From the NCBI GenBank assembly GCA_017395045.1, contig JAFPWG010000022.1:21410-85409 (forward strand): a stretch of 64,000 nucleotides of DNA, written 5' to 3'. Positions 1 through 64,000 of this stretch are shown here, in pieces (position 1 is the first letter of the stretch; every line of letters begins with the position of its first letter). The stretch is from Bacteroidales bacterium. GTDB taxonomy: Bacteria > Bacteroidota > Bacteroidia > Bacteroidales > UBA932. The position numbers and the translations under genes were made by a program. The notes below the pieces were generated by a model that saw only the letters and a list, made by a program, of their open reading frames with translations, ran no database searches and was not told the origin of the DNA.

Positions 1-835
1 CCAGGAAACTGCCTCCGGAGAGGTCTCCTTCCTGGACCGCTTTCCGGACCGATCCGGTTCCGAAGGCACGGACATCCTCGTCCGGGACGGCCGGATCGGC
101 CTCCAGCTTCGCGAACTTCTTCGCGAAAGGGGTCTTGAGGCTGCGGACGGCGTCGCCGAGGGACTTGCCCGTAACCATCGTTCCCAAGTCGGAAGCCTTG
201 ATCAGGCGTTCCTTGTAGGTGTCGTGCACCCGGCACTCGTCGGCTACGAGGAAGCGGGTGCCCACCTGGACGCCGCAAGCGCCCATCAGGAACATCGCCG
301 CCGCTCCGCGCCCGTCGAAGATGCCGCCGGCCGCAAGGACCGGAATATCCACGGCGTCAACCACTTGCGGCACCAGGGCCATGGTGTGCGTGTCCCCGAT
401 GTGTCCACCGGATTCGGCACCTTCAGCAATGACCGCCGTCGCTCCGAGCTCCTGCATTTTAAGCGCATAAGCCACGGATGCGACCACGGGGATCACCCGG
501 ATGCCGGCCGCCAGCCATTTTTCCATGTACGGAGCCGGGGAGCCGGCGCCCGTCGTCACAATCTTCACCCCTTCCTCCACCACCAGGTCCGCGATTTCCG
601 CGGCATTCGGGGCCGCCAGCATGACGTTCACCCCGAAAGGCTTGTCCGTCAGCGTCCGGACCTTCCGGATTTCATCGCGGACGGCATCCGAACCGGCATT
701 GATGGACGAGATGATCCCCAGTCCGCCGGCGTTGGAAACCGCCGCGGCCAGGCGCGCATCCGCAATCCAGGCCATGCCGCCCTGGAACACCGGTTTCTCG
801 ATTCCGAGAAGGTCGCAGATCGCGCTTTTAATCAT
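1..835 (-). CDS. fabK: Enoyl-ACP reductase II / nitronate monooxygenase family protein (partial, C-terminus beyond window)
   Basis: FMN-dependent TIM-barrel oxidoreductase of the FabK/2-nitropropane dioxygenase family. FabK reduces enoyl-ACP in the last step of fatty-acid elongation; close relatives oxidise nitronates. The reading frame starts at the ATG at 835 and runs off the left edge, giving about 278 residues; the family is usually 310-320, so only the C-terminus is missing. Visible family motifs are FQGGMAW near residue 15, the GGLGIIS turn, TTGAGSP, the histidine-bearing GGHIGDTH loop and the phosphate-binding AAGGI...GACGVQVGTRF segment. A TATATTTG box lies just upstream on the minus strand (845-852). 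Family is clear; FabK versus nitronate monooxygenase is inferred, not proven. Confidence 0.82.
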   Translation of the reverse strand, partial: MIKSAICDLLGIEKPVFQGGMAWIADARLAAAVSNAGGLGIISSINAGSDAVRDEIRKVRTLTDKPFGVNVMLAAPNAAEIADLVVEEGVKIVTTGAGSPAPYMEKWLAAGIRVIPVVASVAYALKMQELGATAVIAEGAESGGHIGDTHTMALVPQVVDAVDIPVLAAGGIFDGRGAAAMFLMGACGVQVGTRFLVADECRVHDTYKERLIKASDLGTMVTGKSLGDAVRSLKTPFAKKFAKLEADPAVPDEDVRAFGTGSVRKAVQEGDLSGGSFL

Positions 836-844
836 AACAGACTG

Positions 845-899
845 CAAATATACGAATTAATTACCGATTTGCATATCCGGGTCGATTTGTTTATTTTTG
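845..899. promoter_or_regulatory. Divergent promoter pair between fabK-like and LytTR genes
   Basis: On the plus strand TTTG (868-871), 20 bp, TATTTTTG (892-899) matches the Bacteroidota -33/-7 arrangement and serves the LytTR gene at 912. On the minus strand TATATTTG (852-845) serves the fabK-like gene. Both boxes leave very short leaders of roughly 5-13 nt. Confidence 0.65.
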
Positions 900-911
900 T
901 AACCCTGAATC

Positions 912-1787
912 ATGGAAGAAGGACAGAAGAAATACATCCCCTCCTATCTGCGGGAACGCTATCAGCTTCTGGGCACGGTGACCTTCGCCGCGTTCTTCTC
1001 GGTTGTCTTCCTGCTGGTGAGCATCCCCTTTTCCAACAATGCATGGTTCCGCCTCGGAAACAGCACCTTCTTCGGCTTCACCGCCCTTTTCGCCGCCGGC
1101 TGCCTCCTGATCATGATCGTGAGCAAGGTGGTGATGTACAAGACCCGGAACCGCTTCCCGATGACCTATTGGCAGTATGCCGCCTGGAACCTTGCCGAAA
1201 TCGTCCTCATCAGCGTCCTGTACACCGTCTTCACGGTGACCATCGCCCAGCCTGAGGACCAGAGCCTCCTGGCCATTTTCTTCCATTCACTGGTTTATAC
1301 CTTCATCTGCCTGGGCGTACCCTGCATCATCGCGGCGATGTTTTTCACCATCGTCGACCAGAACCGGACCATCCGCCTGATGAACATGCAGGACGTCGTT
1401 ACCGACGACGCCCCCGAAGAGACCGCCACCGTCCAGAAATTCACCCTTTTCGACAATAACGGCGTCCTCAAACTGTCCGTCTCCAGCGCCAACCTCTACT
1501 ACGTGGAGGCCGACGACAACTACATCAAGGTGTGGTACTCCGACAACAAGGGCGAACTGCAGACCTACATGCTGCGCTGCCGCCTGAAGACGGTGGAGGA
1601 GAGCTTCGCCGGTTCCGACCTCATCCGCTGCCACCGGAAGTTCATCGTGAACATGCAGAAGGTCAAGGTCCTGCAGAAAGTCGGGGCCGTCTATGAAATC
1701 ACCCTGGACAACGAAACCATCGCCCCGATCCCGGTCACGAAGACCTATATCGGGAACGTGCTCGCGCACTTCCAGGAAAAAGCCTGA
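912..1787 (+). CDS. Membrane-bound LytTR-family DNA-binding protein
   Basis: 291-residue regulator with an N-terminal half of about four hydrophobic helices (residues ~25-150) and a C-terminal LytTR domain (~190-288). The LytTR part shows the typical start LYYVEADDNYIKVWY, then LRCRLKTVEE, and FIRCHRKFIVN-like (here LIRCHRKFIVNMQKV), the recognition segment of the family. There is no CheY-like receiver or histidine kinase in the same gene, so it is a one-component, membrane-tethered regulator; the signal and targets are unknown. It ends directly against the convergent queF gene, with stop codons adjacent and no spacer. A second protein of the same architecture lies at 49696. Confidence 0.85.
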   Translation: MEEGQKKYIPSYLRERYQLLGTVTFAAFFSVVFLLVSIPFSNNAWFRLGNSTFFGFTALFAAGCLLIMIVSKVVMYKTRNRFPMTYWQYAAWNLAEIVLISVLYTVFTVTIAQPEDQSLLAIFFHSLVYTFICLGVPCIIAAMFFTIVDQNRTIRLMNMQDVVTDDAPEETATVQKFTLFDNNGVLKLSVSSANLYYVEADDNYIKVWYSDNKGELQTYMLRCRLKTVEESFAGSDLIRCHRKFIVNMQKVKVLQKVGAVYEITLDNETIAPIPVTKTYIGNVLAHFQEKA

Positions 1788-2243
1788 TTATTCGTGGGTG
1801 GCGAAACGCTGCCCGGCCAGTTGCTCCCACTTCGTGCCGGGGCGGCCGTAATTCGCGTAAGGATAGATGGAAATGCCCCCGCGCGGGGTAAAGAAACCGG
1901 TGACCTCGATATACTTGGGGTCCATCAGTTTCACGAGGTCCTTCAGGATGGTGTTCACGCAATCCTCATGGAAACCGCCGTGGCTGCGGAAACTGAACAG
2001 ATACAGTTTGAGGCTCTTGGACTCGACCATCCGGACATCGGGGACGTAGCTGATGCGGATTTCCGCGAAGTCGGGCTGGCCCGTGATGGGGCACAGGGTG
2101 GTGAATTCCGGGCAGTTGAAACGGACCCAGTAGTCGTTCTCCTGATGCTGGTTCTCAAAGGTTTCCAGAACCGTCGGATCGTAGTGCTGGCTGTAGACGG
2201 ACTTGCCGCCCAGGGCTTTCAGGCCTTCTTCCTTCCTTTCCAT
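1788..2243 (-). CDS. queF: NADPH-dependent 7-cyano-7-deazaguanine reductase (QueF, short type)
   Basis: Reduces preQ0 to preQ1 in queuosine biosynthesis. At 151 residues it is the unimodular (YkvM-type) form. Cys51 in [14 protein letters not shown] is the expected thioimide-forming nucleophile with the conserved Asp seven residues later. The QueF family signature ESKSLKLYL (residues 74-82) is followed by [11 protein letters not shown], which carries the substrate-binding His and Glu. The start at 2243 leaves one base between it and the prfA stop codon, so it should be translated from a mazG-prfA-queF or prfA-queF transcript. No preQ1 riboswitch was seen. Confidence 0.95.
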
Positions 2244-2244
2244 A

Positions 2245-3342
2245 TCATGCTTCCTCCCCCGCTTCTTTCAACCGTTCGGCGTTCTCCGCGATCTGGAGCT
2301 GGTCGATGCACTCCTGGATGTCGCCGTCCATGAAGACGGGAAGGTTGTACATGCTCCAGCCGATGCGGTGGTCCGTCACGCGGCCCTGCGGATAATTGTA
2401 GGTACGGATCTTGGCCGAGCGGTCGCCGGTGGAGACCATCGTCTTGCGCTTGGCGGCGATGCCGTCCAGGTATTTCTGGTGCTCGAGGTTATACAGGCGG
2501 GTGCGGAGTTCCTCCATCGCCCGGTCCAGGTTCTTCAGCTGCGACCGCTCCTCCTGGCACTGTACCACCAGGCCGGAAGGGATATGGGTGAGACGCACGG
2601 CGGAATAGGTCGTGTTCACGCCCTGTCCGCCGGGACCGGAGGCACAGAACAGGTCCTTCCGGATATCGGCGGGATTCAGTTCCACATCGAATTCACCGGC
2701 CTCCGGGAATACGGCCACGGAAGCGGCGGAGGTCTGGATGCGGCCCTGGGTTTCGGTCTGCGGGACCCGCTGGACGCGGTGGACGCCGGATTCGTACTTC
2801 ATCACGCCGTACACGCCGTCCTGGCTGGAGGAAAGCTTGAAGACGATCTGCTTGTAGCCACCGGCGGTGCCGGGAGCCTGATCGGTGACCTCCAGCTTCC
2901 AGCCCCTGCGCTCGGCAAAGTGCTGGTACATCCGGAACAGGTCGCCGGCGAAGATCGCCGCCTCGTCGCCACCGGTGCCGCCGCGGATTTCCACCATGGC
3001 GTTCTTGGAATCGTCCGGATCGGCAGGGATGAGCAGGAGCTTGATATTCTGCTCCATGTCGGGAATCTTCGGCTCGATTTCAGCGACCTCGTCGCGAGCC
3101 ATCTCCTTCAGGTCCTCATCCTTTTCGTTCATCAGGATGTCCTTCGCCTGGGCGAGTTCGTCCAGCATGCGCTTGTACTCGAGGCCGGCCTGGATGATGG
3201 GCTGCAGTTCCTTGTAGTCCTTGTTCAGCTGAACGAATTTCTTCATGTCCGCGATGACGGCCGGGTCGGCGAGCGACTCTTCCAGCTTCCTGTATTTGTC
3301 CTGAAGGCTCAGTACCTTCTCCAGCAATGTGTTCTCTGCCAT
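2245..3342 (-). CDS. prfA: Peptide chain release factor 1
   Basis: Class I release factor that reads UAA/UAG and triggers peptidyl-tRNA hydrolysis. The catalytic GGQ lies in [21 protein letters not shown], followed by [11 protein letters not shown]. The tripeptide stop-codon reader region reads [11 protein letters not shown], i.e. PQT where E. coli has PAT. I place the start at 3342 (MAENTLLEK), giving 365 residues. An in-frame ATG at 3369 exists, but it overlaps a TATCTTTG promoter box (minus strand, 3374-3367), so it is probably not used. The length matches the family. Confidence 0.95.
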
Positions 3343-3366
3343 GGGGGCGGGTTTTGAATTAGTCTG

Positions 3367-3374
3367 CAAAGATA
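3367..3374 (-). promoter_or_regulatory. TATCTTTG -7 box for prfA-queF
   Basis: The box sits 25 bp upstream of the ATG at 3342 and overlaps the longer candidate start, which decides the prfA start. It suggests prfA-queF can be transcribed separately from mazG. Confidence 0.55.
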
Positions 3375-3398
3375 CGGAAAAAACTCCGAATTACCATA

Positions 3399-4190
3399 TC
3401 AGAGCCCTTTCGCCTTCCCTTCGTCCCAGATGGCGTCCATCTCGGTGAGGGTCATGTCGGCGAGTTTCAGGCCGCGCCGAAGCGTCTCTTCTTCCATATA
3501 CGAGAAACGGCGGCGGAACTTGTCGCAGGCGCCGTTCAGGGCCGCTTCCGGGTCGATACCATACAGGCGGGAAGCGTTGATAACGGCGAAAAGCAGGTCG
3601 CCGAATTCCTCCTGCATATGCTTCGGGTCGTTTTCGGCACAGGCTTCCTCCGCCTCGCCGGCCTCTTCCCGGACCTTGGGCCAGACATCTTCCTTCTGCT
3701 CCCAGTCAAAGCCGCAGCCGCGGGCTTTCTCCTGCATGGACAAAGCCTTGAGGATGGCGGGCATGGCATCGGGAATGCCGGACATGACGCGCTTGTTCCC
3801 GTCCTTTTCCTTCGCCTTCACGAGTTCCCAGGTATCGGCGATCTCCTTCGCGGTCGTAGGCTTGCCGGCCTCGGGGCCGAAAACATGCGGGTGGCGGAAG
3901 ACCATCTTGTCGCACACCTTGTTCAGGGAGTCGGCGATGTCGAAGGTTCCCTCCTCCTGCGCGATACGCGCATAAAAGACCATATGGTAGAGCAGGTCGC
4001 CGATTTCCTTCGCCGTGCCTTTCCGGTCTCCCTTCAGGATGGTGTCACTGAGTTCGTACACTTCCTCCTCGGTCATCGGACGGATGGTGTCGATGGTCTG
4101 CGCCGCATTCCACGGGCATTTTTCCCTCAAGAGGTCCATGATATCCAGCAAACGGCCGAAGGCGGCCACCTTTTCTTCCCTGGTATGCAT
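3399..4190 (-). CDS. mazG: Nucleoside triphosphate pyrophosphohydrolase MazG (two-domain form)
   Basis: Hydrolyses (d)NTPs to monophosphates and pyrophosphate. The 263-residue protein contains the duplicated alpha-helical MazG domain. The N-terminal domain shows CPWNAAQT, the metal-binding EEVYEL and IGDLLYHMVFYARI; the C-terminal domain shows EEAGEAEEAC and EEFGDLLFAVINASRLYGIDPE. Two complete EExxE/ExxD sets are visible, as in E. coli MazG. It is not next to a MazF toxin here; it heads the mazG-prfA-queF block with a 56-bp gap to prfA. A TATATTTG box at 4218-4211 on the minus strand is a plausible promoter. Confidence 0.93.
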   Translation of the reverse strand: MHTREEKVAAFGRLLDIMDLLREKCPWNAAQTIDTIRPMTEEEVYELSDTILKGDRKGTAKEIGDLLYHMVFYARIAQEEGTFDIADSLNKVCDKMVFRHPHVFGPEAGKPTTAKEIADTWELVKAKEKDGNKRVMSGIPDAMPAILKALSMQEKARGCGFDWEQKEDVWPKVREEAGEAEEACAENDPKHMQEEFGDLLFAVINASRLYGIDPEAALNGACDKFRRRFSYMEEETLRRGLKLADMTLTEMDAIWDEGKAKGL

Positions 4191-4210
4191 ATTATTCGTT
4201 AAAATTTTTA

Positions 4211-4239
4211 CAAATATACAAAGAATCTGCCTATATTTG
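4211..4239. promoter_or_regulatory. Divergent TATATTTG boxes between mazG and CoA-transferase
   Basis: Plus-strand TATATTTG at 4232-4239 lies 13 bp before the ATG at 4253. Minus-strand TATATTTG at 4218-4211 lies 20 bp before the mazG start at 4190. Confidence 0.55.
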
Positions 4240-4252
4240 CACGGTTCGAGCC

Positions 4253-5536
4253 ATGAAGCCCTTGTCTTTCATATCGTCCGACGAAGCCGTCCGCGGCGTC
4301 CGGAGCGGGGACCACATCCACCTCTCCAGCATCGCCAGCGTTCCCCATGTCCTCATCGACGCCCTGTGCCGCAGGGCGGGAGAACTGCGGGACCTCCACT
4401 TCCACCATTTCCATACGGAGGGGCCCGCCCCCTATGGCTCCAGGGAATATGAAGGCATCTTCTTCGACCAGGGTTTCTTTGTGGGCCCGAACGTCCGGAA
4501 AAGCGTCCAGGAAGGGTATGCGGACTATCTCCCCGCGCACCTGTTCGAATCGCAGGCCATGTACCGCAGCGGTGCCCTGCCCTGCGACGTGGCGATGGTC
4601 CAGGTCTCGGAGCCGGCGGACGGCGTGGTCTCTTTGGGAACTTCCGTGGACTGTTCCATCGCCGCCCTGGAAGTGGCTCGCCTGAAACTGGCGGTCGTAA
4701 ACCCGCACGTCCCCTTCTCCTATGGCGAACCCATCCCGGTGGAACGCTTCGACGCCCTGGTCCGGGACGAGACTCCGCTGATCACCAAGGATTACGTACA
4801 GCCCTCCGAAACCGACCGGCTGATCGGCCGGAACTGCTCGGAACTGGTCCCCGACGGAGCCTGCCTGCAGATGGGAATCGGCTCCCTGCCCAATGCGGTC
4901 TGTTCGGAACTGACCGGGCATCAGCACCTTGGGCTGCACACCGAGATGTTCGCCGACGGCGCCCTGGAACTGATCCGGAAAGGCATCATCGACGGTGCCG
5001 CCAAAAAGATCGACACGGGCAAAGTGGTCGCGTCCTTCCTCCTGGGTTCGCAGGACGTGTATGACTTCATCGACCGGAACCCGGCCGTCCTGATGCGGGA
5101 AATCGCCTATACGAACGACCCCTGGACCATCGCGAAAAACCCGAACGTGGTATCCATCAACTCCGCCACGGAAATCGACCTCACCGGCCAGGTGTGCGCC
5201 GACTCCATCGGTACCCGGATGTACTCCGGCACCGGCGGCCAGCTGGATTTCGTCCGCGGTGCCAAGATGTCCCCCGGCGGCAAGGCCATCATCGCCCTGG
5301 CCTCCCGCACCGCCAAGGGCGCTCCGAAGATCGTCCCCACGCTCAAGCCCGGCGCCGGCGTCGTCACGCCCCGCGCCGACGTGCAATGGGTCGTCACAGA
5401 ATGGGGCGCCGTGAACCTGTACGGCAAGTCCCTGCAGGAAAGGGCCCGCCTCCTCATCTCCATCGCCCACCCCGAAGACAGGGAAGCGCTCGAAAGGGCG
5501 GCTTTCGAGCGCTTCGGCATGCATTGGCGGGGATAA
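4253..5536 (+). CDS. Acetyl-CoA hydrolase / 4-hydroxybutyrate CoA-transferase family protein
   Basis: 427-residue class I CoA-transferase of the AbfT/Cat1-like group, which swaps CoA between acetate and acyl-CoAs such as 4-hydroxybutyryl- or butyryl-CoA. Motifs seen: LHTEMFADGALELI, the long conserved block around NVVSINSATEIDLTGQV (~residue 300), GTGGQLDFVRGA, SRTAKGAPKIVP and the C-terminal VVTEWGAVNLYGKSLQERAR. Length and both halves are intact. A promoter box precedes it and it is monocistronic; the next gene converges. The substrate cannot be read from sequence. Together with the ackA/phosphate-acyltransferase pair at 17.7-19.9 kb it suggests fermentative acyl-CoA handling. Confidence 0.85.
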   Translation: MKPLSFISSDEAVRGVRSGDHIHLSSIASVPHVLIDALCRRAGELRDLHFHHFHTEGPAPYGSREYEGIFFDQGFFVGPNVRKSVQEGYADYLPAHLFESQAMYRSGALPCDVAMVQVSEPADGVVSLGTSVDCSIAALEVARLKLAVVNPHVPFSYGEPIPVERFDALVRDETPLITKDYVQPSETDRLIGRNCSELVPDGACLQMGIGSLPNAVCSELTGHQHLGLHTEMFADGALELIRKGIIDGAAKKIDTGKVVASFLLGSQDVYDFIDRNPAVLMREIAYTNDPWTIAKNPNVVSINSATEIDLTGQVCADSIGTRMYSGTGGQLDFVRGAKMSPGGKAIIALASRTAKGAPKIVPTLKPGAGVVTPRADVQWVVTEWGAVNLYGKSLQERARLLISIAHPEDREALERAAFERFGMHWRG

Positions 5537-5539
5537 TCC

Positions 5540-7144
5540 CTACTTGATCAGGTTCCCGAGGATACTCCGGGTGAGTTCCCTCGTGATGGTGTTGGTGGCC
5601 GACTTGGTCGCCTTCTGGACCGCTTTCTTGGTGGTGGAAGTACCGCTCTTCTTCTTGGTGCCGGTGACGGAATCGGCCACGGAAGCGGCCACGACCCCGG
5701 TCACGGCGGTAATGACGGACTTCAGCACCTTGGAGGCGATGCTGTTCTTCTTTTTCTTGGCCTTTTCCTTGTCGGCCTTCTCCTGCTCCTTGGCCTCGGC
5801 GGCTGCCTGCTTCTCGGCTTCCTTCTGGGCCTCAAGTTCAGCCTTCTGGCGTTCTGCCTCGGCCGTGGCGGCAGTCAGGATCTCATAGGCGCTCTCCCGG
5901 TCGATCGCGTTGTCGTAGCGGCCCCACAGGCGGGACTGCTTGATGATGAGGGCGCGCTGGTCCTCGGTGATGGCGCCGATCTGGCTCAGCGGGAAGAGGA
6001 TCTTCGCCCGTTCGACCATGGACGGAGCGCCTTTTTCGTCCAGGAAGGAGACCAGGGCCTCTCCGGTTTCGAGCTGCAGGATAGCCTCGTAGGTGTCGAA
6101 CTGCGGATTCGCCCGGAAGGTCTCTGCGGCGACCTTGACCGCCTTCTGGTCCTTGGGCGTGTAGGCGCGGAGGGCATGCTGTACGCGGTTACCCAGCTGG
6201 CCCAGGATGTTCTCCGGGATATCGGTCGGACTCTGGGTGATGAAGTAGATACCCACGCCCTTGGAACGGATGAGGCGGATGACCTGCTCGATCTTCGCGG
6301 TCAGGGCCTTGGACGTATCCTCGAAGAGCATATGCGCTTCGTCGAAGAAGAAGACAAGTTTCGGAAGCTCCATGTCGCCGACCTCCGGGAGCGTGCTGTA
6401 CAGTTCGGAAAGCAGCCAGAGGAGGAAGGTGGAATAGAGCTTCGGCTTGAGCATGAGCTTGTCCGCCGCAAGGACGTTCATCACACCCTTGCCACCCTCG
6501 CACTGAAGGAGGTCGTAGATGTCGAAGGACGGTTCGCCGAAGAACTTTTCGGCGCCCTGGTTCTCCAGATGGAGCAGGGCACGCTGGATGGCACCGACCG
6601 ATGCCGTGGACACGTTACCGTACTTGATGGTGAACTCGGAGGCATTCTGGCCCACGAAGTTGAGCATGGCGCGGAGGTCCTTCAGGTCGATGAGCAGCAG
6701 TCCGTTTTCGTCGGCGATCCGGAAGACGATGTTCAGGACGCCAGTCTGCGTCTCATTCAGTTCCAGCATGCGAGCCAGCAGATCCGGACCCATGTTGGAG
6801 ATGGTCGAGCGCATGGGATGTCCCTGTTCGCCATAGACGTCGAAGAAACGCACCGGGCAGCTCTGGAACTGCGGATCCTCGATACCGAATTCCGGCAGGC
6901 GCTTCTGGATGAAGCCCGAGAGCTTGCCCACCTGGCTGATGCCGCTCAGGTCGCCCTTCATGTCGGCCATGAAACAAGGCACGCCGGCCTGGCAGAAGGT
7001 TTCGGCCAGCACCTGCAGGGTAACGGTCTTACCGGTACCGGTGGCACCGGCGATGAGGCCGTGGCGGTTGGCCATCTTGCCGACCAGGGAGATGGGGCCA
7101 TTGGCGCAGTGGGCTACATACAGCCCGCGTTCTTTATCAAGCAT
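5540..7144 (-). CDS. HerA/YjgR-like ATPase (DUF853 family)
   Basis: 534-residue FtsK/HerA-superfamily ATPase of the DUF853 (YjgR) group. Walker A is GATGTGKT (residues ~33-40), Walker B is [11 protein letters not shown], and the arginine-finger-type region follows in [19 protein letters not shown]. The last ~100 residues switch to a low-complexity Lys/Ala/Glu-rich coiled coil and a Lys/Thr-rich tail. HerA relatives act as hexameric DNA translocases, but the role of the YjgR branch is unknown. It starts two bases after the cstA stop, as the last gene of the operon running from 10540. Confidence 0.85.
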
Positions 7145-7146
7145 AG

Positions 7147-8601
7147 CTATCTGTTTTTACGATATTTCCAAAGATAGAAAAGAATCGTCGAAATCGCAAA
7201 AGTTCCCAGGGCGATCCAAGGAATCGTAGAGGCCGGAAGCCCCAGGCCGATCTTGTCCACCAGGATGAACGTCGTACATACGGAAGTCATGAACAGGGCC
7301 GGAATCAGGGCGATCAGGTAATAGGCGCCCTTCTTGTTGAGGACCAGATATACGGTCGCGGTCCAGAACATGAACACCGACAGGGTCTGGTTGCTCCAGC
7401 CGAAATACCTCCATATGACGTTGAAACCGTTGGAATCGGCGATGTTGTACCATAACAGGAGACCGGAAAGGGCGAAGAGCGGAATGGCGATGTAAAGGCG
7501 CTTCCGCATGGGTTTCTGGTCCAGATGCAGGAAATCAGCGATGATGAGCCTCGCGCTGCGGAAAGCCGTGTCACCGCTGGTGATCGGGGCCGCTACGACG
7601 CCGAGGACGGCCAGGATGCCGCCCAGAATGCCGAGCCAGCTCTGGGAGACTTTCGTCACCACCGTGGGGGCTGCGGCGGACAGGTCGGAGCCGACCTCGG
7701 CCGCGCCGCCGTCGAAGAAAAAGTAGGAAGCGACCGCCGCCCAGATCAGGGCCACCAGTCCTTCCGTGATCATCGCCCCGTAGAAAATGGGACGTCCCAG
7801 TTTCTCCGTCGTGATGCAGCGGGCCATCAGCGGACTCTGGGTCGCATGGAAGCCGCTCACCGCGCCGCACGCGATCGTAATGAACAGGCAGGGGAAGATC
7901 GGCTGTCCATACATGCCCAGCGACGGACCGCGGTTCTGCAGGCCGTCCCAGAATTCAGGAAGCGTGGGCCATTTGACCAGCAGGCACACCATCAGGGCAA
8001 CCGCCATGAACAGCAGGGCCACGGCGAAAACCGGGTAGATCCGGCCGATGATCTTGTCAATGGGGAGCAGGGTGGCGATGACGTAATATGCGAAGATGAT
8101 GAAAACCCACAGCATCATGGACCATTGTCCTCCGTCTCCGACCATTCCGCCCAGGATGACGGCCGGACTGTACACGAAAACGGCCCCCACCATCAGGAGA
8201 AGGAGAACGGAGAAAATGAGCATGACCTTCTTGGTCGTCTCCCCGAGATAGCGGCCCACCAGGACGGGATAACCCGCCCCGCCGTGCCGGACGGAGAGCA
8301 TACCGGACAGGTAATCATGGACGGCACCGGCGAAGATGCAGCCGAACACGATCCACAGGTAGGCCGACGGCCCGAACTTCGCGCCCATGATGGCGCCGAA
8401 GATGGGCCCGGTCCCCGCAATGTTCAGGAACTGGATCATGTACACCTTCCACGGAGGCATCGCGATGAAGTCCACGTTGTCGGCCTTGGCGACGGCAGGC
8501 GTCACCAGATTCGGATTGGGGCCGAAGACCTTGTCCACGAAGCCCCCATACAGGAGATAGCCCACGACGAGCGCGGCCACGCTGATCAGGAACGAAAACA
8601 T
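7147..8601 (-). CDS. cstA: Carbon starvation protein CstA family transporter
   Basis: Polytopic membrane protein, 484 residues with roughly 12-14 hydrophobic segments. CstA-family features visible are [13 protein letters not shown] near the N-terminus, the [21 protein letters not shown] block, [29 protein letters not shown] and [16 protein letters not shown]. CstA/BtsT proteins import pyruvate or peptides; the substrate here is not known. It is the short form, without the C-terminal extension of E. coli CstA. It sits between rsmD (3-bp gap) and the HerA-like gene (2-bp gap) in one operon. Confidence 0.9.
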
Positions 8602-8604
8602 AGT

Positions 8605-9144
8605 CTATCCAGGTTGTTCGAAGAACGAAAAATGGACACGGCCGTACACCTTCTCCTTCTTGAAACGGGGATGCTCCGAGAAGGAATGCCCGCTCCCGTG
8701 TTCCAGGATGAAATAGGCGCCGGGGTGCAGGATATCCTGCGAGAAAACCCGGTCCGGAAGGGTGTCCAGCCCTTCCAGGGCGTAAGGCGGATCGGCAAAG
8801 ATGATGTCAAACTTCTCGCGGCAGAGGGGCAGGAAGTCGAACACGTTGTCCCGGACCATCGTCACGTTCGGGAGACCCAGCCGCTCCGCCTCCCGTTTGA
8901 TGAAGGAAGCGTTCTCGCGGGTCATCTCCACGCAATAAACGCGGGCAGCCCCGCGGGAGGCGAACTCAAAAGAAATGGCGCCGGTGCCTCCGAAGAGGTC
9001 CAGCACCTTGAGGTCTTCGAATTCGTATTCGTTGTCCAGGACATTGAAAAGGCCCTCGCGGGCGAAGTCCGTGGTGGGTCGGGCCTTGTAACCCGCCGGA
9101 GGCAGGATGGTCTTGCCCTTGAGGCGTCCGCCGATGATCCTCAT
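8605..9144 (-). CDS. rsmD: 16S rRNA (guanine(966)-N(2))-methyltransferase
   Basis: Methylates G966 of 16S rRNA during 30S assembly. The 179-residue protein begins MRIIGGRLKGK at 9144; an upstream extension of the frame is excluded because this ATG overlaps the DUF3822 stop (TCAT on the plus strand, 9141-9144). The SAM-binding motif is LDLFGGTGAISFE, the catalytic NPPY-type motif is FADPPYAL, and the N-terminal RPTTDFAREGLFNVL is diagnostic of RsmD. Translational coupling to DUF3822 is typical of Bacteroidota. Confidence 0.95.
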   Translation of the reverse strand: MRIIGGRLKGKTILPPAGYKARPTTDFAREGLFNVLDNEYEFEDLKVLDLFGGTGAISFEFASRGAARVYCVEMTRENASFIKREAERLGLPNVTMVRDNVFDFLPLCREKFDIIFADPPYALEGLDTLPDRVFSQDILHPGAYFILEHGSGHSFSEHPRFKKEKVYGRVHFSFFEQPG

Positions 9145-9830
9145 AGCTGGACGACAGCCTTGAAATACCGGTACAGGGACATTTCCTCCTCCGGGGCAAG
9201 CGGCGTCCGGAAGCACACGGTGGACACCTCCGGATTCAACTGTAATTTCTTGAGGACCAGGAAGAGATAGTACTCCGCCGTCGTGAAATCGGCCGCCTGA
9301 TACACATTGGACAGAAGCAGTGTCCGGCCCTGGGCAACCACCAGGTGCAGCCAGCCGTCCCGCCAGGAGGCCACGACCTTGTTGTAGTCTTCGCACAATG
9401 GAAGTGCCTGCAGGAGGTAGTACATCTCGGGAAGGACCGGAGCCTGTGCCCCCGAAGTGTCGAGGACCGTCAGCGAGAGTACCCGGGACAGGGATTCGCC
9501 GATGGTATTCGAAAAGACGAGGACGGCTCCCTGCTCGGGAACGCGCACGGACTCCACGGCATCCGCCGCATCCAGGGCGACGACGTCGGACAGGAGCGCA
9601 CGGGCGGCTTCGGGCCGGAAGAAGGACTCGGGAACCAGCGTACACTTGGGAGTAAGCAGGGCGATGTCCACCTTGTCGTACCGCCGCTGGAATTCCGGCG
9701 TAGTGAAGATGCGGTCCGCCCCCAACCACCCGGAGGAACGGATCTCTCCACCCTCCAGCACCTTAAAAGAATATCCACTCAAGGAAACTTGAATGGATAT
9801 TCCTGTAGTCGATGTGCGCGGACTTTCCAT
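9141..9830 (-). CDS. DUF3822 family protein
   Basis: 229 residues with no enzymatic motif that I recognise. Placement immediately upstream of rsmD with a 4-bp overlap, plus the overall pattern (SIQVSLSGYSFKV near the N-terminus, TLVPESFF, a C-terminal NPEVSTVCFRTPLAPEEE), fits the DUF3822 family found next to rsmD across Bacteroidota. The family has an actin-like-fold flavour in general descriptions, but no function is established. It starts 8 bp after the stop of the upstream membrane protein gene, so it belongs to the same operon. Confidence 0.8.
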   Translation of the reverse strand: MESPRTSTTGISIQVSLSGYSFKVLEGGEIRSSGWLGADRIFTTPEFQRRYDKVDIALLTPKCTLVPESFFRPEAARALLSDVVALDAADAVESVRVPEQGAVLVFSNTIGESLSRVLSLTVLDTSGAQAPVLPEMYYLLQALPLCEDYNKVVASWRDGWLHLVVAQGRTLLLSNVYQAADFTTAEYYLFLVLKKLQLNPEVSTVCFRTPLAPEEEMSLYRYFKAVVQL

Positions 9831-9838
9831 CGGAGCGG

Positions 9839-10540
9839 CTACTCCCAGTTACCGGCGTTGTTGTTCGGCGCAGTGACGGAACCGACCTGGAGACCCTGGT
9901 AGTGACCCAGGTCTTCGCACTCGGCGTCAAGATTGATACGAAGCTGGTTGTCCATGCCCTTGAGGAGGGCCTTCCAAGGCATGCGGGCCTCGAACAGCGG
10001 AACCTGGACACCGGAAACGGTCTTCACCAGGGATTCCATCTCCACCTTCTGGCCACCGGAGAACGGGATGAAGGCCAGAGAGTCGATGCAGAAGTTCTCA
10101 CGACCATGGAAGAGGGTGTCCTTCACGGCGATCGGCGTGCTGATGGAGAAGACGAGCTTCTGTCCCTGCCTGTAGAGTTCCATGAACTTGGCGTTCAGTT
10201 CGTCCTTTTTCAGGTTCTTGAAGGCCTTCTTCACCCGGGCGGTGTTCTCCACGGCGAGAGAGTCATCGTTGGAACCGACCTGCATGACGATGTCCATCTT
10301 GCCGGTGTTGTAGAAGTTGATCAGGGAGTCGATGTCGCCCGTGAAACGGTTGTTCACGCCCTTGTAGGCGACCTGGAGGGTACGGATGTCCTTCAGGCGC
10401 TGGACGGCGACCTCCTGGCGACGCGCCTTCTCCTTGTTGAAGTTCACCGGCTTCATGACGCTGTTGTAGATGGCATACACAAGCCCTACCGCGGCGAGGG
10501 CGAGGACAATCTCGAGGATGATCTTGACTGCTTTGTTCAT
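9839..10540 (-). CDS. Conserved Bacteroidota membrane-anchored protein of unknown function
   Basis: 233 residues. One N-terminal transmembrane helix (residues ~5-27) is followed by a basic, coiled-coil-prone stretch (NKEKARRQEVAVQRLKDIRTLQ, about 33-55) and a periplasm-facing domain with no recognisable catalytic motif. The helix-plus-coil start resembles pilin- or T2SS-like pseudopilin architecture, but a prepilin cleavage site is absent. It is the first gene of the operon leading to cstA and the HerA-like gene; a TAACTTTG box lies at 10583-10576 on the minus strand. Confidence 0.7.
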   Translation of the reverse strand: MNKAVKIILEIVLALAAVGLVYAIYNSVMKPVNFNKEKARRQEVAVQRLKDIRTLQVAYKGVNNRFTGDIDSLINFYNTGKMDIVMQVGSNDDSLAVENTARVKKAFKNLKKDELNAKFMELYRQGQKLVFSISTPIAVKDTLFHGRENFCIDSLAFIPFSGGQKVEMESLVKTVSGVQVPLFEARMPWKALLKGMDNQLRINLDAECEDLGHYQGLQVGSVTAPNNNAGNWE

Positions 10541-10575
10541 TATTTTAGTGTTTTATAAATTATCAAACTTTCCGA

Positions 10576-10623
10576 CAAAGTTATAAAAATCATTTATGAA
10601 AAGCAATATATTTTGTATTTTTG
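10576..10623. promoter_or_regulatory. Divergent promoter boxes between the membrane-protein operon and nrnA
   Basis: The minus strand carries TAACTTTG (10583-10576). The plus strand carries TATTTTTG (10616-10623), 11 bp before the ATG at 10635. The plus box lies inside the longer candidate reading frame that begins at 10596, which favours the shorter start for the DHH protein. Confidence 0.55.
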
Positions 10624-10634
10624 CACCTGCAAAA

Positions 10635-11687
10635 ATGATTACGACGTTTGACTGCATCACTCCGGAAGGCATCCGGACGTTCAACTCCCTGCTGGAAGGC
10701 AGCCACACCCTGACCGTGACCACGCACACGCACCCTGACGGGGATGCGCTGGGCAGTGCATCGGCCCTGGTGTGCCACCTCCGTCAAGCCCGGGGCATGG
10801 ACGCCGTAGCCGTTCTCCCGGACAGTCCTTCCTCCACCGTCCGTCCCATCATCCCGGACGGCGCACCCTTCCTGTTCCTCGATACGGAACCGGAAGCCTG
10901 CCTGGAGCGTATCCGCCGGAGCGACCTGGTCATCCTCCTGGACGGCAACGGCTTTTCCCGCACGGAAGGGCTCCAGGCCGCTTTCGAGGCCTCCGGGGCA
11001 CGGAAAGTCCTGATCGACCATCACCTGAATCCCGAGAAAGACTCTTTCGGACTGGTCTTTTCCACCCCTGACATCTCTTCCGCTTCGGAACTGCTCTTCT
11101 TCGTCCTCATGGAGCTTCCGGAGGTCGGCGGGGACGCAGCCCGGCTCCCGGCCGACACCGCCCGCGCCCTGATGACCGGCATGACCACGGACACCAACAA
11201 TTTCGCCAACTCCGTCTTCCCGTCCACCCTGGAGATGGCCTCCGCCCTGCTCGCAGCGGGTGTGGACCGGGATGCCATCCTTGCAAGCCTGTACAACAAC
11301 TACCGGGAGAACCGGGTCCGCCTGATGGGCTATCTCCAGTACGAGGACATGCGCATCACCCCGGAAGGGATGGCCTACATGGTCGCCACCCGGGAAATCA
11401 TGGACCGATTCGGCGCCGAAGAAGGTGAGACGGAGGGACTGGTGAACGTTCCCCTGTCCATCGGCCGCGTAAGGATGAGCATCCTCCTGAAGGAAAGCGA
11501 CGGCCATTTCCGGGTGTCCATCCGCTCCAAGCGAGGCACTTCCGCCCAGCAGTGCGCCCTGGACTGGTTCCACGGAGGCGGTCACGAGAACGCCGCCGGC
11601 GGGAAACTCTTCTGGCCCGGGGACATCCCTGCCCCGGAAGACGCCGCCGCCTATCTTGAAAACGTATCCCGCCAATGCCTGAAATGA
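10635..11687 (+). CDS. nrnA: DHH/DHHA1 phosphoesterase (NrnA-like oligoribonuclease / pAp phosphatase)
   Basis: 350-residue bifunctional nanoRNase/3'-phosphoadenosine-5'-phosphate phosphatase family member. The N-terminal DHH domain shows THTHPDGDALGS and the name-giving DHHLNPEKDS; the middle contains TTDTNNFANSVFPSTLEMA; the C-terminal DHHA1 domain ends with FHGGGHENAAGG, which binds the nucleic-acid end. NrnA degrades 2-5-nt RNAs and recycles pAp. The start at 10635 is chosen because an upstream in-frame ATG (10596) precedes the promoter box. Its stop overlaps the start of the following lipoprotein gene (ATGA at 11684). Confidence 0.92.
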   Translation: MITTFDCITPEGIRTFNSLLEGSHTLTVTTHTHPDGDALGSASALVCHLRQARGMDAVAVLPDSPSSTVRPIIPDGAPFLFLDTEPEACLERIRRSDLVILLDGNGFSRTEGLQAAFEASGARKVLIDHHLNPEKDSFGLVFSTPDISSASELLFFVLMELPEVGGDAARLPADTARALMTGMTTDTNNFANSVFPSTLEMASALLAAGVDRDAILASLYNNYRENRVRLMGYLQYEDMRITPEGMAYMVATREIMDRFGAEEGETEGLVNVPLSIGRVRMSILLKESDGHFRVSIRSKRGTSAQQCALDWFHGGGHENAAGGKLFWPGDIPAPEDAAAYLENVSRQCLK

Positions 11688-12250
11688 ACCGTTCCTCCCT
11701 GCTTCTGTCCGCCCTCCTGACCCTCGGGCTCGTCTTCGGCTGTACCAAGCAGTCGGTTCAGGCCGTGTATGACAAGCAGGAGACCAACATCTCCTCGTTC
11801 GTCGAAGCCCAGGTCAAGAAAGACTCCACCGCCACCGTCACCTACAAGAACGGCACGGTGCGGCTGACCCTGCACGACACCCTGGGCCGGGAAGGCCTCC
11901 GGGCCGACTCGCTCTCCGCCGGCGGAATCGTCTCTTTCTATTATGCAGGCTACGTGCTGAAAGGATCCAACGTCAGCCGCGACCAGCTGTTCGCCACCAA
12001 CCACAAGGCTACGGCCGACGCCGCCGGCTGGAACATTTCCGACACGACCGCTTTCCAGATCGAGACCCTCCCGCTGGACGACAGCCTGCTGCCCGGCCTG
12101 TACAACGGGCTGGAAGGTGTCCGGAACCAGGACGAGTGTTTCATCCTGTTTTCCGGGAAATATGCATACGGCTCGCACACCCAAGGCACGATTCCTGCAA
12201 GGTCTGCCCTGGTTTACCACATTTGGGTGAGCAGCATTTCCAACGATTAA
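11684..12250 (+). CDS. FKBP-type peptidyl-prolyl isomerase-like lipoprotein
   Basis: 188-residue exported lipoprotein; a signal peptide ends in the lipobox LVFGC (Cys ~20). The mature part has an FKBP-like layout: an early GxxVSFYYAGYVL strand (around residues 80-90), then LLPGLYNGLEGVRNQDECFILFSGKYAYG and a final PARSALVYHIWV strand, matching the G-V-I-G-W...G...Y-G...IP-x-x-x-L pattern of FKBPs. The classic active-site aromatic residues are only partly recognisable, so catalysis is uncertain. It is coupled by ATGA to nrnA and followed 4 bp later by a second FKBP lipoprotein. Confidence 0.75.
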   Translation: MNRSSLLLSALLTLGLVFGCTKQSVQAVYDKQETNISSFVEAQVKKDSTATVTYKNGTVRLTLHDTLGREGLRADSLSAGGIVSFYYAGYVLKGSNVSRDQLFATNHKATADAAGWNISDTTAFQIETLPLDDSLLPGLYNGLEGVRNQDECFILFSGKYAYGSHTQGTIPARSALVYHIWVSSISND

Positions 12251-12254
12251 ACAA

Positions 12255-13280
12255 ATGAGAATGAACAATATACTGAAAACCGCCTGCCTGCTGGCCTTTG
12301 GAGCCTGCGTGCTCGGCTCCTGCGCCAAGTCGTCCACCGAAGGGACCAACGAGGCCCAACTTCGATACCTGGACGCCTGGCGGGACATCAACTATCCCGG
12401 ATCGACCCTCAAGGACGGCATCTATATCGTAAAGGATGTCCCGGGAACGGGAACGGCCTGGAACAGCGCCCAGACGGTCAGTTTCGTCACCTACACGATC
12501 CGCGACCTGAACGGCGCGGTCACCGCCAACACCGACGAGGAGTGGGCGAAACAGCTGGGCAAATGGGACCAGACCTACTATTACGGGAAGCAGGTGCTCA
12601 TCACCGGAGACGGCATGAGTTACGCCGGTCTGGACGCCCTTCTGGACGGAATGCGCGTGGGCGGTACCCGGACTGCGGTCATCCCTTCCTGGATGCTGAC
12701 GCTCGAGCGCTACGACAGCACCGACGAGTATTTCAAGCACGAGACCAAGAACACCAGCGCCGTCTACACCATCACCCTGCTGGGTCAGACGGACAACCTG
12801 AACGATTATGAGTACGGCGAACTGAGCCGCTATTCCGCCGGGAAATGGGGCGTAACCGATACCCTTTCCACCGCCGCCGTCTTCTTCAAGTCCCATACGG
12901 AATTCGAAGGGGAGGCCCCGGCGATGCCCCACGACACCACCGTGTACATCAATTTCACCGGCCGCCGCATTTCCGACGGACAGGTATTCGACACCACCAT
13001 CGCCGATACGGCCAAGTTCTACCACATCTACAATCCGTCCAAATCCTACGCCCCTGTCTCCGTCGTCATGGCGGAAGACCTCGCCGACATTTCGCTGGGC
13101 GGCAGCAAGACGCTGATCAACGGTTTCAAGTACGGCCTGAAAGCCATGCATCCCGGAGAATCGGCCAGCTTTGCATTCGGCTATGGCCTGGGTTATGGGA
13201 GTTCCGGCAGCAGCGATACGCGCATGATCCCGCCGTACACCGCTCTCCGATTCGACGTCGACCTGGTTCCCCAGCCGTAA
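12255..13280 (+). CDS. Two-domain FKBP-type isomerase lipoprotein
   Basis: 341 residues with a lipoprotein signal ending VLGSC (Cys ~23). Two FKBP-like modules appear in tandem. The first spans about 55-185 (QTVSFVTYTIRDLNG ... YAGLDALLDGMRVGGTRTAVIPSWM). The second spans about 220-341 (TTVYINFTGRRISDGQVFDTT ... INGFKYGLKAMHPGESASFAFGYGLGYG ... IPPYTALRFDVDLV). In the second module the pattern 'V.I.Y.G...DG..FD.T' is the clearest FKBP signature. Likely acts in the periplasm or on the outer membrane in protein folding. An ATG at 12261 is an alternative start. Confidence 0.82.
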   Translation: MRMNNILKTACLLAFGACVLGSCAKSSTEGTNEAQLRYLDAWRDINYPGSTLKDGIYIVKDVPGTGTAWNSAQTVSFVTYTIRDLNGAVTANTDEEWAKQLGKWDQTYYYGKQVLITGDGMSYAGLDALLDGMRVGGTRTAVIPSWMLTLERYDSTDEYFKHETKNTSAVYTITLLGQTDNLNDYEYGELSRYSAGKWGVTDTLSTAAVFFKSHTEFEGEAPAMPHDTTVYINFTGRRISDGQVFDTTIADTAKFYHIYNPSKSYAPVSVVMAEDLADISLGGSKTLINGFKYGLKAMHPGESASFAFGYGLGYGSSGSSDTRMIPPYTALRFDVDLVPQP

Positions 13281-13283
13281 TCC

Positions 13284-14681
13284 ATGGCAGGAAACGTCCC
13301 GACCGAACTGGGCGTCAAGCCCATCAACCAGCTGATCCGCCAGTATGCGGTCCCCGGCATCATCGCGATGACCGCGTCCTCGCTGTATAACATGGTGGAC
13401 CGCATCTTCATCGGTCACATCCCGGACGTGGGTTCGCTCGCCATCTCGGGCCTGGCCGTCACCTTCCCCCTGATGAACATCTCCACGGCGTTCGGCACCC
13501 TGGTGGGTGTGGGCGCCGCGACGATGATTTCCGTACTCCTGGGACAGAAGAACTACGCAGTGGCAAACAAGGTCCTCTCCAACGAAGTCACCCTGAACAT
13601 CATCACCGGCATCGTCTTTACCTTCGTAACCCTGATGTGGATGGATCCGATCCTCCGCTTCTTCGGAGCCAGCGACAGCACGCTTCCCTATGCCCGGGAC
13701 TATATGATGATCATCGCCGTCGGGAATGCCGTCACGCATCTGTACTTCGGCCTGAACAGCGTCATCCGGTCGTCAGGAAACCCGAAGACCGCCATGGGAC
13801 TCACCCTGTTTACGGTGACCTCCAACGCCATCCTGGACCCGGTCTTCATTTTCGGACTGAACATGGGTATCCGCGGCGCCGCGGTCGCCACCGTCCTGTG
13901 CCAGATGATGGCCCTGGGTTATACCATGTGGTTCTTCCTGGACCAGGACAAGTTCCTCCACCTCCCCCGCAGCCGCAAGATCTTCCAGATCGACTGGCGG
14001 ATTGCCAAGGATTCCCTCGCCATCGGCATGGGACCGTTCCTGATGAACCTCGCCAGCTGCATCGTCGTCCTGTTCATCAACCAGCAGCTCGTCAAATGGG
14101 GCAGTGACCTGGCGCTCGGCGCCTATGGCATCGTGAACAGCATCAGCTTCCTGTTCGTGATGGTGATCATGGGCTTCAACCAGGGCATGCAACCCATCGC
14201 GGGATACAACTACGGCGCACGCCAGTACGCCCGCGTCCGGGAGGTTTATGTGAAGACGGCCGGATGGGCGACGCTCGTCTGCATCGTCGGTTTCATCGTC
14301 GCAGAGGTGTTCCCCGGCCCCACGGTGAGCATCTTCACGCCGGACCCGGTCATGCACGACCTGGCCGCCAAAGGTTTCCGGATCATGAGCCTGGCCTTCC
14401 CCATCATCGGCTTCCAGATGGTCACCACCAACCTGTTCCAATGCCTCGGCATGGTGAACAAATCCATCTTCCTGTCCCTGTCGCGACAGCTGCTGTTCCT
14501 CCTCCCCTGCATCTACATCCTGCCGGTCCTCCTCCAGTCGGAAGCCGGCGTCTGGTATAGTTTCCCGATTTCTGACACCATCGCAGCCCTCGTCACCGCC
14601 CTGTTCGCCGTGGGCCTGCTGCGCAAACTCGGCCGCCTCAAGGACGGGGACGATCCGGCCATCCTCGGAAGCAAGATATGA
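13284..14681 (+). CDS. MATE family efflux transporter
   Basis: 465-residue multidrug and toxin extrusion protein with about 12 transmembrane helices arranged as two six-helix bundles. Visible features are the N-terminal PTELGVKPINQLIRQYAVPGIIAM, DRIFIGHIPDVGSLAISGLAVTFP after helix 1, and GFNQGMQPIAGYNYGARQYARVREV at the start of the second bundle, all typical of the DinF/NorM superfamily of Bacteroidota. It exports cationic or aromatic compounds against a cation gradient; the substrate is unknown. It starts 3 bp after the FKBP lipoprotein and overlaps the next gene by 4 bp. Confidence 0.93.
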   Translation: MAGNVPTELGVKPINQLIRQYAVPGIIAMTASSLYNMVDRIFIGHIPDVGSLAISGLAVTFPLMNISTAFGTLVGVGAATMISVLLGQKNYAVANKVLSNEVTLNIITGIVFTFVTLMWMDPILRFFGASDSTLPYARDYMMIIAVGNAVTHLYFGLNSVIRSSGNPKTAMGLTLFTVTSNAILDPVFIFGLNMGIRGAAVATVLCQMMALGYTMWFFLDQDKFLHLPRSRKIFQIDWRIAKDSLAIGMGPFLMNLASCIVVLFINQQLVKWGSDLALGAYGIVNSISFLFVMVIMGFNQGMQPIAGYNYGARQYARVREVYVKTAGWATLVCIVGFIVAEVFPGPTVSIFTPDPVMHDLAAKGFRIMSLAFPIIGFQMVTTNLFQCLGMVNKSIFLSLSRQLLFLLPCIYILPVLLQSEAGVWYSFPISDTIAALVTALFAVGLLRKLGRLKDGDDPAILGSKI

Positions 14682-15286
14682 ACACGATCATCAACGTAGG
14701 CAGGCAGTTCGGCAGCGGCGGCGGTTTCGTCGCCCAGGCCGTCGGAAAGAAGCTCGGCATCCCGGTGTACGACAACGAACTCATCTCCAAGGCCGCCGAA
14801 GAGAGCGGATACTCGAAGAGCCTCTTCGAGGGCGGCGAACAGCGGAAAAGCCTGTTCTCCATGTCCAGTTTCTTCTCGTCGGGCCGCCTGGGCTTCGGCG
14901 AGACCGGCTATGTCAATGACGACTTGCTGTTCAAGATCCAGAGCGAAGTCATCCGGAACATCGCCGGGAAGGGCGACGCCATCATCGTAGGCCGCTGCGC
15001 CGACTACATCCTCCGCGACCTGGAATGCCTGGACGTATTCGTGTGCGCCCCGATGGAATACCGTATCAAGCGTCTCGTGGAAAGCGAGGGCCTGGACGCC
15101 GACGAGGCGGAGGCCCTGATGCGCCGGAAGGACCGCACCCGCGAGGCCTATTACAACTTCTACACCTTCGGAGCCTGGGGCGTGGCTTCCAACTACGACC
15201 TGTGCGTGGACAGTTCCATCCTGGGAATCGACGGCACGGCCGACTTCATCATCGATTTCGGACGCAGGGCCGGGCTGATCAAGTGA
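14678..15286 (+). CDS. Cytidylate kinase-like family protein
   Basis: 202-residue P-loop kinase of the Cytidylate_kin2 group. The nucleotide-binding loop is NVGRQFGSGGGFVAQAV at residues ~5-21, followed by LGIPVYDNELISKAAEESG. IIVGRCADYIL supplies the central strand, and an R-rich lid (MRRKDRTREAYYNFYTF) follows. The family phosphorylates small molecules of unknown identity in anaerobes; it is distinct from the housekeeping Cmk. Translationally coupled on both sides (ATGA with MATE, GTGA with the serine hydrolase). Confidence 0.85.
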   Translation: MNTIINVGRQFGSGGGFVAQAVGKKLGIPVYDNELISKAAEESGYSKSLFEGGEQRKSLFSMSSFFSSGRLGFGETGYVNDDLLFKIQSEVIRNIAGKGDAIIVGRCADYILRDLECLDVFVCAPMEYRIKRLVESEGLDADEAEALMRRKDRTREAYYNFYTFGAWGVASNYDLCVDSSILGIDGTADFIIDFGRRAGLIK

Positions 15287-16503
15287 AACGTCTCATCCTC
15301 ATACTGTTCCTTCTCCTCCCCTGCCTTTCTTCCGGGCAGGACAGGGGCCTCAACGACCGCCTGACCAACGACCTGTCCCGGCTTCCCGCGATGGATGCCG
15401 CCGTGGACAGTTTCATGAACGTCTGGTCGCTGAAGGGCGTTTCCCTGAGCATCATGCGGAACGATTCGCTCCTGTACGCCCGCGGCTATGGCCGGGCCGA
15501 CGGAGCCAGGCCCATGGTCCCGGGCACCCTCCTCCGGATGGCATCGGTGTCGAAACTGCTCACCGCCGTAGGCATCATGAAGTTGCAGGAAAGAGGAAAA
15601 CTGGTCCTGGACACCCCGGTTTTCGGTCCGTTCGGCGTCCTGCCGGAGTATGACAAGTACATTACCGACGACAACTATTATCTGATTACCGTCGAGCACC
15701 TGCTGCGGCACCAGGCGGGATTCACCCAGCAAGGCGGAGACCCGATGTTCTCCACCGCCCGGATGATGCAGGAAATCGGGACCTCAAAGGCTCCTACCGC
15801 CGAACAGCTTACACGCCATCTGGTTCGGCGTCCCCTCGCCTACCTCCCGGGAACCACGCAGGAGTATTCCAATTTCGGGTACCTCCTGCTGTCGATGATC
15901 ATCGAGAAAATCACCGGTGAAGACTACGAGGCCTGGATGCAGCGGGAAGTACTGCGGCCCGCCGGGTGCGTGGATTTCCACATCGGCGGGAACTTCTATG
16001 CCGACCGCTTTCCCGGCGAAACCCGCTACCACATGCACAAGGAAGCCAAGCCCAGCGACTCCTACGACGGCCGCGGGAAAGTGGAACGCTGCTACGGCGG
16101 CAACGACATCCGGGGCCTGTCCGGCGCCGGCGCCTGGATCGGCTCCACCCCGGAACTGGCGCGCCTGGTCGCCTCCATCGACGGCATTCCCGAGCTCGGC
16201 GACCAGATTTCAGAATTCAGCGTGTACCAGATGACCCAGCGTCTCTCGGACGAAATCTTCTCCCTGGGCTGGGTGGACTGCAAGGAGGATGGAGAGTGGA
16301 CTCGTACTGGCTCATTCTCAGGAACTTCCGCCCTCGTCAAAACCTTTCCCGACGGCGAATGCTGGATCCTGATTACCAACACGTCCACCTGGAAAGGCTC
16401 CCGTTTCTCCCGCGATACCGGTGCCCTGTGCAAGAACCTGCGGAGCCGCTTCTCGGACCGTTTGCCGGTCAGAAACCTCTTCGACATTGCGGAACAAGAC
16501 TGA
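15283..16503 (+). CDS. Beta-lactamase-family serine hydrolase (exported)
   Basis: 406 residues from a GTG start at 15283 that overlaps the preceding stop (GTGA); the frame extends further upstream, but the GTG is followed by a clean signal peptide (VKRLILILFLLLPCLSSG). Class-C-like penicillin-binding fold: the SxxK nucleophile is SVSK in RMASVSKLLTAVG, and the YxN motif is YSN in QEYSNFGYLLLSM. A clear KTG/HxG triad near the C-terminus is less obvious (WTRTGSFSGTSALV may serve). Probable periplasmic peptidase or esterase; natural substrate unknown. Confidence 0.88.
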   Translation: MKRLILILFLLLPCLSSGQDRGLNDRLTNDLSRLPAMDAAVDSFMNVWSLKGVSLSIMRNDSLLYARGYGRADGARPMVPGTLLRMASVSKLLTAVGIMKLQERGKLVLDTPVFGPFGVLPEYDKYITDDNYYLITVEHLLRHQAGFTQQGGDPMFSTARMMQEIGTSKAPTAEQLTRHLVRRPLAYLPGTTQEYSNFGYLLLSMIIEKITGEDYEAWMQREVLRPAGCVDFHIGGNFYADRFPGETRYHMHKEAKPSDSYDGRGKVERCYGGNDIRGLSGAGAWIGSTPELARLVASIDGIPELGDQISEFSVYQMTQRLSDEIFSLGWVDCKEDGEWTRTGSFSGTSALVKTFPDGECWILITNTSTWKGSRFSRDTGALCKNLRSRFSDRLPVRNLFDIAEQD

Positions 16504-16504
16504 T

Positions 16505-17041
16505 ATGATCGACCAAATCCTCGCTTACAACGCCCGTTTCGTGGCGGAGAAAGGCTATGAGCCCTACGTAACGGACAAGTTTCCCGCCAGGAAACTGGCG
16601 GTACTCACCTGCATGGACACCCGGCTGACGGAACTGCTTCCGAAAGCCCTGGGACTGCGGAACGGTGACGCCAAGATCATCAAGAATGCCGGCGGACTGG
16701 TCCTGTCGGAGACCGATTCTGCCATCCGGTCGCTGCTCGTAGGCATTTACGAACTGGGAGTTCGGGAGGTGATGGTGGTCCACCACTCTACCTGCGGCGC
16801 CTGCCACATGAGCTACGGAGAATTCAAACCGCACATGCTGGAGCGCGGCATTCCGGAAGAAGTTCTGGATCAATGGGAATCCAAAGGCATCGACACCTGG
16901 CTCGAAGGCTTCCACGACACGGAAGCCTCTGTCCGGAAAACGGTCGCGGCCATCGTGAACCACCCGCTGGTGCCCGGGGACGTCACGGTGAGGGGGTTCA
17001 TCATCGACTCCGTCACCGGGGCCCTCTCGGAGGTTGTCTGA
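16505..17041 (+). CDS. Beta-class carbonic anhydrase
   Basis: 178-residue zinc enzyme interconverting CO2 and bicarbonate. Zinc ligands are the Cys of LTCMDTRL and the His/Cys pair of VVHHSTCGACHM; the Asp-Arg dyad in CMDTR is also intact. The short length and KIIKNAGG match the plant-type/Rv1284-like subgroup. The start at 16505 (MIDQILAYNARF) lies 1 bp after the hydrolase stop; longer in-frame starts overlap that gene. It is the last gene of the plus-strand run and converges on the membrane protein at 17043. Confidence 0.93.
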   Translation: MIDQILAYNARFVAEKGYEPYVTDKFPARKLAVLTCMDTRLTELLPKALGLRNGDAKIIKNAGGLVLSETDSAIRSLLVGIYELGVREVMVVHHSTCGACHMSYGEFKPHMLERGIPEEVLDQWESKGIDTWLEGFHDTEASVRKTVAAIVNHPLVPGDVTVRGFIIDSVTGALSEVV

Positions 17042-17042
17042 C

Positions 17043-17732
17043 CTATTTCTCCACCGCTCTCAGGCTGATGGCATCCTCATCCAGGGAGAAGCCGACGATA
17101 TCCACGGAAGCCAGCTTCTTCTTCAACTGCGGGATGGCGGAAAGATTGATGACCGCGCGGCCATTGGAAAACGAGTCCACGAGGCCTGAAGGAAGGCGCT
17201 CCAGGATCATCGGGGCGAAAACGTCGGCGGCGATGTTCATCGCGGTGCCGGAATCAAGCTGAAGGACCAGACGGTTCCCTTTTACTTCCACGACCTTGAA
17301 ACCCGCAGAGAAGTTCATGTCCTGTTCCCCAAGCATGGGGATATCCACCTTGCCGGAATAGGAAAGGATGATCCGGTCGGGAGCCTGCGCCGTCAGGAGG
17401 ATGTCCCGGCCGCTCTTTTCGCGGAGCAGCCCGTTGATGTCCCGGACCGGGACCGTCACGACCATCTCCGTGGCCGCAGCGGGCATTTCCTCTTCCGTAT
17501 TATCTGTTTCCACCTTCCGTTCCCGGACGACGGGAACCGACTCGCCGTCGACTTTCACGTACACGGTGTCACGGACGACCGCAGCGGCGGAACCGGTCTC
17601 TTCGGAAGGGGTCGATGCATCCGGCAAGCCGGACCGGCCGGCCGGCTTCCGGTGAAGGAAAAGGCTGGCGGCCACGGCAACGGCGATCGCCGCAACCAGC
17701 CACCAGCCCCATTTTCGGCGGTGTGAGCCCAT
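17043..17732 (-). CDS. Membrane-anchored protein of unknown function
   Basis: 229 residues. After the start at 17732 (MGSHRRK) there is a basic stretch, one transmembrane helix (about residues 8-27), a Ser/Glu/Thr-rich linker and a C-terminal beta-rich domain (EMVVTVPVRDINGLLREKSGRDI ... VVEVKGNRLVLQLDSG) that could be a lipid- or ligand-binding fold. I do not recognise the family. It follows the phosphate acyltransferase by 5 bp and is probably the third gene of the ackA operon; a metabolic link is not evident. Confidence 0.6.
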   Translation of the reverse strand: MGSHRRKWGWWLVAAIAVAVAASLFLHRKPAGRSGLPDASTPSEETGSAAAVVRDTVYVKVDGESVPVVRERKVETDNTEEEMPAAATEMVVTVPVRDINGLLREKSGRDILLTAQAPDRIILSYSGKVDIPMLGEQDMNFSAGFKVVEVKGNRLVLQLDSGTAMNIAADVFAPMILERLPSGLVDSFSNGRAVINLSAIPQLKKKLASVDIVGFSLDEDAISLRAVEK

Positions 17733-17737
17733 CGGAA

Positions 17738-18646
17738 CTACTTCACGCTCATCACCGCGGATGCGATGGAGTTGAGCTTGACATCCACGGAATCGGCGCG
17801 GGAAGCGAGGACGCAAGGGACCTTGGTACCCACGAGGAAGCCGGCCTGGCGGACGCCCAGGGCGAGCTTGGAGTTGGTCTTCCAGAAGACGTTGGCGGAC
17901 TCGATGTTCGGGAACAGGAGGCAGTCGGCATCGCCGGCGACCGGGCTCACGAGCTTCTTGATCTGCACGGATTCCTCGTCGATGGCGACATCCAGGGCAA
18001 GCGGACCGTCACCGATGCAGCCCTTGATCTGGCCGCGGTCGCACATCTTGGCGAGCATGGCGCCCTCGATGCAGGCGGGCATCGAATCGAGCATCTGCTC
18101 AGAAGCGGCGATGAAGGCGATCTTCGGCTTCGCGATGCCGAAGGAACGGGCGACGGTGGTCACATAGCCGGCGAGCTTCACCTTCTGGCGGAAGTCCGGG
18201 AGCGGAATCACGGCCATGTCGGTGAGGAAGAGCAGCTTGTGGTAGTTCGGGTTCTCGATCACGCCCACGTGGCTCAGGACGCCCTTCGGCGGCAGGAGGC
18301 CGGTTTCCTTGTTCAGGATGGCGCGGAGGAACTTGTCGGTGGAGCAGAGGCCCTTCATCAGGACGTCGCCCTGTCCGTCGTGGACCATCTTCACGGCTTC
18401 GGCGACCGCCTTCAGTTCGTCCTTGATGTCCACCACCTCGAACTTGGCGAGGTCGATGTTGTTGTCGGCGCAGACCTTCTTGATGAGATCCTCGTCACCC
18501 ACGAGGGTAACCTTCACGAATCCCATGTCGGTGGCCAGGGAGGCCGCCTCGATCGTGTGCTCATCGACAGCCCAGGCTGCCACCATCTTCTTGCAGATGC
18601 CCTTCGCCTTGAGCTCGACGAAGAGGTCGTTGAAATTCTGGATCAT
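17738..18646 (-). CDS. ptb: Phosphate butyryltransferase-like phosphate acyltransferase
   Basis: 302-residue member of the PTA/PTB family that swaps CoA for phosphate on short-chain acyl groups. It fits the shorter Ptb type (about 300 residues) rather than Pta (about 330). Visible motifs are VLMKGLCSTDKFLRAIL, LSHVGVI, FLTDMAVIPLPDFRQKV, GCIGDGPLALDVAI and VAGDADCLLFPNIESANVFWK. It lies 17 bp downstream of an acetate kinase gene, so despite its family name it may use acetyl-CoA, butyryl-CoA or both. The product/partner mismatch is discussed in the findings. Confidence 0.85.
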   Translation of the reverse strand: MIQNFNDLFVELKAKGICKKMVAAWAVDEHTIEAASLATDMGFVKVTLVGDEDLIKKVCADNNIDLAKFEVVDIKDELKAVAEAVKMVHDGQGDVLMKGLCSTDKFLRAILNKETGLLPPKGVLSHVGVIENPNYHKLLFLTDMAVIPLPDFRQKVKLAGYVTTVARSFGIAKPKIAFIAASEQMLDSMPACIEGAMLAKMCDRGQIKGCIGDGPLALDVAIDEESVQIKKLVSPVAGDADCLLFPNIESANVFWKTNSKLALGVRQAGFLVGTKVPCVLASRADSVDVKLNSIASAVMSVK

Positions 18647-18663
18647 AGTTGGTTATGTAGTTT

Positions 18664-19878
18664 TTAGTCTTGCAGGTCGAGCACGATGTGCATCGTGTCG
18701 CGGGCGATCACGAGCTCCTCGTTGGTGCAGATGAGGGCGGCCTTCACCTTGGAGTCCTCCGTGGTGATGATGGCATCCTCGCCGAAGGCGACATTGGCCT
18801 CGTAGTCCACCTTCAGGCCCAGGTAGGAGAAGTTCTCCAGCACGCGGCGGCGGAGACGGGAATTGTGCTCGCCGATGCCGCCGGTGAAGACGATCAGGTC
18901 CACGCCGTTCATCGCGGCGACATAGGAACCGATGTTCTTGATGATGTCGTAAGTGTACTTCTTGAGGGCGAGTTTCGCCTTGGGATCGCCGTTGTTCGCG
19001 CGGTCATTCAGCTCGCGGCAGTCGGAACTGTATTCGGAAACGCCCAGGAAGCCGGACTTGCGGTTCAGGATGGTGGACATCTCGTCCGGGGTGACACCGA
19101 GCTTGTTCTCGAGATAGATGACGGCATTCGCGTCAATGTTGCCCACGCGGGTACCCATGATCATGCCTTCCAGCGGGGAGAAGCCCATGGAAGTATCCAC
19201 GCACTTGCCGTTCTGGATGGCGCAGATGGAGCTGCCGGCGCCCAGATGGCACGTGATGATCTTGGATTCGTTGACGTCCAGGCCGGCCAGTTTCGCACCG
19301 ACTCCGGCCACGAACTGGTGGCTCGTGCCATGGGCGCCGTAGCGGCGGACGCGGAATTTCTCATAATACTCGTACGGAAGGCCGTACATATAGGCGTAGG
19401 CAGGCATCGTCTGATGGAAAGCCGTGTCGAAAGTCACGACCTGCGGGACCGCAGGAAGGACCTCCTGCATCGCGTGGATGCCCAGCAGGTGCGCCGGATT
19501 GTGGAGCGGAGCGAAATCGCTGCAGAAGGCGATCTTCTCCAGGACATCGTCGTCCACCAGCACGGAACCGGAGAAGAAGTCGCCGCCCTGGACGATGCGG
19601 TGGCCCACCGCCTCGATGTCCTCGAGGGACTTCAGGACGCCGGTCTCCGGGTCGGTCAACGCGGCCAGGATAAGCTGCATGCCCACTTTGTGGTCGGGAA
19701 TCGGGAGGTCTTTCACGATCTTATCGCGGCCTGCGGGGGCATACTGGAGGATGCCGGCGGGAAGACCGATCTTCTCGGCGATACCTTTGGCGATGACGTC
19801 GAAGACATCGTCGTTCTTCATGTCCAGCAACTGGTACTTGATGGAAGAACTTCCACAATTAATGACAAGGATGATCAT
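18664..19878 (-). CDS. ackA: Acetate kinase
   Basis: 404-residue ASKHA-fold kinase converting acyl phosphate plus ADP to the acid plus ATP. Diagnostic AckA motifs are VINCGSSSIKYQ at the N-terminus, RRYGAHGTSHQFV, ITCHLGAGSSICAIQNGK and VFTGGIGEHNSRLR. Length and motifs fit acetate kinase rather than the ~355-residue butyrate kinase. First gene of the ackA-ptb operon, with TATCTTTG at 19923-19916 on the minus strand about 38 bp upstream. It generates ATP at the end of fermentation. Confidence 0.93.
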   Translation of the reverse strand: MIILVINCGSSSIKYQLLDMKNDDVFDVIAKGIAEKIGLPAGILQYAPAGRDKIVKDLPIPDHKVGMQLILAALTDPETGVLKSLEDIEAVGHRIVQGGDFFSGSVLVDDDVLEKIAFCSDFAPLHNPAHLLGIHAMQEVLPAVPQVVTFDTAFHQTMPAYAYMYGLPYEYYEKFRVRRYGAHGTSHQFVAGVGAKLAGLDVNESKIITCHLGAGSSICAIQNGKCVDTSMGFSPLEGMIMGTRVGNIDANAVIYLENKLGVTPDEMSTILNRKSGFLGVSEYSSDCRELNDRANNGDPKAKLALKKYTYDIIKNIGSYVAAMNGVDLIVFTGGIGEHNSRLRRRVLENFSYLGLKVDYEANVAFGEDAIITTEDSKVKAALICTNEELVIARDTMHIVLDLQD

Positions 19879-19915
19879 ATCTTGGTTATTGTTAATAATT
19901 ATCTGCCAATCCTTG

Positions 19916-19923
19916 CAAAGATA
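19916..19923 (-). promoter_or_regulatory. TATCTTTG -7 box for ackA-ptb
   Basis: Exact match to the Bacteroidota -7 consensus in the gap between ackA and the divergent comEC gene. Confidence 0.55.
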
Positions 19924-19961
19924 ACAAATTATTCAGTATTTTCGCAGTAAACTTGTAGGAA

Positions 19962-21032
19962 ATGGCCGGGGCGGAGAACATAGAGGCGTTGGCAGTCCAT
20001 TTCACGGCCGGAGCGGCGGCCGGGGCGTTTCTGCTGCACACTTCCGCCGACCCTTATCTCCTCTCCGGCGGACTCTTCCTGGTCCTTGCATCACTCGTCG
20101 CTTCGGTCGTCCGGACAGAGCGTGAAGCGCTCCTTTTTCCGGCCTTCCTCCTCTGCGGAATGGTGTGCGTACTCACCGACTCCTTTGCGGGCGGCGGTTC
20201 CGAAACGCTGCTGGAGCGCTGGGCCGTCGTCCCGGCTGCGCACCTGCGCGCCTTCATCGACGCCGTTCCCTTCCCTTCCGAAGGAACGGCTCCCCTGCTG
20301 AAAGCCTTCCTGACCGGCGACCGGAGCGGACTGTCCCGGGAGACGGTGCAAACCTTTCGCGAGAGCGGCGCTTCGCACCTGCTGGCTCTGTCCGGCCTCC
20401 ATATGGGAATCCTGTACCTGATGCTCACGAAACTACTATGGCCCGTGGGAAACAGTACCAGAGCCAAGGGGTTCCGGTATGCAGCGGTCCTGTCGGCAGC
20501 CGGCTTTTTCACGCTGATGACGGGCGCTTCCCCGTCCATCGTCCGGGCCTTCCTGTTCATCGCGCTGAACGAGACCACGCGTCTTCTCCACCGGCCCCGA
20601 AGCCCCCTGCGGGTGCTGTCGGCCGCCCTCCTGATCCAGCTTGTCCTGACCCCGTCGGCCATCCGCTCGGTCGGTTTCCAGCTGTCCTACCTGGCGATGG
20701 CGGGCATCTTCCTGCTTTATCCCGTCCTGGAATCCTGGTATCCGGAAGGACTCCGGTTCGACCCGCTGCGCAAGATCTGGCAGGCTGCCGCCCTGTCCGT
20801 CTCGTGCCAGCTATTCACCGGTCCCCTTGTCTGGTACCGGTTCCATTCCTTTCCTTCTTATTTCCTGATTACCAATCTTTTGGCGATGCCGCTCACGACC
20901 CTGCTGATGGGTACGGCGGCAGGAACGCTCATCCTGCAGGCCATCGGATGCTGTCCCGATATCCTGATCCATGCCACGGATGCGCTTTGCAATGTCCTTT
21001 CCTTCGTACTGAGAACGATAGCCAGTCTCTGA
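19962..21032 (+). CDS. comEC: ComEC/Rec2-family channel protein, minimal form
   Basis: 356-residue polytopic membrane protein containing only the competence domain of ComEC, the inner-membrane channel for single-stranded DNA in transformation. The hallmark FRESGASHLLALSGLHMGILYLML is present (about residues 128-150), as are TGASPSIVRAFLF and the C-terminal NLLAMPLTTLLMG. The usual N-terminal OB/DUF4131 part is reduced to a few helices, and the C-terminal metallo-beta-lactamase nuclease domain is absent. The frame ends cleanly at 21032 against convergent apbE, with no lactamase remnant downstream. Confidence 0.85.
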   Translation: MAGAENIEALAVHFTAGAAAGAFLLHTSADPYLLSGGLFLVLASLVASVVRTEREALLFPAFLLCGMVCVLTDSFAGGGSETLLERWAVVPAAHLRAFIDAVPFPSEGTAPLLKAFLTGDRSGLSRETVQTFRESGASHLLALSGLHMGILYLMLTKLLWPVGNSTRAKGFRYAAVLSAAGFFTLMTGASPSIVRAFLFIALNETTRLLHRPRSPLRVLSAALLIQLVLTPSAIRSVGFQLSYLAMAGIFLLYPVLESWYPEGLRFDPLRKIWQAAALSVSCQLFTGPLVWYRFHSFPSYFLITNLLAMPLTTLLMGTAAGTLILQAIGCCPDILIHATDALCNVLSFVLRTIASL

Positions 21033-22088
21033 CTACCTGGCCAGCCGGAAACCCGGCGTGGACCATTCGTCCATCGTCCCGTCTTCCGCCGTAAAGATAA
21101 GATAGCCTTCCACGCCCGAGAGGCCGGTCAGGAGCGTTTTCGCCTCCTCCAGGCCGACGACCATGCACCAGGTGGCCAGGGCATCCGCATCCGCCGCGCC
21201 GTCCGGGCATACGACCGTGGCGCTGAGGAGGTTATGCTGCACGGGATATCCGCTTCGGGGGTCGATGGAATGGGCGTATTTGCGTCCGTCACGGACATAA
21301 AACTTGCGATAGTTGCCGGAGGTGACGATCCCGCACCCGGAACCGTCCGAGGACCAGATTCCGTCGAGTTCGGCCCCCAGTTCGTCCGTTCCGTCATCCG
21401 GACGGTCGAACGGACGGTCCACCCCAACGCTCCAGGACTTTCGGCCGGGATTGAGCCCGTCGCACCAGATCTCACCGATGTCCACGAGCATGTCTTTCAC
21501 GCCGATCGAATAAAGATAGGCCGCCACCAGGTCGCAGGAATAGCCCTGGGCGATGGCGTTGTAATTGAGCACGACCGGCGCATCCGTTCCGTCCAGCCGG
21601 AGGTCGCGGACGGAGAGCATCCCGTTTTCATCAGGCGTCATTTCCGGCTTCAACAGGCGCATCCCGCAAGAAGTCCGGATCCGGGCAACCTCTTCATCGG
21701 ACGGCATTTCCCCGGACTTGAAGCCGAAACCCCAGGCATCGAACACGGGGCCTGCCGCGAAATCGAGCACGCCTCCGGATCGTCCGTACCACCCGTACGC
21801 CTCAAGGTACATCTCCAGGAACAGCCCGTTCGGCCGGATGGTTTCCCCGGCGTTGAACCGCGACAGCAAAGACCCTTTGTTGTAACCGGAAAGGGTGGTA
21901 TCGATGCGCGTCAGGATGGATTCAATGGAATCCCGGACTGTCCCGGGGGCAACGCCGACACCCTTGAGATTCAGCTTTACGGTGTAGGTCCCGCCCTGCG
22001 CATAGCCGGAGACCTGGACATAGCGGTCCCGTTCCCCGCACGACGACAGGAGGAGCAGGACGAGGACGAGAAGGGGCGTTTTTTTCAT
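21033..22088 (-). CDS. apbE: FAD:protein FMN transferase (ApbE) lipoprotein
   Basis: 351 residues. Transfers FMN from FAD onto Thr/Ser of extracytoplasmic flavoproteins such as RNF/NQR subunits. A lipobox (LLLSSC, Cys ~16) follows the signal sequence. ApbE motifs visible are QGGTYTVKL, LNYNAIAQGYSCDLVAAYL (FAD binding), the DIGEIWCDG strand and AHSIDPRSGYPVQ, which holds the metal-binding region, then ADADALATWCMVVG. The start at 22088 is preferred over the longer frame because it opens the signal peptide. It abuts the comEC stop tail to tail. Confidence 0.92.
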   Translation of the reverse strand: MKKTPLLVLVLLLLSSCGERDRYVQVSGYAQGGTYTVKLNLKGVGVAPGTVRDSIESILTRIDTTLSGYNKGSLLSRFNAGETIRPNGLFLEMYLEAYGWYGRSGGVLDFAAGPVFDAWGFGFKSGEMPSDEEVARIRTSCGMRLLKPEMTPDENGMLSVRDLRLDGTDAPVVLNYNAIAQGYSCDLVAAYLYSIGVKDMLVDIGEIWCDGLNPGRKSWSVGVDRPFDRPDDGTDELGAELDGIWSSDGSGCGIVTSGNYRKFYVRDGRKYAHSIDPRSGYPVQHNLLSATVVCPDGAADADALATWCMVVGLEEAKTLLTGLSGVEGYLIFTAEDGTMDEWSTPGFRLAR

Positions 22089-22170
22089 TTCCAGGGCGCT
22101 TGCGGCAAGATAGTTGCACAAAATTAAGATAAAATCACGATATTTGCAGATTGAATCACGAAAGAATTCT

Positions 22171-23127
22171 ATGAAAAGAAGCATTTTGCTCTATATGTCC
22201 CTCGCCCTGGCTGCCGCCCTCGCCCTTTCCTGCAAGAAAGATGAGGAAAAGACGACGACACTCCCCTATCTGTACGGCGTGGACTTCGACCTGCCCGTTT
22301 TCGCCCGTCCCGGCGATTCCTTCACGCTGACTCCTTACGGCGTCTATTATACCGAGGGCGAAGGTGTGGAGAAATACAACTACAAGTGGAAGATCAATAC
22401 TGACAGTTATTCCGATCCGATGGACACGTTCACCTTCACGGCGAACGAGGTGGGCAATTACACGATCTATTGCCAGGCGTCCGACCCGGACGGAAAATAT
22501 TACTCTGTCGCCACTTCCAAACTGCTGATCGTCATCGATCCCGCCTTGGGAAAGACGCTCACCGGAACCGGGATCTCCGCTTCGGACGATCATATCGCCG
22601 ATTCCCGGGACAAAGCCGGGGAAAACGAGTATTTCTATATCCGGAAGGGTAACCTGGACTGGTTCCGCAACAACCTCGCGTGGACCGGTGCCGGCGTAGC
22701 CTACGAGAATTCTGACGTCACTTCCTATCCCCTCGGCCGATACTACACCTGGGACGAGGCGATGACCGCCTGCCCGGCCGGATGGAGGCTTCCTACCGAC
22801 GAAGAATGGGAATCCCTGGGCAACGACGCCGGTGCTTTGTCGGCCGATGCCTACCTGAACAGCCACCGGATGTGGGAGTACTGGCCGGACGTGGCCCGCA
22901 CGAACGACACGAAGATGTCTGTCATCCCTTCCGGCTACACGCTGGTCGGAAAAGACGCTCCTACCTTCAAGCGCCTGTATGACTACGCCGCCTTCTGGAC
23001 CGCGACCGAATCGGCTGACGACCCGTCCGTGGCGCGTTACCGCTATATCTATGTGGAAGAGAATGACGTGAAGGCCACGTACGGAGACAAGTCCTCCCTG
23101 GCCCTGTCCGTTCGTTGCGTTCGCTAA
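22171..23127 (+). CDS. FISUMP-domain lipoprotein
   Basis: 318-residue cell-surface or periplasmic lipoprotein. The signal ends ALALSC (Cys ~18). Residues ~25-125 form an Ig/PKD-like beta domain (YNYKWKINTDSYSDPMDTFTF, a YxW core followed by GNYTIYCQASDPDGKYY). Residues ~150-318 carry the Fibrobacter major-paralogous (FISUMP) pattern: YTWDEAMTACPAGWRLPTDEEW, SGYTL, AAFWTATES and the terminal SVRCVR. Function of these domains is unknown; they are abundant in Bacteroidota surface proteins. A TATTTGC promoter-like box lies at about 22140. It overlaps the convergent lolA-like gene by 4 bp. Confidence 0.85.
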   Translation: MKRSILLYMSLALAAALALSCKKDEEKTTTLPYLYGVDFDLPVFARPGDSFTLTPYGVYYTEGEGVEKYNYKWKINTDSYSDPMDTFTFTANEVGNYTIYCQASDPDGKYYSVATSKLLIVIDPALGKTLTGTGISASDDHIADSRDKAGENEYFYIRKGNLDWFRNNLAWTGAGVAYENSDVTSYPLGRYYTWDEAMTACPAGWRLPTDEEWESLGNDAGALSADAYLNSHRMWEYWPDVARTNDTKMSVIPSGYTLVGKDAPTFKRLYDYAAFWTATESADDPSVARYRYIYVEENDVKATYGDKSSLALSVRCVR

Positions 23128-23651
23128 CGGAGGTCGGTAATCACATACGAAGAGGAGAGCGATTTCACGTCCAGCGTGAAGTCGCTTTTTCCTTTCCTGT
23201 CCAGGAAACGGATATCCTTCAGGACAAAACGGGCGGAGGTATCTTCATCCAGTTCCAAGGTAACGTCCAGGGAATTCTGAGACGAGGAATTCACCTTGAT
23301 ATGGTCCATGTAGGACCGGTAGGAACTGATGAACAGGGCCGGATTCGTGAACAGGTCCTCCTTCTCCACCTTCTCGATCAGGACCTCTTCGGCCTCCCGG
23401 TCGATGCTCCAGCGGGAAACGCCGTCGCTGCGGACTTCCAGGCCGAGGCCCGAAAGCAGGAAGGCATTGTCCTCCACGGTGACTTCGCCGTCGGTGACCT
23501 GCGTCATCGGCTTTCCGTCCTTGGAGAGGCTGTAGGTGTAGTGGAACTGCACGCGGTGGCCCGGTACACGGTCCAGGATGGGGATGGTTCCCTGCGCAAA
23601 GGCTGCGAGGGAGACGAACAGTGCTGCGAAAACCGTTAAAAACCTTCTCAT
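23124..23651 (-). CDS. LolA-like outer-membrane lipoprotein carrier
   Basis: 175 residues with a cleavable signal peptide (FAALFVSLAAFAQG). The beta-rich mature part has the LolA half-barrel pattern: RVQFHYTYSL, GEVTVEDNAFLLSGLGLEVRSDG, WSIDREAEEVLIEK and a C-terminal ARFVLKDIRFL. LolA shuttles lipoproteins through the periplasm; Bacteroidota LolA-like proteins commonly follow ftsK, as here. The start overlaps the ftsK stop by 4 bp (ATGA), so it is translationally coupled. Confidence 0.8.
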   Translation of the reverse strand: MRRFLTVFAALFVSLAAFAQGTIPILDRVPGHRVQFHYTYSLSKDGKPMTQVTDGEVTVEDNAFLLSGLGLEVRSDGVSRWSIDREAEEVLIEKVEKEDLFTNPALFISSYRSYMDHIKVNSSSQNSLDVTLELDEDTSARFVLKDIRFLDRKGKSDFTLDVKSLSSSYVITDLR

Positions 23652-26062
23652 TGTTCTCCGTTCATAAAGTGGCTCAGGATCTGGTCCAGTTCGTTGAAAT
23701 CCTTTACCAGGACTTCCCGCGGCTTGGATCCGTTCTGCGGACCCACGACGCCGGCGGCTTCGAGCTGGTCCATCACCCTACCTGCCTTTGCATAACCCAT
23801 GCCAAGCCGGCGCTGGAGGTCGGAAGTGGAGCCGCGCTGGGACGTCACGATCAGGCGGGCCGCCTCTTCGAAACGCTCGTCCAGCTGCTTCATGTCCACC
23901 ATGCCGCCGCCGGAGCCTTCATCACCTTCGGCAGAAGGCGGTTCAGGCAGGTAATACGGAGTATTGTAAGATTTCTGATAACCGATCTGGCTTCCCACCG
24001 CATCGGTGAGTTCCGCGATTTCGTCATTGCCGATGAGCGCGCACTGGATGCGTTCCATGTCCACCCCGCTGTACAGGAGCATGTCGCCCCGGCCGATGAG
24101 CTTGTCGGCGCCCGGCTGGTCCAGGATGGTGGAAGAGTCGATACGGGAGGTCACGCGGAAGGCGATGCGCATCGGGAAGTTCGCCTTGATGAGGCCGGTG
24201 ATCACGTCCACGGTCGGGCGCTGCGTCGCCAGGATCACGTGCAGGCCGGCGGCACGGCCCTTCTGCGCCAGGCGGATGACCGACGTGGTAATGCTTCGGG
24301 CAATGGCCTTGGATTCAGGACCGGCGCCCACGGACATCGTAAGGTCCGCGTACTCATCGATCACGACGACGATGTACGGAAGGAAACGGTGACCTTCGGT
24401 AGGAAGGAGGTGGCGGTCGCGGTACTTGTCGTTGTACAGCTTGATATTGTTCACCATCGCCTTGTTCAGGAGGGAGTACCGCTCGTCCATCTCCACGCAC
24501 AGGGACTGGAGGACGGCCGCGGCGCTCTTGGCGTTCTTGACGATGGCCTGGTCCCGTTCATCCTGATCGTCGGATGCGGTGGGCAGGACGGCCAGGTAGT
24601 GGTTCAAAAGCTTGCCGTAGGCGGAGAATTCCACCATCTTCGGGTCGATGAAGACGAACTTCAACTCGGACGGGTGCTTCGAATACAGGAGCGAGGACAC
24701 GATGACGTTCAGGCCCACGGACTTACCCTGCTTCGTGGCACCGGCCACCAGCAGATGCGGAGCGTCGGCCAGATCGAACACCTTCACCTTCTGGGAGATG
24801 GTGTAGCCGATGGCGACGGGCAGTTCGGCCTTGCTGTTGCGGAAGGCGTCGTCGTTCAGGAGCTGCTTCAACGGGACGATGGATGCCGTATCGTTCGCCA
24901 CCTCGATTCCCACGGAATCGGACAGGGTGACGATACGTACGCCCTTGGCGTTCAGGGAGATGGCGATATCGTCCTGCAGGGTCTTGATGGAGGATATCTT
25001 CACGCCCGGGGCGGGATAGACCTTGTACAGGGTGACGGTCGGGCCAACGATGGCGGTGACGTCACGGACCTGGATCTTGTAACTCGCCAGGGTCGCGCGG
25101 ATCTTGTTGTTATTGCGGTTCAGTTCGTCCTGCGAGACGACGTGCTGCGAACTGGCATAGTCGCTCAGGATATCCAGCGACGGGAACTTGTAGCGGGGCA
25201 GTTCATCCCGGTTGTTGATGCGCGGGAGCGGCTTGCGGACCTCCTTCGTGAGGGTGTCGTCCGTTTCCACGGTGAATGTGCCTTCCGGTTCATCCTTCAC
25301 TTCGGGAACCTCCTCAGGAACAGCGTCTTCCACTTCCTCAGTCTCTTCCGCCACGGGCTCATACACCGGGTCGGGACGGGAGATGGACGGAGTCCGGCGG
25401 AACGGTTCCGGAGCGACAACCGGCTCCGGCTCCACGAACGGCTCTTCCGCCAGCGGTTCTTCTTCCTCCGGTTCCTCCTCCACCCGGGCCAGGGAGCGGA
25501 AACCTCCGGTCACGAAGTACAGCCAAAGGGCAAGCAGGGCCAGCAGGGCGACGATCGTGACGATCGGACCCACCAGGTTCAGGCAGGAATCCACCAGCGC
25601 GCCGCCGGCACGCCCGCCCAGGCCGCCGCCGAAGACGGTGTCCCAGCCGGCCACCTTCCCGAGGAAGGCCAGGATCCACGAACCCAGGAACGTTCCGGTG
25701 ACACTGGCGACCAGCCATTTACCAAGACGGATCTTGAGCTTGGGCACGGCCCGGCTCAGGGTCCAGGCCACCAGGAAAGCGACCAGCCCGAGGACGGCGA
25801 GGCCGAAACTGCGGGTCACGAGGAAGTGCCCCCAGCGGAAGCCCAGTTTGGAGCCGGCATTGCCGGCATCCACGGCCGGATCCATCATCCGGGGATCCGA
25901 GAGCAGACTCGCGTCCTGCTTCCAGGTGAAGAAATAGGAGCCCACCGCAATGGCGGTGAACAGGGTGAAGAGTCCCAATAGGACAGCGGCGACGATCCGG
26001 TACTCGGACCGCCGCTTCTCGTCCAGGCTCGACCAGTATGCGGAAGGGCTTTGCAGTTTCAT
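23648..26062 (-). CDS. ftsK: DNA translocase FtsK/SpoIIIE
   Basis: 804 residues. Pumps chromosome termini through the division septum. Four transmembrane helices lie in residues ~25-190; an acidic, Pro/Glu-rich linker covers ~190-275; the RecA-like motor follows with Walker A LVAGATKQGKSVGLN and Walker B YIVVVIDEYADLTM. The C-terminal gamma winged helix (RLGMGYAKAGRVMDQLEAAGVVGP) reads the polar KOPS/XerCD cues. Walker A has KQ where many orthologues have GS/GQ. Second gene of the DUF4290-ftsK-lolA operon, coupled to both neighbours by ATGA overlaps. Confidence 0.96.
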   Translation of the reverse strand: MKLQSPSAYWSSLDEKRRSEYRIVAAVLLGLFTLFTAIAVGSYFFTWKQDASLLSDPRMMDPAVDAGNAGSKLGFRWGHFLVTRSFGLAVLGLVAFLVAWTLSRAVPKLKIRLGKWLVASVTGTFLGSWILAFLGKVAGWDTVFGGGLGGRAGGALVDSCLNLVGPIVTIVALLALLALWLYFVTGGFRSLARVEEEPEEEEPLAEEPFVEPEPVVAPEPFRRTPSISRPDPVYEPVAEETEEVEDAVPEEVPEVKDEPEGTFTVETDDTLTKEVRKPLPRINNRDELPRYKFPSLDILSDYASSQHVVSQDELNRNNNKIRATLASYKIQVRDVTAIVGPTVTLYKVYPAPGVKISSIKTLQDDIAISLNAKGVRIVTLSDSVGIEVANDTASIVPLKQLLNDDAFRNSKAELPVAIGYTISQKVKVFDLADAPHLLVAGATKQGKSVGLNVIVSSLLYSKHPSELKFVFIDPKMVEFSAYGKLLNHYLAVLPTASDDQDERDQAIVKNAKSAAAVLQSLCVEMDERYSLLNKAMVNNIKLYNDKYRDRHLLPTEGHRFLPYIVVVIDEYADLTMSVGAGPESKAIARSITTSVIRLAQKGRAAGLHVILATQRPTVDVITGLIKANFPMRIAFRVTSRIDSSTILDQPGADKLIGRGDMLLYSGVDMERIQCALIGNDEIAELTDAVGSQIGYQKSYNTPYYLPEPPSAEGDEGSGGGMVDMKQLDERFEEAARLIVTSQRGSTSDLQRRLGMGYAKAGRVMDQLEAAGVVGPQNGSKPREVLVKDFNELDQILSHFMNGEQ

Positions 26063-26736
26063 TTCTTCTTGCCGTTCTTCTTGTAGTTGACCCAGTTCTT
26101 CTTGCCGCCGTTGTTCCCTCCCCGGTTGAATCCGAGATTCATGCCGGGACGGGCGAAGTTGGCACCGGCGTCGATCTTCGTCAGCTCCAGTCCCTCAGGT
26201 ACTTTCACCCGCCCGCCGGAAAGGCGTTCGATGTCGGCGAAGATGGTCTGGTCGGCCACGGTATCCTTGTTCCAGATCAGGTACTGCTGGCGCATGTAGA
26301 TGGCCAGGGAGCGGATCATCGCCGTCTTCACCTCCCCTTCCGGTTCGGTGGCGATCAGGTCGATGATGCTCTCGATATTGCGGCCGTAGTGCCGGGCCTT
26401 GATGGGCTTCGTGTTCAGCGGAATGGTTTCCGGGCGGCTGTTGATCACTTCCGGCTGCGGCGCGGGATAGGGTGCGTCGATATCCAGGTCATAGCCGGCG
26501 ATCATATACAGGTGGTCCCACAGCTTCTGCTCGAAGTTCTCCTGCTGGTGAACCTGCGGGTTCAGCGTCTCCATCACCTTGACGATGGCACGCGCCTGTT
26601 CCGACCGCTTCGTACGGTCCTCGATGGCTTTCATCTGCTCCACCATCTTCAGGATGTTCCGCCCGTACTCGGGCATCGCCAGTTTCTCGACTTCGGTATT
26701 GTAGTACAGCTTGATGGTATTCTCGTTCGCTTCCAT
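26059..26736 (-). CDS. DUF4290 family protein
   Basis: 225 residues, Bacteroidota-specific. It begins with YYNTEVEKLAMPEYGRNILKMVE, typical of DUF4290, and has helical middle segments. The last ~25 residues are low-complexity Gly/Asn/Lys (NRGGNNGGKKNWVNYKK), suggesting an RNA- or DNA-contacting tail. No catalytic motif is seen. Position directly before ftsK with a 4-bp overlap suggests a cell-cycle or nucleoid link, but this is inference. A TATCTTTG box at 26770-26763 on the minus strand precedes it. Confidence 0.82.
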   Translation of the reverse strand: MEANENTIKLYYNTEVEKLAMPEYGRNILKMVEQMKAIEDRTKRSEQARAIVKVMETLNPQVHQQENFEQKLWDHLYMIAGYDLDIDAPYPAPQPEVINSRPETIPLNTKPIKARHYGRNIESIIDLIATEPEGEVKTAMIRSLAIYMRQQYLIWNKDTVADQTIFADIERLSGGRVKVPEGLELTKIDAGANFARPGMNLGFNRGGNNGGKKNWVNYKKNGKKK

Positions 26737-26762
26737 TCTTCAAAGACATTTTGTATAGTGTG

Positions 26763-26770
26763 CAAAGATA
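26763..26770 (-). promoter_or_regulatory. TATCTTTG -7 box for DUF4290-ftsK-lolA
   Basis: Located 26 bp upstream of the ATG at 26736, in the 45-bp gap after the AddA-like gene. It marks a separate transcription unit. Confidence 0.55.
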
Positions 26771-26781
26771 ATGATTTTTTG

Positions 26782-29700
26782 CTACACTTCCACGAATTCA
26801 TCCTCCCCGTTCTCCCGGATATACCACAAGGTGGCGGAAACGGAAGGATGCCCCATCGCCCTATAAAGGGCGGCGTAACGGGCTACCTGATCCCTGTGCT
26901 TCCGCTCCGGCTGCCCGAACTTGTAGTCCACCACCGCGACGGACCCGTCGTCCCGGATGACGACGCGGTCCGGACGGAGTTCCCCGCCGTCGGTGTCAAT
27001 GAGAGAAACCTCGTTCAGGATGTGCGCCCCCTCGACGGTGAACCAGCCCCGCCCGGCCACCGAAGAGACCTCTTCCTCCAGGAAACGGAGCGTATGGTCC
27101 CTGTCACCTCTGGGAAGGGCACCGGATGCAACGGCGCGGTCCACGGCCTTCGGAAGGTCCTCCGGGACCGTAACGGCCGCAAGGATGTCGTGCAGGACCA
27201 GACCGCGGAGCCGGTTGGAGGCGTCCGGGCCCACGAGGCCGTCGGGGCCGAAATAGTCGGCCGCGTCGCGGCTGAACCGGAGGCGGCCGCGGTCACCGGC
27301 CGGGAAGGACGGATACCCCGTCCGGAGCGGCATGGCCGGCCCGGCCTTCCGCTCCAGCGAGCCGAAGTCGTACATCGTCCCCACGTGATGGCTGAGCGTC
27401 CCGACAAAGCCGTAGAGGACCTGCGAAAGATTCTTCCAATCGGCGGGGGTTTTGTCCCTGACCGCCTGGAGCACCTTCTGCGGAGGCTCTTTCGCAATGA
27501 CCTTCAGGCCATATTTCGCCCGAGTCATGGCCACGTAAAAGACGTTGATGTTGTCAATGAACTGGAGCTTCCGCTCGCGATGATAGTCCTCCGCGAACAG
27601 CGTACTCTCGCTGGTTCCGCTCAGTTCCACGTGATACACGCCGTCGGCGAAGGCGGCCAGCGGAGTTCCGTCCACGTCCGGACGGCACCAGTAGGACGAA
27701 CCTTTGTATAAGGATACCTTTTCCGCGAACGGAAAGATCACGTACGGGAACTCCAGTCCCTTGGATTTGTGGACCGTCATTACGCGGACGGCCGATCCGG
27801 TCTCGGGCGAGGCGATCTTGGGGTCCGCATCCGCCCACTCGCGGAGGAAAGCGGACAGGTCGTTCCCGCGGGAGGCGGACCAGTCCAGCAGAAAGTCCAT
27901 GAAAGACTGGATATAAGGCACTTCCGCCTCGAACGTATCCGGATCGGCCGTCCGCAGGTCGCGAAGGAGTGATTCGGCCAGGTCCGTCAGCGAGTGATAA
28001 TGGTCGGGGATCCGGATGTCCATGGACCGGGCCAGGAAGCCGGCCACGGATGCGTGCCCTTCCGTGTCGGGCGAGTCCACCAGCGACAGCTGGGACACGA
28101 GCCGCCGCACGGTCACGGAGGATTTGACGAACAGCGAATCGTCGGACACGACCGGAATCCCTTCGGATACGAGCCGGGCCGCGATTTCGGATCCTTCCTG
28201 GTTGCCCCGGACGAGGATGGCGACGTCACCATACTGACCGCCTGCGGCAATTACGCTCCGGACCGAGGCGACGATCTCGTCCATTTCGGCGTCGTAGTCC
28301 TCCAGGAAGCGGATGTCGACGGATCCCTCGGCCGGGTCCTTGAAGCAGACCTGCTGGTCCACGTCCCGGTAGATGCGGCTCACGTCATTCCCGCCCAGAA
28401 GGGCATCCAGCTGCTCCGCCGCATAAGGGAAGAACGCATTGTTGAACGCCACGATGGCCTTGCAGGTGCGGTAGTTGCCGTCCAGCACCTTCTCGGCTCC
28501 CGGTCCCAGGCGGAAATCCGCCCGCACGCCGGAATCCAGCAGGTGCCAGTCGGAGCCGCGCCAGCGGTAGATGGACTGCTTCACGTCGCCCACGACCAGG
28601 TTGTCGAACCCGCCGGCCTCGCTGTTCAGCAGCAGCGGACGGAAGTTCTCCCACTGGATCGTGGACGTATCCTGGAACTCGTCCAGGAGGAAATCCTCGA
28701 ACCGGACGCCCAGCTTCTCGTACACGAACGGGGCGTCTGACCCGTCGATGATGCCTTTCAGGATGGTGTTCGAGTCCTCGATGGACAGGACGTTCCTTTC
28801 TTTCTGCACCTCGTCGAAGGCCTTCCGCAGTTCTGCCGCGATGCCCAGCGTATAAGCCTGGCCGCCGATGAGACAGGCGGTCCTGTACTGGCGGAAACGG
28901 TCTCCGAACAAAGCGCAGAAAGCGTTCAGCGGCCCCTCCAGGCTGCCTTCCAGTTCCACGCGGTACTTGTCTTTGGATTTTGCGAACCACTTCGAGGGAT
29001 CGGGCGCCTTGTCCAGGAACGAGTCCGTTGGCAGGCCGACGGCGTCGTGCGGGCCCAAGTCCCGGAAGCCGTACAGGGCTTTCAGGAAGCCGCGGTTGCT
29101 GTCGGCCGGGTCCACGCCATGCTTCTCCAGCACGTCCAGGGCCGCCTGCGCGGCGTTCCGGACGTCTTTCACGAACGCATCGGCAAGGGCGGCGCAGCCT
29201 TTCCGGATCTCCTTCAGATGATCCTTCGCATAGGCGGCGTCCTCGTCGATGCCGTAACGACGCACGGCTTCCGCATGGTCCATGGACTTGAGGTTTTTGG
29301 CCATCTCCTTGAGGGGAGGCTCCAGGTTGAAACGGCTGCCGCTTTCCAGGCCGGCTTTCACGTTGTCGGTCAGCCAGTCCAGGAGAACCCGGTCGTCCTC
29401 CGTGAGGCCGTCCAGGATCCGGTCCACGCTTTCCTCCACCAGGGCGGCCTTGTCCAGTTCCACCTGGTAGGAAGCGAACTGTCCGATCTCCCGGGAGAAG
29501 GCCCGCAGCGTCTGCTGGAAGAACTTGTCGATGGTGGACACCGCAAAGGAGGAATAGTCGTGGAGAATGCCCCCGAGCTGCCCGGAAGCCCGTTTCTGCA
29601 AGGCCTCCGCCGTCGGGAAAAGACTCGGGACGAAGTCCTCGTAATAAGGCGATTCCGCCGGTTTTGACGACAGGACGAACAGCTCGTCCAGAATGCGGTG

Positions 29701-29853
29701 TTTCATCTCCTCGGTGGCCTTGTTCGTGAAGGTCACGGCGAGGATGTGGCGGTAGGCCTGCGGATCCTTCTTCGAAAGAAGCAGGCGGATGTATTCACGG
29801 GCCAGGTTCCAGGTCTTTCCCGAACCGGCCGAAGCTTTGAGAACCCGGATCAT
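26782..29853 (-). CDS. UvrD-family helicase/nuclease, AddA-like
   Basis: 1023-residue subunit of an AddAB/RexAB-type double-strand-break resection complex. Superfamily 1 helicase motifs: Walker A LKASAGSGKTWN at the extreme N-terminus, motif II LLDEFQDTSTIQW, motif III VVGDVKQSIYRWRGSD, and motif V/VI around VRVMTVHKSKGLEFP and FYVAMTRAKYGLKV. The C-terminus carries the PD-(D/E)XK nuclease core with RPDRVVIRDDG...VAVVDYKFGQ. It follows the AddB-like gene with a 4-bp overlap. Bacteroidota forms are diverged from Firmicute AddA, so the exact name is by homology of architecture. Confidence 0.88.
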   Translation of the reverse strand: MIRVLKASAGSGKTWNLAREYIRLLLSKKDPQAYRHILAVTFTNKATEEMKHRILDELFVLSSKPAESPYYEDFVPSLFPTAEALQKRASGQLGGILHDYSSFAVSTIDKFFQQTLRAFSREIGQFASYQVELDKAALVEESVDRILDGLTEDDRVLLDWLTDNVKAGLESGSRFNLEPPLKEMAKNLKSMDHAEAVRRYGIDEDAAYAKDHLKEIRKGCAALADAFVKDVRNAAQAALDVLEKHGVDPADSNRGFLKALYGFRDLGPHDAVGLPTDSFLDKAPDPSKWFAKSKDKYRVELEGSLEGPLNAFCALFGDRFRQYRTACLIGGQAYTLGIAAELRKAFDEVQKERNVLSIEDSNTILKGIIDGSDAPFVYEKLGVRFEDFLLDEFQDTSTIQWENFRPLLLNSEAGGFDNLVVGDVKQSIYRWRGSDWHLLDSGVRADFRLGPGAEKVLDGNYRTCKAIVAFNNAFFPYAAEQLDALLGGNDVSRIYRDVDQQVCFKDPAEGSVDIRFLEDYDAEMDEIVASVRSVIAAGGQYGDVAILVRGNQEGSEIAARLVSEGIPVVSDDSLFVKSSVTVRRLVSQLSLVDSPDTEGHASVAGFLARSMDIRIPDHYHSLTDLAESLLRDLRTADPDTFEAEVPYIQSFMDFLLDWSASRGNDLSAFLREWADADPKIASPETGSAVRVMTVHKSKGLEFPYVIFPFAEKVSLYKGSSYWCRPDVDGTPLAAFADGVYHVELSGTSESTLFAEDYHRERKLQFIDNINVFYVAMTRAKYGLKVIAKEPPQKVLQAVRDKTPADWKNLSQVLYGFVGTLSHHVGTMYDFGSLERKAGPAMPLRTGYPSFPAGDRGRLRFSRDAADYFGPDGLVGPDASNRLRGLVLHDILAAVTVPEDLPKAVDRAVASGALPRGDRDHTLRFLEEEVSSVAGRGWFTVEGAHILNEVSLIDTDGGELRPDRVVIRDDGSVAVVDYKFGQPERKHRDQVARYAALYRAMGHPSVSATLWYIRENGEDEFVEV

Positions 29854-32714
29854 CGGCCGCAGATCATTTTGAAATCACAGAATTCACAGGTTTTCCGTTC
29901 CTCCGTCCGGCGGAAAGGCACGGACGGATCCGTCATCTCCGCGAGGAGGTCCTTGAGGCGTTCCCGCGTCAGGCGGGCGAATTCGGGACTGGCCGGACGG
30001 TCCCGGAGCGGGTCCGTGAACAGGCGGGAAACCGAATAGATGGAATTGACCACGGGGCGGCCCCTGAGTTCCTCCCGTTCCTGCGCCAGGAGGCCGTACA
30101 GGAACAGCTGAAGGGCAATCTTCGGCCGGCCGTTGTTCGTGGGACCGAAGAGTTTCCCCACCACCGAAGCCGCATTGTCATCGGTAATGTCGATGTCGTC
30201 CTGCTCCACCTTGCCCGTCTTGTAGTCCACGATGCGGGCCTCGCCGCCCAGGTAACTGTCGATGCGGTCCGCATAGCCCTTGATCCGGAAGCCTTCGAAC
30301 GTTCCGGTCATCTTCGTTTCCAGGAACAGGATCCGGAAACCTTCCGATCCGGACTGTGCGAGGAGGTCCCTGTCGTGCCGGAGCGTCCGGAGGACATATT
30401 CGACGATGACCTCTTCCACGACGAGGTCGCGGCCGGAGACATCGACCGTCTGCATCTCCCGGAGGATGAACTCCCGGACGCGGGCCTTGACGGCCTTCCG
30501 GTCCTTCAGCATCGCGTCCAAGGCTTCCGCTGTCAGGACCTTGCCCCTGTAGGGCCCGTACAGCGCCTGCATGGTGCTGTGGTACACGGTCCCCAGGGTG
30601 CCGGCATCCATCGACTCCAACACCTCGTCTTCGGTACTCAGGCGCTTGATGAAGGAGTAGTAGAACTTGGCCGGGCAGTACAGGTAGTTCTGGAGGGACG
30701 AGGCGGAGAGCTCTCCTTCGCGGATGATGTCGATGTCGGCCTGCGACTTGGGAATGGCGTCGGCCTCGGGGGCCAGCTCCATCCGGGACGTGGCGACAAA
30801 CCGCTCCAGGGGCACCCGGTAATGGTATTCCAACTGTTTCACATACCGGCTCTCCTCCCCGGTCTTGAGACCTTCGGTACGGCTGTCCGATACCAGCCAC
30901 ACATGCTCCGCACGCTGGATCATCCGATAGAAATAATAGGCCCACACACTGTCCTGATATTCGAAGGTAGGCAGTCCGAAGCCCTTGCGGAGTTCCGGAG
31001 GGACGAAAGAGGCACTGCTGCTCCGGCGCGGGAAGGTCCCTTCATTCGCGGAAAGAAGGATGACGTTCCGGAAATCCAGGGCGCGCGTTTCCAGCGGGCC
31101 CATCACCTGCAAACCTTCCAGCGGCTCGCCCCGGAACGGGACGGCCTCACCGGACAGCAGTTCGTCCAGAAGGCGCAGCCAGGTGGCGGGAAGGACGTCC
31201 AGGTCGATGCCGCCGAGCAGGTTCAGCGACTGCAGGCACCGCTTTGCAAAATCCAGTTCCAGAAGCATTTCCTCCACGCCGCGGAGTTTCCAGCCTACAT
31301 AGCTCACGATGTCGGAGAGGTATTGGACCAGCCGGCGGTTCTGGCCGGCATCCGCCTCCTTTGGATGTGTCACGACAGGCCGGAAGACCAGGTCCAGCAA
31401 CGGCCCGCCCTGCAGGTCCTCCTGCGGAATGTAATATTTCGCCTGGTTCTTGACTTTCAGGACGGCCTGTTCTTCCGCCGGATCCAGGACGGCGCGGAAG
31501 AGGCTGTTGGTGAAGATGGAACGCACCTCGCGGTGATAGAAATACCAGCCGCCCGCCTTCTCCCGCAGACGCAGCTGCAACGCGGAAAGGGAGGACAGGA
31601 GGGAATAGACGGCTCCGCCCGTGAGGGGGCAGCCCATCGTCACGTTGATGCTGTCGTACTCCGACGGAATCGAGTTCAGCAGGGGCATCAGGAGGTTCTC
31701 GTCGGGCAGGATGAAGGCCGTTTCCACCGGATTGTCCGTGTTGCAGCGCCCGAGGATGGCGGGGGCCAGTTTCGCCTGCCCCACGGAAGAAGGGACGCTC
31801 ACGACGTGGAAGGAGGGCTCCCGGAGGCCTTCCGGGTCCACCTGGAAGGCATTCGGAAAGTCACGGACATTGTCCCGCATGAAGACTGACGACTTGTTCC
31901 GCGGGTCGCGCACGGCCTCGGAGACGTAGTCCCAGCAGAACTCCGCCAGGCCCGCGTCGCGGAGACGCCGGAGGACCGTCTTCTCGCACTCGTTCAGGGC
32001 ATTCAAGCCCACGAAAACGTACCGGCGCACCTGCGGAAAAACGCCCGACAGGATGTCGGTTACGGACTCGCCTCCCTTCAGGCGCTCGGCCAGGTGGCGG
32101 TACACCATCCCCTCATACGCCATCCCCCGGGCATCCAGACGCCTGCGGAAATCCGTATAAAGCGGGTAAAGGATGTTCCAAACCTGGAGAAAGCGGGCTT
32201 TCACCGTAGCATCGTCCGTGTCCAGGCGGACGGTCAGGCGGCCGTTGCGGTCGCGGAAATGGTCCACGAAATGCAGGATGGCCTCCCGCTGGACGTCGGA
32301 CAGGTGGCTGTAGTCGTCCTGGATTCCCTTGAAGTCCGCCACGTCGGTGAACAGGTCCTCCGCGTCCACGAGGAACTTGTCCACATCGCCGAAGTCAGCG
32401 AGGATCACCTCCCCCCAGAAGATGAACTCGTCCAGGGGCTCGGCCTTCGGATACACGGCCTTGTAGGACTCGTACAATTCCAGCAGCAGACGGATTCGGT
32501 CCGTCGCCTCTCCGCCATACACCTGATAGAAGAAGTCATTGATGGTCAACGACATCGGCGCACGCATCGGTCGAGTGGCCCCGCCTTCCCGCAAGAGGTC
32601 GCCCAGATACTTCCGGAAGAAGACGGACGACCGTCGGTTCGGGAAGACGAAGCACGTCTGCCGTATGTCCGTTGCCAGGTAATGGGCGGCAACCTGTCTC
32701 AAAAATGGTATCAT
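29850..32714 (-). CDS. PD-(D/E)XK nuclease family protein, AddB-like
   Basis: 954 residues from the ATG at 32714 ([13 protein letters not shown]); a longer frame begins at 32753. Partner subunit of the AddA-like protein. An inactive helicase-like N-terminal half ([16 protein letters not shown]) is followed by the C-terminal nuclease domain: [23 protein letters not shown] and [14 protein letters not shown]. The closing [11 protein letters not shown], with the earlier YCP cysteine, supplies four Cys for the iron-sulfur cluster typical of AddB nuclease domains. Both nuclease and cluster ligands look intact. Confidence 0.88.
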
Positions 32715-32833
32715 GCGGTAAAAATACGGAGTTCTTTTGCCAAACTGTGGCACAACCGTCGTTTGTCCCCTACTAAATTAGTCAAACTTTCAAAACATTT
32801 CAAGAGGCTGATAGTAAATCCGGCAGAATTGAT

Positions 32834-32841
32834 TATCTTTG
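32834..32841 (+). promoter_or_regulatory. TATCTTTG -7 box for rubrerythrin
   Basis: Exact consensus match, 38 bp upstream of the ATG at 32880, in the AT-rich gap between divergent addB-like and rubrerythrin genes. Confidence 0.55.
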
Positions 32842-32879
32842 TTTTTAGAATAATTCAAAACACACAACATCGAACCGAT

Positions 32880-33434
32880 ATGAAGAAAAAATTCCGCTGC
32901 CTCGTGTGCGGATACGTCCACGAAGGCGAAAATCCGCCCGCTGAGTGCCCCGTATGCCATGTGAAGTCCGACAAGTTCGTCGAAATCAAGGAAGAGGAAG
33001 GCAAGCCCATGTGGGCCTGCGAGCACGAACTCGGCGTCGCCAAGGGCTGCGACCCTGAAATCTGGGCCGGCCTGCAGGAGCACTTCCACGGTGAATGCAC
33101 GGAAGTGGGCATGTATCTCGCCATGAGCCGCCAGGCGGACCGCGAAGGCTATCCCGAGGCCGCCGACGCCTTCAAGCGCTACGCTTTCGAGGAGGCCGAC
33201 CACGCCGCCCGCATCGCCGAACTCCTCGGCGAGGTGGTCTGGGATACCAAGACCAACCTCAAGAAGCGTTACGAGGCCGAAGCCGGGGCATGCGAAGGCA
33301 AGCTCGCCATCGCCACGAAGGCGAAGAAGCTCGGCTACGACGCCATCCACGACACGATCCACGAAATGGCCCGTGACGAAGCCCGCCACGGCGCCGGTTT
33401 CCTGGGTCTTTACAACCGCCTCTTTAAGAAATAA
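32880..33434 (+). CDS. Rubrerythrin with N-terminal rubredoxin domain (reverse rubrerythrin type)
   Basis: 184-residue non-haem iron peroxidase for oxidative-stress defence in anaerobes. Domain order is rubredoxin first (CxxC pairs CLVCGY and CPVCHV, residues ~7-26), then a four-helix diiron domain with ligands in [25 protein letters not shown] and MARDEARHG. Classical rubrerythrin has the reverse order, so this is the 'reverse' or NADH-peroxidase-like form. The start at 32880 follows the promoter box and is chosen over a much longer in-frame extension that overlaps addB. A strong terminator follows. Confidence 0.9.
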
Positions 33435-33456
33435 GGCAGGCGCTCCTTCAAACGAA

Positions 33457-33490
33457 AGGGTCGGCTCGAAAACGAGCCGACCCTTGTTTC
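33457..33490. terminator. Strong bidirectional intrinsic terminator
   Basis: Perfect 12-bp stem AGGGTCGGCTCG / CGAGCCGACCCT (33457-33468 and 33473-33484) around an AAAA loop, with AAACG before and TTGTTT after. It lies between convergent rubrerythrin and the DUF5009 gene. Confidence 0.9.
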
Positions 33491-33491
33491 A

Positions 33492-34619
33492 TTACACCCG
33501 CAGGAAGACCTTGTTCCTGTACATCAGCCAGAGGATGAATAAGAGGATGGACGAATTCGACAGGGCGATCAGGACGGGATACCACGAGAATCCGCTGAAG
33601 CCGTGCAAAAGGGATTCGGAAACGGAAGAGAATCGGACCACCATGCCCAACATATAGGCCGTGATGGCGTTCATACCGTACATTTTCAGCCAGTCCGCCC
33701 CCCTGTGCCATCCACGCACGTCCACCAGATAATAGGTCAATGCGATGAGAAGGAAGCAGATACCGCCCGAATAGAGGGTCATGCTGCTGCTCCAGATCTT
33801 CTTGATGATCGGGAAGACGGGAGACATCGCAAGCCCCGCGGCGATGAGGCCGGCGCCGGCCACGGCCACCAGCGCGGCCCGTTTCGACGGCCGGAAACGC
33901 TTGCTCGCAAGCATCTGCCCGGCAAAACTGCCCAACAGTACGGTGACCGCAAAATTGAGGCTGGAAAGAATCCAGGTATATTCGTACCTCGAACTGAATT
34001 GCCAACTGCCATCCGGGGCCCAGATGACGCCGCCGCGATGGGACCCCAGGACGGTCTTGTCCACGACCATCGCGACATTGTCCTGCCCGTCCAGGTTCAT
34101 CCCGGTGCAGGCGAAGGCGATCCAGTATCCGGCGAAGAGCACTACGGTGAAGACGGCCTGCCACTTGAAATCGAAATGGACGAAAAGCAGGGCCGCAATC
34201 ACATAACCGACGGCAATGGCCTGGAGCGTATTGGCATAAGGGTGGAACGTCTTCCAGTTGAAATCCAGCAGGTTCCCCTGTACGATCCATCCCAGCAGGA
34301 ACAGCAGGAAGAAGCGCCGGAGGAGTTTCAGATAGAACGGGCCATCCGGTCTGACCCCATTCCTGTAACGGGCCATGGAGAACGGGATGGTCATGCCGGA
34401 CATGAACAGGAAAAGCGGCATGATGAGGTCCCACAGCACGAATCCCTCCCAAGCGACATGCTCACACTGGTGTAAAAGCCAGGCGGTTCCATCCGGATAC
34501 ACGTCGCACAGGCTGTGGATGACCGGTCCCAGGAACAGCAGCAGGAACAGGTCTGCCCCGCGGAGGATGTCCAGAGAAGCCAGACGCTTCTTCGCCGGTA
34601 TTTCTCCTTGTCCGGCCAT
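33492..34619 (-). CDS. DUF5009 / NagX-like acyltransferase-fold membrane protein
   Basis: 375 residues with about 10-11 transmembrane helices. It starts RLASLDILRGADLFLLLFLGP, the hallmark of the heparan-alpha-glucosaminide N-acetyltransferase/DUF5009 family, followed by WDLIMPLFLFMSGMTIPFS and the late GMNAITAYMLGMVV segment. The His of the active-site region could be in WEGFVLWD or the first helices; this cannot be settled by eye. The family may acetylate or transport sugars (NagX). First helix R and D residues are conserved. It follows bcp by only 3 bp, so it belongs to the minus operon. Confidence 0.8.
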   Translation of the reverse strand: MAGQGEIPAKKRLASLDILRGADLFLLLFLGPVIHSLCDVYPDGTAWLLHQCEHVAWEGFVLWDLIMPLFLFMSGMTIPFSMARYRNGVRPDGPFYLKLLRRFFLLFLLGWIVQGNLLDFNWKTFHPYANTLQAIAVGYVIAALLFVHFDFKWQAVFTVVLFAGYWIAFACTGMNLDGQDNVAMVVDKTVLGSHRGGVIWAPDGSWQFSSRYEYTWILSSLNFAVTVLLGSFAGQMLASKRFRPSKRAALVAVAGAGLIAAGLAMSPVFPIIKKIWSSSMTLYSGGICFLLIALTYYLVDVRGWHRGADWLKMYGMNAITAYMLGMVVRFSSVSESLLHGFSGFSWYPVLIALSNSSILLFILWLMYRNKVFLRV

Positions 34620-34622
34620 CGC

Positions 34623-35075
34623 TTACTCCAGGATCTGCCCGGCGGCGTTCTTGGTATCCACCTTTTCGATGATGCGTTCCAGGATTCCGTCCTCGTCGAA
34701 GATGAAGGTGCGGCGGAGAGTACCCATGGTGGTCTTGCCGTACATCTTCTTCTCGCCCCAGGCGCCGAAGTCCTGAAGCATCTTCAGGGACGTGTCGGAC
34801 AGAAGCCGGAACGGGAGTTCATATTTCGCACGGAAGCCGGTATGGGATTTCGCACTGTCCCTGCTCACGCCCACGACATTGTATCCCGCAGCCGTCAGTT
34901 CCGCATAGTTGTCGCGGAAGGAACATGCCTCGGCCGTGCAGCCGGAGGTATTGTCCTTGGGATAGAAGTAGACGATGGTCTTGCGGCCCTTGCCGATGAA
35001 ATCCTCCGATTTCACCGCATTCCCGTCCTGGTCCACGACCTCGAAGGACGGCATCTTGTCTCCGATTTTCAGCAT
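34623..35075 (-). CDS. bcp: Thioredoxin-dependent thiol peroxidase (Bcp/PrxQ)
   Basis: 150-residue peroxiredoxin reducing hydroperoxides. The peroxidatic Cys is in TSGCTAEACSF, with the resolving Cys five residues later (CTAEAC), the PrxQ-alpha arrangement. KTIVYFYPKDNT precedes it, and SDTSLKMLQDFGAWGEKK is a family-typical segment. Complete length. Sits 4 bp after nnrD and 3 bp before the DUF5009 gene. Confidence 0.94.
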   Translation of the reverse strand: MLKIGDKMPSFEVVDQDGNAVKSEDFIGKGRKTIVYFYPKDNTSGCTAEACSFRDNYAELTAAGYNVVGVSRDSAKSHTGFRAKYELPFRLLSDTSLKMLQDFGAWGEKKMYGKTTMGTLRRTFIFDEDGILERIIEKVDTKNAAGQILE

Positions 35076-35079
35076 GTTA

Positions 35080-35931
35080 TCAGAATGTATACAGTTCCTT
35101 GAATCCTTGATGAAGGTTGTCGATGAGTTCCTGGCTGGAGTACGCTTCAGCCGTACGCTCCTGTGTCAGGATGTCACCGGCGCGACCATGGAGCCATACA
35201 GCGAGCGCGGCCGCATCGGCCGGTGCGTAACCGCGTGCCAGAAGACCGCCCAGAAGGCCCGTCAGGACATCACCGCTTCCTCCTTTCGCCAGGCCCGGGT
35301 TGCCGGTCGCATTGACCAGGCAATCCCCGGTGGGGATGAAGACCTTCGTATGGAAACCCTTCATTATGAGCGTACAGCCGGTTTCGGCGCAGAGCGCCCG
35401 TACCCGGCAATCCCGTTCGTCGTCATCGCTCCAGGACAGCAGGCGACGCAACTCTCCAAGATGCGGTGTCAGGACCGCACCCCCAGGCACACATTCCTGC
35501 CAGTCCGGCATTTCCGAGAGGATATTCAGCGCATCGGCATCCATCACCGCCGGGATCTTCCGCTCCCTCACGGCACTCAGCAGCGTGAGCAGCGCCTCTT
35601 TTGTCTCCGGGCGCCGTCCGAGTCCCGGTCCCACCGCAACGGCGGAGTACCGGTCCATAGACTCCGGAACCAGGCTGAAACAGTCTCCCGGATCCTCCGA
35701 CAGCATCGCTGAAGGGTCCCGGACGACCATCGCCTGCAACGCACGCTCCGTGGAGTGCAGCGTCACGAGGCCGCACCCGGACCGGAGCGCGGCCCCGGCA
35801 GCCAGCACCGCCGCCCCGGGCATCGTCCGGCATCCTGCCACGACAAGCAGGTGTCCGTAATCGCCCTTGTGGGTTTCATCCGGACGGTGAAACAGCCGCG
35901 GACGGAGGTATGCGGGACCGATCGTGATCAC
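35080..35931 (-). CDS. nnrD: ADP-dependent NAD(P)H-hydrate dehydratase, stand-alone NnrD domain
   Basis: 283 residues. Repairs hydrated NAD(P)H (NADHX). Ribokinase-like fold with HKGDYGHLLVVAG, AVGPGLGRRPETKEAL, AVMDADALNIL, LTPHLGELRRLL and the anion-hole/ADP block GNPGLAKGGSGDVLTGLLGGLLARG. Most bacteria fuse this to the NnrE epimerase domain; here only the dehydratase half is present and no epimerase is visible within the window. Likely co-transcribed with bcp. Confidence 0.9.
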   Translation of the reverse strand: MITIGPAYLRPRLFHRPDETHKGDYGHLLVVAGCRTMPGAAVLAAGAALRSGCGLVTLHSTERALQAMVVRDPSAMLSEDPGDCFSLVPESMDRYSAVAVGPGLGRRPETKEALLTLLSAVRERKIPAVMDADALNILSEMPDWQECVPGGAVLTPHLGELRRLLSWSDDDERDCRVRALCAETGCTLIMKGFHTKVFIPTGDCLVNATGNPGLAKGGSGDVLTGLLGGLLARGYAPADAAALAVWLHGRAGDILTQERTAEAYSSQELIDNLHQGFKELYTF

Positions 35932-35944
35932 GACTGCAGCGCTC

Positions 35945-36619
35945 CTATTCCACGAAAACCTTTCCGGCGCCCCAGGCCTTGCCCACTACCCCGCCGATGG
36001 AGCGGTAGGTCATGGAAGCGGCGTCGAAGACAATGGGTTGGAGCTTCTCCAGATCCACCTTGCCGTCCGTCAGGATGCGTTCGTCGGCGCTCATGTTCAC
36101 CACCTCACCCACGAGGATGCCGTCGGCCCAGCTCACGACCTTGCATTCCAGCGTGAGGGGATACTCGTTGATGATGGGAGCGTCCACATTCGGGCTGGGC
36201 GTGACGGAGAATCCTGCCTTGGCGACCTTGTCCGGAACCTTGTTGCCGCTCACCAGGCCGAAATAGTCGGATTCGGCCACCGTGCGGATGTCGGCGAAAC
36301 TCACGGTAAAGGCGCCGGTGCGCTCGAGGTTCTCCGTGGTCTTGTGCTTGGACATGCTCACGACGATCTGTTTGTAGTCGTACTGTCCTGCCCAGGCGGC
36401 CATCATCACGTCGGGCGTGTGGTCCTTGTCCCAGGTGGCGATCATCACGCACGGCTGGGGCGTCGTCACGAGAGCGTGGTCCGCGCCGAAATTCTTGCGT
36501 CCGGCCACCTCTTTGAAAGTTTCTTGGGTGCTCATTTCATTCATGTTTTGGTTGTCAGCGTTTCCGCAGCCGGCCAGGGTCATCATCGCGGCCAGCACTG
36601 TGTAAAATACTTTTTTCAT
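35945..36619 (-). CDS. Flavin reductase-family (FMN-binding split barrel) lipoprotein
   Basis: 224 residues. The signal peptide ends MTLAGC (Cys ~18), which is unusual for this normally cytoplasmic family. The FMN-binding split-barrel pattern is visible: PCVMIATWDKDHTPDVMMAAWAG near residue 55, then VVSMSKHKTTENLERTGAFTVSF, and LTLECKVVSWADGILVGEVVNM. The start at 36619 is fixed by an ATGA overlap with the upstream DUF1295 gene; the same frame runs much further upstream but is antisense to real coding. A second such lipoprotein lies at 40474. Confidence 0.85.
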   Translation of the reverse strand: MKKVFYTVLAAMMTLAGCGNADNQNMNEMSTQETFKEVAGRKNFGADHALVTTPQPCVMIATWDKDHTPDVMMAAWAGQYDYKQIVVSMSKHKTTENLERTGAFTVSFADIRTVAESDYFGLVSGNKVPDKVAKAGFSVTPSPNVDAPIINEYPLTLECKVVSWADGILVGEVVNMSADERILTDGKVDLEKLQPIVFDAASMTYRSIGGVVGKAWGAGKVFVE

Positions 36620-37467
36620 ATCAATATCCTTGTCTTTTTCCTGTATTCCGAATAGCCCGGCTTGTTCGCCAGCTGGCGCCGTTCCATCATCGGAATGCTG
36701 ATGAAAAGGAAGAGGGCAGTCATGGCCACGGGCCCCAGGATGAACCAGTCGACCCCATGGGCCGATGCGTACATCACCCAGACGCCCCACCACATCAGGA
36801 TCTCTCCGAAATAGTTCGGATGCCGCCCATGCTTCCAGAGACCTGCGTTGCACACCTCTCCCGGATGGTCCGTCCGGAACTGATGGATCTGCGTATCCGC
36901 GACCAGTTCGATATTGGCAGCGGCCACGCACAGGACGAAGCCTGTCCACAGGATCCATCCGGCAGTGCCGGGCTCTTCGATAAGCCGGAATCCCGGCAGC
37001 ATGCAGGCGAACACCAGGAGCGTGGGCATCATGTTCAATCCGAAGAAATTCGTGATGTGGAACAGGAATGGGGACAGTTCCCCGCGATAACGGGTATACC
37101 GCCAGTCCTCGTGTCCCAGGCCCTTGAACGTATGGACCCAGTTTCCGGTCAGCCGGATACCCCAATACCACACCGCAGCGAGCAGCAGGATGACGGGCAG
37201 GGAGAATGAATCCTGGACCAGGGCCCATCCGGTGAACATCACCGGCGGCGCGACGCTCCAGTAGGGGTCATAGACCGACACGTTCTCATACAAAAGGCCG
37301 TCGCACCAGATGACGACCGTTGCGACGACATCCGCCAGGAGCAGGGCCCATACGTCCGGCATCACTCCCCGCGCCTTTTGGCAGACCAGGATTCCGACAA
37401 CCGTCGCGACGGCATACATCGCCGTGACCAGAACCAGGCTGCCACCCTTTCCAAGGTCCCTCCTCAT
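36616..37467 (-). CDS. DUF1295 / steroid-reductase-like membrane protein
   Basis: 283 residues, about 8 transmembrane helices. The C-terminal signature NAGLWKHGRHPNYFGEILMWWGVWV with SIPMMERRQLANKPGYSEY is typical of DUF1295 proteins related to steroid 5-alpha-reductases and isoprenylcysteine methyltransferases; VYDPYWSVAPPVM and GNWVHTFKGLGHEDWRY are further family segments. Probably modifies a lipid, but the substrate is unknown. Overlaps by 4 bp both the upstream 62-aa gene (37464-37467) and the downstream flavin-reductase gene, so the three form one translationally coupled unit. Confidence 0.88.
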   Translation of the reverse strand: MRRDLGKGGSLVLVTAMYAVATVVGILVCQKARGVMPDVWALLLADVVATVVIWCDGLLYENVSVYDPYWSVAPPVMFTGWALVQDSFSLPVILLLAAVWYWGIRLTGNWVHTFKGLGHEDWRYTRYRGELSPFLFHITNFFGLNMMPTLLVFACMLPGFRLIEEPGTAGWILWTGFVLCVAAANIELVADTQIHQFRTDHPGEVCNAGLWKHGRHPNYFGEILMWWGVWVMYASAHGVDWFILGPVAMTALFLFISIPMMERRQLANKPGYSEYRKKTRILI

Positions 37468-37652
37468 AGATATTTCCGGAAATCGTACTGCTCCCGAAGG
37501 GCCGCTTTCGTCTCTTCGTCCTGATGCGTGAAATAACCTTTCCAGCCCGGGCAGAAATTGATGTGCCATCGCCAGATCCGACCCAGGACCGATTTGGGAT
37601 TCTTGTCGTAATGCGCTCTGAACCTGCAGTTCTCGCAAGGGTATTTATCCAT
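37464..37652 (-). CDS. Small CxxC protein, 62 aa, conserved hypothetical
   Basis: 62 residues: MDKYPCENCRFRAHYDKNP at the N-terminus gives a CxxC, and WHINFCPGWKGY supplies a third Cys, with His nearby, so a small metal-binding knuckle is possible. No transmembrane segment. It has its own TATCTTTG box (37682-37675, minus strand) 22 bp upstream and a 4-bp overlap with the DUF1295 gene, both arguing that it is real despite its size. I recall similar short proteins in Bacteroidota, but no function is known. Confidence 0.7.
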   Translation of the reverse strand: MDKYPCENCRFRAHYDKNPKSVLGRIWRWHINFCPGWKGYFTHQDEETKAALREQYDFRKYL

Positions 37653-37697
37653 GACAGTAAATGTTTTACGGACACAAAGATAGGAAGAATGGCAGAC

Positions 37698-38093
37698 CTA
37701 AGCAAAACTCTCCGGCAGGCAGATGTTCTCCACCTCCCGGGCAGCTGCAAACAAAGGGGCTATCTCTTCATCCCTGAACCCTGCTATCCCGCATCCGATC
37801 CTTGTCACAAAGAAGAAACGCTCGGGATGGGACCTGGCATAGTCGATGAACCCGTCCACATAAGGTTTGATCGTCTCCACCCCGCCCTGCATGGTCGGAA
37901 TGGCATACGACTGCCCCTGAAGGCCGACGCCGCAGCCCCAGACGGCCCCGAACTTCCTGAAGGCCACATGGGCCGCTCCACCCCCGTGCATCCCCGCCAG
38001 GTTCGAGCCGAAGACGAAGACTTCATCGGCCTTGAGTTCTGTGATCCGCTCCGGAGTGAAATCGGGACGGGGAATGTCGTTATAGGTTCTCAT
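37698..38093 (-). CDS. Macro-domain-like A1S_2505-type protein
   Basis: 131 residues from MRTYNDIPRPDF at 38093. The sequence VFVFGSNLAGMHGGGAAHVAFRKFG followed by QGQSYAIPT and FFVTRIGCGIAGF is the characteristic Rossmann-like, macro-domain-related pattern annotated elsewhere as 'A1S_2505 family phage non-structural protein'. Such domains bind ADP-ribose-like ligands or nucleotides; catalysis is not shown. It is divergent from the MazG-like/DUF2075 pair, with a TATCTTTG box at 38112-38105 on the minus strand. A start at 38117 is possible but would precede the promoter box. Confidence 0.8.
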   Translation of the reverse strand: MRTYNDIPRPDFTPERITELKADEVFVFGSNLAGMHGGGAAHVAFRKFGAVWGCGVGLQGQSYAIPTMQGGVETIKPYVDGFIDYARSHPERFFFVTRIGCGIAGFRDEEIAPLFAAAREVENICLPESFA

Positions 38094-38104
38094 CGTGGTT
38101 TTTA

Positions 38105-38156
38105 CAAAGATAATCATTTTTGGGATAGTATAATGCCGGACGAATTCTTATCTTTG
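38105..38156. promoter_or_regulatory. Divergent TATCTTTG boxes between the macro-like gene and the MazG-like/DUF2075 genes
   Basis: The minus-strand box at 38112-38105 serves the macro-like gene. The plus-strand box at 38149-38156 lies 21 bp before the MazG-like ATG. The two boxes are only about 36 bp apart, so the two directions could be co-regulated. Confidence 0.6.
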
Positions 38157-38177
38157 CGTATCAACCAGAATGACAGA

Positions 38178-38510
38178 ATGATGAACGACATTGAGACGAT
38201 CCTGGCCGAGCTCCGCAAGTTCAACCGGGAACGGGACTGGGACCAGTTCCACAACGGGAAAGACCTTGCTGTCGCCATCTCCATCGAAGCCGGAGAGTTG
38301 TTGGAAGCCTTCCTCTGGAAATCCCCGGAAGAAGCCAAGGTCGACAAGGTCCGCGAAGAACTGGCCGACGTCCTTAATTATGCTTTCCAGATGGCAGACC
38401 GGTATAACCTGGACATCAAGGAAATCATGCTGGAGAAAATTCGGAGGAACGCAGAAAAGTATCCGGCTGAAAAGGCAAGGGGTTCAGCGAAAAAGTACAA
38501 TGAAATTTAG
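38178..38510 (+). CDS. MazG-like nucleotide pyrophosphohydrolase (single-domain)
   Basis: 110 residues (MMNDIETIL...). All-alpha NTP pyrophosphatase: FHNGKDLAVAISIEAGELLEAFLW contains the first EAxELxE metal set, and VREELADVLNYAFQMADRYNLD the second (E-E-x-x-D). Length and sequence fit the compact dCTPase/RS21-C6-like group rather than full MazG (which is at 3399). The next gene's best start overlaps its end by 11 bp (or lies 4 bp after), so the two are coupled. Its likely role is sanitising or depleting dNTPs in the same process as the DUF2075 helicase. Confidence 0.88.
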   Translation: MMNDIETILAELRKFNRERDWDQFHNGKDLAVAISIEAGELLEAFLWKSPEEAKVDKVREELADVLNYAFQMADRYNLDIKEIMLEKIRRNAEKYPAEKARGSAKKYNEI

Positions 38511-40344
38511 GCATATGGCATCTCCGGTTTTCTTTACCACGGCTGAAGACACAGGCTTCCTTCAGGATTTCCAGAACAGGATTCTCCATGATTCCCGGAT
38601 CAAGCAACCCGAGACCTTCTTGAATTATCCCATCGTCTATATCCACTACTGGCCTTCACAAACCATCTCTTATTTTGATAAGAAGACGGGGTTGGAAAAA
38701 ACCTCGACAAAATATGACGTCTATGTCGGCGAGAGCAATGACTTGATCGGAAGGACGAACCAGCATTATGATACCGGTAAAAAGGCCGCTTCAGAACAAG
38801 AAGCCTGGCAATACAGCCTTGTGAACATCAAGCAGAACAATATCATCCCGTATATCATCGTAATCGGGTGTGAGCATTTCAACAAGTCTTTTACGCTGGA
38901 TGTCGAGAACAGACTGATAGAATATGTCGTTGCCATGCAGGACAGTGTTCGCTGCTCCCTCAATGGCAGAGGCAATCCCCAAGGAGCCTATTATCCATAT
39001 GAAGAGTTTGATTCTGTATTCAGTAAAATCTGGACAGGCCTGAGAAAGATCAACCGTAACCTGTTCCTTCCAGAAACCAGGATTAAGGATTCAGCCATTT
39101 TCAAGGCCTCCCCGTTAAAAAAGCTTAAGCCTGAACAGATTGAAGCGAAGGAACTGATCATCCGGAAAGTTTGCGACGCATATGAAAGCGGAAAGGAAGG
39201 GCAGTTGATTTTCGTTCAAGGTGAAGCCGGAACGGGTAAAACCGTTTTGACCACATCAACCTTCTATGAACTGATCAAAAGAGGTGAAGAAACACCCCTT
39301 CCCGGACAACCTCACTTCCCCAAGATGAAATGCCATCTGATGGTCAATCATGACCAGCAGGCGCATGTGTATGAGCAGATGGCCAAAAGATTGAATCTTG
39401 GAGAAGATACTGTCAGCAGGCCGACTTCATTTATCAACAGGTTCAGCAAGGACAACAGAGTCGACGTAGCCTTCATCGATGAAGGGCACCTGCTTTGGAC
39501 ACAGAAACACCAGGCTTATTCAAGCGATGCGGCCAATCAGCTGGTCGACATCATGGAAAGGGCCCGCGTTACCGTCATCATGTTTGACGAATACCAGGTC
39601 CTTACTACTGAAGAGTATTGGGAACCGGCCCTCCTCGAGAAGTTCAAACAGTTATCCATCTCGCAGGACAATTATATCAGACTCAACCACCAGCTGCGAA
39701 TGGAGTGCTCTCTTTCGACCATGGTGTGGATCAATGACTTTGTCCTGAATAAAAGGATTACTCCGTTTATCCCTGACAGCAAGTACGAAGTCAAATCCTT
39801 CGATTCGCCCAAGCTCCTTCATCAGGCCATCACCAAGCTTGCGTCAAAAGAAGACAGCAAGCTCTCCCGTCTGGTAGCCACATACGACTGGGAGTATAAC
39901 CAGAAATCGACACCCGCCGAGGGAGGATCCTGGGCAGTCCACATCGGCAACTGGAGCCTGCCTTGGAATTATGAAATCGAGCGGAAGATGACCTTGAAAG
40001 AAAAAAGGAGGATCAGATCGCTTGCCTGGGCGGAACAACCTCAGACGATCGACGAAATCGGATCGACCTTCACCGTCCAAGGATTTGACTTATCCTACGT
40101 CGGGGTTATCCTCGGACCTTCCGTACAATACCGGGACGGGCACGTTGTCTTTTGTCCCGAGAACAGCAAGAACGCAAAAGCAACCAGAAACAGGACGCTG
40201 GCCGACGGATCCAAAGTCCAGTTCGGAGAGACCTTCATCCGCAACGAGGTCAAGGTTCTCCTGACCCGGGGCGTCAAAGGTCTTTTTATCTATGCCTGCG
40301 ACCCGGCCTTAAGGGAAGCCCTGAAAGAGATAGCGAAAATCTAG
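38500..40344 (+). CDS. GIY-YIG nuclease domain fused to DUF2075 (COG3410) helicase
   Basis: 614 residues from 38500, or 609 from the ATG at 38515. Residues ~35-125 form a GIY-YIG-like domain (KYDVYVGESNDLIGRTNQHY gives the YVG and the catalytic Arg). A Schlafen group-3-like SF1 helicase core follows: Walker A GEAGTGKTVLTT (~245), Walker B VDVAFIDEGHLLW, IMFDEYQVLT, LNHQLRMECS (motif IV-like R), a late QGFDLSYVGVILG and VKVLLTRGVKGLFIYACD. The gene is AT-richer than its neighbours. Molecular function unproven; a role in DNA/RNA processing or phage defence is inference from domain content and the MazG-like and macro-like neighbours. Confidence 0.88.
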   Translation: MKFRHMASPVFFTTAEDTGFLQDFQNRILHDSRIKQPETFLNYPIVYIHYWPSQTISYFDKKTGLEKTSTKYDVYVGESNDLIGRTNQHYDTGKKAASEQEAWQYSLVNIKQNNIIPYIIVIGCEHFNKSFTLDVENRLIEYVVAMQDSVRCSLNGRGNPQGAYYPYEEFDSVFSKIWTGLRKINRNLFLPETRIKDSAIFKASPLKKLKPEQIEAKELIIRKVCDAYESGKEGQLIFVQGEAGTGKTVLTTSTFYELIKRGEETPLPGQPHFPKMKCHLMVNHDQQAHVYEQMAKRLNLGEDTVSRPTSFINRFSKDNRVDVAFIDEGHLLWTQKHQAYSSDAANQLVDIMERARVTVIMFDEYQVLTTEEYWEPALLEKFKQLSISQDNYIRLNHQLRMECSLSTMVWINDFVLNKRITPFIPDSKYEVKSFDSPKLLHQAITKLASKEDSKLSRLVATYDWEYNQKSTPAEGGSWAVHIGNWSLPWNYEIERKMTLKEKRRIRSLAWAEQPQTIDEIGSTFTVQGFDLSYVGVILGPSVQYRDGHVVFCPENSKNAKATRNRTLADGSKVQFGETFIRNEVKVLLTRGVKGLFIYACDPALREALKEIAKI

Positions 40345-40473
40345 CGTCGAATGCAACTGATTGATAAACAATGCTTTATAACATTTACCCCGAGAAAAAC
40401 GGACCAGGCTGTTCTCATTAACTCGTTGATCCAGAGTAACTTCCACTTTACGTCAAACCGGATAGTCATAGCC

Positions 40474-41067
40474 ATGAACAGAATTATCACCACTTTACTG
40501 ATCGCCATTACGATGATGAGCTGCGGAAACAACACCAAGAAGGCGGAAGCCACGGCAGATAGGCCGTGGCAGGAAATCGCGCCGACGGAGATTGAGCTCA
40601 ATCCTCTCCAGATGATTGACAAGGACTGGCTGGAGGTATCGGCCGGAAAAGAAGGGAAGATGAACCTGATGACCATTTCCTGGGGAACCATCGGCGAGCT
40701 TTGGAACAAACCCGTCTTTACCGTATTCGTGTCCACGAGCCGATACACGCATCAGTTCATGGAAGAGAACGACTACTTCACGGTCACGCACTTCCCGGAG
40801 TCCATGCGGGACAAGCTGGCCTATCTGGGCCGCGCCTCCGGCCGGAATGAAGACAAGGTGGCCGGTGCCGGCCTGACCGTCGAATTCACCGAACTGGGCA
40901 ACCCCATCTATGCCGAGGCCGACCTGGCCATCGAATGCAGGAAGATCTATAGCCAGCAGTTCGACGCCGACCTGATTCCGGCGGAGCAAAGGGCGTGGTA
41001 TGAGAAATCAGGCTTGGGCATCCACCACATGTACATCGGCGAAATCGTCCACGTCTGGAAGAAGTAG
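40474..41067 (+). CDS. Flavin reductase-family lipoprotein (second copy)
   Basis: 197 residues with a lipoprotein signal ending ITMMSC (Cys ~16). The FMN split barrel is visible in NLMTISWGTIGELWNKPVFTVFVSTSRYTHQFMEEN followed by FTVTHFPESMRDKLAYLGRASGRNEDKV. The start at 40474 (MNRIITTLL) is chosen for the signal peptide; the frame extends upstream to 40351. Domain relation to the protein at 35945 is clear, but sequence similarity is modest, suggesting old duplication. Probably a periplasmic or surface flavoprotein. It converges on the PH-like gene with 1 bp between stops. Confidence 0.84.
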   Translation: MNRIITTLLIAITMMSCGNNTKKAEATADRPWQEIAPTEIELNPLQMIDKDWLEVSAGKEGKMNLMTISWGTIGELWNKPVFTVFVSTSRYTHQFMEENDYFTVTHFPESMRDKLAYLGRASGRNEDKVAGAGLTVEFTELGNPIYAEADLAIECRKIYSQQFDADLIPAEQRAWYEKSGLGIHHMYIGEIVHVWKK

Positions 41068-41068
41068 C

Positions 41069-41518
41069 CTACAGGTAGTTTTCAGTCACGACCTTGACGT
41101 TCGGATTCACTTTCCGGATCTGGGCGACGATCTTTTCGGCATTCTCCCTGGATGTCCGGATATCCATGAATCCCACCCCCGTATCGTGCAGGAAGAGAGA
41201 GCGGAATCTCCCCTTCCTGCTCTCCTTGTAGGTAGCCGACTTGATCCGGGATATCTTCAGCGGGTACTTTTTCTGCCGGCTGTCCGTAATCGTGTCCGCT
41301 TCCTCGTCGATGGTCAGGGTCAGGAGCTTGTACTGTCCATAGAAAATAGCGCCATAGACCAGCAGGAAGGACGCCACGTACAGGGACAGCAGGATAACTT
41401 TGTTCCGGGATAACTCGAGCAGATAAATGACGAATAAGATAATCCCGAGAACGGCGGCTACGATGGATGACCATTTGATGAGCTGGGGATGGCTCGTATT
41501 GGAATAGACGGTTTTCAT
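41069..41518 (-). CDS. Two-TM protein with PH-like C-terminal domain
   Basis: 149 residues: two adjacent transmembrane helices (about 15-38 and 42-62), then a basic beta-rich domain (LTLTIDEEADTITDSRQKKYPL ... GFMDIRTSRENAEKIVAQIRKVNPNV). The layout resembles bacterial membrane PH-domain (bPH) proteins. No enzyme motif. It is the last gene of the operon that starts at sppA (47348) and follows the first histidine phosphatase by 7 bp. Confidence 0.65.
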   Translation of the reverse strand: MKTVYSNTSHPQLIKWSSIVAAVLGIILFVIYLLELSRNKVILLSLYVASFLLVYGAIFYGQYKLLTLTIDEEADTITDSRQKKYPLKISRIKSATYKESRKGRFRSLFLHDTGVGFMDIRTSRENAEKIVAQIRKVNPNVKVVTENYL

Positions 41519-41525
41519 AAAACAA

Positions 41526-42794
41526 TCACATATCCTGATGATTCCAGTACCGCTTTACGTCCTGCCAATGGTAGTAGGGAGCGCAGTCCGTCTCCACGGG
41601 AACGGAGGTTTCGTTCTCATTCAGGAGGAACTTGACCAGCACGTCGTCCGACCCTGCCTTGCGGTAGAAAACCAGCTGGATGTTCGCCGCCATGGGGATG
41701 AGTTTGTCGATGGAGATGTGCTTGTGCAGGTTCTCCAGGTCCGTCGTTCCGCCCATGGCTTCCTTCAGGCCCATCAGATAGGCCAGCGGGAGCACGGAGC
41801 CGTCGTGGCTGAAGCGGAGCGTCAGTGCGGGCTCGCCCGTGCGGATGACCCGGTCGGCAATGCTGACGATGCTGTCGCGCACCTCCATCTGCTGCAGGTA
41901 TGCAGGAGTGGAACCGGGGATGAGACCGCATTCCAGCAGGATTGCGGCATTGCACGCCTTCCAGGCCCCGAACAGTTCTTCCTTGGTGAACAGGTCCGTG
42001 AGGGAAAGGTTCAGCTCTGGCAGGTTCTGAAGGTCCGAGGACACGTTGTAAAGACACTCCAGGAATGAGTCTACATCGATGAACGATCTGGCCCTGGAGA
42101 CGTCCGTAAACAGGGTTTTCATCAGACGGGAAACATCCACGGCCTTCGAGAAAAGCTTCTCGGCCTGTTTCTCCAGACCGGCCATGGCCGGTGTTTCTTC
42201 CGGCCTTACCCTCCGGTTCCCGACCACGAAACGCATGTCGCGGTTGCTGGCGTTCATCCGGATGGACATCGAAGGGTTCAGGCCCTGGAGCTCCTGGCAG
42301 AAATAGAACATGCTGATCATGCAGCGTCCTGCGGTCGATGAGCGGGCATCGGCCTTCAGCGGCTGCGAAAGCAGCGACGGGAAACGGTCGTACATCCGCC
42401 GGGCGATCTCCTGATGCTGGCGCCCGCCGAGCGCGGTCAGGTCGCCGTCGCGGTTAAAGGCATCGGCATATCCTTTCTGCAGGATTCCGAGGACTTCGGC
42501 CCCCTTCGGTTTGAGGATGCCCAGCTGCGCCGCGGTATCCAGGGCCCAGATGGCAAAGGTATAATGGCCGTTGTCTTCCATGTACCGGGAGCCGTGGCGG
42601 CCGTAATGGCTGATATAGAAGGGTTCATACCCTTCCGGCGCCGGCGTCAGGGCCTTCTGCGAAGGACCGGGATAGACGAAATAGTTGGCCCCGGTCCGGT
42701 TGATGTCCCGGAACATCTCCTTCCGGGTGGTCTGGGCCGCCACTCCCGCGGAGAGAAGGAGCAGCAACGGTATCAGCAGCTTAGTCTTCATCAT
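41526..42794 (-). CDS. Histidine-type phosphatase (acid phosphatase/phytase-like), copy 1
   Basis: 422 residues with a signal peptide (IPLLLLLSAGVAAQT). Histidine phosphatase branch 2: the phosphate-accepting RHGxR is YISHYGRHGSRYM (~residue 63), and the proton-donor HD is in RFSHDGSVLPLAYLMG. The large alpha-helical insert between them is typical of Bacteroidota MINPP/phytase-like enzymes that dephosphorylate phytate or other sugar phosphates in the periplasm. An ATG at 42791 is equally possible. It overlaps the upstream paralogue by 14 bp. Confidence 0.9.
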   Translation of the reverse strand: MMKTKLLIPLLLLLSAGVAAQTTRKEMFRDINRTGANYFVYPGPSQKALTPAPEGYEPFYISHYGRHGSRYMEDNGHYTFAIWALDTAAQLGILKPKGAEVLGILQKGYADAFNRDGDLTALGGRQHQEIARRMYDRFPSLLSQPLKADARSSTAGRCMISMFYFCQELQGLNPSMSIRMNASNRDMRFVVGNRRVRPEETPAMAGLEKQAEKLFSKAVDVSRLMKTLFTDVSRARSFIDVDSFLECLYNVSSDLQNLPELNLSLTDLFTKEELFGAWKACNAAILLECGLIPGSTPAYLQQMEVRDSIVSIADRVIRTGEPALTLRFSHDGSVLPLAYLMGLKEAMGGTTDLENLHKHISIDKLIPMAANIQLVFYRKAGSDDVLVKFLLNENETSVPVETDCAPYYHWQDVKRYWNHQDM

Positions 42795-44088
42795 CTGCAG
42801 GGGTTTGATAAGTGAGGTGGGCGGACTCGATCATGTCACGGTAATGGCGTTCCACGTCGGACCAATGATAGAAAGGATAGCAGTCCGTCCTCAAGGGGAT
42901 GGACGTCTCGTTCTCGTTCATCAGGAACTTGACGAGGATGTCGTCCGAGCCCGTCTTGCGGAAGAAGACCAGCTGGATGTTCCCCGCCATGGGAATCAGG
43001 CGGAAGATGGAGAAATGGTGATGCAGGTCCTCCATGTCATCCGTGGCATTCACCGCCTCCCGGAAACCGAAGATGAAGGCGAGCGGCAGCACGACGCTGT
43101 CATGGCCGAACCGGAGGCGCAGGCCGCAGCCACCCGAGGCGATCATTTCGTCGGCTTCGTCCAGGAAATTCTGCAGGAGCGGATAAATCCGGTAATAGCT
43201 CGGTCTTGCCCCCGGCATCAGACCTTCCCACAGGCACCAGCTGGCATTATAGGCCCGGAACCCGTCAATCATGCCGTCCTCGCCGAACAAGTCGTCGAAG
43301 CGGAGTCCCAATTCCGGAAGGCAATACATGTCCGCCGCGACATTGTACAGGTCGTCGGCGAAAGTATACTGGTCGATGAAGGTCTTCGCCCGCTCCGGGT
43401 CCGTGAACAGCCTCTCCAACTGCGGTTCCCCGCTGAGCATCTTTTTCTTGAACCGGCTCAATCTGCGGTACAGGCCACTGTCGGTATCGTTGTCGGGGAC
43501 GACGATGCTCTTGTTGGACTTGATGTAGTAAAGGTCGTGCTCGCTGGCGTCCATCCTGAAGTCCAGCGATGGATTCAGCGACTTGAGTTCCAGGACGAAG
43601 TTCGCCATGCTCAGCATCACGCGCCGGGAATTGGATGCGTTCGCAAAGACGGACAGCGGCTGGCCGAGAAGCGAAGGATAGTTGTCATACATCCGGCGGG
43701 CAATGGCCCTGTGCTGCCGGGCACCGAGCTCGGTGAGTTCCCCTGCCCGCTCCCTCGCATCGGCCGCAGCGACCCGGATGCGTCGGCGGACATCCTTTCC
43801 ATACGCGGTCAGGAGGTCCAGGGACCGGGCCGTGTCCAGCTGATGGAGCAGCCGGCGATAATGCCGGTCGCTGGTCATATACCGCGCCCCATGGCGCCCG
43901 TAATGACTGATATAGAACGGCTCATATCCTTCCGGCGCCGGCGTCAGGCTGCCGGTGGGGACAGGATAGTTCGCATAATTCCCCGCCGCGAGCTCCATAT
44001 GGGAAAGGAGTTCCTCGCGCGATGTCTGGGCGCCGGCCGTCCATCCCAGGACGATCAGCCCCAACAAGACCGAATACAAACGTTTCAT
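42781..44088 (-). CDS. Histidine-type phosphatase (acid phosphatase/phytase-like), copy 2
   Basis: 435 residues from 44088 (MKRLYSVLLGLIVLGWTAGAQ, signal peptide). RHGxR is YISHYGRHGARYM and the HD proton donor is in RFGHDSVVLPLAFIFG. It aligns along its whole length with copy 1, including the block EGYEPFYISHYGRHG and the C-terminal QLVFxRKxGSDDxLVKFLxNENET, so the pair arose by tandem duplication followed by marked divergence. Starts 4 bp after the S4 protein stop. Confidence 0.9.
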   Translation of the reverse strand: MKRLYSVLLGLIVLGWTAGAQTSREELLSHMELAAGNYANYPVPTGSLTPAPEGYEPFYISHYGRHGARYMTSDRHYRRLLHQLDTARSLDLLTAYGKDVRRRIRVAAADARERAGELTELGARQHRAIARRMYDNYPSLLGQPLSVFANASNSRRVMLSMANFVLELKSLNPSLDFRMDASEHDLYYIKSNKSIVVPDNDTDSGLYRRLSRFKKKMLSGEPQLERLFTDPERAKTFIDQYTFADDLYNVAADMYCLPELGLRFDDLFGEDGMIDGFRAYNASWCLWEGLMPGARPSYYRIYPLLQNFLDEADEMIASGGCGLRLRFGHDSVVLPLAFIFGFREAVNATDDMEDLHHHFSIFRLIPMAGNIQLVFFRKTGSDDILVKFLMNENETSIPLRTDCYPFYHWSDVERHYRDMIESAHLTYQTPADDED

Positions 44089-44092
44089 GGTG

Positions 44093-44539
44093 TCAAAGCG
44101 TTTCCAGGTCCTCGTCAGAGAGTCCGAAATGGGCGGCGACATCGTCCGGGATGTCGTTGAAGTCGATGGCGTCCCAGGCCTGCTCCATCTCCCGGCGGTC
44201 CTTCTTCGTAGGCCGGCCGGCGCCGCGTTCGCGCGTGATGAAGAAGGTTTCCACGGGGGCGCGGAGCTTGTCCAGTTCCGCCTGGGGCGTCAGGTTCTCG
44301 GCGTAATCGGGAACCAGTTTAGCCCCTACGCGGTGCTCCAGGGCCTTCAGGACCTTATAAGTGAAAACGATGGTTCCTTTCCGGACCTGGATGACGTCGC
44401 CGGGCTTGACCTCCTTCGAAGGCTTGGCATTGACCCCGGCGACCTTCACCTTGCCGCCCTTGCAGGCGTCGGTGGCGTCGCTCCGGGTCTTGAAGGCCCG
44501 GATGGCCCACAGATATTTGTCGATGCGCGAATCCGCCAT
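44093..44539 (-). CDS. hslR: S4-domain RNA-binding protein (HslR/Hsp15-like)
   Basis: 148 residues. The N-terminal S4 domain opens RIDKYLWAIRAFKTRSDATDACKGGKVKVAGVNAKPSKEVKPGD, as in Hsp15, which recycles stalled 50S subunits carrying peptidyl-tRNA. The C-terminal part is basic (RERGAGRPTKKDRREMEQ), compatible with rRNA contact. Sits between manA-like (4-bp gap) and the phosphatase pair in the sppA operon. Confidence 0.88.
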   Translation of the reverse strand: MADSRIDKYLWAIRAFKTRSDATDACKGGKVKVAGVNAKPSKEVKPGDVIQVRKGTIVFTYKVLKALEHRVGAKLVPDYAENLTPQAELDKLRAPVETFFITRERGAGRPTKKDRREMEQAWDAIDFNDIPDDVAAHFGLSDEDLETL

Positions 44540-44543
44540 GATG

Positions 44544-45566
44544 TTACAGTTCAGGATCAGGGAGTTCCTCCCCTTCCAGACCGCTGTACTCCTCCCCTTT
44601 CAGGAAAGGTTCGGCCTCGGGGTCGATGTACTGGTCTTCTTCTCGCCTGGGCTCCAGCGACGCCTCAAGCAGCAGGGTGCCCGCGGCCTCCGGTGCAAGC
44701 AGGAACTGCTTCACCTCGGCCGGGACCAGGACGGCGTCGCCCGCCCGGAACCGAAGCGGCTTCTCCCCTTCCACCTGCACGGAGCCAGCTCCTTTCACGC
44801 AGGTATATAGCTGGAAACTGCCCGCATTCCCGGCGTCGATCCGCACCGGATCTTTCAAGCGGATCTCCGTTACCGTGAACTGCGGAGTGACGGCGATCTT
44901 TTCCGTCAGGGCCTCCGGATCGCTTTCGGCAGCCGGCATCCGATACGCTTTGAAGTCGATCAGGTCGAAGGCTTCTTCCAGATGGGTTTCGCGGTCCTCA
45001 GCGCCCCAGTCGTACAGGCGGAACCACAGCTCCGAACTCTCGGCCACCTCCAGCAGTTTCACGTCGGCGGCGGCATGAACCATGCCCGGAGTGACAAGAT
45101 AATGCTCCCCTGCTTTGGGGACGACGACGTTCAAAAGCTCTTCCACCGTGCCGTCCAGGCACTTCCGGTAGAATTCCTCCGCCGTGACATCGCGCCTGAA
45201 ACCCAGGTACAGTTTCGCTTTTGGTCCAGCCTCCGCAACATACCAGAGCGCCGTCTTGCCGAAAGCGTCATACCGCTGTTCGGCCACTTCGTCGTCCGGA
45301 TTCACATGCAGGGAGGTCCTGCCCCCGACATCCAGCCATTTGACCATCACCGGGAACTGCGTCCCGTAGTATTCGAAGGGAATCTCACCGGCCACCCGCT
45401 CCAGGTACGTCTGCATGATGTCGCTGATGGAATTGCCGGAGAGCCAGCCGTCGGAAGCGACGGAATCGAGATAACCCAGGTCGGCCAGGCGGTACTCTAC
45501 CGAACCCCATTTGCGTTCCACCCGCTCGGGGCGGAAACGCATCGGCGTCAGTTTCTTTTCGTCCAT
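44544..45566 (-). CDS. Mannose-6-phosphate isomerase class I-like cupin
   Basis: 340 residues. Catalyses fructose-6-P/mannose-6-P interconversion in the class I family. Zinc-site elements are TSLHVNPDDEVAEQRY (His and Glu) and GMVHAAADVKLLEVAESSE. The first half is the metal cupin; the C-terminal half is a second cupin (TVTEIRLKDPV ... GDAVLVPAEVKQFLLAPE). The start at 45566 is 3 bp after the sppA stop. It lacks the helical insert of E. coli ManA, as is usual for the short Bacteroidota/Firmicute form. Confidence 0.86.
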   Translation of the reverse strand: MDEKKLTPMRFRPERVERKWGSVEYRLADLGYLDSVASDGWLSGNSISDIMQTYLERVAGEIPFEYYGTQFPVMVKWLDVGGRTSLHVNPDDEVAEQRYDAFGKTALWYVAEAGPKAKLYLGFRRDVTAEEFYRKCLDGTVEELLNVVVPKAGEHYLVTPGMVHAAADVKLLEVAESSELWFRLYDWGAEDRETHLEEAFDLIDFKAYRMPAAESDPEALTEKIAVTPQFTVTEIRLKDPVRIDAGNAGSFQLYTCVKGAGSVQVEGEKPLRFRAGDAVLVPAEVKQFLLAPEAAGTLLLEASLEPRREEDQYIDPEAEPFLKGEEYSGLEGEELPDPEL

Positions 45567-45569
45567 GGA

Positions 45570-47348
45570 CTATCGGATGGTGATGTTGTAGGGCAGGCGG
45601 GCGTACACTTTGGAAGGCTCGTTCTCCTTCAGGTCGCGGAGCGTTTTGCCGAAGGCCTCGAACGGCGTACCGGAAAGGATGGACGGGGCCTCCTTCTGGC
45701 TGCCGAACATCGTCATCAGCTGTTCCATCGAAGACTGCGGCTTGGGATAGCAAACCACGTGATAATCGCCCTTGGACACATATCCAGCCAGGGAGGCGGC
45801 ATACTCGACAGCTTCGGAAAGGGTTCCGATCTCATCGACCAGGCCGATGCCGATGGCATCCGTCCCGGCCCAGACGCGGCCCTGGGCGATGTCGTCGACC
45901 TGCTGCTTCTCCATGGAGCGTCCCTCCGCTACCAGGTTTACGAAGTTGTCGTAGATATCCTCCACGCCGGCCTGCATATAGGCCAGTTCCTCAGCGTCGA
46001 ACGGGCGCATCAGGGAGAACATGTCTCCGTGCTTGTTCGAGCTGATGCTGACGAGGTTCACGCCCACCTTGTCCGTAACCTTGGATACTTCCGGGATCAT
46101 CGAGAACACGCCGATGGAACCGGTCAGGCAGGTCGCGTCGGAGTAGATCTTCTGCGCGCCGGCGGAAATCCAGTAGCCGCCGGAAGCCGCATAATTCGCA
46201 TAGGACGCCACGACGGGTTTCTCCTCCATCAGGAGTTTCAGGGCGGCGCGGATCTTCTCGGCGGCCGTCACGCTGCCGCCCGGGGAATTCACGCGGAGGA
46301 CCACCGACTTGACGGTCTTGTCCTTGCGGAGCTTATCGATCTCGGCAACGAAACGGTCGGCGGCGATCTCGGTCTTCTCCTTCCCTTCCACGATCTCGCC
46401 GTCGGCGAAGAGGATGGCGACATTCTCCTTGCCGCCCAGGTTCATCACCTTTGCGGCTACATAGTCGGCAAGCGGAACCAGATGGAGTCCTTCCACCTTC
46501 TCCACCTGGGCAAGGGTGCAAAGCTTCTCTACAATACCCTCATGGTCAAGGAGTTCGTCCACCAGACCCGCCTTGAGGAAATCCTCCGGATAGACGAGCT
46601 TGAGACCGTCGATAAGCGCGTTGAAATCCTCCTCGGAAATGCCGCGGGCCTCCGCCGTCGCGGAGGAGATGGTCTTCCACAGCGAGTTGACCATCACCTG
46701 GTACTGCTCCCTGTTTTCGGGAGAAGGTTCGTTCTTGATGAACATCTCGCCGGCCGACTTGTATTTGCCGTGACGGATGAGCTGCACGTTCACGCCCACC
46801 TTGTCCAGCAGGTCCTTCAGGAACGTCATCTGGGAAGAAAGGCCCAGCATCTGGTAAGTGCCGCCGTGATAGGAACTCATATAGATCTTGTCGGCTGCCG
46901 ATGCCAGGTAGTAAGAGCCGTTACCCGGAGACTCCGTCCACGCGACGACGGCCTTCCCGCTCTTCCGGAACTCCGTGAGGGCTGCGCGGAACTCCTCCAG
47001 GGAGGCGACGCCTCCGGAGGCCGCATCCGGACGGAGCAGGATGTATTGGATGGAAGGATCGGCCGCAGCCTGGTTGATGGCCTGCACGGCATCCCAGAGG
47101 CCGACAGTCGGTGCGGACACGGAAAACCCGCCGAGCGACAGGCTCGGGGAGAAGGTTTCCTCCTGCGTCTGCTCGGCCAGGGTAAACTGCGCCATATCGA
47201 TGTCCAGCACGCCCTGGCGCGGAAGTACGGTCTTCCCGCTCGAAAGGGACGCGCTGCCCAGCATCAGGAAAAGGAAAAGCAGGCCGAGAAGGCGCATTAC
47301 GAGGAACGCGGCGATGACGGCCAGCATCGTTTTGACAAACTCTTTCAT
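45570..47348 (-). CDS. sppA: Signal peptide peptidase SppA, long (67K) type
   Basis: 592 residues; membrane-bound serine protease digesting cleaved signal peptides. One N-terminal transmembrane helix (residues ~8-35). Two S49 domains: the N-terminal one contains the general-base Lys in YYLASAADKIYMSSYHGGTYQMLG, the C-terminal one the nucleophilic Ser in CLTGSIGVFSMIPEV, preceded by VASYANYAASGGYWIS. The Ser-Lys dyad split across domains matches E. coli SppA. First gene of a six-gene minus operon reaching 41069. Confidence 0.94.
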   Translation of the reverse strand: MKEFVKTMLAVIAAFLVMRLLGLLFLFLMLGSASLSSGKTVLPRQGVLDIDMAQFTLAEQTQEETFSPSLSLGGFSVSAPTVGLWDAVQAINQAAADPSIQYILLRPDAASGGVASLEEFRAALTEFRKSGKAVVAWTESPGNGSYYLASAADKIYMSSYHGGTYQMLGLSSQMTFLKDLLDKVGVNVQLIRHGKYKSAGEMFIKNEPSPENREQYQVMVNSLWKTISSATAEARGISEEDFNALIDGLKLVYPEDFLKAGLVDELLDHEGIVEKLCTLAQVEKVEGLHLVPLADYVAAKVMNLGGKENVAILFADGEIVEGKEKTEIAADRFVAEIDKLRKDKTVKSVVLRVNSPGGSVTAAEKIRAALKLLMEEKPVVASYANYAASGGYWISAGAQKIYSDATCLTGSIGVFSMIPEVSKVTDKVGVNLVSISSNKHGDMFSLMRPFDAEELAYMQAGVEDIYDNFVNLVAEGRSMEKQQVDDIAQGRVWAGTDAIGIGLVDEIGTLSEAVEYAASLAGYVSKGDYHVVCYPKPQSSMEQLMTMFGSQKEAPSILSGTPFEAFGKTLRDLKENEPSKVYARLPYNITIR

Positions 47349-47403
47349 TTAAGTTGCGATTATTCAGTTATTTTACAAAAATAACAATTTCCGTAAAATT
47401 ATG

Positions 47404-47411
47404 TACCTTTG
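47404..47411 (+). promoter_or_regulatory. TACCTTTG -7 box for hisS
   Basis: Exact consensus match 22 bp before the ATG at 47434. It lies inside the longer open frame that begins at 47401, which supports the 47434 start. Confidence 0.55.
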
Positions 47412-47433
47412 TAATCCTAATTTCGAAGACGAC

Positions 47434-48774
47434 ATGGCACAGAAACCGTCCATACCTAAAGGAACCCGAGACTTCGGCCAGTGCGAGATGGCCGAGCGCA
47501 ACTATATCTTCGACACCGTCCGGAGCGTATTCCGGACCTACGGCTACCAGCAGATCGACACGCCGGCGATGGAGAACCTCTCCACCCTGCTCGGCAAGTA
47601 TGGCGAAGAGGGCGACAAGCTCCTGTTCCGCATCCAGAACAGCGGTGAGAAGGCCGAATTGCCGCCCGAGAAGGGCCTGCGGTACGACCTGACCGTCCCG
47701 TTCGCCCGCTACGTGGTCCAGCACCAGAACGAGATCTCTTTCCCGTTCAAGCGCTACCAGATCCAGCCGGTCTGGCGGGCCGACCGTCCCCAGAAAGGCC
47801 GCTACCGCGAGTTCTACCAGTGCGACGTGGATGTCATCGGCTCCAAGTCCCAGGTCAATGAACTGGAGCTGGTCCAGATCGTGGACCGGGTGTTCTCCCT
47901 GCTGGGCGTAAACGTCCTTATCAAGATCAACAACCGCAAGGTCCTCACCGGCCTGGCCGAGATCTGCGGCTTCCCCGAGCGGGTGGTGGACATCACCGTC
48001 GCCATCGACAAACTGGACAAGATCGGTCTGGAAAGCGTAGAGGCAGAGATGTTGGAGAAGGGCCTTACGCCCGAAGCCATTGCGGTCCTGCGCCCCGTCC
48101 TGCTGCTGTCCGGAACCACGGAGGAAAAGATTGCGACCATGCGCAGACTGTTCAACGGCGGTTCCGCCTCCGGCCTCGTTTCCGAAACGGGCATGAAGGG
48201 CGTGGATGAACTGAAGGAGCTGTTCGGGTTCATCGGCACGACGGGCGTTTCCCAGCCGGTCGAGATCGACCTGTCCCTCGCGCGCGGCCTCAACTACTAC
48301 ACCGGCGCCATCTTCGAGGTCAAGGCCCTGGACTGGCCCATCGGCAGCATCTGCGGCGGCGGCCGCTACGACAACCTCACCGGCATCTTCGGCCTCCCGG
48401 ACATGTCCGGCGTAGGCATCTCCTTCGGTGCCGACCGCATCTACGACGTCCTCAAGGGATTGGACAAGTTCCCGAAGGACCTCGGCAGCAGCACGCGGGT
48501 CCTTTTCGCCGTCATGGGCTCCGAAGAACTGAGGTACGTGCTTCCCTTGGCGAAGACCCTTCGTGAAGCCGGCGTATCCGTGGAAGTCTATCCCGAAGCC
48601 GGCAAGCTCAAGAAGCAGTTCGACTACGCCGCCAAGAAAGCGATCCCGTTCATCTCCATCAACGGATCCTCTGAAATCGAAGCCGGAACGGTCAACCTGA
48701 AAAACCTGGAAACCGGCGAGCAGAAGGCCTTCCAGGCCTCTGAAATGGACAAAATCCTGGAATTCCTCAAATAA
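47434..48774 (+). CDS. hisS: Histidine--tRNA ligase
   Basis: 446-residue class II aminoacyl-tRNA synthetase. It starts [14 protein letters not shown] (the GTRD motif), then motif 2 around [32 protein letters not shown], the HisA peptide [15 protein letters not shown] and motif 3 GGGRYDNL...[11 protein letters not shown]. The C-terminal ~95 residues form the anticodon-binding domain. Monocistronic with its own promoter; the initiator tRNA follows from a separate promoter. Confidence 0.97.
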
Positions 48775-48776
48775 AT

Positions 48777-48807
48777 TTTGGAATTTCGGAAATAATCCTT
48801 ACCTTTG
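48777..48807 (+). promoter_or_regulatory. Promoter of tRNA-fMet
   Basis: TTTG (48777-48780), 19 bp, TACCTTTG (48800-48807) is a textbook Bacteroidota -33/-7 pair, ending 10 bp before the mature tRNA 5' end. The -33 element lies just after the hisS stop codon. Confidence 0.8.
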
Positions 48808-48817
48808 CACTCCACAT

Positions 48818-48890
<73 letters not shown>

Positions 48891-48896
48891 CACAGC

Positions 48897-48929
48897 AAGC
48901 CAGCCTTTCGGGGCTGGCTTTTTCTGTTT
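48897..48929 (+). terminator. Intrinsic terminator of tRNA-fMet
   Basis: AAGCCAGCC / GGCTGGCTT stem (48897-48905, 48912-48920) with a 6-nt loop and T-rich tail. This hairpin and the following sequence to 48975 recur almost unchanged at 58022-58098. Confidence 0.88.
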
Positions 48930-48975
48930 AGCAGCGGAGGCTTCGCCTCTTTCACCCCCGCCGCTACGCGGCTGC
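48899..48975 (+). repeat. 77-bp repeat, copy 1 (tRNA-fMet terminator and flank)
   Basis: Covers the terminator hairpin plus a GC-rich stretch with GGAGGCTTCGCCTC and CCGCCGCTACGCGGCTGC palindromes. By eye 76 of 77 positions match the copy at 58022-58098. Not coding on either strand; the minus-strand open frame here is antisense to the tRNA. Confidence 0.9.
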
Positions 48976-49060
48976 CCCCAGGGGCACGGGGGAAAGGATT
49001 CCCCCGCAGGGCTCCGCCCTCCCCCTTCTGTCGGCCTGCGGACTCCGAAGTCCGTCAAGT

Positions 49061-49148
49061 GCTTGTACAGGTCCAAGTCATGGACCCATACAAGCGTTTT
49101 GGGCCATTTTTGCTTGTACCGGTCCAAACAATGGACCTGTACGAGCAC
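49061..49148. repeat. Tandem pair of ~37-bp palindromic units
   Basis: Two successive imperfect palindromes, CTTGTACAGGTCCA...TGGACCCATACAAG (49062-49095) and CTTGTACCGGTCCA...TGGACCTGTACGAG (49112-49145). The outer arms of the two units can also pair with each other (GTGCTTGTACAGGTCCA with TGGACCTGTACGAGCAC). Located just 3' of the minus-strand ExbB-like gene; BIME-like in appearance. Confidence 0.7.
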
Positions 49149-49183
49149 TACAGTTCAGGGAAATCCCGAAAACAGTTTCGATT

Positions 49184-49516
49184 CTACATCTTCGGCTTCC
49201 GTACAATACGGATGATCAGAGAGATGATATAAACTATTATGCCGTAGGCGGCTGGGATTAGGCCGATGGGGACGGCACCCCAGATGATGTAGGAGTCTAC
49301 ATCGGGGGCGCTCTCCACGATGGCCTTTCCCATGGCCATGAACTCGCAGACCGTCCATAACCACCCGGTAGCCAGTGCCACAAGACCTGTTTCCTTTACC
49401 CAGGCCGGCGCTTTCCAGGCGATGAAAAACAGCGCGATCAGAAGCAACGTGATAACGCCGATTCCGAAAGGATCGGCAGACGAGATGAATTTGAAAAAGT
49501 TGGAAGCGAGAATCAT
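49184..49516 (-). CDS. Small three-TM protein resembling MotA/TolQ/ExbB channel fragment
   Basis: 110 residues from MILASNFFKFISS at 49516. Three hydrophobic segments (about 18-36, 42-60, 76-105). The part ETGLVALATGWLWTVCEFMAMGKAIVES followed by a Gly/Ala-rich last helix has the spacing of the two channel-forming helices of ExbB/TolQ, but the usual conserved Thr/Gly positions are not all there, so this is a tentative reading. It has its own TACCTTTG box (49571-49564, minus strand); the longer frame upstream crosses the promoter and is probably not translated. Confidence 0.55.
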   Translation of the reverse strand: MILASNFFKFISSADPFGIGVITLLLIALFFIAWKAPAWVKETGLVALATGWLWTVCEFMAMGKAIVESAPDVDSYIIWGAVPIGLIPAAYGIIVYIISLIIRIVRKPKM

Positions 49517-49563
49517 AATGAATCTTTGAGGAGTTGAACAATCGGGGTAGGAATTCCTTGTTG

Positions 49564-49571
49564 CAAAGGTA
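49564..49571 (-). promoter_or_regulatory. TACCTTTG -7 box for the ExbB-like gene
   Basis: Exact consensus match upstream of the ATG at 49516. It sets the start by excluding the longer frame to 49693. Confidence 0.5.
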
Positions 49572-49679
49572 CGCACGTTCATGACAGAAATGCAAAGTAG
49601 AAACCTCAAAGACCGGTGTAGAATCCCCAAACATGGCTTGGGGCGGCTTTCTATTGCTATGATTTCGAGGAAGAATGCG

Positions 49680-49687
49680 TATTTTTG
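49680..49687 (+). promoter_or_regulatory. TATTTTTG -7 box for the second LytTR gene
   Basis: Only 8 bp separate this box from the ATG at 49696, so the transcript would be nearly leaderless. The alternative ATG at 49675 precedes the box. Confidence 0.5.
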
Positions 49688-49695
49688 TATCAAGA

Positions 49696-50442
49696 ATGAA
49701 GAAAGGATTCATCATCGTCGCTTACTGGCTGGCCGCAATCATTTTGACGGCCAGCATCCTTACGAGTCTTGGCTATGATTTGGGACATGCCGTCATCATG
49801 AGCCTGTCATTTCTCCCGGCCGCTATGGCTCTGTCCTATTTCCTTCCCAAACTGGAGGATACCATGGACCGGAGGGAACGTGTCCTGGGTACCATCTTTA
49901 TCATTCTGGGGGTCATGACGATGACCTTTTTCTTCATCTACCTGTTGCAGTTGCTTTTTGCCTTTGTTATCGACCGGGCCAGCAACTCCAGATGGGATAT
50001 GCCTTCCGTGCTTTTGAATCCGGTTTTCGTAGCTGCTATCCTCGCCATACTTTCATATGGGCATTATCAGCTGGTAAAGTGGTTGGACAAGAAATATCCT
50101 ACGGATCGTCCAATTACCTTCTATTCCGTCTATAAGAAGATTTCCCTGAAGAAAGAAGAGATTCTCTACATCGAATCCAGAGACTCTGAGGTCTGGATCT
50201 ATGCCCGTGACGGACAGCAGTATCGCAACAGAACGGGAATCAGCCAATGGGAGGACGTGCTTGGGGCCGGTTTTGTACGGATTCACAGATCCTATCTCGT
50301 CAACCGGACCTATGCGAGCGTTTCTTCTCCGGAAAGCGTGTGCATAGCCGGAAAAGAATTGCCCGTTTCCAGGAAATACAAGGATGATGTGCAATTCGCA
50401 TTCTCTCGAGAAACCCCTAACCTCGGTCACGATTGTCAATAA
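49696..50442 (+). CDS. Membrane-bound LytTR-family DNA-binding protein (second)
   Basis: 248 residues: four transmembrane helices (about 5-25, 33-52, 70-98, 105-125), then a C-terminal LytTR domain (~150-245) beginning FYSVYKKISLKKEEILYIESRDSEVWIYARDG. The domain includes VLGAGFVRIHRSYLVNRTYASV (DNA-contacting loop) and ELPVSRKYKDDV. Same architecture as the protein at 912, with low direct similarity in the membrane part. Orphan one-component regulator; targets unknown. Confidence 0.86.
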   Translation: MKKGFIIVAYWLAAIILTASILTSLGYDLGHAVIMSLSFLPAAMALSYFLPKLEDTMDRRERVLGTIFIILGVMTMTFFFIYLLQLLFAFVIDRASNSRWDMPSVLLNPVFVAAILAILSYGHYQLVKWLDKKYPTDRPITFYSVYKKISLKKEEILYIESRDSEVWIYARDGQQYRNRTGISQWEDVLGAGFVRIHRSYLVNRTYASVSSPESVCIAGKELPVSRKYKDDVQFAFSRETPNLGHDCQ

Positions 50443-50497
50443 AAGACTGGAGTAGGATCATTCCTCCGAATAAAGTGAGGTTCGAACGAGGCAGTGA

Positions 50498-50665
50498 CCG
50501 TCGAATGTATCAACCTGACTATCAGCCACTTCCATCATCATGTCCGAGCAAATAAGCCCAGTTAATTATTCGTAATCAATTAATATTTCGTGAGTTACAT
50601 TCGACGCCCTAATGCCTGGAATTTGCATCCAGGGCCTTGGAGACATGGCAGAATATGGCTATAGC
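50498..50665. repeat. ~165-bp duplicated block with inverted ends, copy 1
   Basis: Starts with CCGTCGAATGTA and, about 100 bp later, contains the inverse TACATTCGACG (to ~50606), enclosing an AT-rich core with TTAATTATTCGTAATCAATTAATA. The similarity to 59317-59480 extends a further ~60 bp to GGAGACATGGCAGAATATGGCTAT. By eye about four-fifths identical between copies. No open frame of note on either strand. Fills the gap 50443-50682. Confidence 0.85.
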
Positions 50666-50682
50666 TCCTCATCGAATTGTTT

Positions 50683-51093
50683 TTAGAAATTCGCAGCCAT
50701 CAACTCCTGTCCCAACTGATGGATATGGGCAAGGATGGCTTTCTCTCGTTCGACCGATGGTTTTTTGAATCCATTGATATAGTTCCGCAGGAGCGTGGCA
50801 TTCATGCCGATGGAACGGGCGAACTCGGCAATGTTGATCTCTTTGTGGGTCAAGAAGAACTTCTGCATCGGCGTCGGCTGGGCGTCTTCATAAACGAAGC
50901 TCTCGAAACTGATGTCTTCATCGATATTACGCCAATGGATGCCGTCGAAACCGAAGGTATACTTCTCTCGCTCCTCGGCACTGGCAGCCCGAAGCCGAGG
51001 ATACCAAAGGAGAGACTGGCTGTAGATACGCCCGTCTTCGCCGCGACCGAAAATCTGGTCGTCGCTGAACCATATTTCTTTGATCTTAATCAT
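50683..51093 (-). CDS. DUF2442 domain protein with C-terminal HTH-like tail
   Basis: 136 residues from MIKIKEIWFSDDQIF at 51093. Residues 1-75 match DUF2442 (DGRIYSQSLLWYPRLRAASAEEREKYTFGFDGIHWRNIDEDI). The tail (~85-130) reads like a helix-turn-helix (INIAEFARSIGMNATLLRNYINGFKKPS), fitting an antitoxin/repressor. It directly follows the DUF4160 gene with a 13-bp gap. DUF4160-DUF2442 pairs are commonly treated as toxin-antitoxin-like modules; toxicity has not been shown here. Confidence 0.82.
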   Translation of the reverse strand: MIKIKEIWFSDDQIFGRGEDGRIYSQSLLWYPRLRAASAEEREKYTFGFDGIHWRNIDEDISFESFVYEDAQPTPMQKFFLTHKEINIAEFARSIGMNATLLRNYINGFKKPSVEREKAILAHIHQLGQELMAANF

Positions 51094-51106
51094 ATCCTTT
51101 TCCCTT

Positions 51107-51346
51107 TTACTGGTTAAAGCGCTTGTTCCACTGGGCGATGATGATGTCTGCATTCTCATCAATGACGGCCTTGATCTTCTTGAAGTCACCAGCCTTGATG
51201 CCCATCCGCTCCGCAACGACAAACTCTGTCCCGTTCCATTCGAACTTGGCCATCCCTCCATTCCCCTCCACATGGACATGCAAAGGGTCATGCTCCCGAC
51301 TGTAGAAGAAGAATGAGAATCCGAAGAATCTGAATATTTCTGGCAT
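51107..51346 (-). CDS. DUF4160 domain protein
   Basis: 79 residues from MPEIFRFFGFSFFFYSREHDPLHVHVEG at 51346; the HDPxHVHV motif and following FEWNGTEFVVAERMGIKAGDFKKI are typical of DUF4160. Likely acts with the downstream DUF2442 protein. A CATCTTTG box (51378-51371, minus strand) is a plausible promoter. An in-frame ATG at 51403 precedes that box and is less likely. Confidence 0.82.
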   Translation of the reverse strand: MPEIFRFFGFSFFFYSREHDPLHVHVEGNGGMAKFEWNGTEFVVAERMGIKAGDFKKIKAVIDENADIIIAQWNKRFNQ

Positions 51347-51443
51347 AATGTCTATTTTATCAATTACTACGGCAAAGATGGGAATTATTTTCAATACCCA
51401 CAAATAAAAGAATCTGGTTCGAGGAGTTCAATATACGCGCAGA

Positions 51444-51578
51444 TTAGTATTGACCTTGGAGTTCATGAGCAACACGGTTTAGCGCACGAATAGCATCCCA
51501 AAAGTTCGATAGTTTTTCATAGTAGTCTACTAAATGAAGGAAAAATCGAATGGTTTTTCCTTTTTTTGTTATGTCCAT
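51444..51578 (-). CDS. Possible 44-aa small protein spanning modular element F
   Basis: ATG at 51578 to TAA at 51444. The peptide begins MDITKKGKTIRFF and its middle is HLVDYYEKLSNFWDAIRAL. The same V-D-Y-x(4)-S-N core appears in all nine modular elements of the accessory region, here with a start codon. Because the hairpin of the element falls inside the coding part and most other copies lack a start, translation is doubtful. It may be a relic or an incidental reading of a structured element. Confidence 0.3.
   Translation of the reverse strand: MDITKKGKTIRFFLHLVDYYEKLSNFWDAIRALNRVAHELQGQY
51504..51567 (+). repeat. Modular element copy F (GTTCGA-15-GTCTAC + hairpin)
   Basis: GTTCGA at 51504-51509, 15 bp, GTCTAC at 51525-51530, TAAATG, then stem AAGGAAAAA/TTTTTCCTT (51537-51545, 51554-51562) and a T-run. 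Located in the 450-bp gap 51347-51797 between the DUF4160 gene start and the XRE gene end. I see no other gene in that gap. Confidence 0.85.
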
Positions 51579-51797
51579 ATCGCCGAGGGCTCTGGAAGGT
51601 CGGCGGGGGTTGGCCCCTATCATTTTCTAAGCACCTGATAATCAGGCGGTTGAAAAAGCATTGGTCCCAAGCCTGCCATAAAAGTAGGAGGCTTGGAACC
51701 GTCCTTTTTGTAACCTTCTGTATATAAGCAACTTACAAACCGCTAGGTGCCAACCCTATTTTTCCCGGACCACATTCACCGTTTATTTCTGATCCGA

Positions 51798-51998
51798 CTA
51801 GTCGTCCTTCTCCAGTTCAAAGATAGATTCGACTGGTTTACCAAAATACCTCGCGATCTTCAGGACCAAAACTCCGGAGGGGATGTAACCACCCGCCTCG
51901 ATGGAATTGATCGTCTGCCGACTCACTCCTACGGCGGCGGCAAGCTCCTGCTGGGTGATGTCCTTTATCGCCCGCTCAACTTTAACGGTGTTTTTCAT
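51798..51998 (-). CDS. XRE-family HTH regulator (66 aa)
   Basis: Single-domain Cro/CI-type helix-turn-helix: VERAIKDITQQELAAAVGVSRQTINSIEAGGYIPSGVLVLKIARYFGKPVESIF, the compact type usually paired with a membrane protein. Its start overlaps the stop of the upstream 148-aa membrane protein by 4 bp (ATGA at 51995-51998), so the two are translationally coupled and probably regulate their own transcription. Confidence 0.9.
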   Translation of the reverse strand: MKNTVKVERAIKDITQQELAAAVGVSRQTINSIEAGGYIPSGVLVLKIARYFGKPVESIFELEKDD

Positions 51999-52441
51999 TT
52001 CCCCTCCCTCCTGATCGCTTTCATCGTTAAGTTAAACTTCAAGATATACACCAGGAAATACAAGTAGATTGCGGCACATGTAAATGTCAGGAAATCGAGC
52101 CCCATAATGAACAGGATGCCTAAAGCCAGGATGATGGCCGTAAACCACAAACTCCAGACAAAAGACTGCATTCTGATCTGTCCTGTCATTTCATCTTCAT
52201 CCTTTTCTCGGGATAAAGCTATAAAGCAGAGTGAAACAAGCAAGCCCAGCATCCCCAGTGTTGAAATCAGATTAGCTTCTCCTTTGTAGAAAATATCGTC
52301 TCCAATGGCTACCCAGGGAACTTTAATCTCTGGAAGGTTGACACTAAAGAAAAGGCATACACATAATGCGGCAAATGGCAGAAACATCCACATTCCTACT
52401 TTCTTGTAGGAGTAAGGAAGAAGGTAATTACGTGTTTTCAT
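51995..52441 (-). CDS. Four-TM protein of unknown function coupled to XRE regulator
   Basis: 148 residues with transmembrane segments near 15-33, 57-75, 95-112 and 115-137, and a short polar loop SREKDEDEMTGQIRMQSF. The D-E-M-x-x-x-I-R-x-x-S pattern before the third helix is common in small membrane proteins that sit next to Cro-type XRE regulators (DUF2178/DUF3169-like layout). Function unknown. Confidence 0.7.
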   Translation of the reverse strand: MKTRNYLLPYSYKKVGMWMFLPFAALCVCLFFSVNLPEIKVPWVAIGDDIFYKGEANLISTLGMLGLLVSLCFIALSREKDEDEMTGQIRMQSFVWSLWFTAIILALGILFIMGLDFLTFTCAAIYLYFLVYILKFNLTMKAIRREGK

Positions 52442-52604
52442 ATGGCATTGACAGTATTACATCTGCCACAAATGTAAAAACAATTTTCCGAATTGTCAAA
52501 TAAACTTTACAAATTGTATGTTCGGTTTAACAATTCAGGATAATCACCTCGGCTGCAGGAAGCAACTGCGCGAATCTTTCCACCTCCCGGAGGTCCTCCA
52601 AAAG

Positions 52605-52666
52605 GTTCGATAATTTATCATAGTAGTCTACTACAGAGGATAAGTCGAAAGATTTGTCCTCTTTTT
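52605..52666 (+). repeat. Modular element copy E
   Basis: GTTCGA 52605-52610, 15 bp, GTCTAC 52626-52631, then AGAGGA/TCCTCT stem (52635-52640, 52657-52662) and a T-run. The minus-strand reading gives VDYYDKLSNLLEDLREVERFAQ-type peptide without a start codon (two in-frame TAA lie just upstream). It occupies the 312-bp gap 52442-52754, which holds nothing else except the promoter-like repeat below. Confidence 0.85.
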
Positions 52667-52693
52667 ATTACCTTTGTGAAAAACGCTTGCCAT
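52667..52693 (+). repeat. 27-bp promoter-like repeat, copy 1
   Basis: ATTACCTTTGTGAAAAACGC followed by TTGCCAT. It contains TACCTTTG and recurs, one A shorter, at 62618-62643 directly after element I. No plus-strand gene follows here, so it may be a leftover promoter. Confidence 0.7.
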
Positions 52694-52754
52694 GCAGATT
52701 CTTCAACTGGTAAATTTCTTCAACTGGTAAATTCAGGTTTACCGGTGTTAATAG

Positions 52755-53624
52755 CTACTTCATCAAGAATTCCGTCGGAGTTATTCCCGTCACCTTCTTG
52801 AACAGGCGGCTGAAATGGTGCGGATATTCAAATCCAAGCAAATCGGCAACTTCTCCTACGCTGAGCCCTTTCATCAGGAAGGTTTTGGCCTGGTCGATAA
52901 CGAAGGTGTGGATATAGCCGATGGCGGTTCCGCCAGTAGCTTGGTGAATCATATCGCCAAAATAGCGGGCCGAATAAGCCAGTTCTGATGCGCAGTACGA
53001 CACCGTTGGAAGGCCCTTTTCTTGCTGAAGACCTTTGGAGAAATAATCTACCAGCAGGCGGTGGAAGCGTTTGAGGATGTCGCTTTCGCCGCTTTCTTTT
53101 TGAGTGAGCTGCCGCAGGTAGATACGCTGGCAGTAGTCCAGAATCAGTTTCAAGTAACTGACGAGGATGTTTCTGAGCGAGAGTGAATCCTGGTTTTCCT
53201 GCATTTCCTTCCGCATCATCACCAAGAGCAGCGAAATCCGTTCCCATTCCCGGGGCTCCATCCGGAGCCAGTCCATATCAAAATAGGAGAAAAACGGGTT
53301 TTCTGGTATATATAGTTCCGGAGACCAGAGCAGCGCCCATCCGTTGATGTACAAGGGCGTGCCGTTGTCTTCTCCGCCGCCAATCTGTCCTGGTGCAACG
53401 GCAATGATGGAGCTATCTCCGACCAGAATGGATTTGGTACCATAGGACAGATATTTAGGGAATTGCTGCTGAATGAAAAGGCCGTAAACACCGTAATTGT
53501 TCAGGCTGTTGCGGAATGGCGACACCTCGTCATAACTGATGAGCGCCAACTGTGGATGCAGCTTCGGGGCGCCCACATATTTGGCGTAGACATTGGGATC
53601 ATCGACCTTCAGAATCTTCTTCAT
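52755..53624 (-). CDS. AraC-family transcriptional regulator
   Basis: 289 residues from MKKILKVDDPNVYAKYVG at 53624, directly after a TATCTTTG box (53639-53632, minus strand). An N-terminal ligand/cupin-like domain (~1-170) is followed by two C-terminal HTH motifs (~190-289), the last being LSVGEVADLLGFEYPHHFSRLFKKVTGITPTEFL. Divergent from the hydrolase/cyclophilin-like/flavodoxin operon, which it probably controls. A longer frame extends upstream across the divergent gene and is ignored. Confidence 0.92.
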   Translation of the reverse strand: MKKILKVDDPNVYAKYVGAPKLHPQLALISYDEVSPFRNSLNNYGVYGLFIQQQFPKYLSYGTKSILVGDSSIIAVAPGQIGGGEDNGTPLYINGWALLWSPELYIPENPFFSYFDMDWLRMEPREWERISLLLVMMRKEMQENQDSLSLRNILVSYLKLILDYCQRIYLRQLTQKESGESDILKRFHRLLVDYFSKGLQQEKGLPTVSYCASELAYSARYFGDMIHQATGGTAIGYIHTFVIDQAKTFLMKGLSVGEVADLLGFEYPHHFSRLFKKVTGITPTEFLMK

Positions 53625-53631
53625 AACCTTG

Positions 53632-53711
53632 CAAAGATAGTAAAATCTGCGAAATTGGTATAAAGTCAGCGAATATTTGTACAAAGACATGGATATCTCG
53701 CCGTACCTTTG
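53632..53711. promoter_or_regulatory. Divergent promoter region between araC-type and hydrolase operon
   Basis: Minus-strand TATCTTTG at 53639-53632 and plus-strand TACCTTTG at 53704-53711. The plus box is followed after only 4 bp by the ATG at 53716, so the hydrolase mRNA would be essentially leaderless. The ~64 bp between the boxes is the likely AraC operator. Confidence 0.6.
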
Positions 53712-53715
53712 CACC

Positions 53716-54774
53716 ATGAAACAAAGCATAATGATAGCCCTCACAGCCATCCTGCTGCTCGGCTGCAACCAGAACAAGAATATGAATACCCTGACTCTCA
53801 CCCAGGAATGGGACAAGACCTTCCCGAAATCCGAATTGGTCCATCACAGCAAAGTCACTTTCCACAATCGTTTTGGCATTGAACTGGCCGCCGACATGTA
53901 TGTCCCTAAAGAGATTCCCGGTCAAGGCGGGAATGACGCCGTAAAACTGCCCGCCATTGCCGTGAGCGGCCCCTTTGGCGCCGTGAAGGAGCAGACGGCC
54001 GGCATCTATGCGCAGCATATGGCCGAGAGAGGGTTCCTCACGATCGCCTTTGATCCCTCCTTTACCGGCGAATCCGGCGGCGAGCCCCGCAGAATGGCGT
54101 CACCGGACATCAATACGGAGGACTTCCTGGCGGCCGTGGATTTCCTTTCGACCCACGAAATGGTAGATCCCGAGCGCATCGGTATCATCGGCATCTGCGG
54201 CTGGGGCGGCATGGCCATCAATGCGGCGGCGCTGGATCCCCGGATCAAAGCAACGGTTACTTCCACCATGTATGACATGTCCCGCGTGGCGCGTGAAGGC
54301 TACTTTGGCAGCACCGATAATGAGGCCGCCCGCGACGCCCAGCGGCAGGCCTGGGCCTCCCAGCGCACCGAAGACTATCGCACCGGTACCTACAAGCGTG
54401 CCGGCGGCGTGGTCGATCCACTTCCGGACGATGCTCCCTGGTTCGTCAAGGACTATCACGCCTATTACAAGACGCCCCGTGGCTACCACAAGCGCAGCGG
54501 CAACTCCAACGACGGCTGGAATGTCATCGGCACCATGTCCTTCATGAACCAGCCCCTGCTGGACATGGCGGGCGAAATCAAGACCCCCGTGCTCATTATC
54601 CACGGCGAGAAGGCCCACAGCCGCTATTTCAGCGAAGGCGCCTTCACTAAACTGAAGGGCGACAACAAGGAACTCATGATCATCCCCGGAGCTGTCCATA
54701 CAGACCTCTATGATGATGTCGCCGGCGTCATTCCCTACGACAAGATGGAAGCCTTCTTCAAAGAGAACCTGTAG
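53716..54774 (+). CDS. Alpha/beta hydrolase lipoprotein
   Basis: 352 residues; lipoprotein signal ending LLLGC (Cys ~16). Dienelactone-hydrolase-like alpha/beta fold: GFLTIAFDPSFTGESGG, then IGIIGICGWGGMAINAA, where the nucleophile elbow G-x-C-x-G carries Cys in place of Ser, as in dienelactone hydrolases. Later LIIHGEKAHSRYFSEGAF and PGAVHTDLYD supply the acid and the His. First gene of a three-gene plus operon (2-bp gap to the next gene) opposite an AraC regulator. Confidence 0.88.
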   Translation: MKQSIMIALTAILLLGCNQNKNMNTLTLTQEWDKTFPKSELVHHSKVTFHNRFGIELAADMYVPKEIPGQGGNDAVKLPAIAVSGPFGAVKEQTAGIYAQHMAERGFLTIAFDPSFTGESGGEPRRMASPDINTEDFLAAVDFLSTHEMVDPERIGIIGICGWGGMAINAAALDPRIKATVTSTMYDMSRVAREGYFGSTDNEAARDAQRQAWASQRTEDYRTGTYKRAGGVVDPLPDDAPWFVKDYHAYYKTPRGYHKRSGNSNDGWNVIGTMSFMNQPLLDMAGEIKTPVLIIHGEKAHSRYFSEGAFTKLKGDNKELMIIPGAVHTDLYDDVAGVIPYDKMEAFFKENL

Positions 54775-54776
54775 TA

Positions 54777-55286
54777 ATGAAAGCCGCCATCCTTACATTA
54801 TTATCCTGTTTCATCCTGCCCTTGTCGGCCTGCGAAAAGATTCCGGTTCCACAGGAGCAGGAGGAGCAGCAGAAGAATCAGAAACAGCCCGAGGACAACG
54901 GGCAGCAGAACGGAAACGAAAACACGCAGACTATGACCATGGAAATCACTGCCGGAGGCAAGACCATCACGGCCACCCTCTCAGACAACGCCACCGCCAA
55001 GGCGCTGGCCGAAAAGTTGAAATCCGGATCCATAACCGTCGAAATGAGGGCCAATGGTTTTGAGCATTACGGACCGCTCGGATTCTCGCTGGAGAGGCAC
55101 GACGAGCAAGTTGCGGCCGTTTCCGGAGATATCATGCTCTACAACGGCAACAATATCTGCGTTTTCTACGGAAACAACAGCTGGTCCTATACCCCGCTGG
55201 GTAAGGTCGATGGAAAGACCGCTGATGAGCTGAAATCATTCTTCGGCACCGGCACAGTTACAGTCACATATTCTCTGAAAAAATAG
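54777..55286 (+). CDS. Cyclophilin-like fold lipoprotein
   Basis: 169 residues; signal peptide and lipobox (PLSAC, Cys ~19), then a Gln/Glu/Asn-rich linker (~25-55) and a cyclophilin-like beta-barrel domain: MEITAGGKTITATLSDNATAKALAEKL, GFEHYGPLGFSLERHDEQVAAVSGDIMLYNGNNICVFYG and a C-terminal LGKVDGKTADELKSFFG. The domain is common in Bacteroidota next to flavodoxins and hydrolases. No isomerase activity is implied. Confidence 0.85.
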   Translation: MKAAILTLLSCFILPLSACEKIPVPQEQEEQQKNQKQPEDNGQQNGNENTQTMTMEITAGGKTITATLSDNATAKALAEKLKSGSITVEMRANGFEHYGPLGFSLERHDEQVAAVSGDIMLYNGNNICVFYGNNSWSYTPLGKVDGKTADELKSFFGTGTVTVTYSLKK

Positions 55287-55291
55287 AAAGA

Positions 55292-55831
55292 ATGAAACGG
55301 GTAATAGTTATTTCGACGAGCCTTCGTCATGGTTCGAACAGCGACATGCTCGCTGACCAGTTCGTGGAAGGTGCCCAGAGCGCCGGAAACGACGTTGAAA
55401 AGATTTCCCTCATGGGCAAGGATGTCCAGTTCTGCAAGGGCTGCCTTGCCTGCCAGAAGCTGGGTCGCTGCGTCATCAAGGACGACGTGAACGACATCAT
55501 AGCCAAGGTCTTGGAGGCCGATGTCGTTTGCTGGGCGACGCCCATCTACTACTATGAGATGAGCGGGCAGATGAAGACGCTTATCGACCGCTTGAACGCC
55601 ATGTATCCGCTGGACTACAAGTTCCGCGACGTATATCTGCTGACCACTGCTGCCGAAGACGGGGAAGAGACGCCTAAACGCGCCGTAGCCGGCCTCACGG
55701 GATGGATAGACTGCTTCCCGAAGAGCCGTTTGGCAGGCACACTCTTCTGCGGCGGCGTTAACGACCCTCGCGATATAGTGGGCAACAACAAGCTGCAGGA
55801 AGCCTTCGAATTGGGAAAAGCGATTTGTTAA
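55292..55831 (+). CDS. Flavodoxin/NADPH-dependent FMN reductase family protein
   Basis: 179 residues. The FMN-binding loop is ISTSLRHGSNSDMLADQF at the N-terminus; FCKGCLACQKLGRCVIKDD carries four Cys, and VVCWATPIYYYEMSGQMKTLIDRL is the family's flavin/dimer segment. Probably reduces quinones or other electrophiles, or supplies electrons. Third gene of the AraC-associated operon (5-bp gap); element G with its terminator hairpin follows. Confidence 0.9.
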   Translation: MKRVIVISTSLRHGSNSDMLADQFVEGAQSAGNDVEKISLMGKDVQFCKGCLACQKLGRCVIKDDVNDIIAKVLEADVVCWATPIYYYEMSGQMKTLIDRLNAMYPLDYKFRDVYLLTTAAEDGEETPKRAVAGLTGWIDCFPKSRLAGTLFCGGVNDPRDIVGNNKLQEAFELGKAIC

Positions 55832-55899
55832 ATTCGAATTTATCGGTGTAAAGCCTCTATGAATCGCTGGATTTCCAGCAGCCCTTCGATGCAGCGGAG

Positions 55900-55969
55900 G
55901 TTCGAGATTCGGAGTGTTTGGTCTACACAAAAACGCTAACAGATTGAAAATAAATCGGTTAGCGTTTTT
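55900..55969 (+). repeat. Modular element copy G, acting as terminator of the hydrolase operon
   Basis: GTTCGA 55900-55905, 15 bp, GTCTAC 55921-55926, ACA, stem AAAAACGCTAAC/GTTAGCGTTTTT (55929-55940, 55958-55969). It lies between the flavodoxin stop and the convergent Fic gene. The reverse reading gives VDQTLRISNLRC..., the most diverged peptide of the family. Confidence 0.85.
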
Positions 55970-55983
55970 ACTATTTATATAAA

Positions 55984-57090
55984 CTAATCCTCGACAAGAA
56001 TGTAACAGGTGTTCTTGCTCCCCTCTTCTCCTTTCACCAAGATTCCCTTTTCTATCAAATCATTGATGTCTCGAAGGGCGGTGGCCTGGGAGGTCTTGCA
56101 GATCTTGGCCCACTTCGTGGTTGTGAGTTTGCCTTCGAATCCGTCCCATAACATGTTCACCACCTTGACTTGGCGTTCATTCATGGCCGCGTCACGGTGA
56201 TCCTGCCAAAACATGGATTTCTTGACTACGCGACTTACTATGGCAATGCTGCGCTCCATTGCGTCTTTCAGGGTCCGCAGGAACCACTCGAGCCATTTGG
56301 TGATGTCGACATCTCTTATTGTTGTACTTTCCAATGCATCGTAGTATCCATTCTTATTCCGGAGGATTTCTGCGGACATACTATAGTAGCGATGAGGCAT
56401 TCCATCGGCCCGGGCCAGCAGCATATCGGTGATGGTTCTTGTCAACCGGCCATTTCCGTCATCGAACGGATGGATGGCCACGAACCACAGGTGAGCGACC
56501 GCTGCTTTCAGGACAGGATCGATATCGTTCTCATTGTTAACCCAATCCAGGAACAGCGTCATTTCCTTGGAGACATCTGCCGATGCCGGGGCTTCGTAGT
56601 GAACCTTCTCCTTTCCGAATGCCCCGGAGACAACCTGCATAGGTTCTTCTCCAACTCTCCAACCCGCCACTGTTATAGGATGGATACCGCTGCGGCCTGT
56701 GGGAAACAAAGCGGCATGCCAATTGAACAGACGCTGCTCGCTCAACTCATCGGAGTAATTACGGACGGCATCGATCATTACCTGAACAATCCCCTCCGTG
56801 TAGTGATCCGGCTCGGGAAGACCTTCGGTGGGAATACCGAGATGCTTTGCTACGGACGAGCGCACCCTGTCTGCATTCAACAGAACCCCTTCTATCTCGT
56901 TGGATCGGATGACGTCTTCAGTCATAACGTCCAGAGATGTCTTGGACTGAATACCGAATCCGAGACCGCTCATCATTCCGGCGATGCGTCCTTCCAATAG
57001 ACGCACTTTGGAAAGAAGGTTCAATAGTCTGTCACTTTCCCAACGGAAATGGGGCCAGTCAGGATATTGCCAGATGTAGTAAGGTCTCAT
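55984..57090 (-). CDS. Fic family protein (DUF4172-type N-terminus), class II inhibitory motif
   Basis: 368 residues from MRPYYIWQYPDWPHFRWES at 57090. The Fic core HPFDDGNGRLTR (HxFx(D/E)GNGRxxR) is intact, so AMPylation or related nucleotide transfer onto protein targets is expected. The N-terminal segment VIRSNEIEGVLLN carries the (S/T)xxxE(G/N) auto-inhibitory motif of class II Fic proteins. The C-terminal ~70 residues form a winged helix (KWAKICKTSQATALRDINDLIEKGILVK). Stand-alone gene with no separate antitoxin visible. Confidence 0.93.
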   Translation of the reverse strand: MRPYYIWQYPDWPHFRWESDRLLNLLSKVRLLEGRIAGMMSGLGFGIQSKTSLDVMTEDVIRSNEIEGVLLNADRVRSSVAKHLGIPTEGLPEPDHYTEGIVQVMIDAVRNYSDELSEQRLFNWHAALFPTGRSGIHPITVAGWRVGEEPMQVVSGAFGKEKVHYEAPASADVSKEMTLFLDWVNNENDIDPVLKAAVAHLWFVAIHPFDDGNGRLTRTITDMLLARADGMPHRYYSMSAEILRNKNGYYDALESTTIRDVDITKWLEWFLRTLKDAMERSIAIVSRVVKKSMFWQDHRDAAMNERQVKVVNMLWDGFEGKLTTTKWAKICKTSQATALRDINDLIEKGILVKGEEGSKNTCYILVED

Positions 57091-57235
57091 AACTCGCTTA
57101 TTTTCTTGCAAAAATATACAAATGAAGCGAATCTTACAACCATTCACATCAAATTATGAAGAGAATTGAGCCTACATTCGCATCATAGCAGGTCCAGAAT
57201 AGTTCGAGGAGACGTATGTTAACCACCTTATAATC

Positions 57236-57439
57236 TCAACTCTCCGCTTTATCAATCATCAAATTAAGTAAATCATCCTCAACACTTTCCGCGAATCTAT
57301 CCAACTTTTCAATGTCCTCCAGGAGGTTCGAGTTTTTACCTGTGTAGTCTACTAAATAGGACATTTCTTCGGAAGTGTCCTTTTTTTTGTGTCTAGACCA
57401 TTGTAGAGTCCCCATTTCAAGTTCGAAATTGATTTTCAT
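57236..57439 (-). CDS. Possible 67-aa small protein spanning modular element D
   Basis: Longest open version of the modular-element peptide: M...GTLQWSRHKKKDTSEEM, then YLVDYTGKNSNLLEDIEKL and an acidic tail. Comparing copies D and E, differences in this frame are mostly synonymous or conservative (CTC/CTT, CTG/TTG, Glu/Asp), which argues the core was once coding. However, the hairpin of element D lies inside the frame, and other copies lack starts, so expression is uncertain. Confidence 0.35.
   Translation of the reverse strand: MKINFELEMGTLQWSRHKKKDTSEEMSYLVDYTGKNSNLLEDIEKLDRFAESVEDDLLNLMIDKAES
57326..57388 (+). repeat. Modular element copy D
   Basis: GTTCGA 57326-57331, 15 bp, GTCTAC 57347-57352, then AGGACA/TGTCCT (57358-57363, 57376-57381) closing on a TTCG loop and an eight-T tail. 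It sits in the 400-bp gap 57091-57493; no other gene is seen in that gap except the small overlapping frame above. Confidence 0.87.
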
Positions 57440-57493
57440 TTGAAATCTTGTATCTTTGCTTTATGAAACGACATTGACTACTAATAACTCTTT

Positions 57494-57940
57494 ATGAACG
57501 AACTGTACCATTTAGACACTGATGTGTTGCCGAGTATGCCCACTCCTCATGACTGTGTTATAAAGACGATTCTTGTTGACAAAGAAAAGCAGCTCATTTC
57601 TTTTGTTTTCGAGGATAATCTTTCGGAATATGATTCTATAGCTCATCAAAGACCAAATGCAAAGTCATTGGTCATTAAATACCATTTCTATAATGCAGTG
57701 GAGGACTATGAACTATATCGGTTCATGAAGCCTTCTATATGTCATCGTCACGGCGGTTATAAATGTTTAACCGAGTTTAAGAAAGGAAAACACGATGCAT
57801 TACTAAAACTCACCAAGCACAATTTAGAGTATCTCCACCACTATGTTGCGTACAAAGACATGATTATTCATCTATGGGCAGAGACGAGCATTGTGCTGCA
57901 ACTCGATGTGGACACTGTCGAATATGAGTGGAAATACTGA
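57494..57940 (+). CDS. Protein of unknown function, AT-rich gene
   Basis: 148 residues, no signal peptide, no transmembrane helix, no recognised motif. Mixed alpha/beta composition: starts MNELYHLDTDVLPSMPTPHDC, a strand-rich middle (KQLISFVFEDNLSEYDSIAHQRP), His-rich HNLEYLHHYVAYKD near residue 125. It is markedly more AT-rich and uses A/T-ending codons more than the flanking genes, suggesting foreign origin. It occupies its own unit between elements D and H. A start codon follows an AT-rich leader with TATCTTTG at about 57450. Confidence 0.6.
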   Translation: MNELYHLDTDVLPSMPTPHDCVIKTILVDKEKQLISFVFEDNLSEYDSIAHQRPNAKSLVIKYHFYNAVEDYELYRFMKPSICHRHGGYKCLTEFKKGKHDALLKLTKHNLEYLHHYVAYKDMIIHLWAETSIVLQLDVDTVEYEWKY

Positions 57941-57987
57941 CTCTAATATTTGAACTCTAACACCGCCTTGAATCCGTTGATGAATTC

Positions 57988-58057
57988 GTTCGAAATTTCT
58001 AACAGCTGTTCTACTAAACAGGCCAGCCTTTCGGGGCTGGCTTTTTCTGTTTAGTAG
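57988..58057 (+). repeat. Modular element copy H
   Basis: GTTCGA 57988-57993, 15 bp, TTCTAC 58009-58014 (one change from GTCTAC), then a long inverted repeat CTACTAAACAG-GCCAGCC / GGCTGGC-CTGTTTAGTAG (58011-58028 and 58035-58057). It follows the unknown gene at 57494-57940 and probably terminates it. Its hairpin belongs to the 77-bp repeat shared with tRNA-fMet. Confidence 0.85.
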
Positions 58058-58098
58058 CGGAGGCTTCGCCTCTTTCACCCCCGCCGCTACGCGGCTGC
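58022..58098 (+). repeat. 77-bp repeat, copy 2 (duplicate of the tRNA-fMet flank)
   Basis: Matches 48899-48975 at 76 of 77 positions (single C/T difference). The match ends at CGGCTGC on the right; on the left it starts exactly at the hairpin, not in the tRNA. The remaining sequence to 58217 shows no gene. Confidence 0.9.
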
Positions 58099-58217
58099 AG
58101 AAGCCGTCTTCCGGGGCGGGCTTGATCGTCAGCATCATTTACGGCCAAGCCCGGGAATCCAGGCGTGAAATGGAATTGTCTTGTCCTGATATAGGTTTAC
58201 CGAAACTGTCACCCCGA

Positions 58218-59099
58218 CTAGTATTTGATCTTGAAATAATCAAGCAGCGCCTTGTAATTGTCCTGAGCGGTCAGGCAGGTATCGGTAAGATAGCCGTTGA
58301 TGTGCCCCCATTCACTGAGACCGCGGTAATAGAACCATTTCAGGTCATCGGTGATGATGAACGGAACCACCCCGTTTGCCAGGCATTCCTTGAACATGAC
58401 AAGACGCCCCACGCGACCGTTTCCATCCTGGAAGGGATGTATCAACTCGAATCTTTGGTGAAGGTCGATAATATCCTCCAACGTCTTCTCTATCTTGGCG
58501 TTGTATTCGGAAAGCAGGGCCTTCATCCGGGTATGTACCTGATCCGGCGTGCAAGTATCTCGACCACCTACCTCGTTGGGCAGTTTCTTGTAATCACCGA
58601 CGTTGAACCATTCTTTCCTGCTGTCGGACGTACCAGTTTTCAAGATTCGATGCAATTCTTTGACCATGCTCTCCGACAGCCGTTCTTCAGCCCTGTCGAT
58701 AATAAGGTCGATGCAACGGAAGTGGTTTGTCGTTTCAACGATATCATCGACATTGACAGTCTCATCGGTGATGCCGATTGTATTGGTCTCGAAGATGTAA
58801 CGGGTCTGGTCGTGGGTCAGGCGACTGCCTTCAATATGGTTTGAATTGTAGGTCAGGTCAATCTGGGTACGGTGATAGATGCCTCCGCTGACCCTCCCCT
58901 CCTTCTCTTCCCGGAGCCGTTTCAGAAGCGGCGAGACCTTCGATTTGCTCTTTTTAGGCAGAGGAGCATCGGCAGGGATGTTCCAGGTCTTCCCCGCCAG
59001 AAATGCCCCTTGCATTTTCCCCGCATTGCACCAATTCCGGACAGTCCGCTCAGGAAGGCCGTGCATCTCGGCATATTGACTGACAGTAATCAGGTTCAT
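58218..59099 (-). CDS. Fic family protein with N-terminal DNA-binding domain
   Basis: 293 residues from MNLITVSQYAEMHGLPERTVRNWCNAGK at 59099, a MerR/excisionase-like winged helix (residues 1-45) predicted to bind DNA. The inhibitory motif is YNSNHIEGSRL (SxxxEG), and the Fic core HPFQDGNGRVGR is intact. A TTG at 59111 could add four residues. A perfect 16-bp palindrome lies upstream (59147-59162), with one half-site repeated at 59104-59112, so autoregulation is likely. Confidence 0.92.
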   Translation of the reverse strand: MNLITVSQYAEMHGLPERTVRNWCNAGKMQGAFLAGKTWNIPADAPLPKKSKSKVSPLLKRLREEKEGRVSGGIYHRTQIDLTYNSNHIEGSRLTHDQTRYIFETNTIGITDETVNVDDIVETTNHFRCIDLIIDRAEERLSESMVKELHRILKTGTSDSRKEWFNVGDYKKLPNEVGGRDTCTPDQVHTRMKALLSEYNAKIEKTLEDIIDLHQRFELIHPFQDGNGRVGRLVMFKECLANGVVPFIITDDLKWFYYRGLSEWGHINGYLTDTCLTAQDNYKALLDYFKIKY

Positions 59100-59103
59100 A
59101 TCT

Positions 59104-59162
59104 ATCGGCAAGTTTTCTTAATCAACTACTACAAATATAACATTTTTTGCCGATATCGGCAA
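59104..59162. promoter_or_regulatory. Palindromic operator candidate for the HTH-Fic gene
   Basis: TTGCCGATATCGGCAA (59147-59162) is a perfect 16-bp palindrome. ATCGGCAAG recurs at 59104-59112 next to the start codon. The two sites bracket the presumed promoter of the Fic gene. Confidence 0.6.
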
Positions 59163-59224
59163 GAATTTCAGGAATCTTGAACACTTTCCGCTAACCCTTC
59201 AAGTTTCACGAGATCCTCCAGATA

Positions 59225-59280
59225 GTTCGAGAAATTATCATAGTTGTCTACTAAACAGGCCAGCCATCAGGCTGGCTTTC
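59225..59280 (+). repeat. Modular element copy C
   Basis: GTTCGA 59225-59230, 15 bp, GTCTAC 59246-59251, TAAACAG, stem GCCAGCC/GGCTGGC (59259-59265, 59270-59276), T-rich tail. The minus-strand peptide VDNYDNFSNYLEDLVKLEG is preceded by an in-frame TGA inside the hairpin, so this copy cannot be translated as in copy D. Confidence 0.87.
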
Positions 59281-59316
59281 TCGTATCTGCCACCATACGC
59301 CTAACCCGGGCCGTGG

Positions 59317-59480
59317 CCGTCGAATGTATCAATCTGATTATCAGCCGCTTCCATCATTTTGCCCGGGCAAATAAGCCTAGCCAATTATTCGTAATCGATT
59401 AATCTATCGCGAATTACATTCGACGCTCTGATACCCGGAGTTTGCATCCAGATCATTGGAGACATAGCAGAATGTGGCTA
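59317..59480. repeat. ~165-bp duplicated block with inverted ends, copy 2
   Basis: CCGTCGAATGTA at the left, TACATTCGACG at ~59415-59425, and the same right extension to GGAGACATAGCAGAATGTGGCTAT as copy 1 (50498-50665). It fills most of the gap between elements C and B; no gene is seen in 59281-59651 apart from these repeats. Confidence 0.85.
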
Positions 59481-59512
59481 TTAAACCTCATTTCTCTGAG
59501 ATCCTTCAAAAG

Positions 59513-59562
59513 GGTCGAGTTTTTACCGGTGTAGCCTACACAGAAAAGCGCAAGTGCTTTTT
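59513..59562 (+). repeat. Modular element copy B
   Basis: GGTCGA 59513-59518 (one change from GTTCGA), 15 bp, GCCTAC 59534-59539 (one change from GTCTAC), then the small stem AAAAGC/GCTTTT (59544-59549, 59556-59561) and T-run. Located 90 bp before the DUF4421 gene. Confidence 0.75.
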
Positions 59563-59651
59563 TATTGCAGTTTTCTTTTGGCCATCCTTTGAAATTGACG
59601 ATTGGAATTGTGGGAAAACACGCTTCCTTTGTGGATACAGTGAAACAAACC

Positions 59652-60824
59652 ATGCTTGATCTTCGAAAAACACTCATTCTTCTCGTCCTTCTGCCGGTCT
59701 TTTGCATTCCGGCGCATTCTCAACGGCCGGATTCCTTTTGGGGAAAGATTGTCGACATGATTTCTGCTCCATCCATGGAACTGGACACGAGTGCAGTCTA
59801 TCAGCCGGCCGCACGTTGGAGCGTCGCGGTGTCAGGCGAACTGCACCAGGCGGGAATCACCCAGGAAAACAACATTGATTGTTCCTTTACGTACATGGAA
59901 GAAGAAGGAGGCGGATTCGATAAGGTGGATGCGTTCGCCTCATCCAAGCTCCTGGGCGGCGTGGACAAGGGAATCGGCATCCAGGTCGGGTACGGCAACC
60001 TTACTCTGGGTTGGAACCAGCGAATCGGAGGTGACTAGGGGAACACCAACACGACTTTCTCCTTTGACTATCTCGCCCCGGGCTATGCCATTCAATTGCA
60101 GTATTTCGACTTCCGCCGGCCTGTTGACTATGAAATGAGAATATCGCTCGGGGACGGGTGGGATATCGAAGGCTCCGGCCAGACCGATAATCCGGGGCGC
60201 ATGACCACGTTCATCGCCGATGCGTTCTACGCCTTCAACCGGCGCAGTTTCGCCTATTCCGCAGCCTACAAAGGGAATGTGGTCCAGCGGCGTTCCGCCG
60301 GGACTTGGATGTTCGGGGTCAAATACCTTCAGGGATCGGTCGAGTATGATCCGGACGAAGACATCGTTTCCGACATGTTGCTCGGGCTGGTCCGGCAAGA
60401 CACCCGGCAGGTTTCCTTCGGGGGCGGTTTTTCGTACAATCTGGTTCCTTTCCACCGACAGCCCGGACCGGACGGAAAGGGACTCCGTAACCTGACTTTC
60501 AACGTGACGGCCATTCCCATGGTCACCCTCTTCAACCAGTTTTCCTCCACCATGATCAACAATTGGGAGGAAGGGGATCCGGTCCCGACCAAGAATGTCA
60601 TCAACGGCAAGTTGCACGTGAACTATGTGTTCAAGGCTGGGGCCATTTATTCCTGGGACCGGTTTTTTCTCGGCCTCTCGGGCAGTTATGACAGCTACAA
60701 CTACAAAGGGGCGACCAAGATTCCCGAAGAACTGTCGGATTCCGGAGTTGTTTTCGACAAAATCCACTCTTCCGGCCGTTTCAGCCGTTGGTCCGCAAGC
60801 CTGAAGTTTTGTGTGAAGTTTTAG
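59652..60824 (+). pseudogene. DUF4421 family protein, interrupted by an in-frame TAG
   Basis: Start ATG at 59652 (signal peptide MLDLRKTLILLVLLPVFCIPAHS). The frame reads through GYGNLTLGWNQRIGGD, meets TAG at 60036-60038 and continues without shift as GNTNTTFSFDYLAPGYAIQLQYF to the stop at 60822-60824. Together 390 codons give one full-length DUF4421-type protein, probably an outer-membrane beta-barrel. A single T-to-A change would restore Lys (AAG). TAG is used as a normal terminal stop elsewhere in the window, so suppression is unlikely and the gene is most simply a recent pseudogene. Confidence 0.8.
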
Positions 60825-60835
60825 CAGGGCGACAC

Positions 60836-60937
60836 AATCTGTCCCTCTGTTCATTTGAATATCCCCAGCATTTCTCCCGGATACTCAAAAAGGAATTCGG
60901 AACAGTTCCGAGTCGATTCTTGCAGAATCAGTTATCA
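60836..60937 (+). pseudogene. AraC-family C-terminal fragment
   Basis: In frame, the sequence gives LCSFEYPQHFSRILKKEFG followed by TVPSRFLQNQL, the last helix-turn-helix and C-terminus of an AraC regulator. It lines up with GFEYPHHFSRLFKKVTGITP of the intact protein at 52755. Nothing upstream belongs to such a protein, so this is a truncated remnant immediately before element A. Confidence 0.7.
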
Positions 60938-60987
60938 GGACTAACTCTTTGTGCAAATCCTTCAACCTTCTTAAGATCCTCCAGAAG

Positions 60988-61045
60988 GTTCGAGAATTTA
61001 CCGGTATAGTCTACGAAACAGGCCAGCCTTAGGGCTGGCTTTCGT
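60988..61045 (+). repeat. Modular element copy A
   Basis: GTTCGA 60988-60993, 15 bp, GTCTAC 61009-61014, GAAACAG, stem GCCAGCC/GGCTGGC (61022-61028, 61033-61039), then TTTCGTTTTC. The reverse peptide is VDYTGKFSNLLEDLKKVEGF. It lies within the 485-bp gap between the DUF4421 pseudogene and the methyltransferase gene; the rest of that gap is covered by neighbouring entries. Confidence 0.87.
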
Positions 61046-61166
61046 TTTCACAGGCCCATCCTCGTCCTCAAAGAAAGCACTATTCGTGGACGAAACAAAG
61101 GATCTCCTTTGGAGATGAGGAGAAATGTGGCTATCTTCACAACAATAAACCGATCCATCCTTCCCT

Positions 61167-61313
61167 ATGCAGATAGAACAGTTTTTCCCCGACAATCTCG
61201 ACCTCGTCGAGAGAATGGTCACGGACGTATGGGGCAGCCCGGACCATCGCCATGGCATTTGTACATTTCGCAGGATATGGTTATTTTTACAACGGACAAT
61301 CGGATTGAGATGA
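61167..61313 (+). CDS. Possible 48-aa leader or truncated gene
   Basis: ATG at 61167 opens MQIEQFFPDNLDLVERMVTD, a plausible N-terminus of a larger cytosolic protein, but the frame ends at 61313, where its TGA overlaps the ATG of the methyltransferase gene (ATGA). It could be a translationally coupled upstream peptide or the 5' remnant of a deleted gene. A TATCTTCAC box at about 61131 precedes it, and a similar TATTTTTAC is repeated at about 61281. Confidence 0.3.
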   Translation: MQIEQFFPDNLDLVERMVTDVWGSPDHRHGICTFRRIWLFLQRTIGLR

Positions 61314-61795
61314 AACAAGTTCTGGGATACTTTCTGGGTTTTGCCATTTTTATCGCGGGAATTCCGTCTTTGATGTGGGTAGTCTCCAGAATGCCTTCCT
61401 GGTCGGATATTCCCGTGACGCGTCTATCTTTATCGGCCTTTATTGCATTAGCGGGATTATCGCTCAGTGTATGGAGTATCGTGTACATGAAACGTGTCGG
61501 GAAGGGCAATCCCTTTGACGCGATGGGGCACGAGGTGGCACCAAGAACCAAGCGCTTGATGACAGACGGACCCTATCGATTGTCCCGGAATCCGATGCTG
61601 TCCGGGACCTATCTTTACTACATCGGCGTTGTCCTTGCCTTCTGGAACTGGTGGGCGCTGCTGGTTTTTGCGATTGTGGCCGGATTGATGGTGCTGCAAG
61701 TCCGATCGGAAGAAAAGCGTCTGGAGGCCGATTTCGGAGAAGAGTACCTGGAATATAAAAAGCGTACGGGGCGATTCATCACTTTCAAGAAATGA
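61310..61795 (+). CDS. Isoprenylcysteine methyltransferase-like small membrane protein
   Basis: 161 residues with four to five transmembrane helices. The C-terminal signature GPYRLSRNPMLSGTYLYYIGV ... EEKRLEADFGEEYLEYKKRTGRFI is that of the ICMT/PEMT-like methyltransferase family; NP and the E-x-x-L-x-x-x-F-G-x-x-Y segment bind SAM in the family. The likely substrate is a lipid or small thiol/phenol. Overlaps the downstream hydrolase start by 4 bp. Confidence 0.85.
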   Translation: MKQVLGYFLGFAIFIAGIPSLMWVVSRMPSWSDIPVTRLSLSAFIALAGLSLSVWSIVYMKRVGKGNPFDAMGHEVAPRTKRLMTDGPYRLSRNPMLSGTYLYYIGVVLAFWNWWALLVFAIVAGLMVLQVRSEEKRLEADFGEEYLEYKKRTGRFITFKK

Positions 61796-62553
61796 CCTTC
61801 AACACCTATGGCGACAAAGGGAATCCCAGTCTGCTCCTGATTCCCGGGCTTGGAGTATCTTACGAGATATTCCTGCCGCTGATCGATATCCTGAAAGACA
61901 GGTTCCACATCGTTGCGGCCGGCATTGACGGCTTCCTGCTGGGGAAGCCATCGGCCTTTACCTCCGTCGATGACCAGGCCTGGCAGATTCTCAGATACGT
62001 TCATGAAAAACTGGGCGGCCATTTGGACATAGCCTACGGACTGTCTCTGGGCGGGAAAATCCTCTCCCGGATGATGGAACGCAATGAGATTGTCATTGAC
62101 CACGCCATCATGGACGCCGCGCCACTGCTTCCGCTTCCCAAGTGGAGCGTGGATCCCTTGCGATACTATCAGAGCCTCAATGTATGGACCTGCTACCACT
62201 GGACGGGCTTCTGGCGATGGGTTTTCCATTCCCATTACTTCGATGTCCTGCTTGAAGAATGCAAGAAAGTGTGGCCGTCCGGCAAGGGAAAAGCCGTGCG
62301 TGAAGGATACAAGGACGTCTATACCCACAAATTGGAATCCATCCAGGGGGCCGACATCCACTATTGGTATGGAACCAAAGAGGCCTTTGTGGCTAAACCT
62401 CAAGCCAGGCACCTGTGTTCCCTGCACCCTGATACCCACGTCGAGATATTCCCGGGGATGAATCACGGACAACTCTTGGTCGACCATCCGGAAGAAGTGG
62501 CCAACAGACTGGAAATGCTTCTTATTTCAATCCCCAAACCTGTTGAAGAATGA
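61792..62553 (+). CDS. Alpha/beta hydrolase
   Basis: 253 residues, cytosolic. SLLLIPGLGVSYEIFLPLI gives the oxyanion HG-like turn; DIAYGLSLGGKILSRM contains the nucleophile elbow G-L-S-L-G (Ser). The catalytic His is probably in FPGMNHGQLLVDHPEEV. Coupled to the methyltransferase by an ATGA overlap, which suggests the two act on the same molecule. Element I follows. Confidence 0.87.
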   Translation: MTFNTYGDKGNPSLLLIPGLGVSYEIFLPLIDILKDRFHIVAAGIDGFLLGKPSAFTSVDDQAWQILRYVHEKLGGHLDIAYGLSLGGKILSRMMERNEIVIDHAIMDAAPLLPLPKWSVDPLRYYQSLNVWTCYHWTGFWRWVFHSHYFDVLLEECKKVWPSGKGKAVREGYKDVYTHKLESIQGADIHYWYGTKEAFVAKPQARHLCSLHPDTHVEIFPGMNHGQLLVDHPEEVANRLEMLLISIPKPVEE

Positions 62554-62586
62554 TTGAAATCGGAGTAACCCTTCGAGGAGAGTGCG

Positions 62587-62613
62587 GTTCGATAGTATAT
62601 CATTGTAGTCTAC
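62587..62613 (+). repeat. Modular element copy I (no hairpin)
   Basis: GTTCGA 62587-62592, 15 bp, GTCTAC 62608-62613. The terminator hairpin is missing; instead the promoter-like repeat (62618-62643) follows at once. The reverse peptide is VVDYNDILSNRTLLEGLL. Confidence 0.75.
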
Positions 62614-62617
62614 AACA

Positions 62618-62643
62618 ATTACCTTTGTGAAAACGCTTGCCAT
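62618..62643 (+). repeat. 27-bp promoter-like repeat, copy 2
   Basis: ATTACCTTTGTGAAAACGCT followed by TGCCAT, one A shorter than the copy at 52667-52693. The TACCTTTG inside it (62620-62627) is well placed to drive the methyltransferase-like gene at 62697. Confidence 0.7.
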
Positions 62644-62696
62644 CTGTGGGCTGGACTGCTCCCCAGGCAAAGACAAACCTGAAATCAGATTAGTTT

Positions 62697-63371
62697 ATGG
62701 ACAAGAATAGACTCTTCCTGCAAGCCGTCGGCAAATTTCTGCTCGGGGTTATCGTCATTGGCCTGCTGCTTTTCCTGCCGGCGGGGTCGCTTCAGTATTG
62801 GCAAGCCTGGCTGCTGATGGGCATCCTGTTTGTGCCGATGTTCTTCGCCGGCCTGGTCATGATGGCGAAGAATCCGGAATTGCTTCGCAAGCGGCTGAAT
62901 GCCAAAGAAGAAGAGAAGGAGCAGCAGACGGTCGTGAAACTCAGCGGCCTCCTGTTTGTCGCCGCGTTTGTCGTGGCGGGCCTTAACTGGCGGTTTGACT
63001 GGTGCGTGCTGCCTGACTGGGCCGTTTGGGTATCGGCAGGGCTATTCCTGATCTGCTATCTGCTCTACGCGGAGGTGTTGCGGGAGAACACCTACCTGTC
63101 CCGGACCATCGAGGTTCAGGAGAATCAGAAAGTCATCGACACGGGACTCTATGGAGTCGTCCGACATCCGATGTACATGGCCACGACCGTCCTGTTCCTG
63201 GCCATGCCGCTGGTACTCGCTTCACCTTTTTCTCTCCTCATTATGTTGCTTTATATTCCGCTGATTGCCAAGCGGATAAAGAATGAGGAAAAGGTCCTGG
63301 AAGAAGGGCTGGAGGGTTACAGGGAGTACAAGCAGAAGGTAAAGTACAAAGTGATTCCCTTCATCTGGTAA
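62697..63371 (+). CDS. Isoprenylcysteine carboxylmethyltransferase family protein
   Basis: 224 residues with five to six transmembrane helices. The core signature IDTGLYGVVRHPMYMATTVLFLAMPLVL and EEKVLEEGLEGYREYKQKVKYKVIPFIW is a textbook ICMT/PEMT match (RHPMY and E-x-x-L...G-Y-x-x-Y). Longer N-terminal part than the 161-aa protein at 61310, to which it is only distantly similar. It likely methylates a small lipophilic substrate in the inner membrane. The 232 bp that follow (63372-63604) show no gene. Confidence 0.88.
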   Translation: MDKNRLFLQAVGKFLLGVIVIGLLLFLPAGSLQYWQAWLLMGILFVPMFFAGLVMMAKNPELLRKRLNAKEEEKEQQTVVKLSGLLFVAAFVVAGLNWRFDWCVLPDWAVWVSAGLFLICYLLYAEVLRENTYLSRTIEVQENQKVIDTGLYGVVRHPMYMATTVLFLAMPLVLASPFSLLIMLLYIPLIAKRIKNEEKVLEEGLEGYREYKQKVKYKVIPFIW

Positions 63372-63604
63372 ATACCCCTTGTCGGTTAAGCCCATCGATG
63401 AAGGATTGAAGTCCGCCCCAGCGGGCGCCTTCCGGTCGTCGCATCGGCAGCAGGTGAAGTCCTCTTGGTAGATTCTGGCAGAACAGTTATCCATCGATCT
63501 GTCGTCAGTTCCATTCGCCCTCCCGGAGACAGGAGTCGGCGTCCCGGGTTATTTGGTCTTTCGCCGGAATGTCGTTATCTTTACAATCGTAAAACACTAT
63601 TCAA

Positions 63605-64000
63605 ATGGTTCCTGAGAGTTCGCTCATCCTGATGGCCGTCGATGCCGTTTTGGGCATTGTCATTCCCGTCTGCCTGTCCGTCTATCTGGTGCGTAAGCAT
63701 CATGCCAGGCTGTCTACCATCCTGATCGGTGCCGGTACATTCATCCTGTTCGCCCTGGTTCTGGAAAGCATCCTGCATCAACTGGTCCTGAAGGGACCGC
63801 ATGGCGCATCCATTCTGGACAATACGCTCCGATATGCCATTTATGGCGGACTGGCCGCCGGAATCTTTGAAGAAACCGGCCGCTTCCTTTCCATGAAGTT
63901 CCTGATGAAAAAGGAGCCCTCCGAACCCCTCCCCGGCATTGCCTACGGTATCGGACACGGAGGTGTGGAAATGCTCATCATCTTCGGCATAACGATGATC
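63605..64000 (+). CDS. YhfC-type intramembrane protease-like protein (partial)
   Basis: First 132 codons of a polytopic membrane protein running off the right edge, from the ATG at 63605; therefore not flagged as a complete frame. Four transmembrane segments are visible. The motif AAGIFEETGRFLSMKFL followed by IAYGIGHGGVEMLIIFG (EExGR and HGGxE) matches the YhfC family of putative CAAX-protease-like membrane metalloproteases. Preceded by TATCTTTAC at about 63582. Confidence 0.8.
   Translation, partial: MVPESSLILMAVDAVLGIVIPVCLSVYLVRKHHARLSTILIGAGTFILFALVLESILHQLVLKGPHGASILDNTLRYAIYGGLAAGIFEETGRFLSMKFLMKKEPSEPLPGIAYGIGHGGVEMLIIFGITMI

Follow-up and report, generated by a model that had tools for sequence, protein, structure and literature searches.

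A tRNA-Met-anchored cassette array in a Bacteroidales genome and its probable origin from large serine recombinase elements

Within a 64,000-nucleotide stretch from the genome of a gut-type Bacteroidales bacterium (the window), the short motif GTTCGA-N15-GTCTAC recurs between small, dissimilar gene units, which raises the question of what the motif is and which enzyme could have placed it there. Exact copies were found in the window at seven sites (51504, 52605, 55900, 57326, 59225, 60988 and 62587, designated F, E, G, D, C, A and I), together with near-exact copies at 57988 (H, one mismatch) and 59513 (B, two mismatches). All nine lie on the plus strand between 51.5 and 62.6 kb, as a preliminary description of this DNA had reported; its statement that H and B each carry one change per box is right for B, whereas in H only the second box is changed. 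With up to two mismatches allowed, the window holds 13 matches against 4.55 expected (standard deviation 2.22, maximum 11 in 100 shuffles), and the other four, at 46035, 51125, 51815 and 56441 (minus strand), look like chance. The reported absence of the motif from the core at 1-48 kb holds for exact and one-mismatch copies, the single two-mismatch match at 46035 being probably fortuitous. Genome-wide, the 13 exact matches reduce to seven distinct sites because the start of contig C1 repeats the end of contig C32 (12,087 of 12,088 bases alike), and no exact copy was found in the rest of the genome outside the 51.5-62.6 kb array. One further real element, of a class termed type 2, occurs at C33:2612 with one mismatch. 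Elsewhere in this genome the motif is uncommon, and its distribution does not reduce it to a mere terminator.

The tRNA-Met anchor and the cassettes

The array begins farther left than first described, at a tRNA-Met(CAT) gene (48818-48891, plus strand) whose 3' end, GGTTCGA-N10-CGCTAC, serves as the anchor site and attB-derived half. This 3' end is site zero of the array, and the nine elements are junctions of a tRNA-anchored array; the anchor had been overlooked, as had a coding frame inside the elements. Among the 51 exact sites listed for the genus, 27 share a contig with a tRNA-Met match, and all 27 are downstream of it on the same strand (16 genomes). The hisS gene, considered as an anchor, was replaced by tRNA-Met. 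In three relatives (G014, G015 and G054) tRNA-Met precedes the array while hisS is elsewhere or inverted. Between T-loop box and core there are 10 bp in the tRNAs but 15 bp in the elements, and this 5-bp shift is the attP/attB difference published for serine integrases (PMC3783163). Co-oriented islands stand in tandem at a tRNA end; the repeat that bounds them is a short pair of boxes and does not copy the tRNA end itself.

Cassette 1 (48892-51530), between the tRNA and F, begins with a terminator-like hairpin and contains a LytTR regulator (49675-50442) as well as minus-strand genes for DUF2442 and DUF4160 proteins. Array sites in L154 and L196 are followed by the same left end. Cassette F-E (51531-52631) has a hairpin at its left end and encodes two minus-strand products, an XRE protein (HTH_3) and a membrane-like protein of 148 aa, while E-G (52632-55926) carries an AraC-type regulator (minus strand), an alpha/beta hydrolase, a small lipoprotein-like gene and an NADPH-FMN reductase. 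Fic proteins are encoded on the minus strand in G-D (55927-57352, with DUF4172) and in H-C (58015-59251). Cassette D-H (57353-58014) holds a plus-strand gene of 148 aa without a Pfam match and is also found in L062 (86.6% over 745 bp), where the homology spans D-48 to H+28 and stops at the second box of H. The remaining units are C-B (59252-59539), with no gene and one copy of a repeat of ~170 bp, B-A (59540-61014), with a DUF4421 gene broken by an in-frame stop, and A-I (61015-62613), with a PEMT-type methyltransferase and an alpha/beta hydrolase.

Comparison with relatives places the breaks at the motif. Where an alignment extends more than 100 bp to the left, it stops at offset 25-34, where GTCTAC ends, in 78 of 99 cases. 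Shared cassettes break at GTCTAC in 53 of 63 pairs, which are not independent of one another, and in 18 of 22 cassette families; three families continue across the site in every pair and one ends elsewhere. These breaks bear out the preliminary view of the motif as a recombination junction and of the cassettes as units that change neighbours in fixed orientation, and they are what its proposed strain comparison was to look for. Of 28 left-end families, 12 were found behind both tRNA-Met and element sites and 23 have unrelated left neighbours; judged by these sequences, tRNA and element sites are interchangeable as left neighbours. The recombinase frame is not kept at the left ends (12 codons open in 95, 103 and 99 of 149 in the three frames), so that these are not necessarily derived from a recombinase. 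The second box is followed by a hairpin (50-nt energy of -8 kcal/mol or lower) at 139 of 149 family sites compared to 57 of 140 controls, and a T run is present at 118 of 149 sites versus 49 of 140. Hairpin sequences vary and move with the right-hand cassette, while the site moves with the left-hand one.

Headless tails and their recombinases

On the minus strand, each of the nine elements contains a short open frame that reads V......SN/ST, continues with helix-like residues and ends in a stop; it resembles the tail of a gene without its head. The sites and their minus-strand tails are as follows: F, 51504-51530, with tail 51444-51530, VDYYEKLSNFWDAIRALNRVAHELQGQY; E, 52605-52631, with tail 52527-52631, VDYYDKLSNLLEDLREVERFAQLLPAAEVIILNC; G, 55900-55926, with tail 55840-55926, VDQTLRISNLRCIEGLLEIQRFIEALHR, its 27-bp site being identical letter for letter in many relatives; D, 57326-57352, with tail 57236-57352, VDYTGKNSNLLEDIEKLDRFAESVEDDLLNLMIDKAES; H, 57988-58014, with tail 57943-58014, VEQLLEISNEFINGFKAVLEFKY; C, 59225-59251, with tail 59168-59251, VDNYDNFSNYLEDLVKLEGLAESVQDS; B, 59513-59539, with tail 59453-59539, VGYTGKNSTLLKDLREMRFNSHILLCLQ; A, 60988-61014, with tail 60928-61014, VDYTGKFSNLLEDLKKVEGFAQRVSPDN; and I, 62587-62613, with tail 62527-62613, VDYNDILSNRTLLEGLLRFQSFFNRFGD, after which no hairpin is evident. 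Across the family, stops in codons 10-20 occur in only five of 148 tails, compared to 33-65 in the other five frames and 57 of 140 controls; the boxes, themselves a source of stops in other frames, are excluded from this count. Mismatches at codon positions 3, 1 and 2 number 488, 324 and 160. In a synonymous test one antisense frame (248/243) came nearly equal to the tail frame (257/191), and the two are separated by their stop counts. As the sites were collected by motif, their conservation is partly imposed.

On sequence evidence the recombinase of the array is a large serine recombinase (LSR). The window itself encodes none, in agreement with the preliminary description: only the tRNA antisense resembles an LSR end, and other matches are weak (E >= 0.015). 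Within the genus, PF07508 gave 24 matches in 21 of 92 genomes, and 16 of these 24 recombinases have a convergent tRNA at their 3' end, in a tail-to-tail arrangement. The LSR frame runs through the junction into the tRNA antisense in 14 of the 16, meaning that the gene overlaps attL; the other two (L309 and L311) stop 75 and 55 nt short of the tRNA. The tRNAs adjoined by LSRs in relatives are Met, His, Asn, Arg and Leu, and the single PF07508 match of the studied genome is at tRNA-His. Tyrosine elements use tRNA-Met too, as observed in G003. Among 58 tRNA-Met junctions, a long recombinase frame was found only in L067 and L268, and a fragment in L247. At array sites, LSR 3' ends are fused to a tail in three of 152 cases, in frame in all three.

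Five complete elements, picked for a tail already seen and therefore not a random sample, all have the gene in phase with the core and an in-frame headless tail running from the matching far-end core. The tRNA side of each element has the N10 spacing and the far side N15, with a core-to-core span of 5.4-7.9 kb, and the 5-bp half-site shift between attP and attB is present in all five for the one half-site analysed (L116 is one base off by eye). All four recombinases scanned contain PF00239 (Resolvase) and PF07508 (Recombinase) above cut-off, while the zinc-ribbon PF13408 is below cut-off in two and absent in two; the PDB profile match is the A118 integrase 4kis (E 1.8e-21). When tail profiles were used to search 92 and 393 genomes for the head gene, mostly short open frames were returned because heads and tails are separated, and weak matches in G047, G080 and G027 (E 0.05-0.1) proved real. 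Short peptide queries gave nothing useful against phages, plasmids and PDB, and viral contigs yielded no relatives by site pattern or by three recombinases. Plasmid and phage searches returned distant recombinases only, all with less than 60% identity (42 and 203 records).

A proposed mechanism and its rivals

Very probably, the nine elements are attR-type right-hand ends of small mobile elements inserted by an LSR family at tRNA 3' ends, here that of tRNA-Met. In the complete elements of relatives, a convergent recombinase gene stands at the tRNA and its frame passes the hairpin and the crossover core into the tRNA antisense; the insertion site looks like it sits inside the recombinase's own gene, and each cassette end looks like a severed recombinase tail. 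In the excised circle, head and tail would form one gene. Integration would cut it: the head would stay next to the tRNA and take its C-terminus from the tRNA sequence, and the native C-terminal tail would end up at the far end of the element. The hairpin, coded in the last recombinase codons, would replace the tRNA terminator displaced by the insertion. New elements would enter next to the tRNA and shift older ones outward, and co-oriented cassettes would pile up as a result. The window cassettes, which lack a recombinase, may be remnants left by deletion or else non-autonomous units mobilised in trans. More tentatively, and with less than even confidence, we suggest that the tail swap controls the recombinase while the spare tail keeps recombinase-less cassettes mobile (a "switch-and-fare" reading). 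The native tail of the circle would then permit integration, the tRNA-encoded tail would leave the enzyme inactive or change its direction, and a recombinase element excising with its neighbours would take its C-terminus from the tail of the outermost cassette. Such reuse would let selection keep tails readable in cassettes unable to express them alone.

An ordinary terminator family without recombination would account for the frequent hairpins and T runs, but the hairpin goes with the right cassette and the site with the left one, and the sites sit behind tRNA-Met rather than behind genes genome-wide; we regard this as next to impossible. Only slightly more credible, and still very improbable, is an integron or another tyrosine-recombinase array with attC-like sites. 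Small cassettes in one orientation and of varied cargo, including Fic and XRE, would suit it, tyrosine integrases (PF00589) occur in all 16 genomes searched, and in G003 one lies directly behind a tRNA-Met. However, G003 is the only one of these 16 genomes with a PF00589 match beside an array, the best match to the integron integrase TIGR02249 in the studied genome scores 74 bits against the NCBIfam cut-off of 265, and GTTCGA, compared by eye, does not match the attC consensus box GTTRRRY. In addition, the tails continue the reading frame of serine recombinase genes, and a 10/15 spacing is characteristic of serine integrases. An Xer-type or other tyrosine recombinase was also considered and set aside, as the G003 element (two tRNA-Met copies 18 kb apart) leaves the tails unexplained. 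Of the earlier "integron- or cassette-style" proposal the cassette part is largely right and the integron part is not supported, the tails fitting in frame and place the 3' ends of tRNA-targeting LSR genes.

A more serious competitor, although we consider it unlikely, is that the arrays are passive, made up of remnants that homologous recombination between repeated tRNA-like junctions has shuffled, while site-specific movement no longer takes place. The lack of a recombinase in the window cassettes, the broken DUF4421 gene and the presence of recombinase remnants at so few array sites are in its favor. Yet the breaks fall at a box of ~6 bp between unrelated flanks, which is too short for ordinary homologous exchange, and the scarcity of stops in the tails also speaks against it.

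Relation to known systems

The nearest precedent appears to be the ssrA-specific islands of Dehalococcoides with their serine recombinase DsiB, described as tandem islands behind the 3' end of an RNA gene, some without integration genes, in which the reverse-strand recombinase gene overlaps attL and its stop codon lies outside the island (PMC3146451). In contrast, the targets here are tRNAs (Met, His, Asn, Arg and Leu), the 3' fragments have been identified and show codon conservation, the window cassettes measure 0.3-3.3 kb, and the site spacing changes by 5 bp from tRNA to element. The same account suggested in 2011 that dsiB may work only as part of the circle or when it sits behind an island carrying the needed 3' fragment (PMC3146451); whether a self-cut recombinase works only with its missing 3' fragment is now directly testable. 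A118-type large serine integrases share the Resolvase and Recombinase domains and a zinc-domain motif whose position differs by 5 bp from attP to attB (PMC3783163), whereas here the attachment site falls within the 3' end of the recombinase gene and insertion targets the end of a tRNA. The staphylococcal cassette chromosome (ccr) likewise combines a serine recombinase with tandem cassettes inserted at the end of a single gene (PMC3146451, in part). Its target, in contrast, is a protein gene. We know of no swap of the recombinase's own C-terminus in that system.

In SSV-type archaeal viruses, attP lies inside the integrase gene of the element. The integrases of these viruses and of mycobacteriophage BPs are tyrosine recombinases, and in both cases, as proposed here, integration cuts or alters a gene of the element itself. 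In BPs, attP is inside the repressor gene and the repressor is changed on integration (PMC4557955). Integron arrays also have small co-oriented cassettes of mixed cargo beside a fixed anchor, and differ from the present arrays, where the studied genome has no integron integrase above cut-off, no attC box was recognised by eye and the recombinase chemistry would be that of serine enzymes. The tails offer a simple sequence tag by which similar arrays may be found, and genome engineers may be interested in tRNA-specific recombinases that come with matched sites. Taken as proposed, this would be an integron-like cassette system built on serine recombinases and tRNA genes and distributed genus-wide; a weaker form of it is present in other families of the order.

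Sites, cassette boundaries and the tRNA-Met anchor

A motif scan of the window recovered the nine elements of the preliminary description (F, E, G, D, H, C, B, A and I; 51.5-62.6 kb), seven of them with exact GTTCGA-N15-GTCTAC box pairs, H with one change and B with two, and all on the + strand. The motif had been described as absent from the core 1-48 kb, and exact copies were absent from the remainder of the 2.67-Mb genome when a duplicated contig end was discounted. The end of one assembly contig (C32) and the start of another (C1) overlap over 12,088 bases, 12,087 of them identical (window 51913-64000), so that genome-wide counts of the array region are doubled. Exact matches were found in 34 of 150 genomes, including the own genome, and 32 of these belong to the same genus, possibly Cryptobacteroides, some of the 32 matching by chance. 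A stricter pattern retrieved 76 stretches from a public collection, whose titles without exception name Bacteroidales, Bacteroidia, Prevotellaceae or Bacteroides MAGs.

The proposal that breakpoints coincide with the elements was borne out by 78 of the 99 site alignments with >100 bp in common on the left, in which similarity stops at offset 25-34, where GTCTAC ends. On the right side, 84 alignments share >100 bp; 28 start at offset 15-24, 22 between -10 and 4, and four run through the site. Common left cassettes form 22 families, of which 18 break at the site, three continue across it in every compared pair and one has its end at another position. Of the 63 pair ends, 53 lie at offset 20-36. 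At 139 of 149 sites a hairpin comes next, and it travels with the right-hand cassette.

The array lies downstream of a tRNA-Met gene behind hisS (48818-48891), which ends in GGTTCGA-N10-CGCTAC followed by a hairpin of the same kind. The genus has 51 exact sites; for 27 of them a tRNA-Met match is present on the contig, and each of these 27 lies downstream of it on its strand, at a distance of 0.7-16.9 kb (16 genomes). Left ends at 58 tRNA-Met and 144 site junctions include 28 recurring families; 12 are found at both kinds of junction, and 23 have unrelated left neighbours. In ten genomes the contig stops 13-388 nt downstream of tRNA-Met, as expected of a variable array. One genome carries two tRNA-Met copies 18 kb apart (L273 and L074; G003:C43, 36.2-54.6 kb); a tyrosine integrase immediately follows the first, and this same tRNA is thereby used by another element type.

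Among other features of the array, 50490-50662 and about 59309-59481 each match one stretch of locus L063 (10888-11060), so a ~170-bp repeat is present twice. A short, apparently cut-off frame directly after site I (62632-62700) resembles by eye the start of what we take to be a DUF3795 protein. Before site A, a remnant (60842-60940) resembles by eye the C-terminal helix-turn-helix of an AraC regulator.

Minus-strand coding tails of the elements

The minus strand of every window element encodes a V separated by six residues from SN (ST in B) and, after it, a short helix-like segment ending in a stop; there is neither a start codon nor an upstream gene part (head). Across 45 aligned sites, lengths differ by 0, 3 or 6 bases, placed immediately left of GTTCGA. 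The tail frame has a stop within codons 10-20 at 5 of 148 family sites; the five remaining frames have one at 33-65 sites, and a control has one at 57 of 140. In 74 pairs, mismatches at codon positions 3/1/2 number 488/324/160, and single-base codon changes are synonymous in 257 and nonsynonymous in 191 cases. One antisense frame scores 248 to 243 in the same test, which alone therefore leaves the strand undecided; the stop counts decide. The boxes appear frozen, with conservation inflated because the sites were gathered by these very boxes.

Recombinase genes and their proposed splitting at tRNA-associated cores

In two genomes (G071 and G019), a minus-strand open frame of >490 codons enters the 3' end of tRNA-Met and stops within the tRNA, its C-terminal end being VAGAGLEPATSGL or VAEAGLEPTTSGL. 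Judged by its sequence, this frame is a large serine recombinase, with Resolvase and Recombinase domains and a PDB profile match to the A118 integrase. A PF07508 search of the genus gave 24 matches in 21 of 92 genomes, and for 16 of them ARAGORN placed a tRNA at the 3' end, facing the recombinase gene (Met 2, Leu 4, His 4, Asn 4, Arg 2). The frame continues into the tRNA in 14 of these and ends short of it in two (L309 and L311). Folding energies of the 50 nt to the right of the 16 tRNAs range from -12.8 to -24.5 kcal/mol, which places a hairpin among the final codons of the recombinase gene. At least five of the other eight matches resemble different recombinase types by eye; in L308, pattern matching shows a tRNA-Arg core.

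Five elements with both ends present were analysed, at tRNA-Met, His, Arg and Asn (two). In all five, the core hexamer is in phase with the recombinase frame; upstream of the recombinase gene, each also has a core separated from its T-loop box by 15 bases rather than 10, where an in-frame tail opens. Core-to-core spans are 5,619, 5,815, 5,357, 5,950 and 7,872 bp; that of the Met element uses the nearest of four N15 cores upstream of its recombinase gene. The T-loop box matches the tRNA type, GTTCGA in four and GTTCAA, the own form of the Asn targets. At three of 152 array sites (L141, L064 and L062), the DNA itself carries a recombinase 3' end fused to the tail; all three fusions are in frame, and the genes are truncated. 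In an excised circle, head and tail would thus be joined as one gene, which integration would cut.

The window cassettes (0.3-3.3 kb) keep the left hairpin and right tail, and no recombinase was found in them, in line with the preliminary description. The recombinase frame is not preserved in cassette left ends, the three frames being open over 12 codons in 95, 103 and 99 of 149. These recombinase-less cassettes may be remnants left by deletion, or units that are mobilised in trans.

Related systems and type-2 tails

In attB, the zinc-domain motif of serine integrases reportedly lies 5 bp closer to the centre than it does in attP (PMC3783163), a shift that agrees with the spacing of 10 in tRNAs versus 15 in elements, one half-site being compared. 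The closest case in the literature surveyed is that of tandem islands behind ssrA in Dehalococcoides, where the serine recombinase gene overlaps attL; the authors suggested that the recombinase is functional in two settings only, the circle and a position behind an island holding the needed 3' fragment (PMC3146451). The literature surveyed, mostly without full texts, yielded no account of such an arrangement at tRNA genes in Bacteroidales.

At 5 of 12 genus loci with another class of tail, type 2, the tail side has a tRNA on the same strand, and by eye the site ends are similar to tRNA ends (L116 is off by one base). The own genome carries one (WIPDPCNP class) at G000:C33:2612, with no tRNA for it in the 9-kb stretch searched. 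At three loci (L113, L118 and L223), a ~300-aa protein adjoining type-2 tails resembles a replication initiator by eye.
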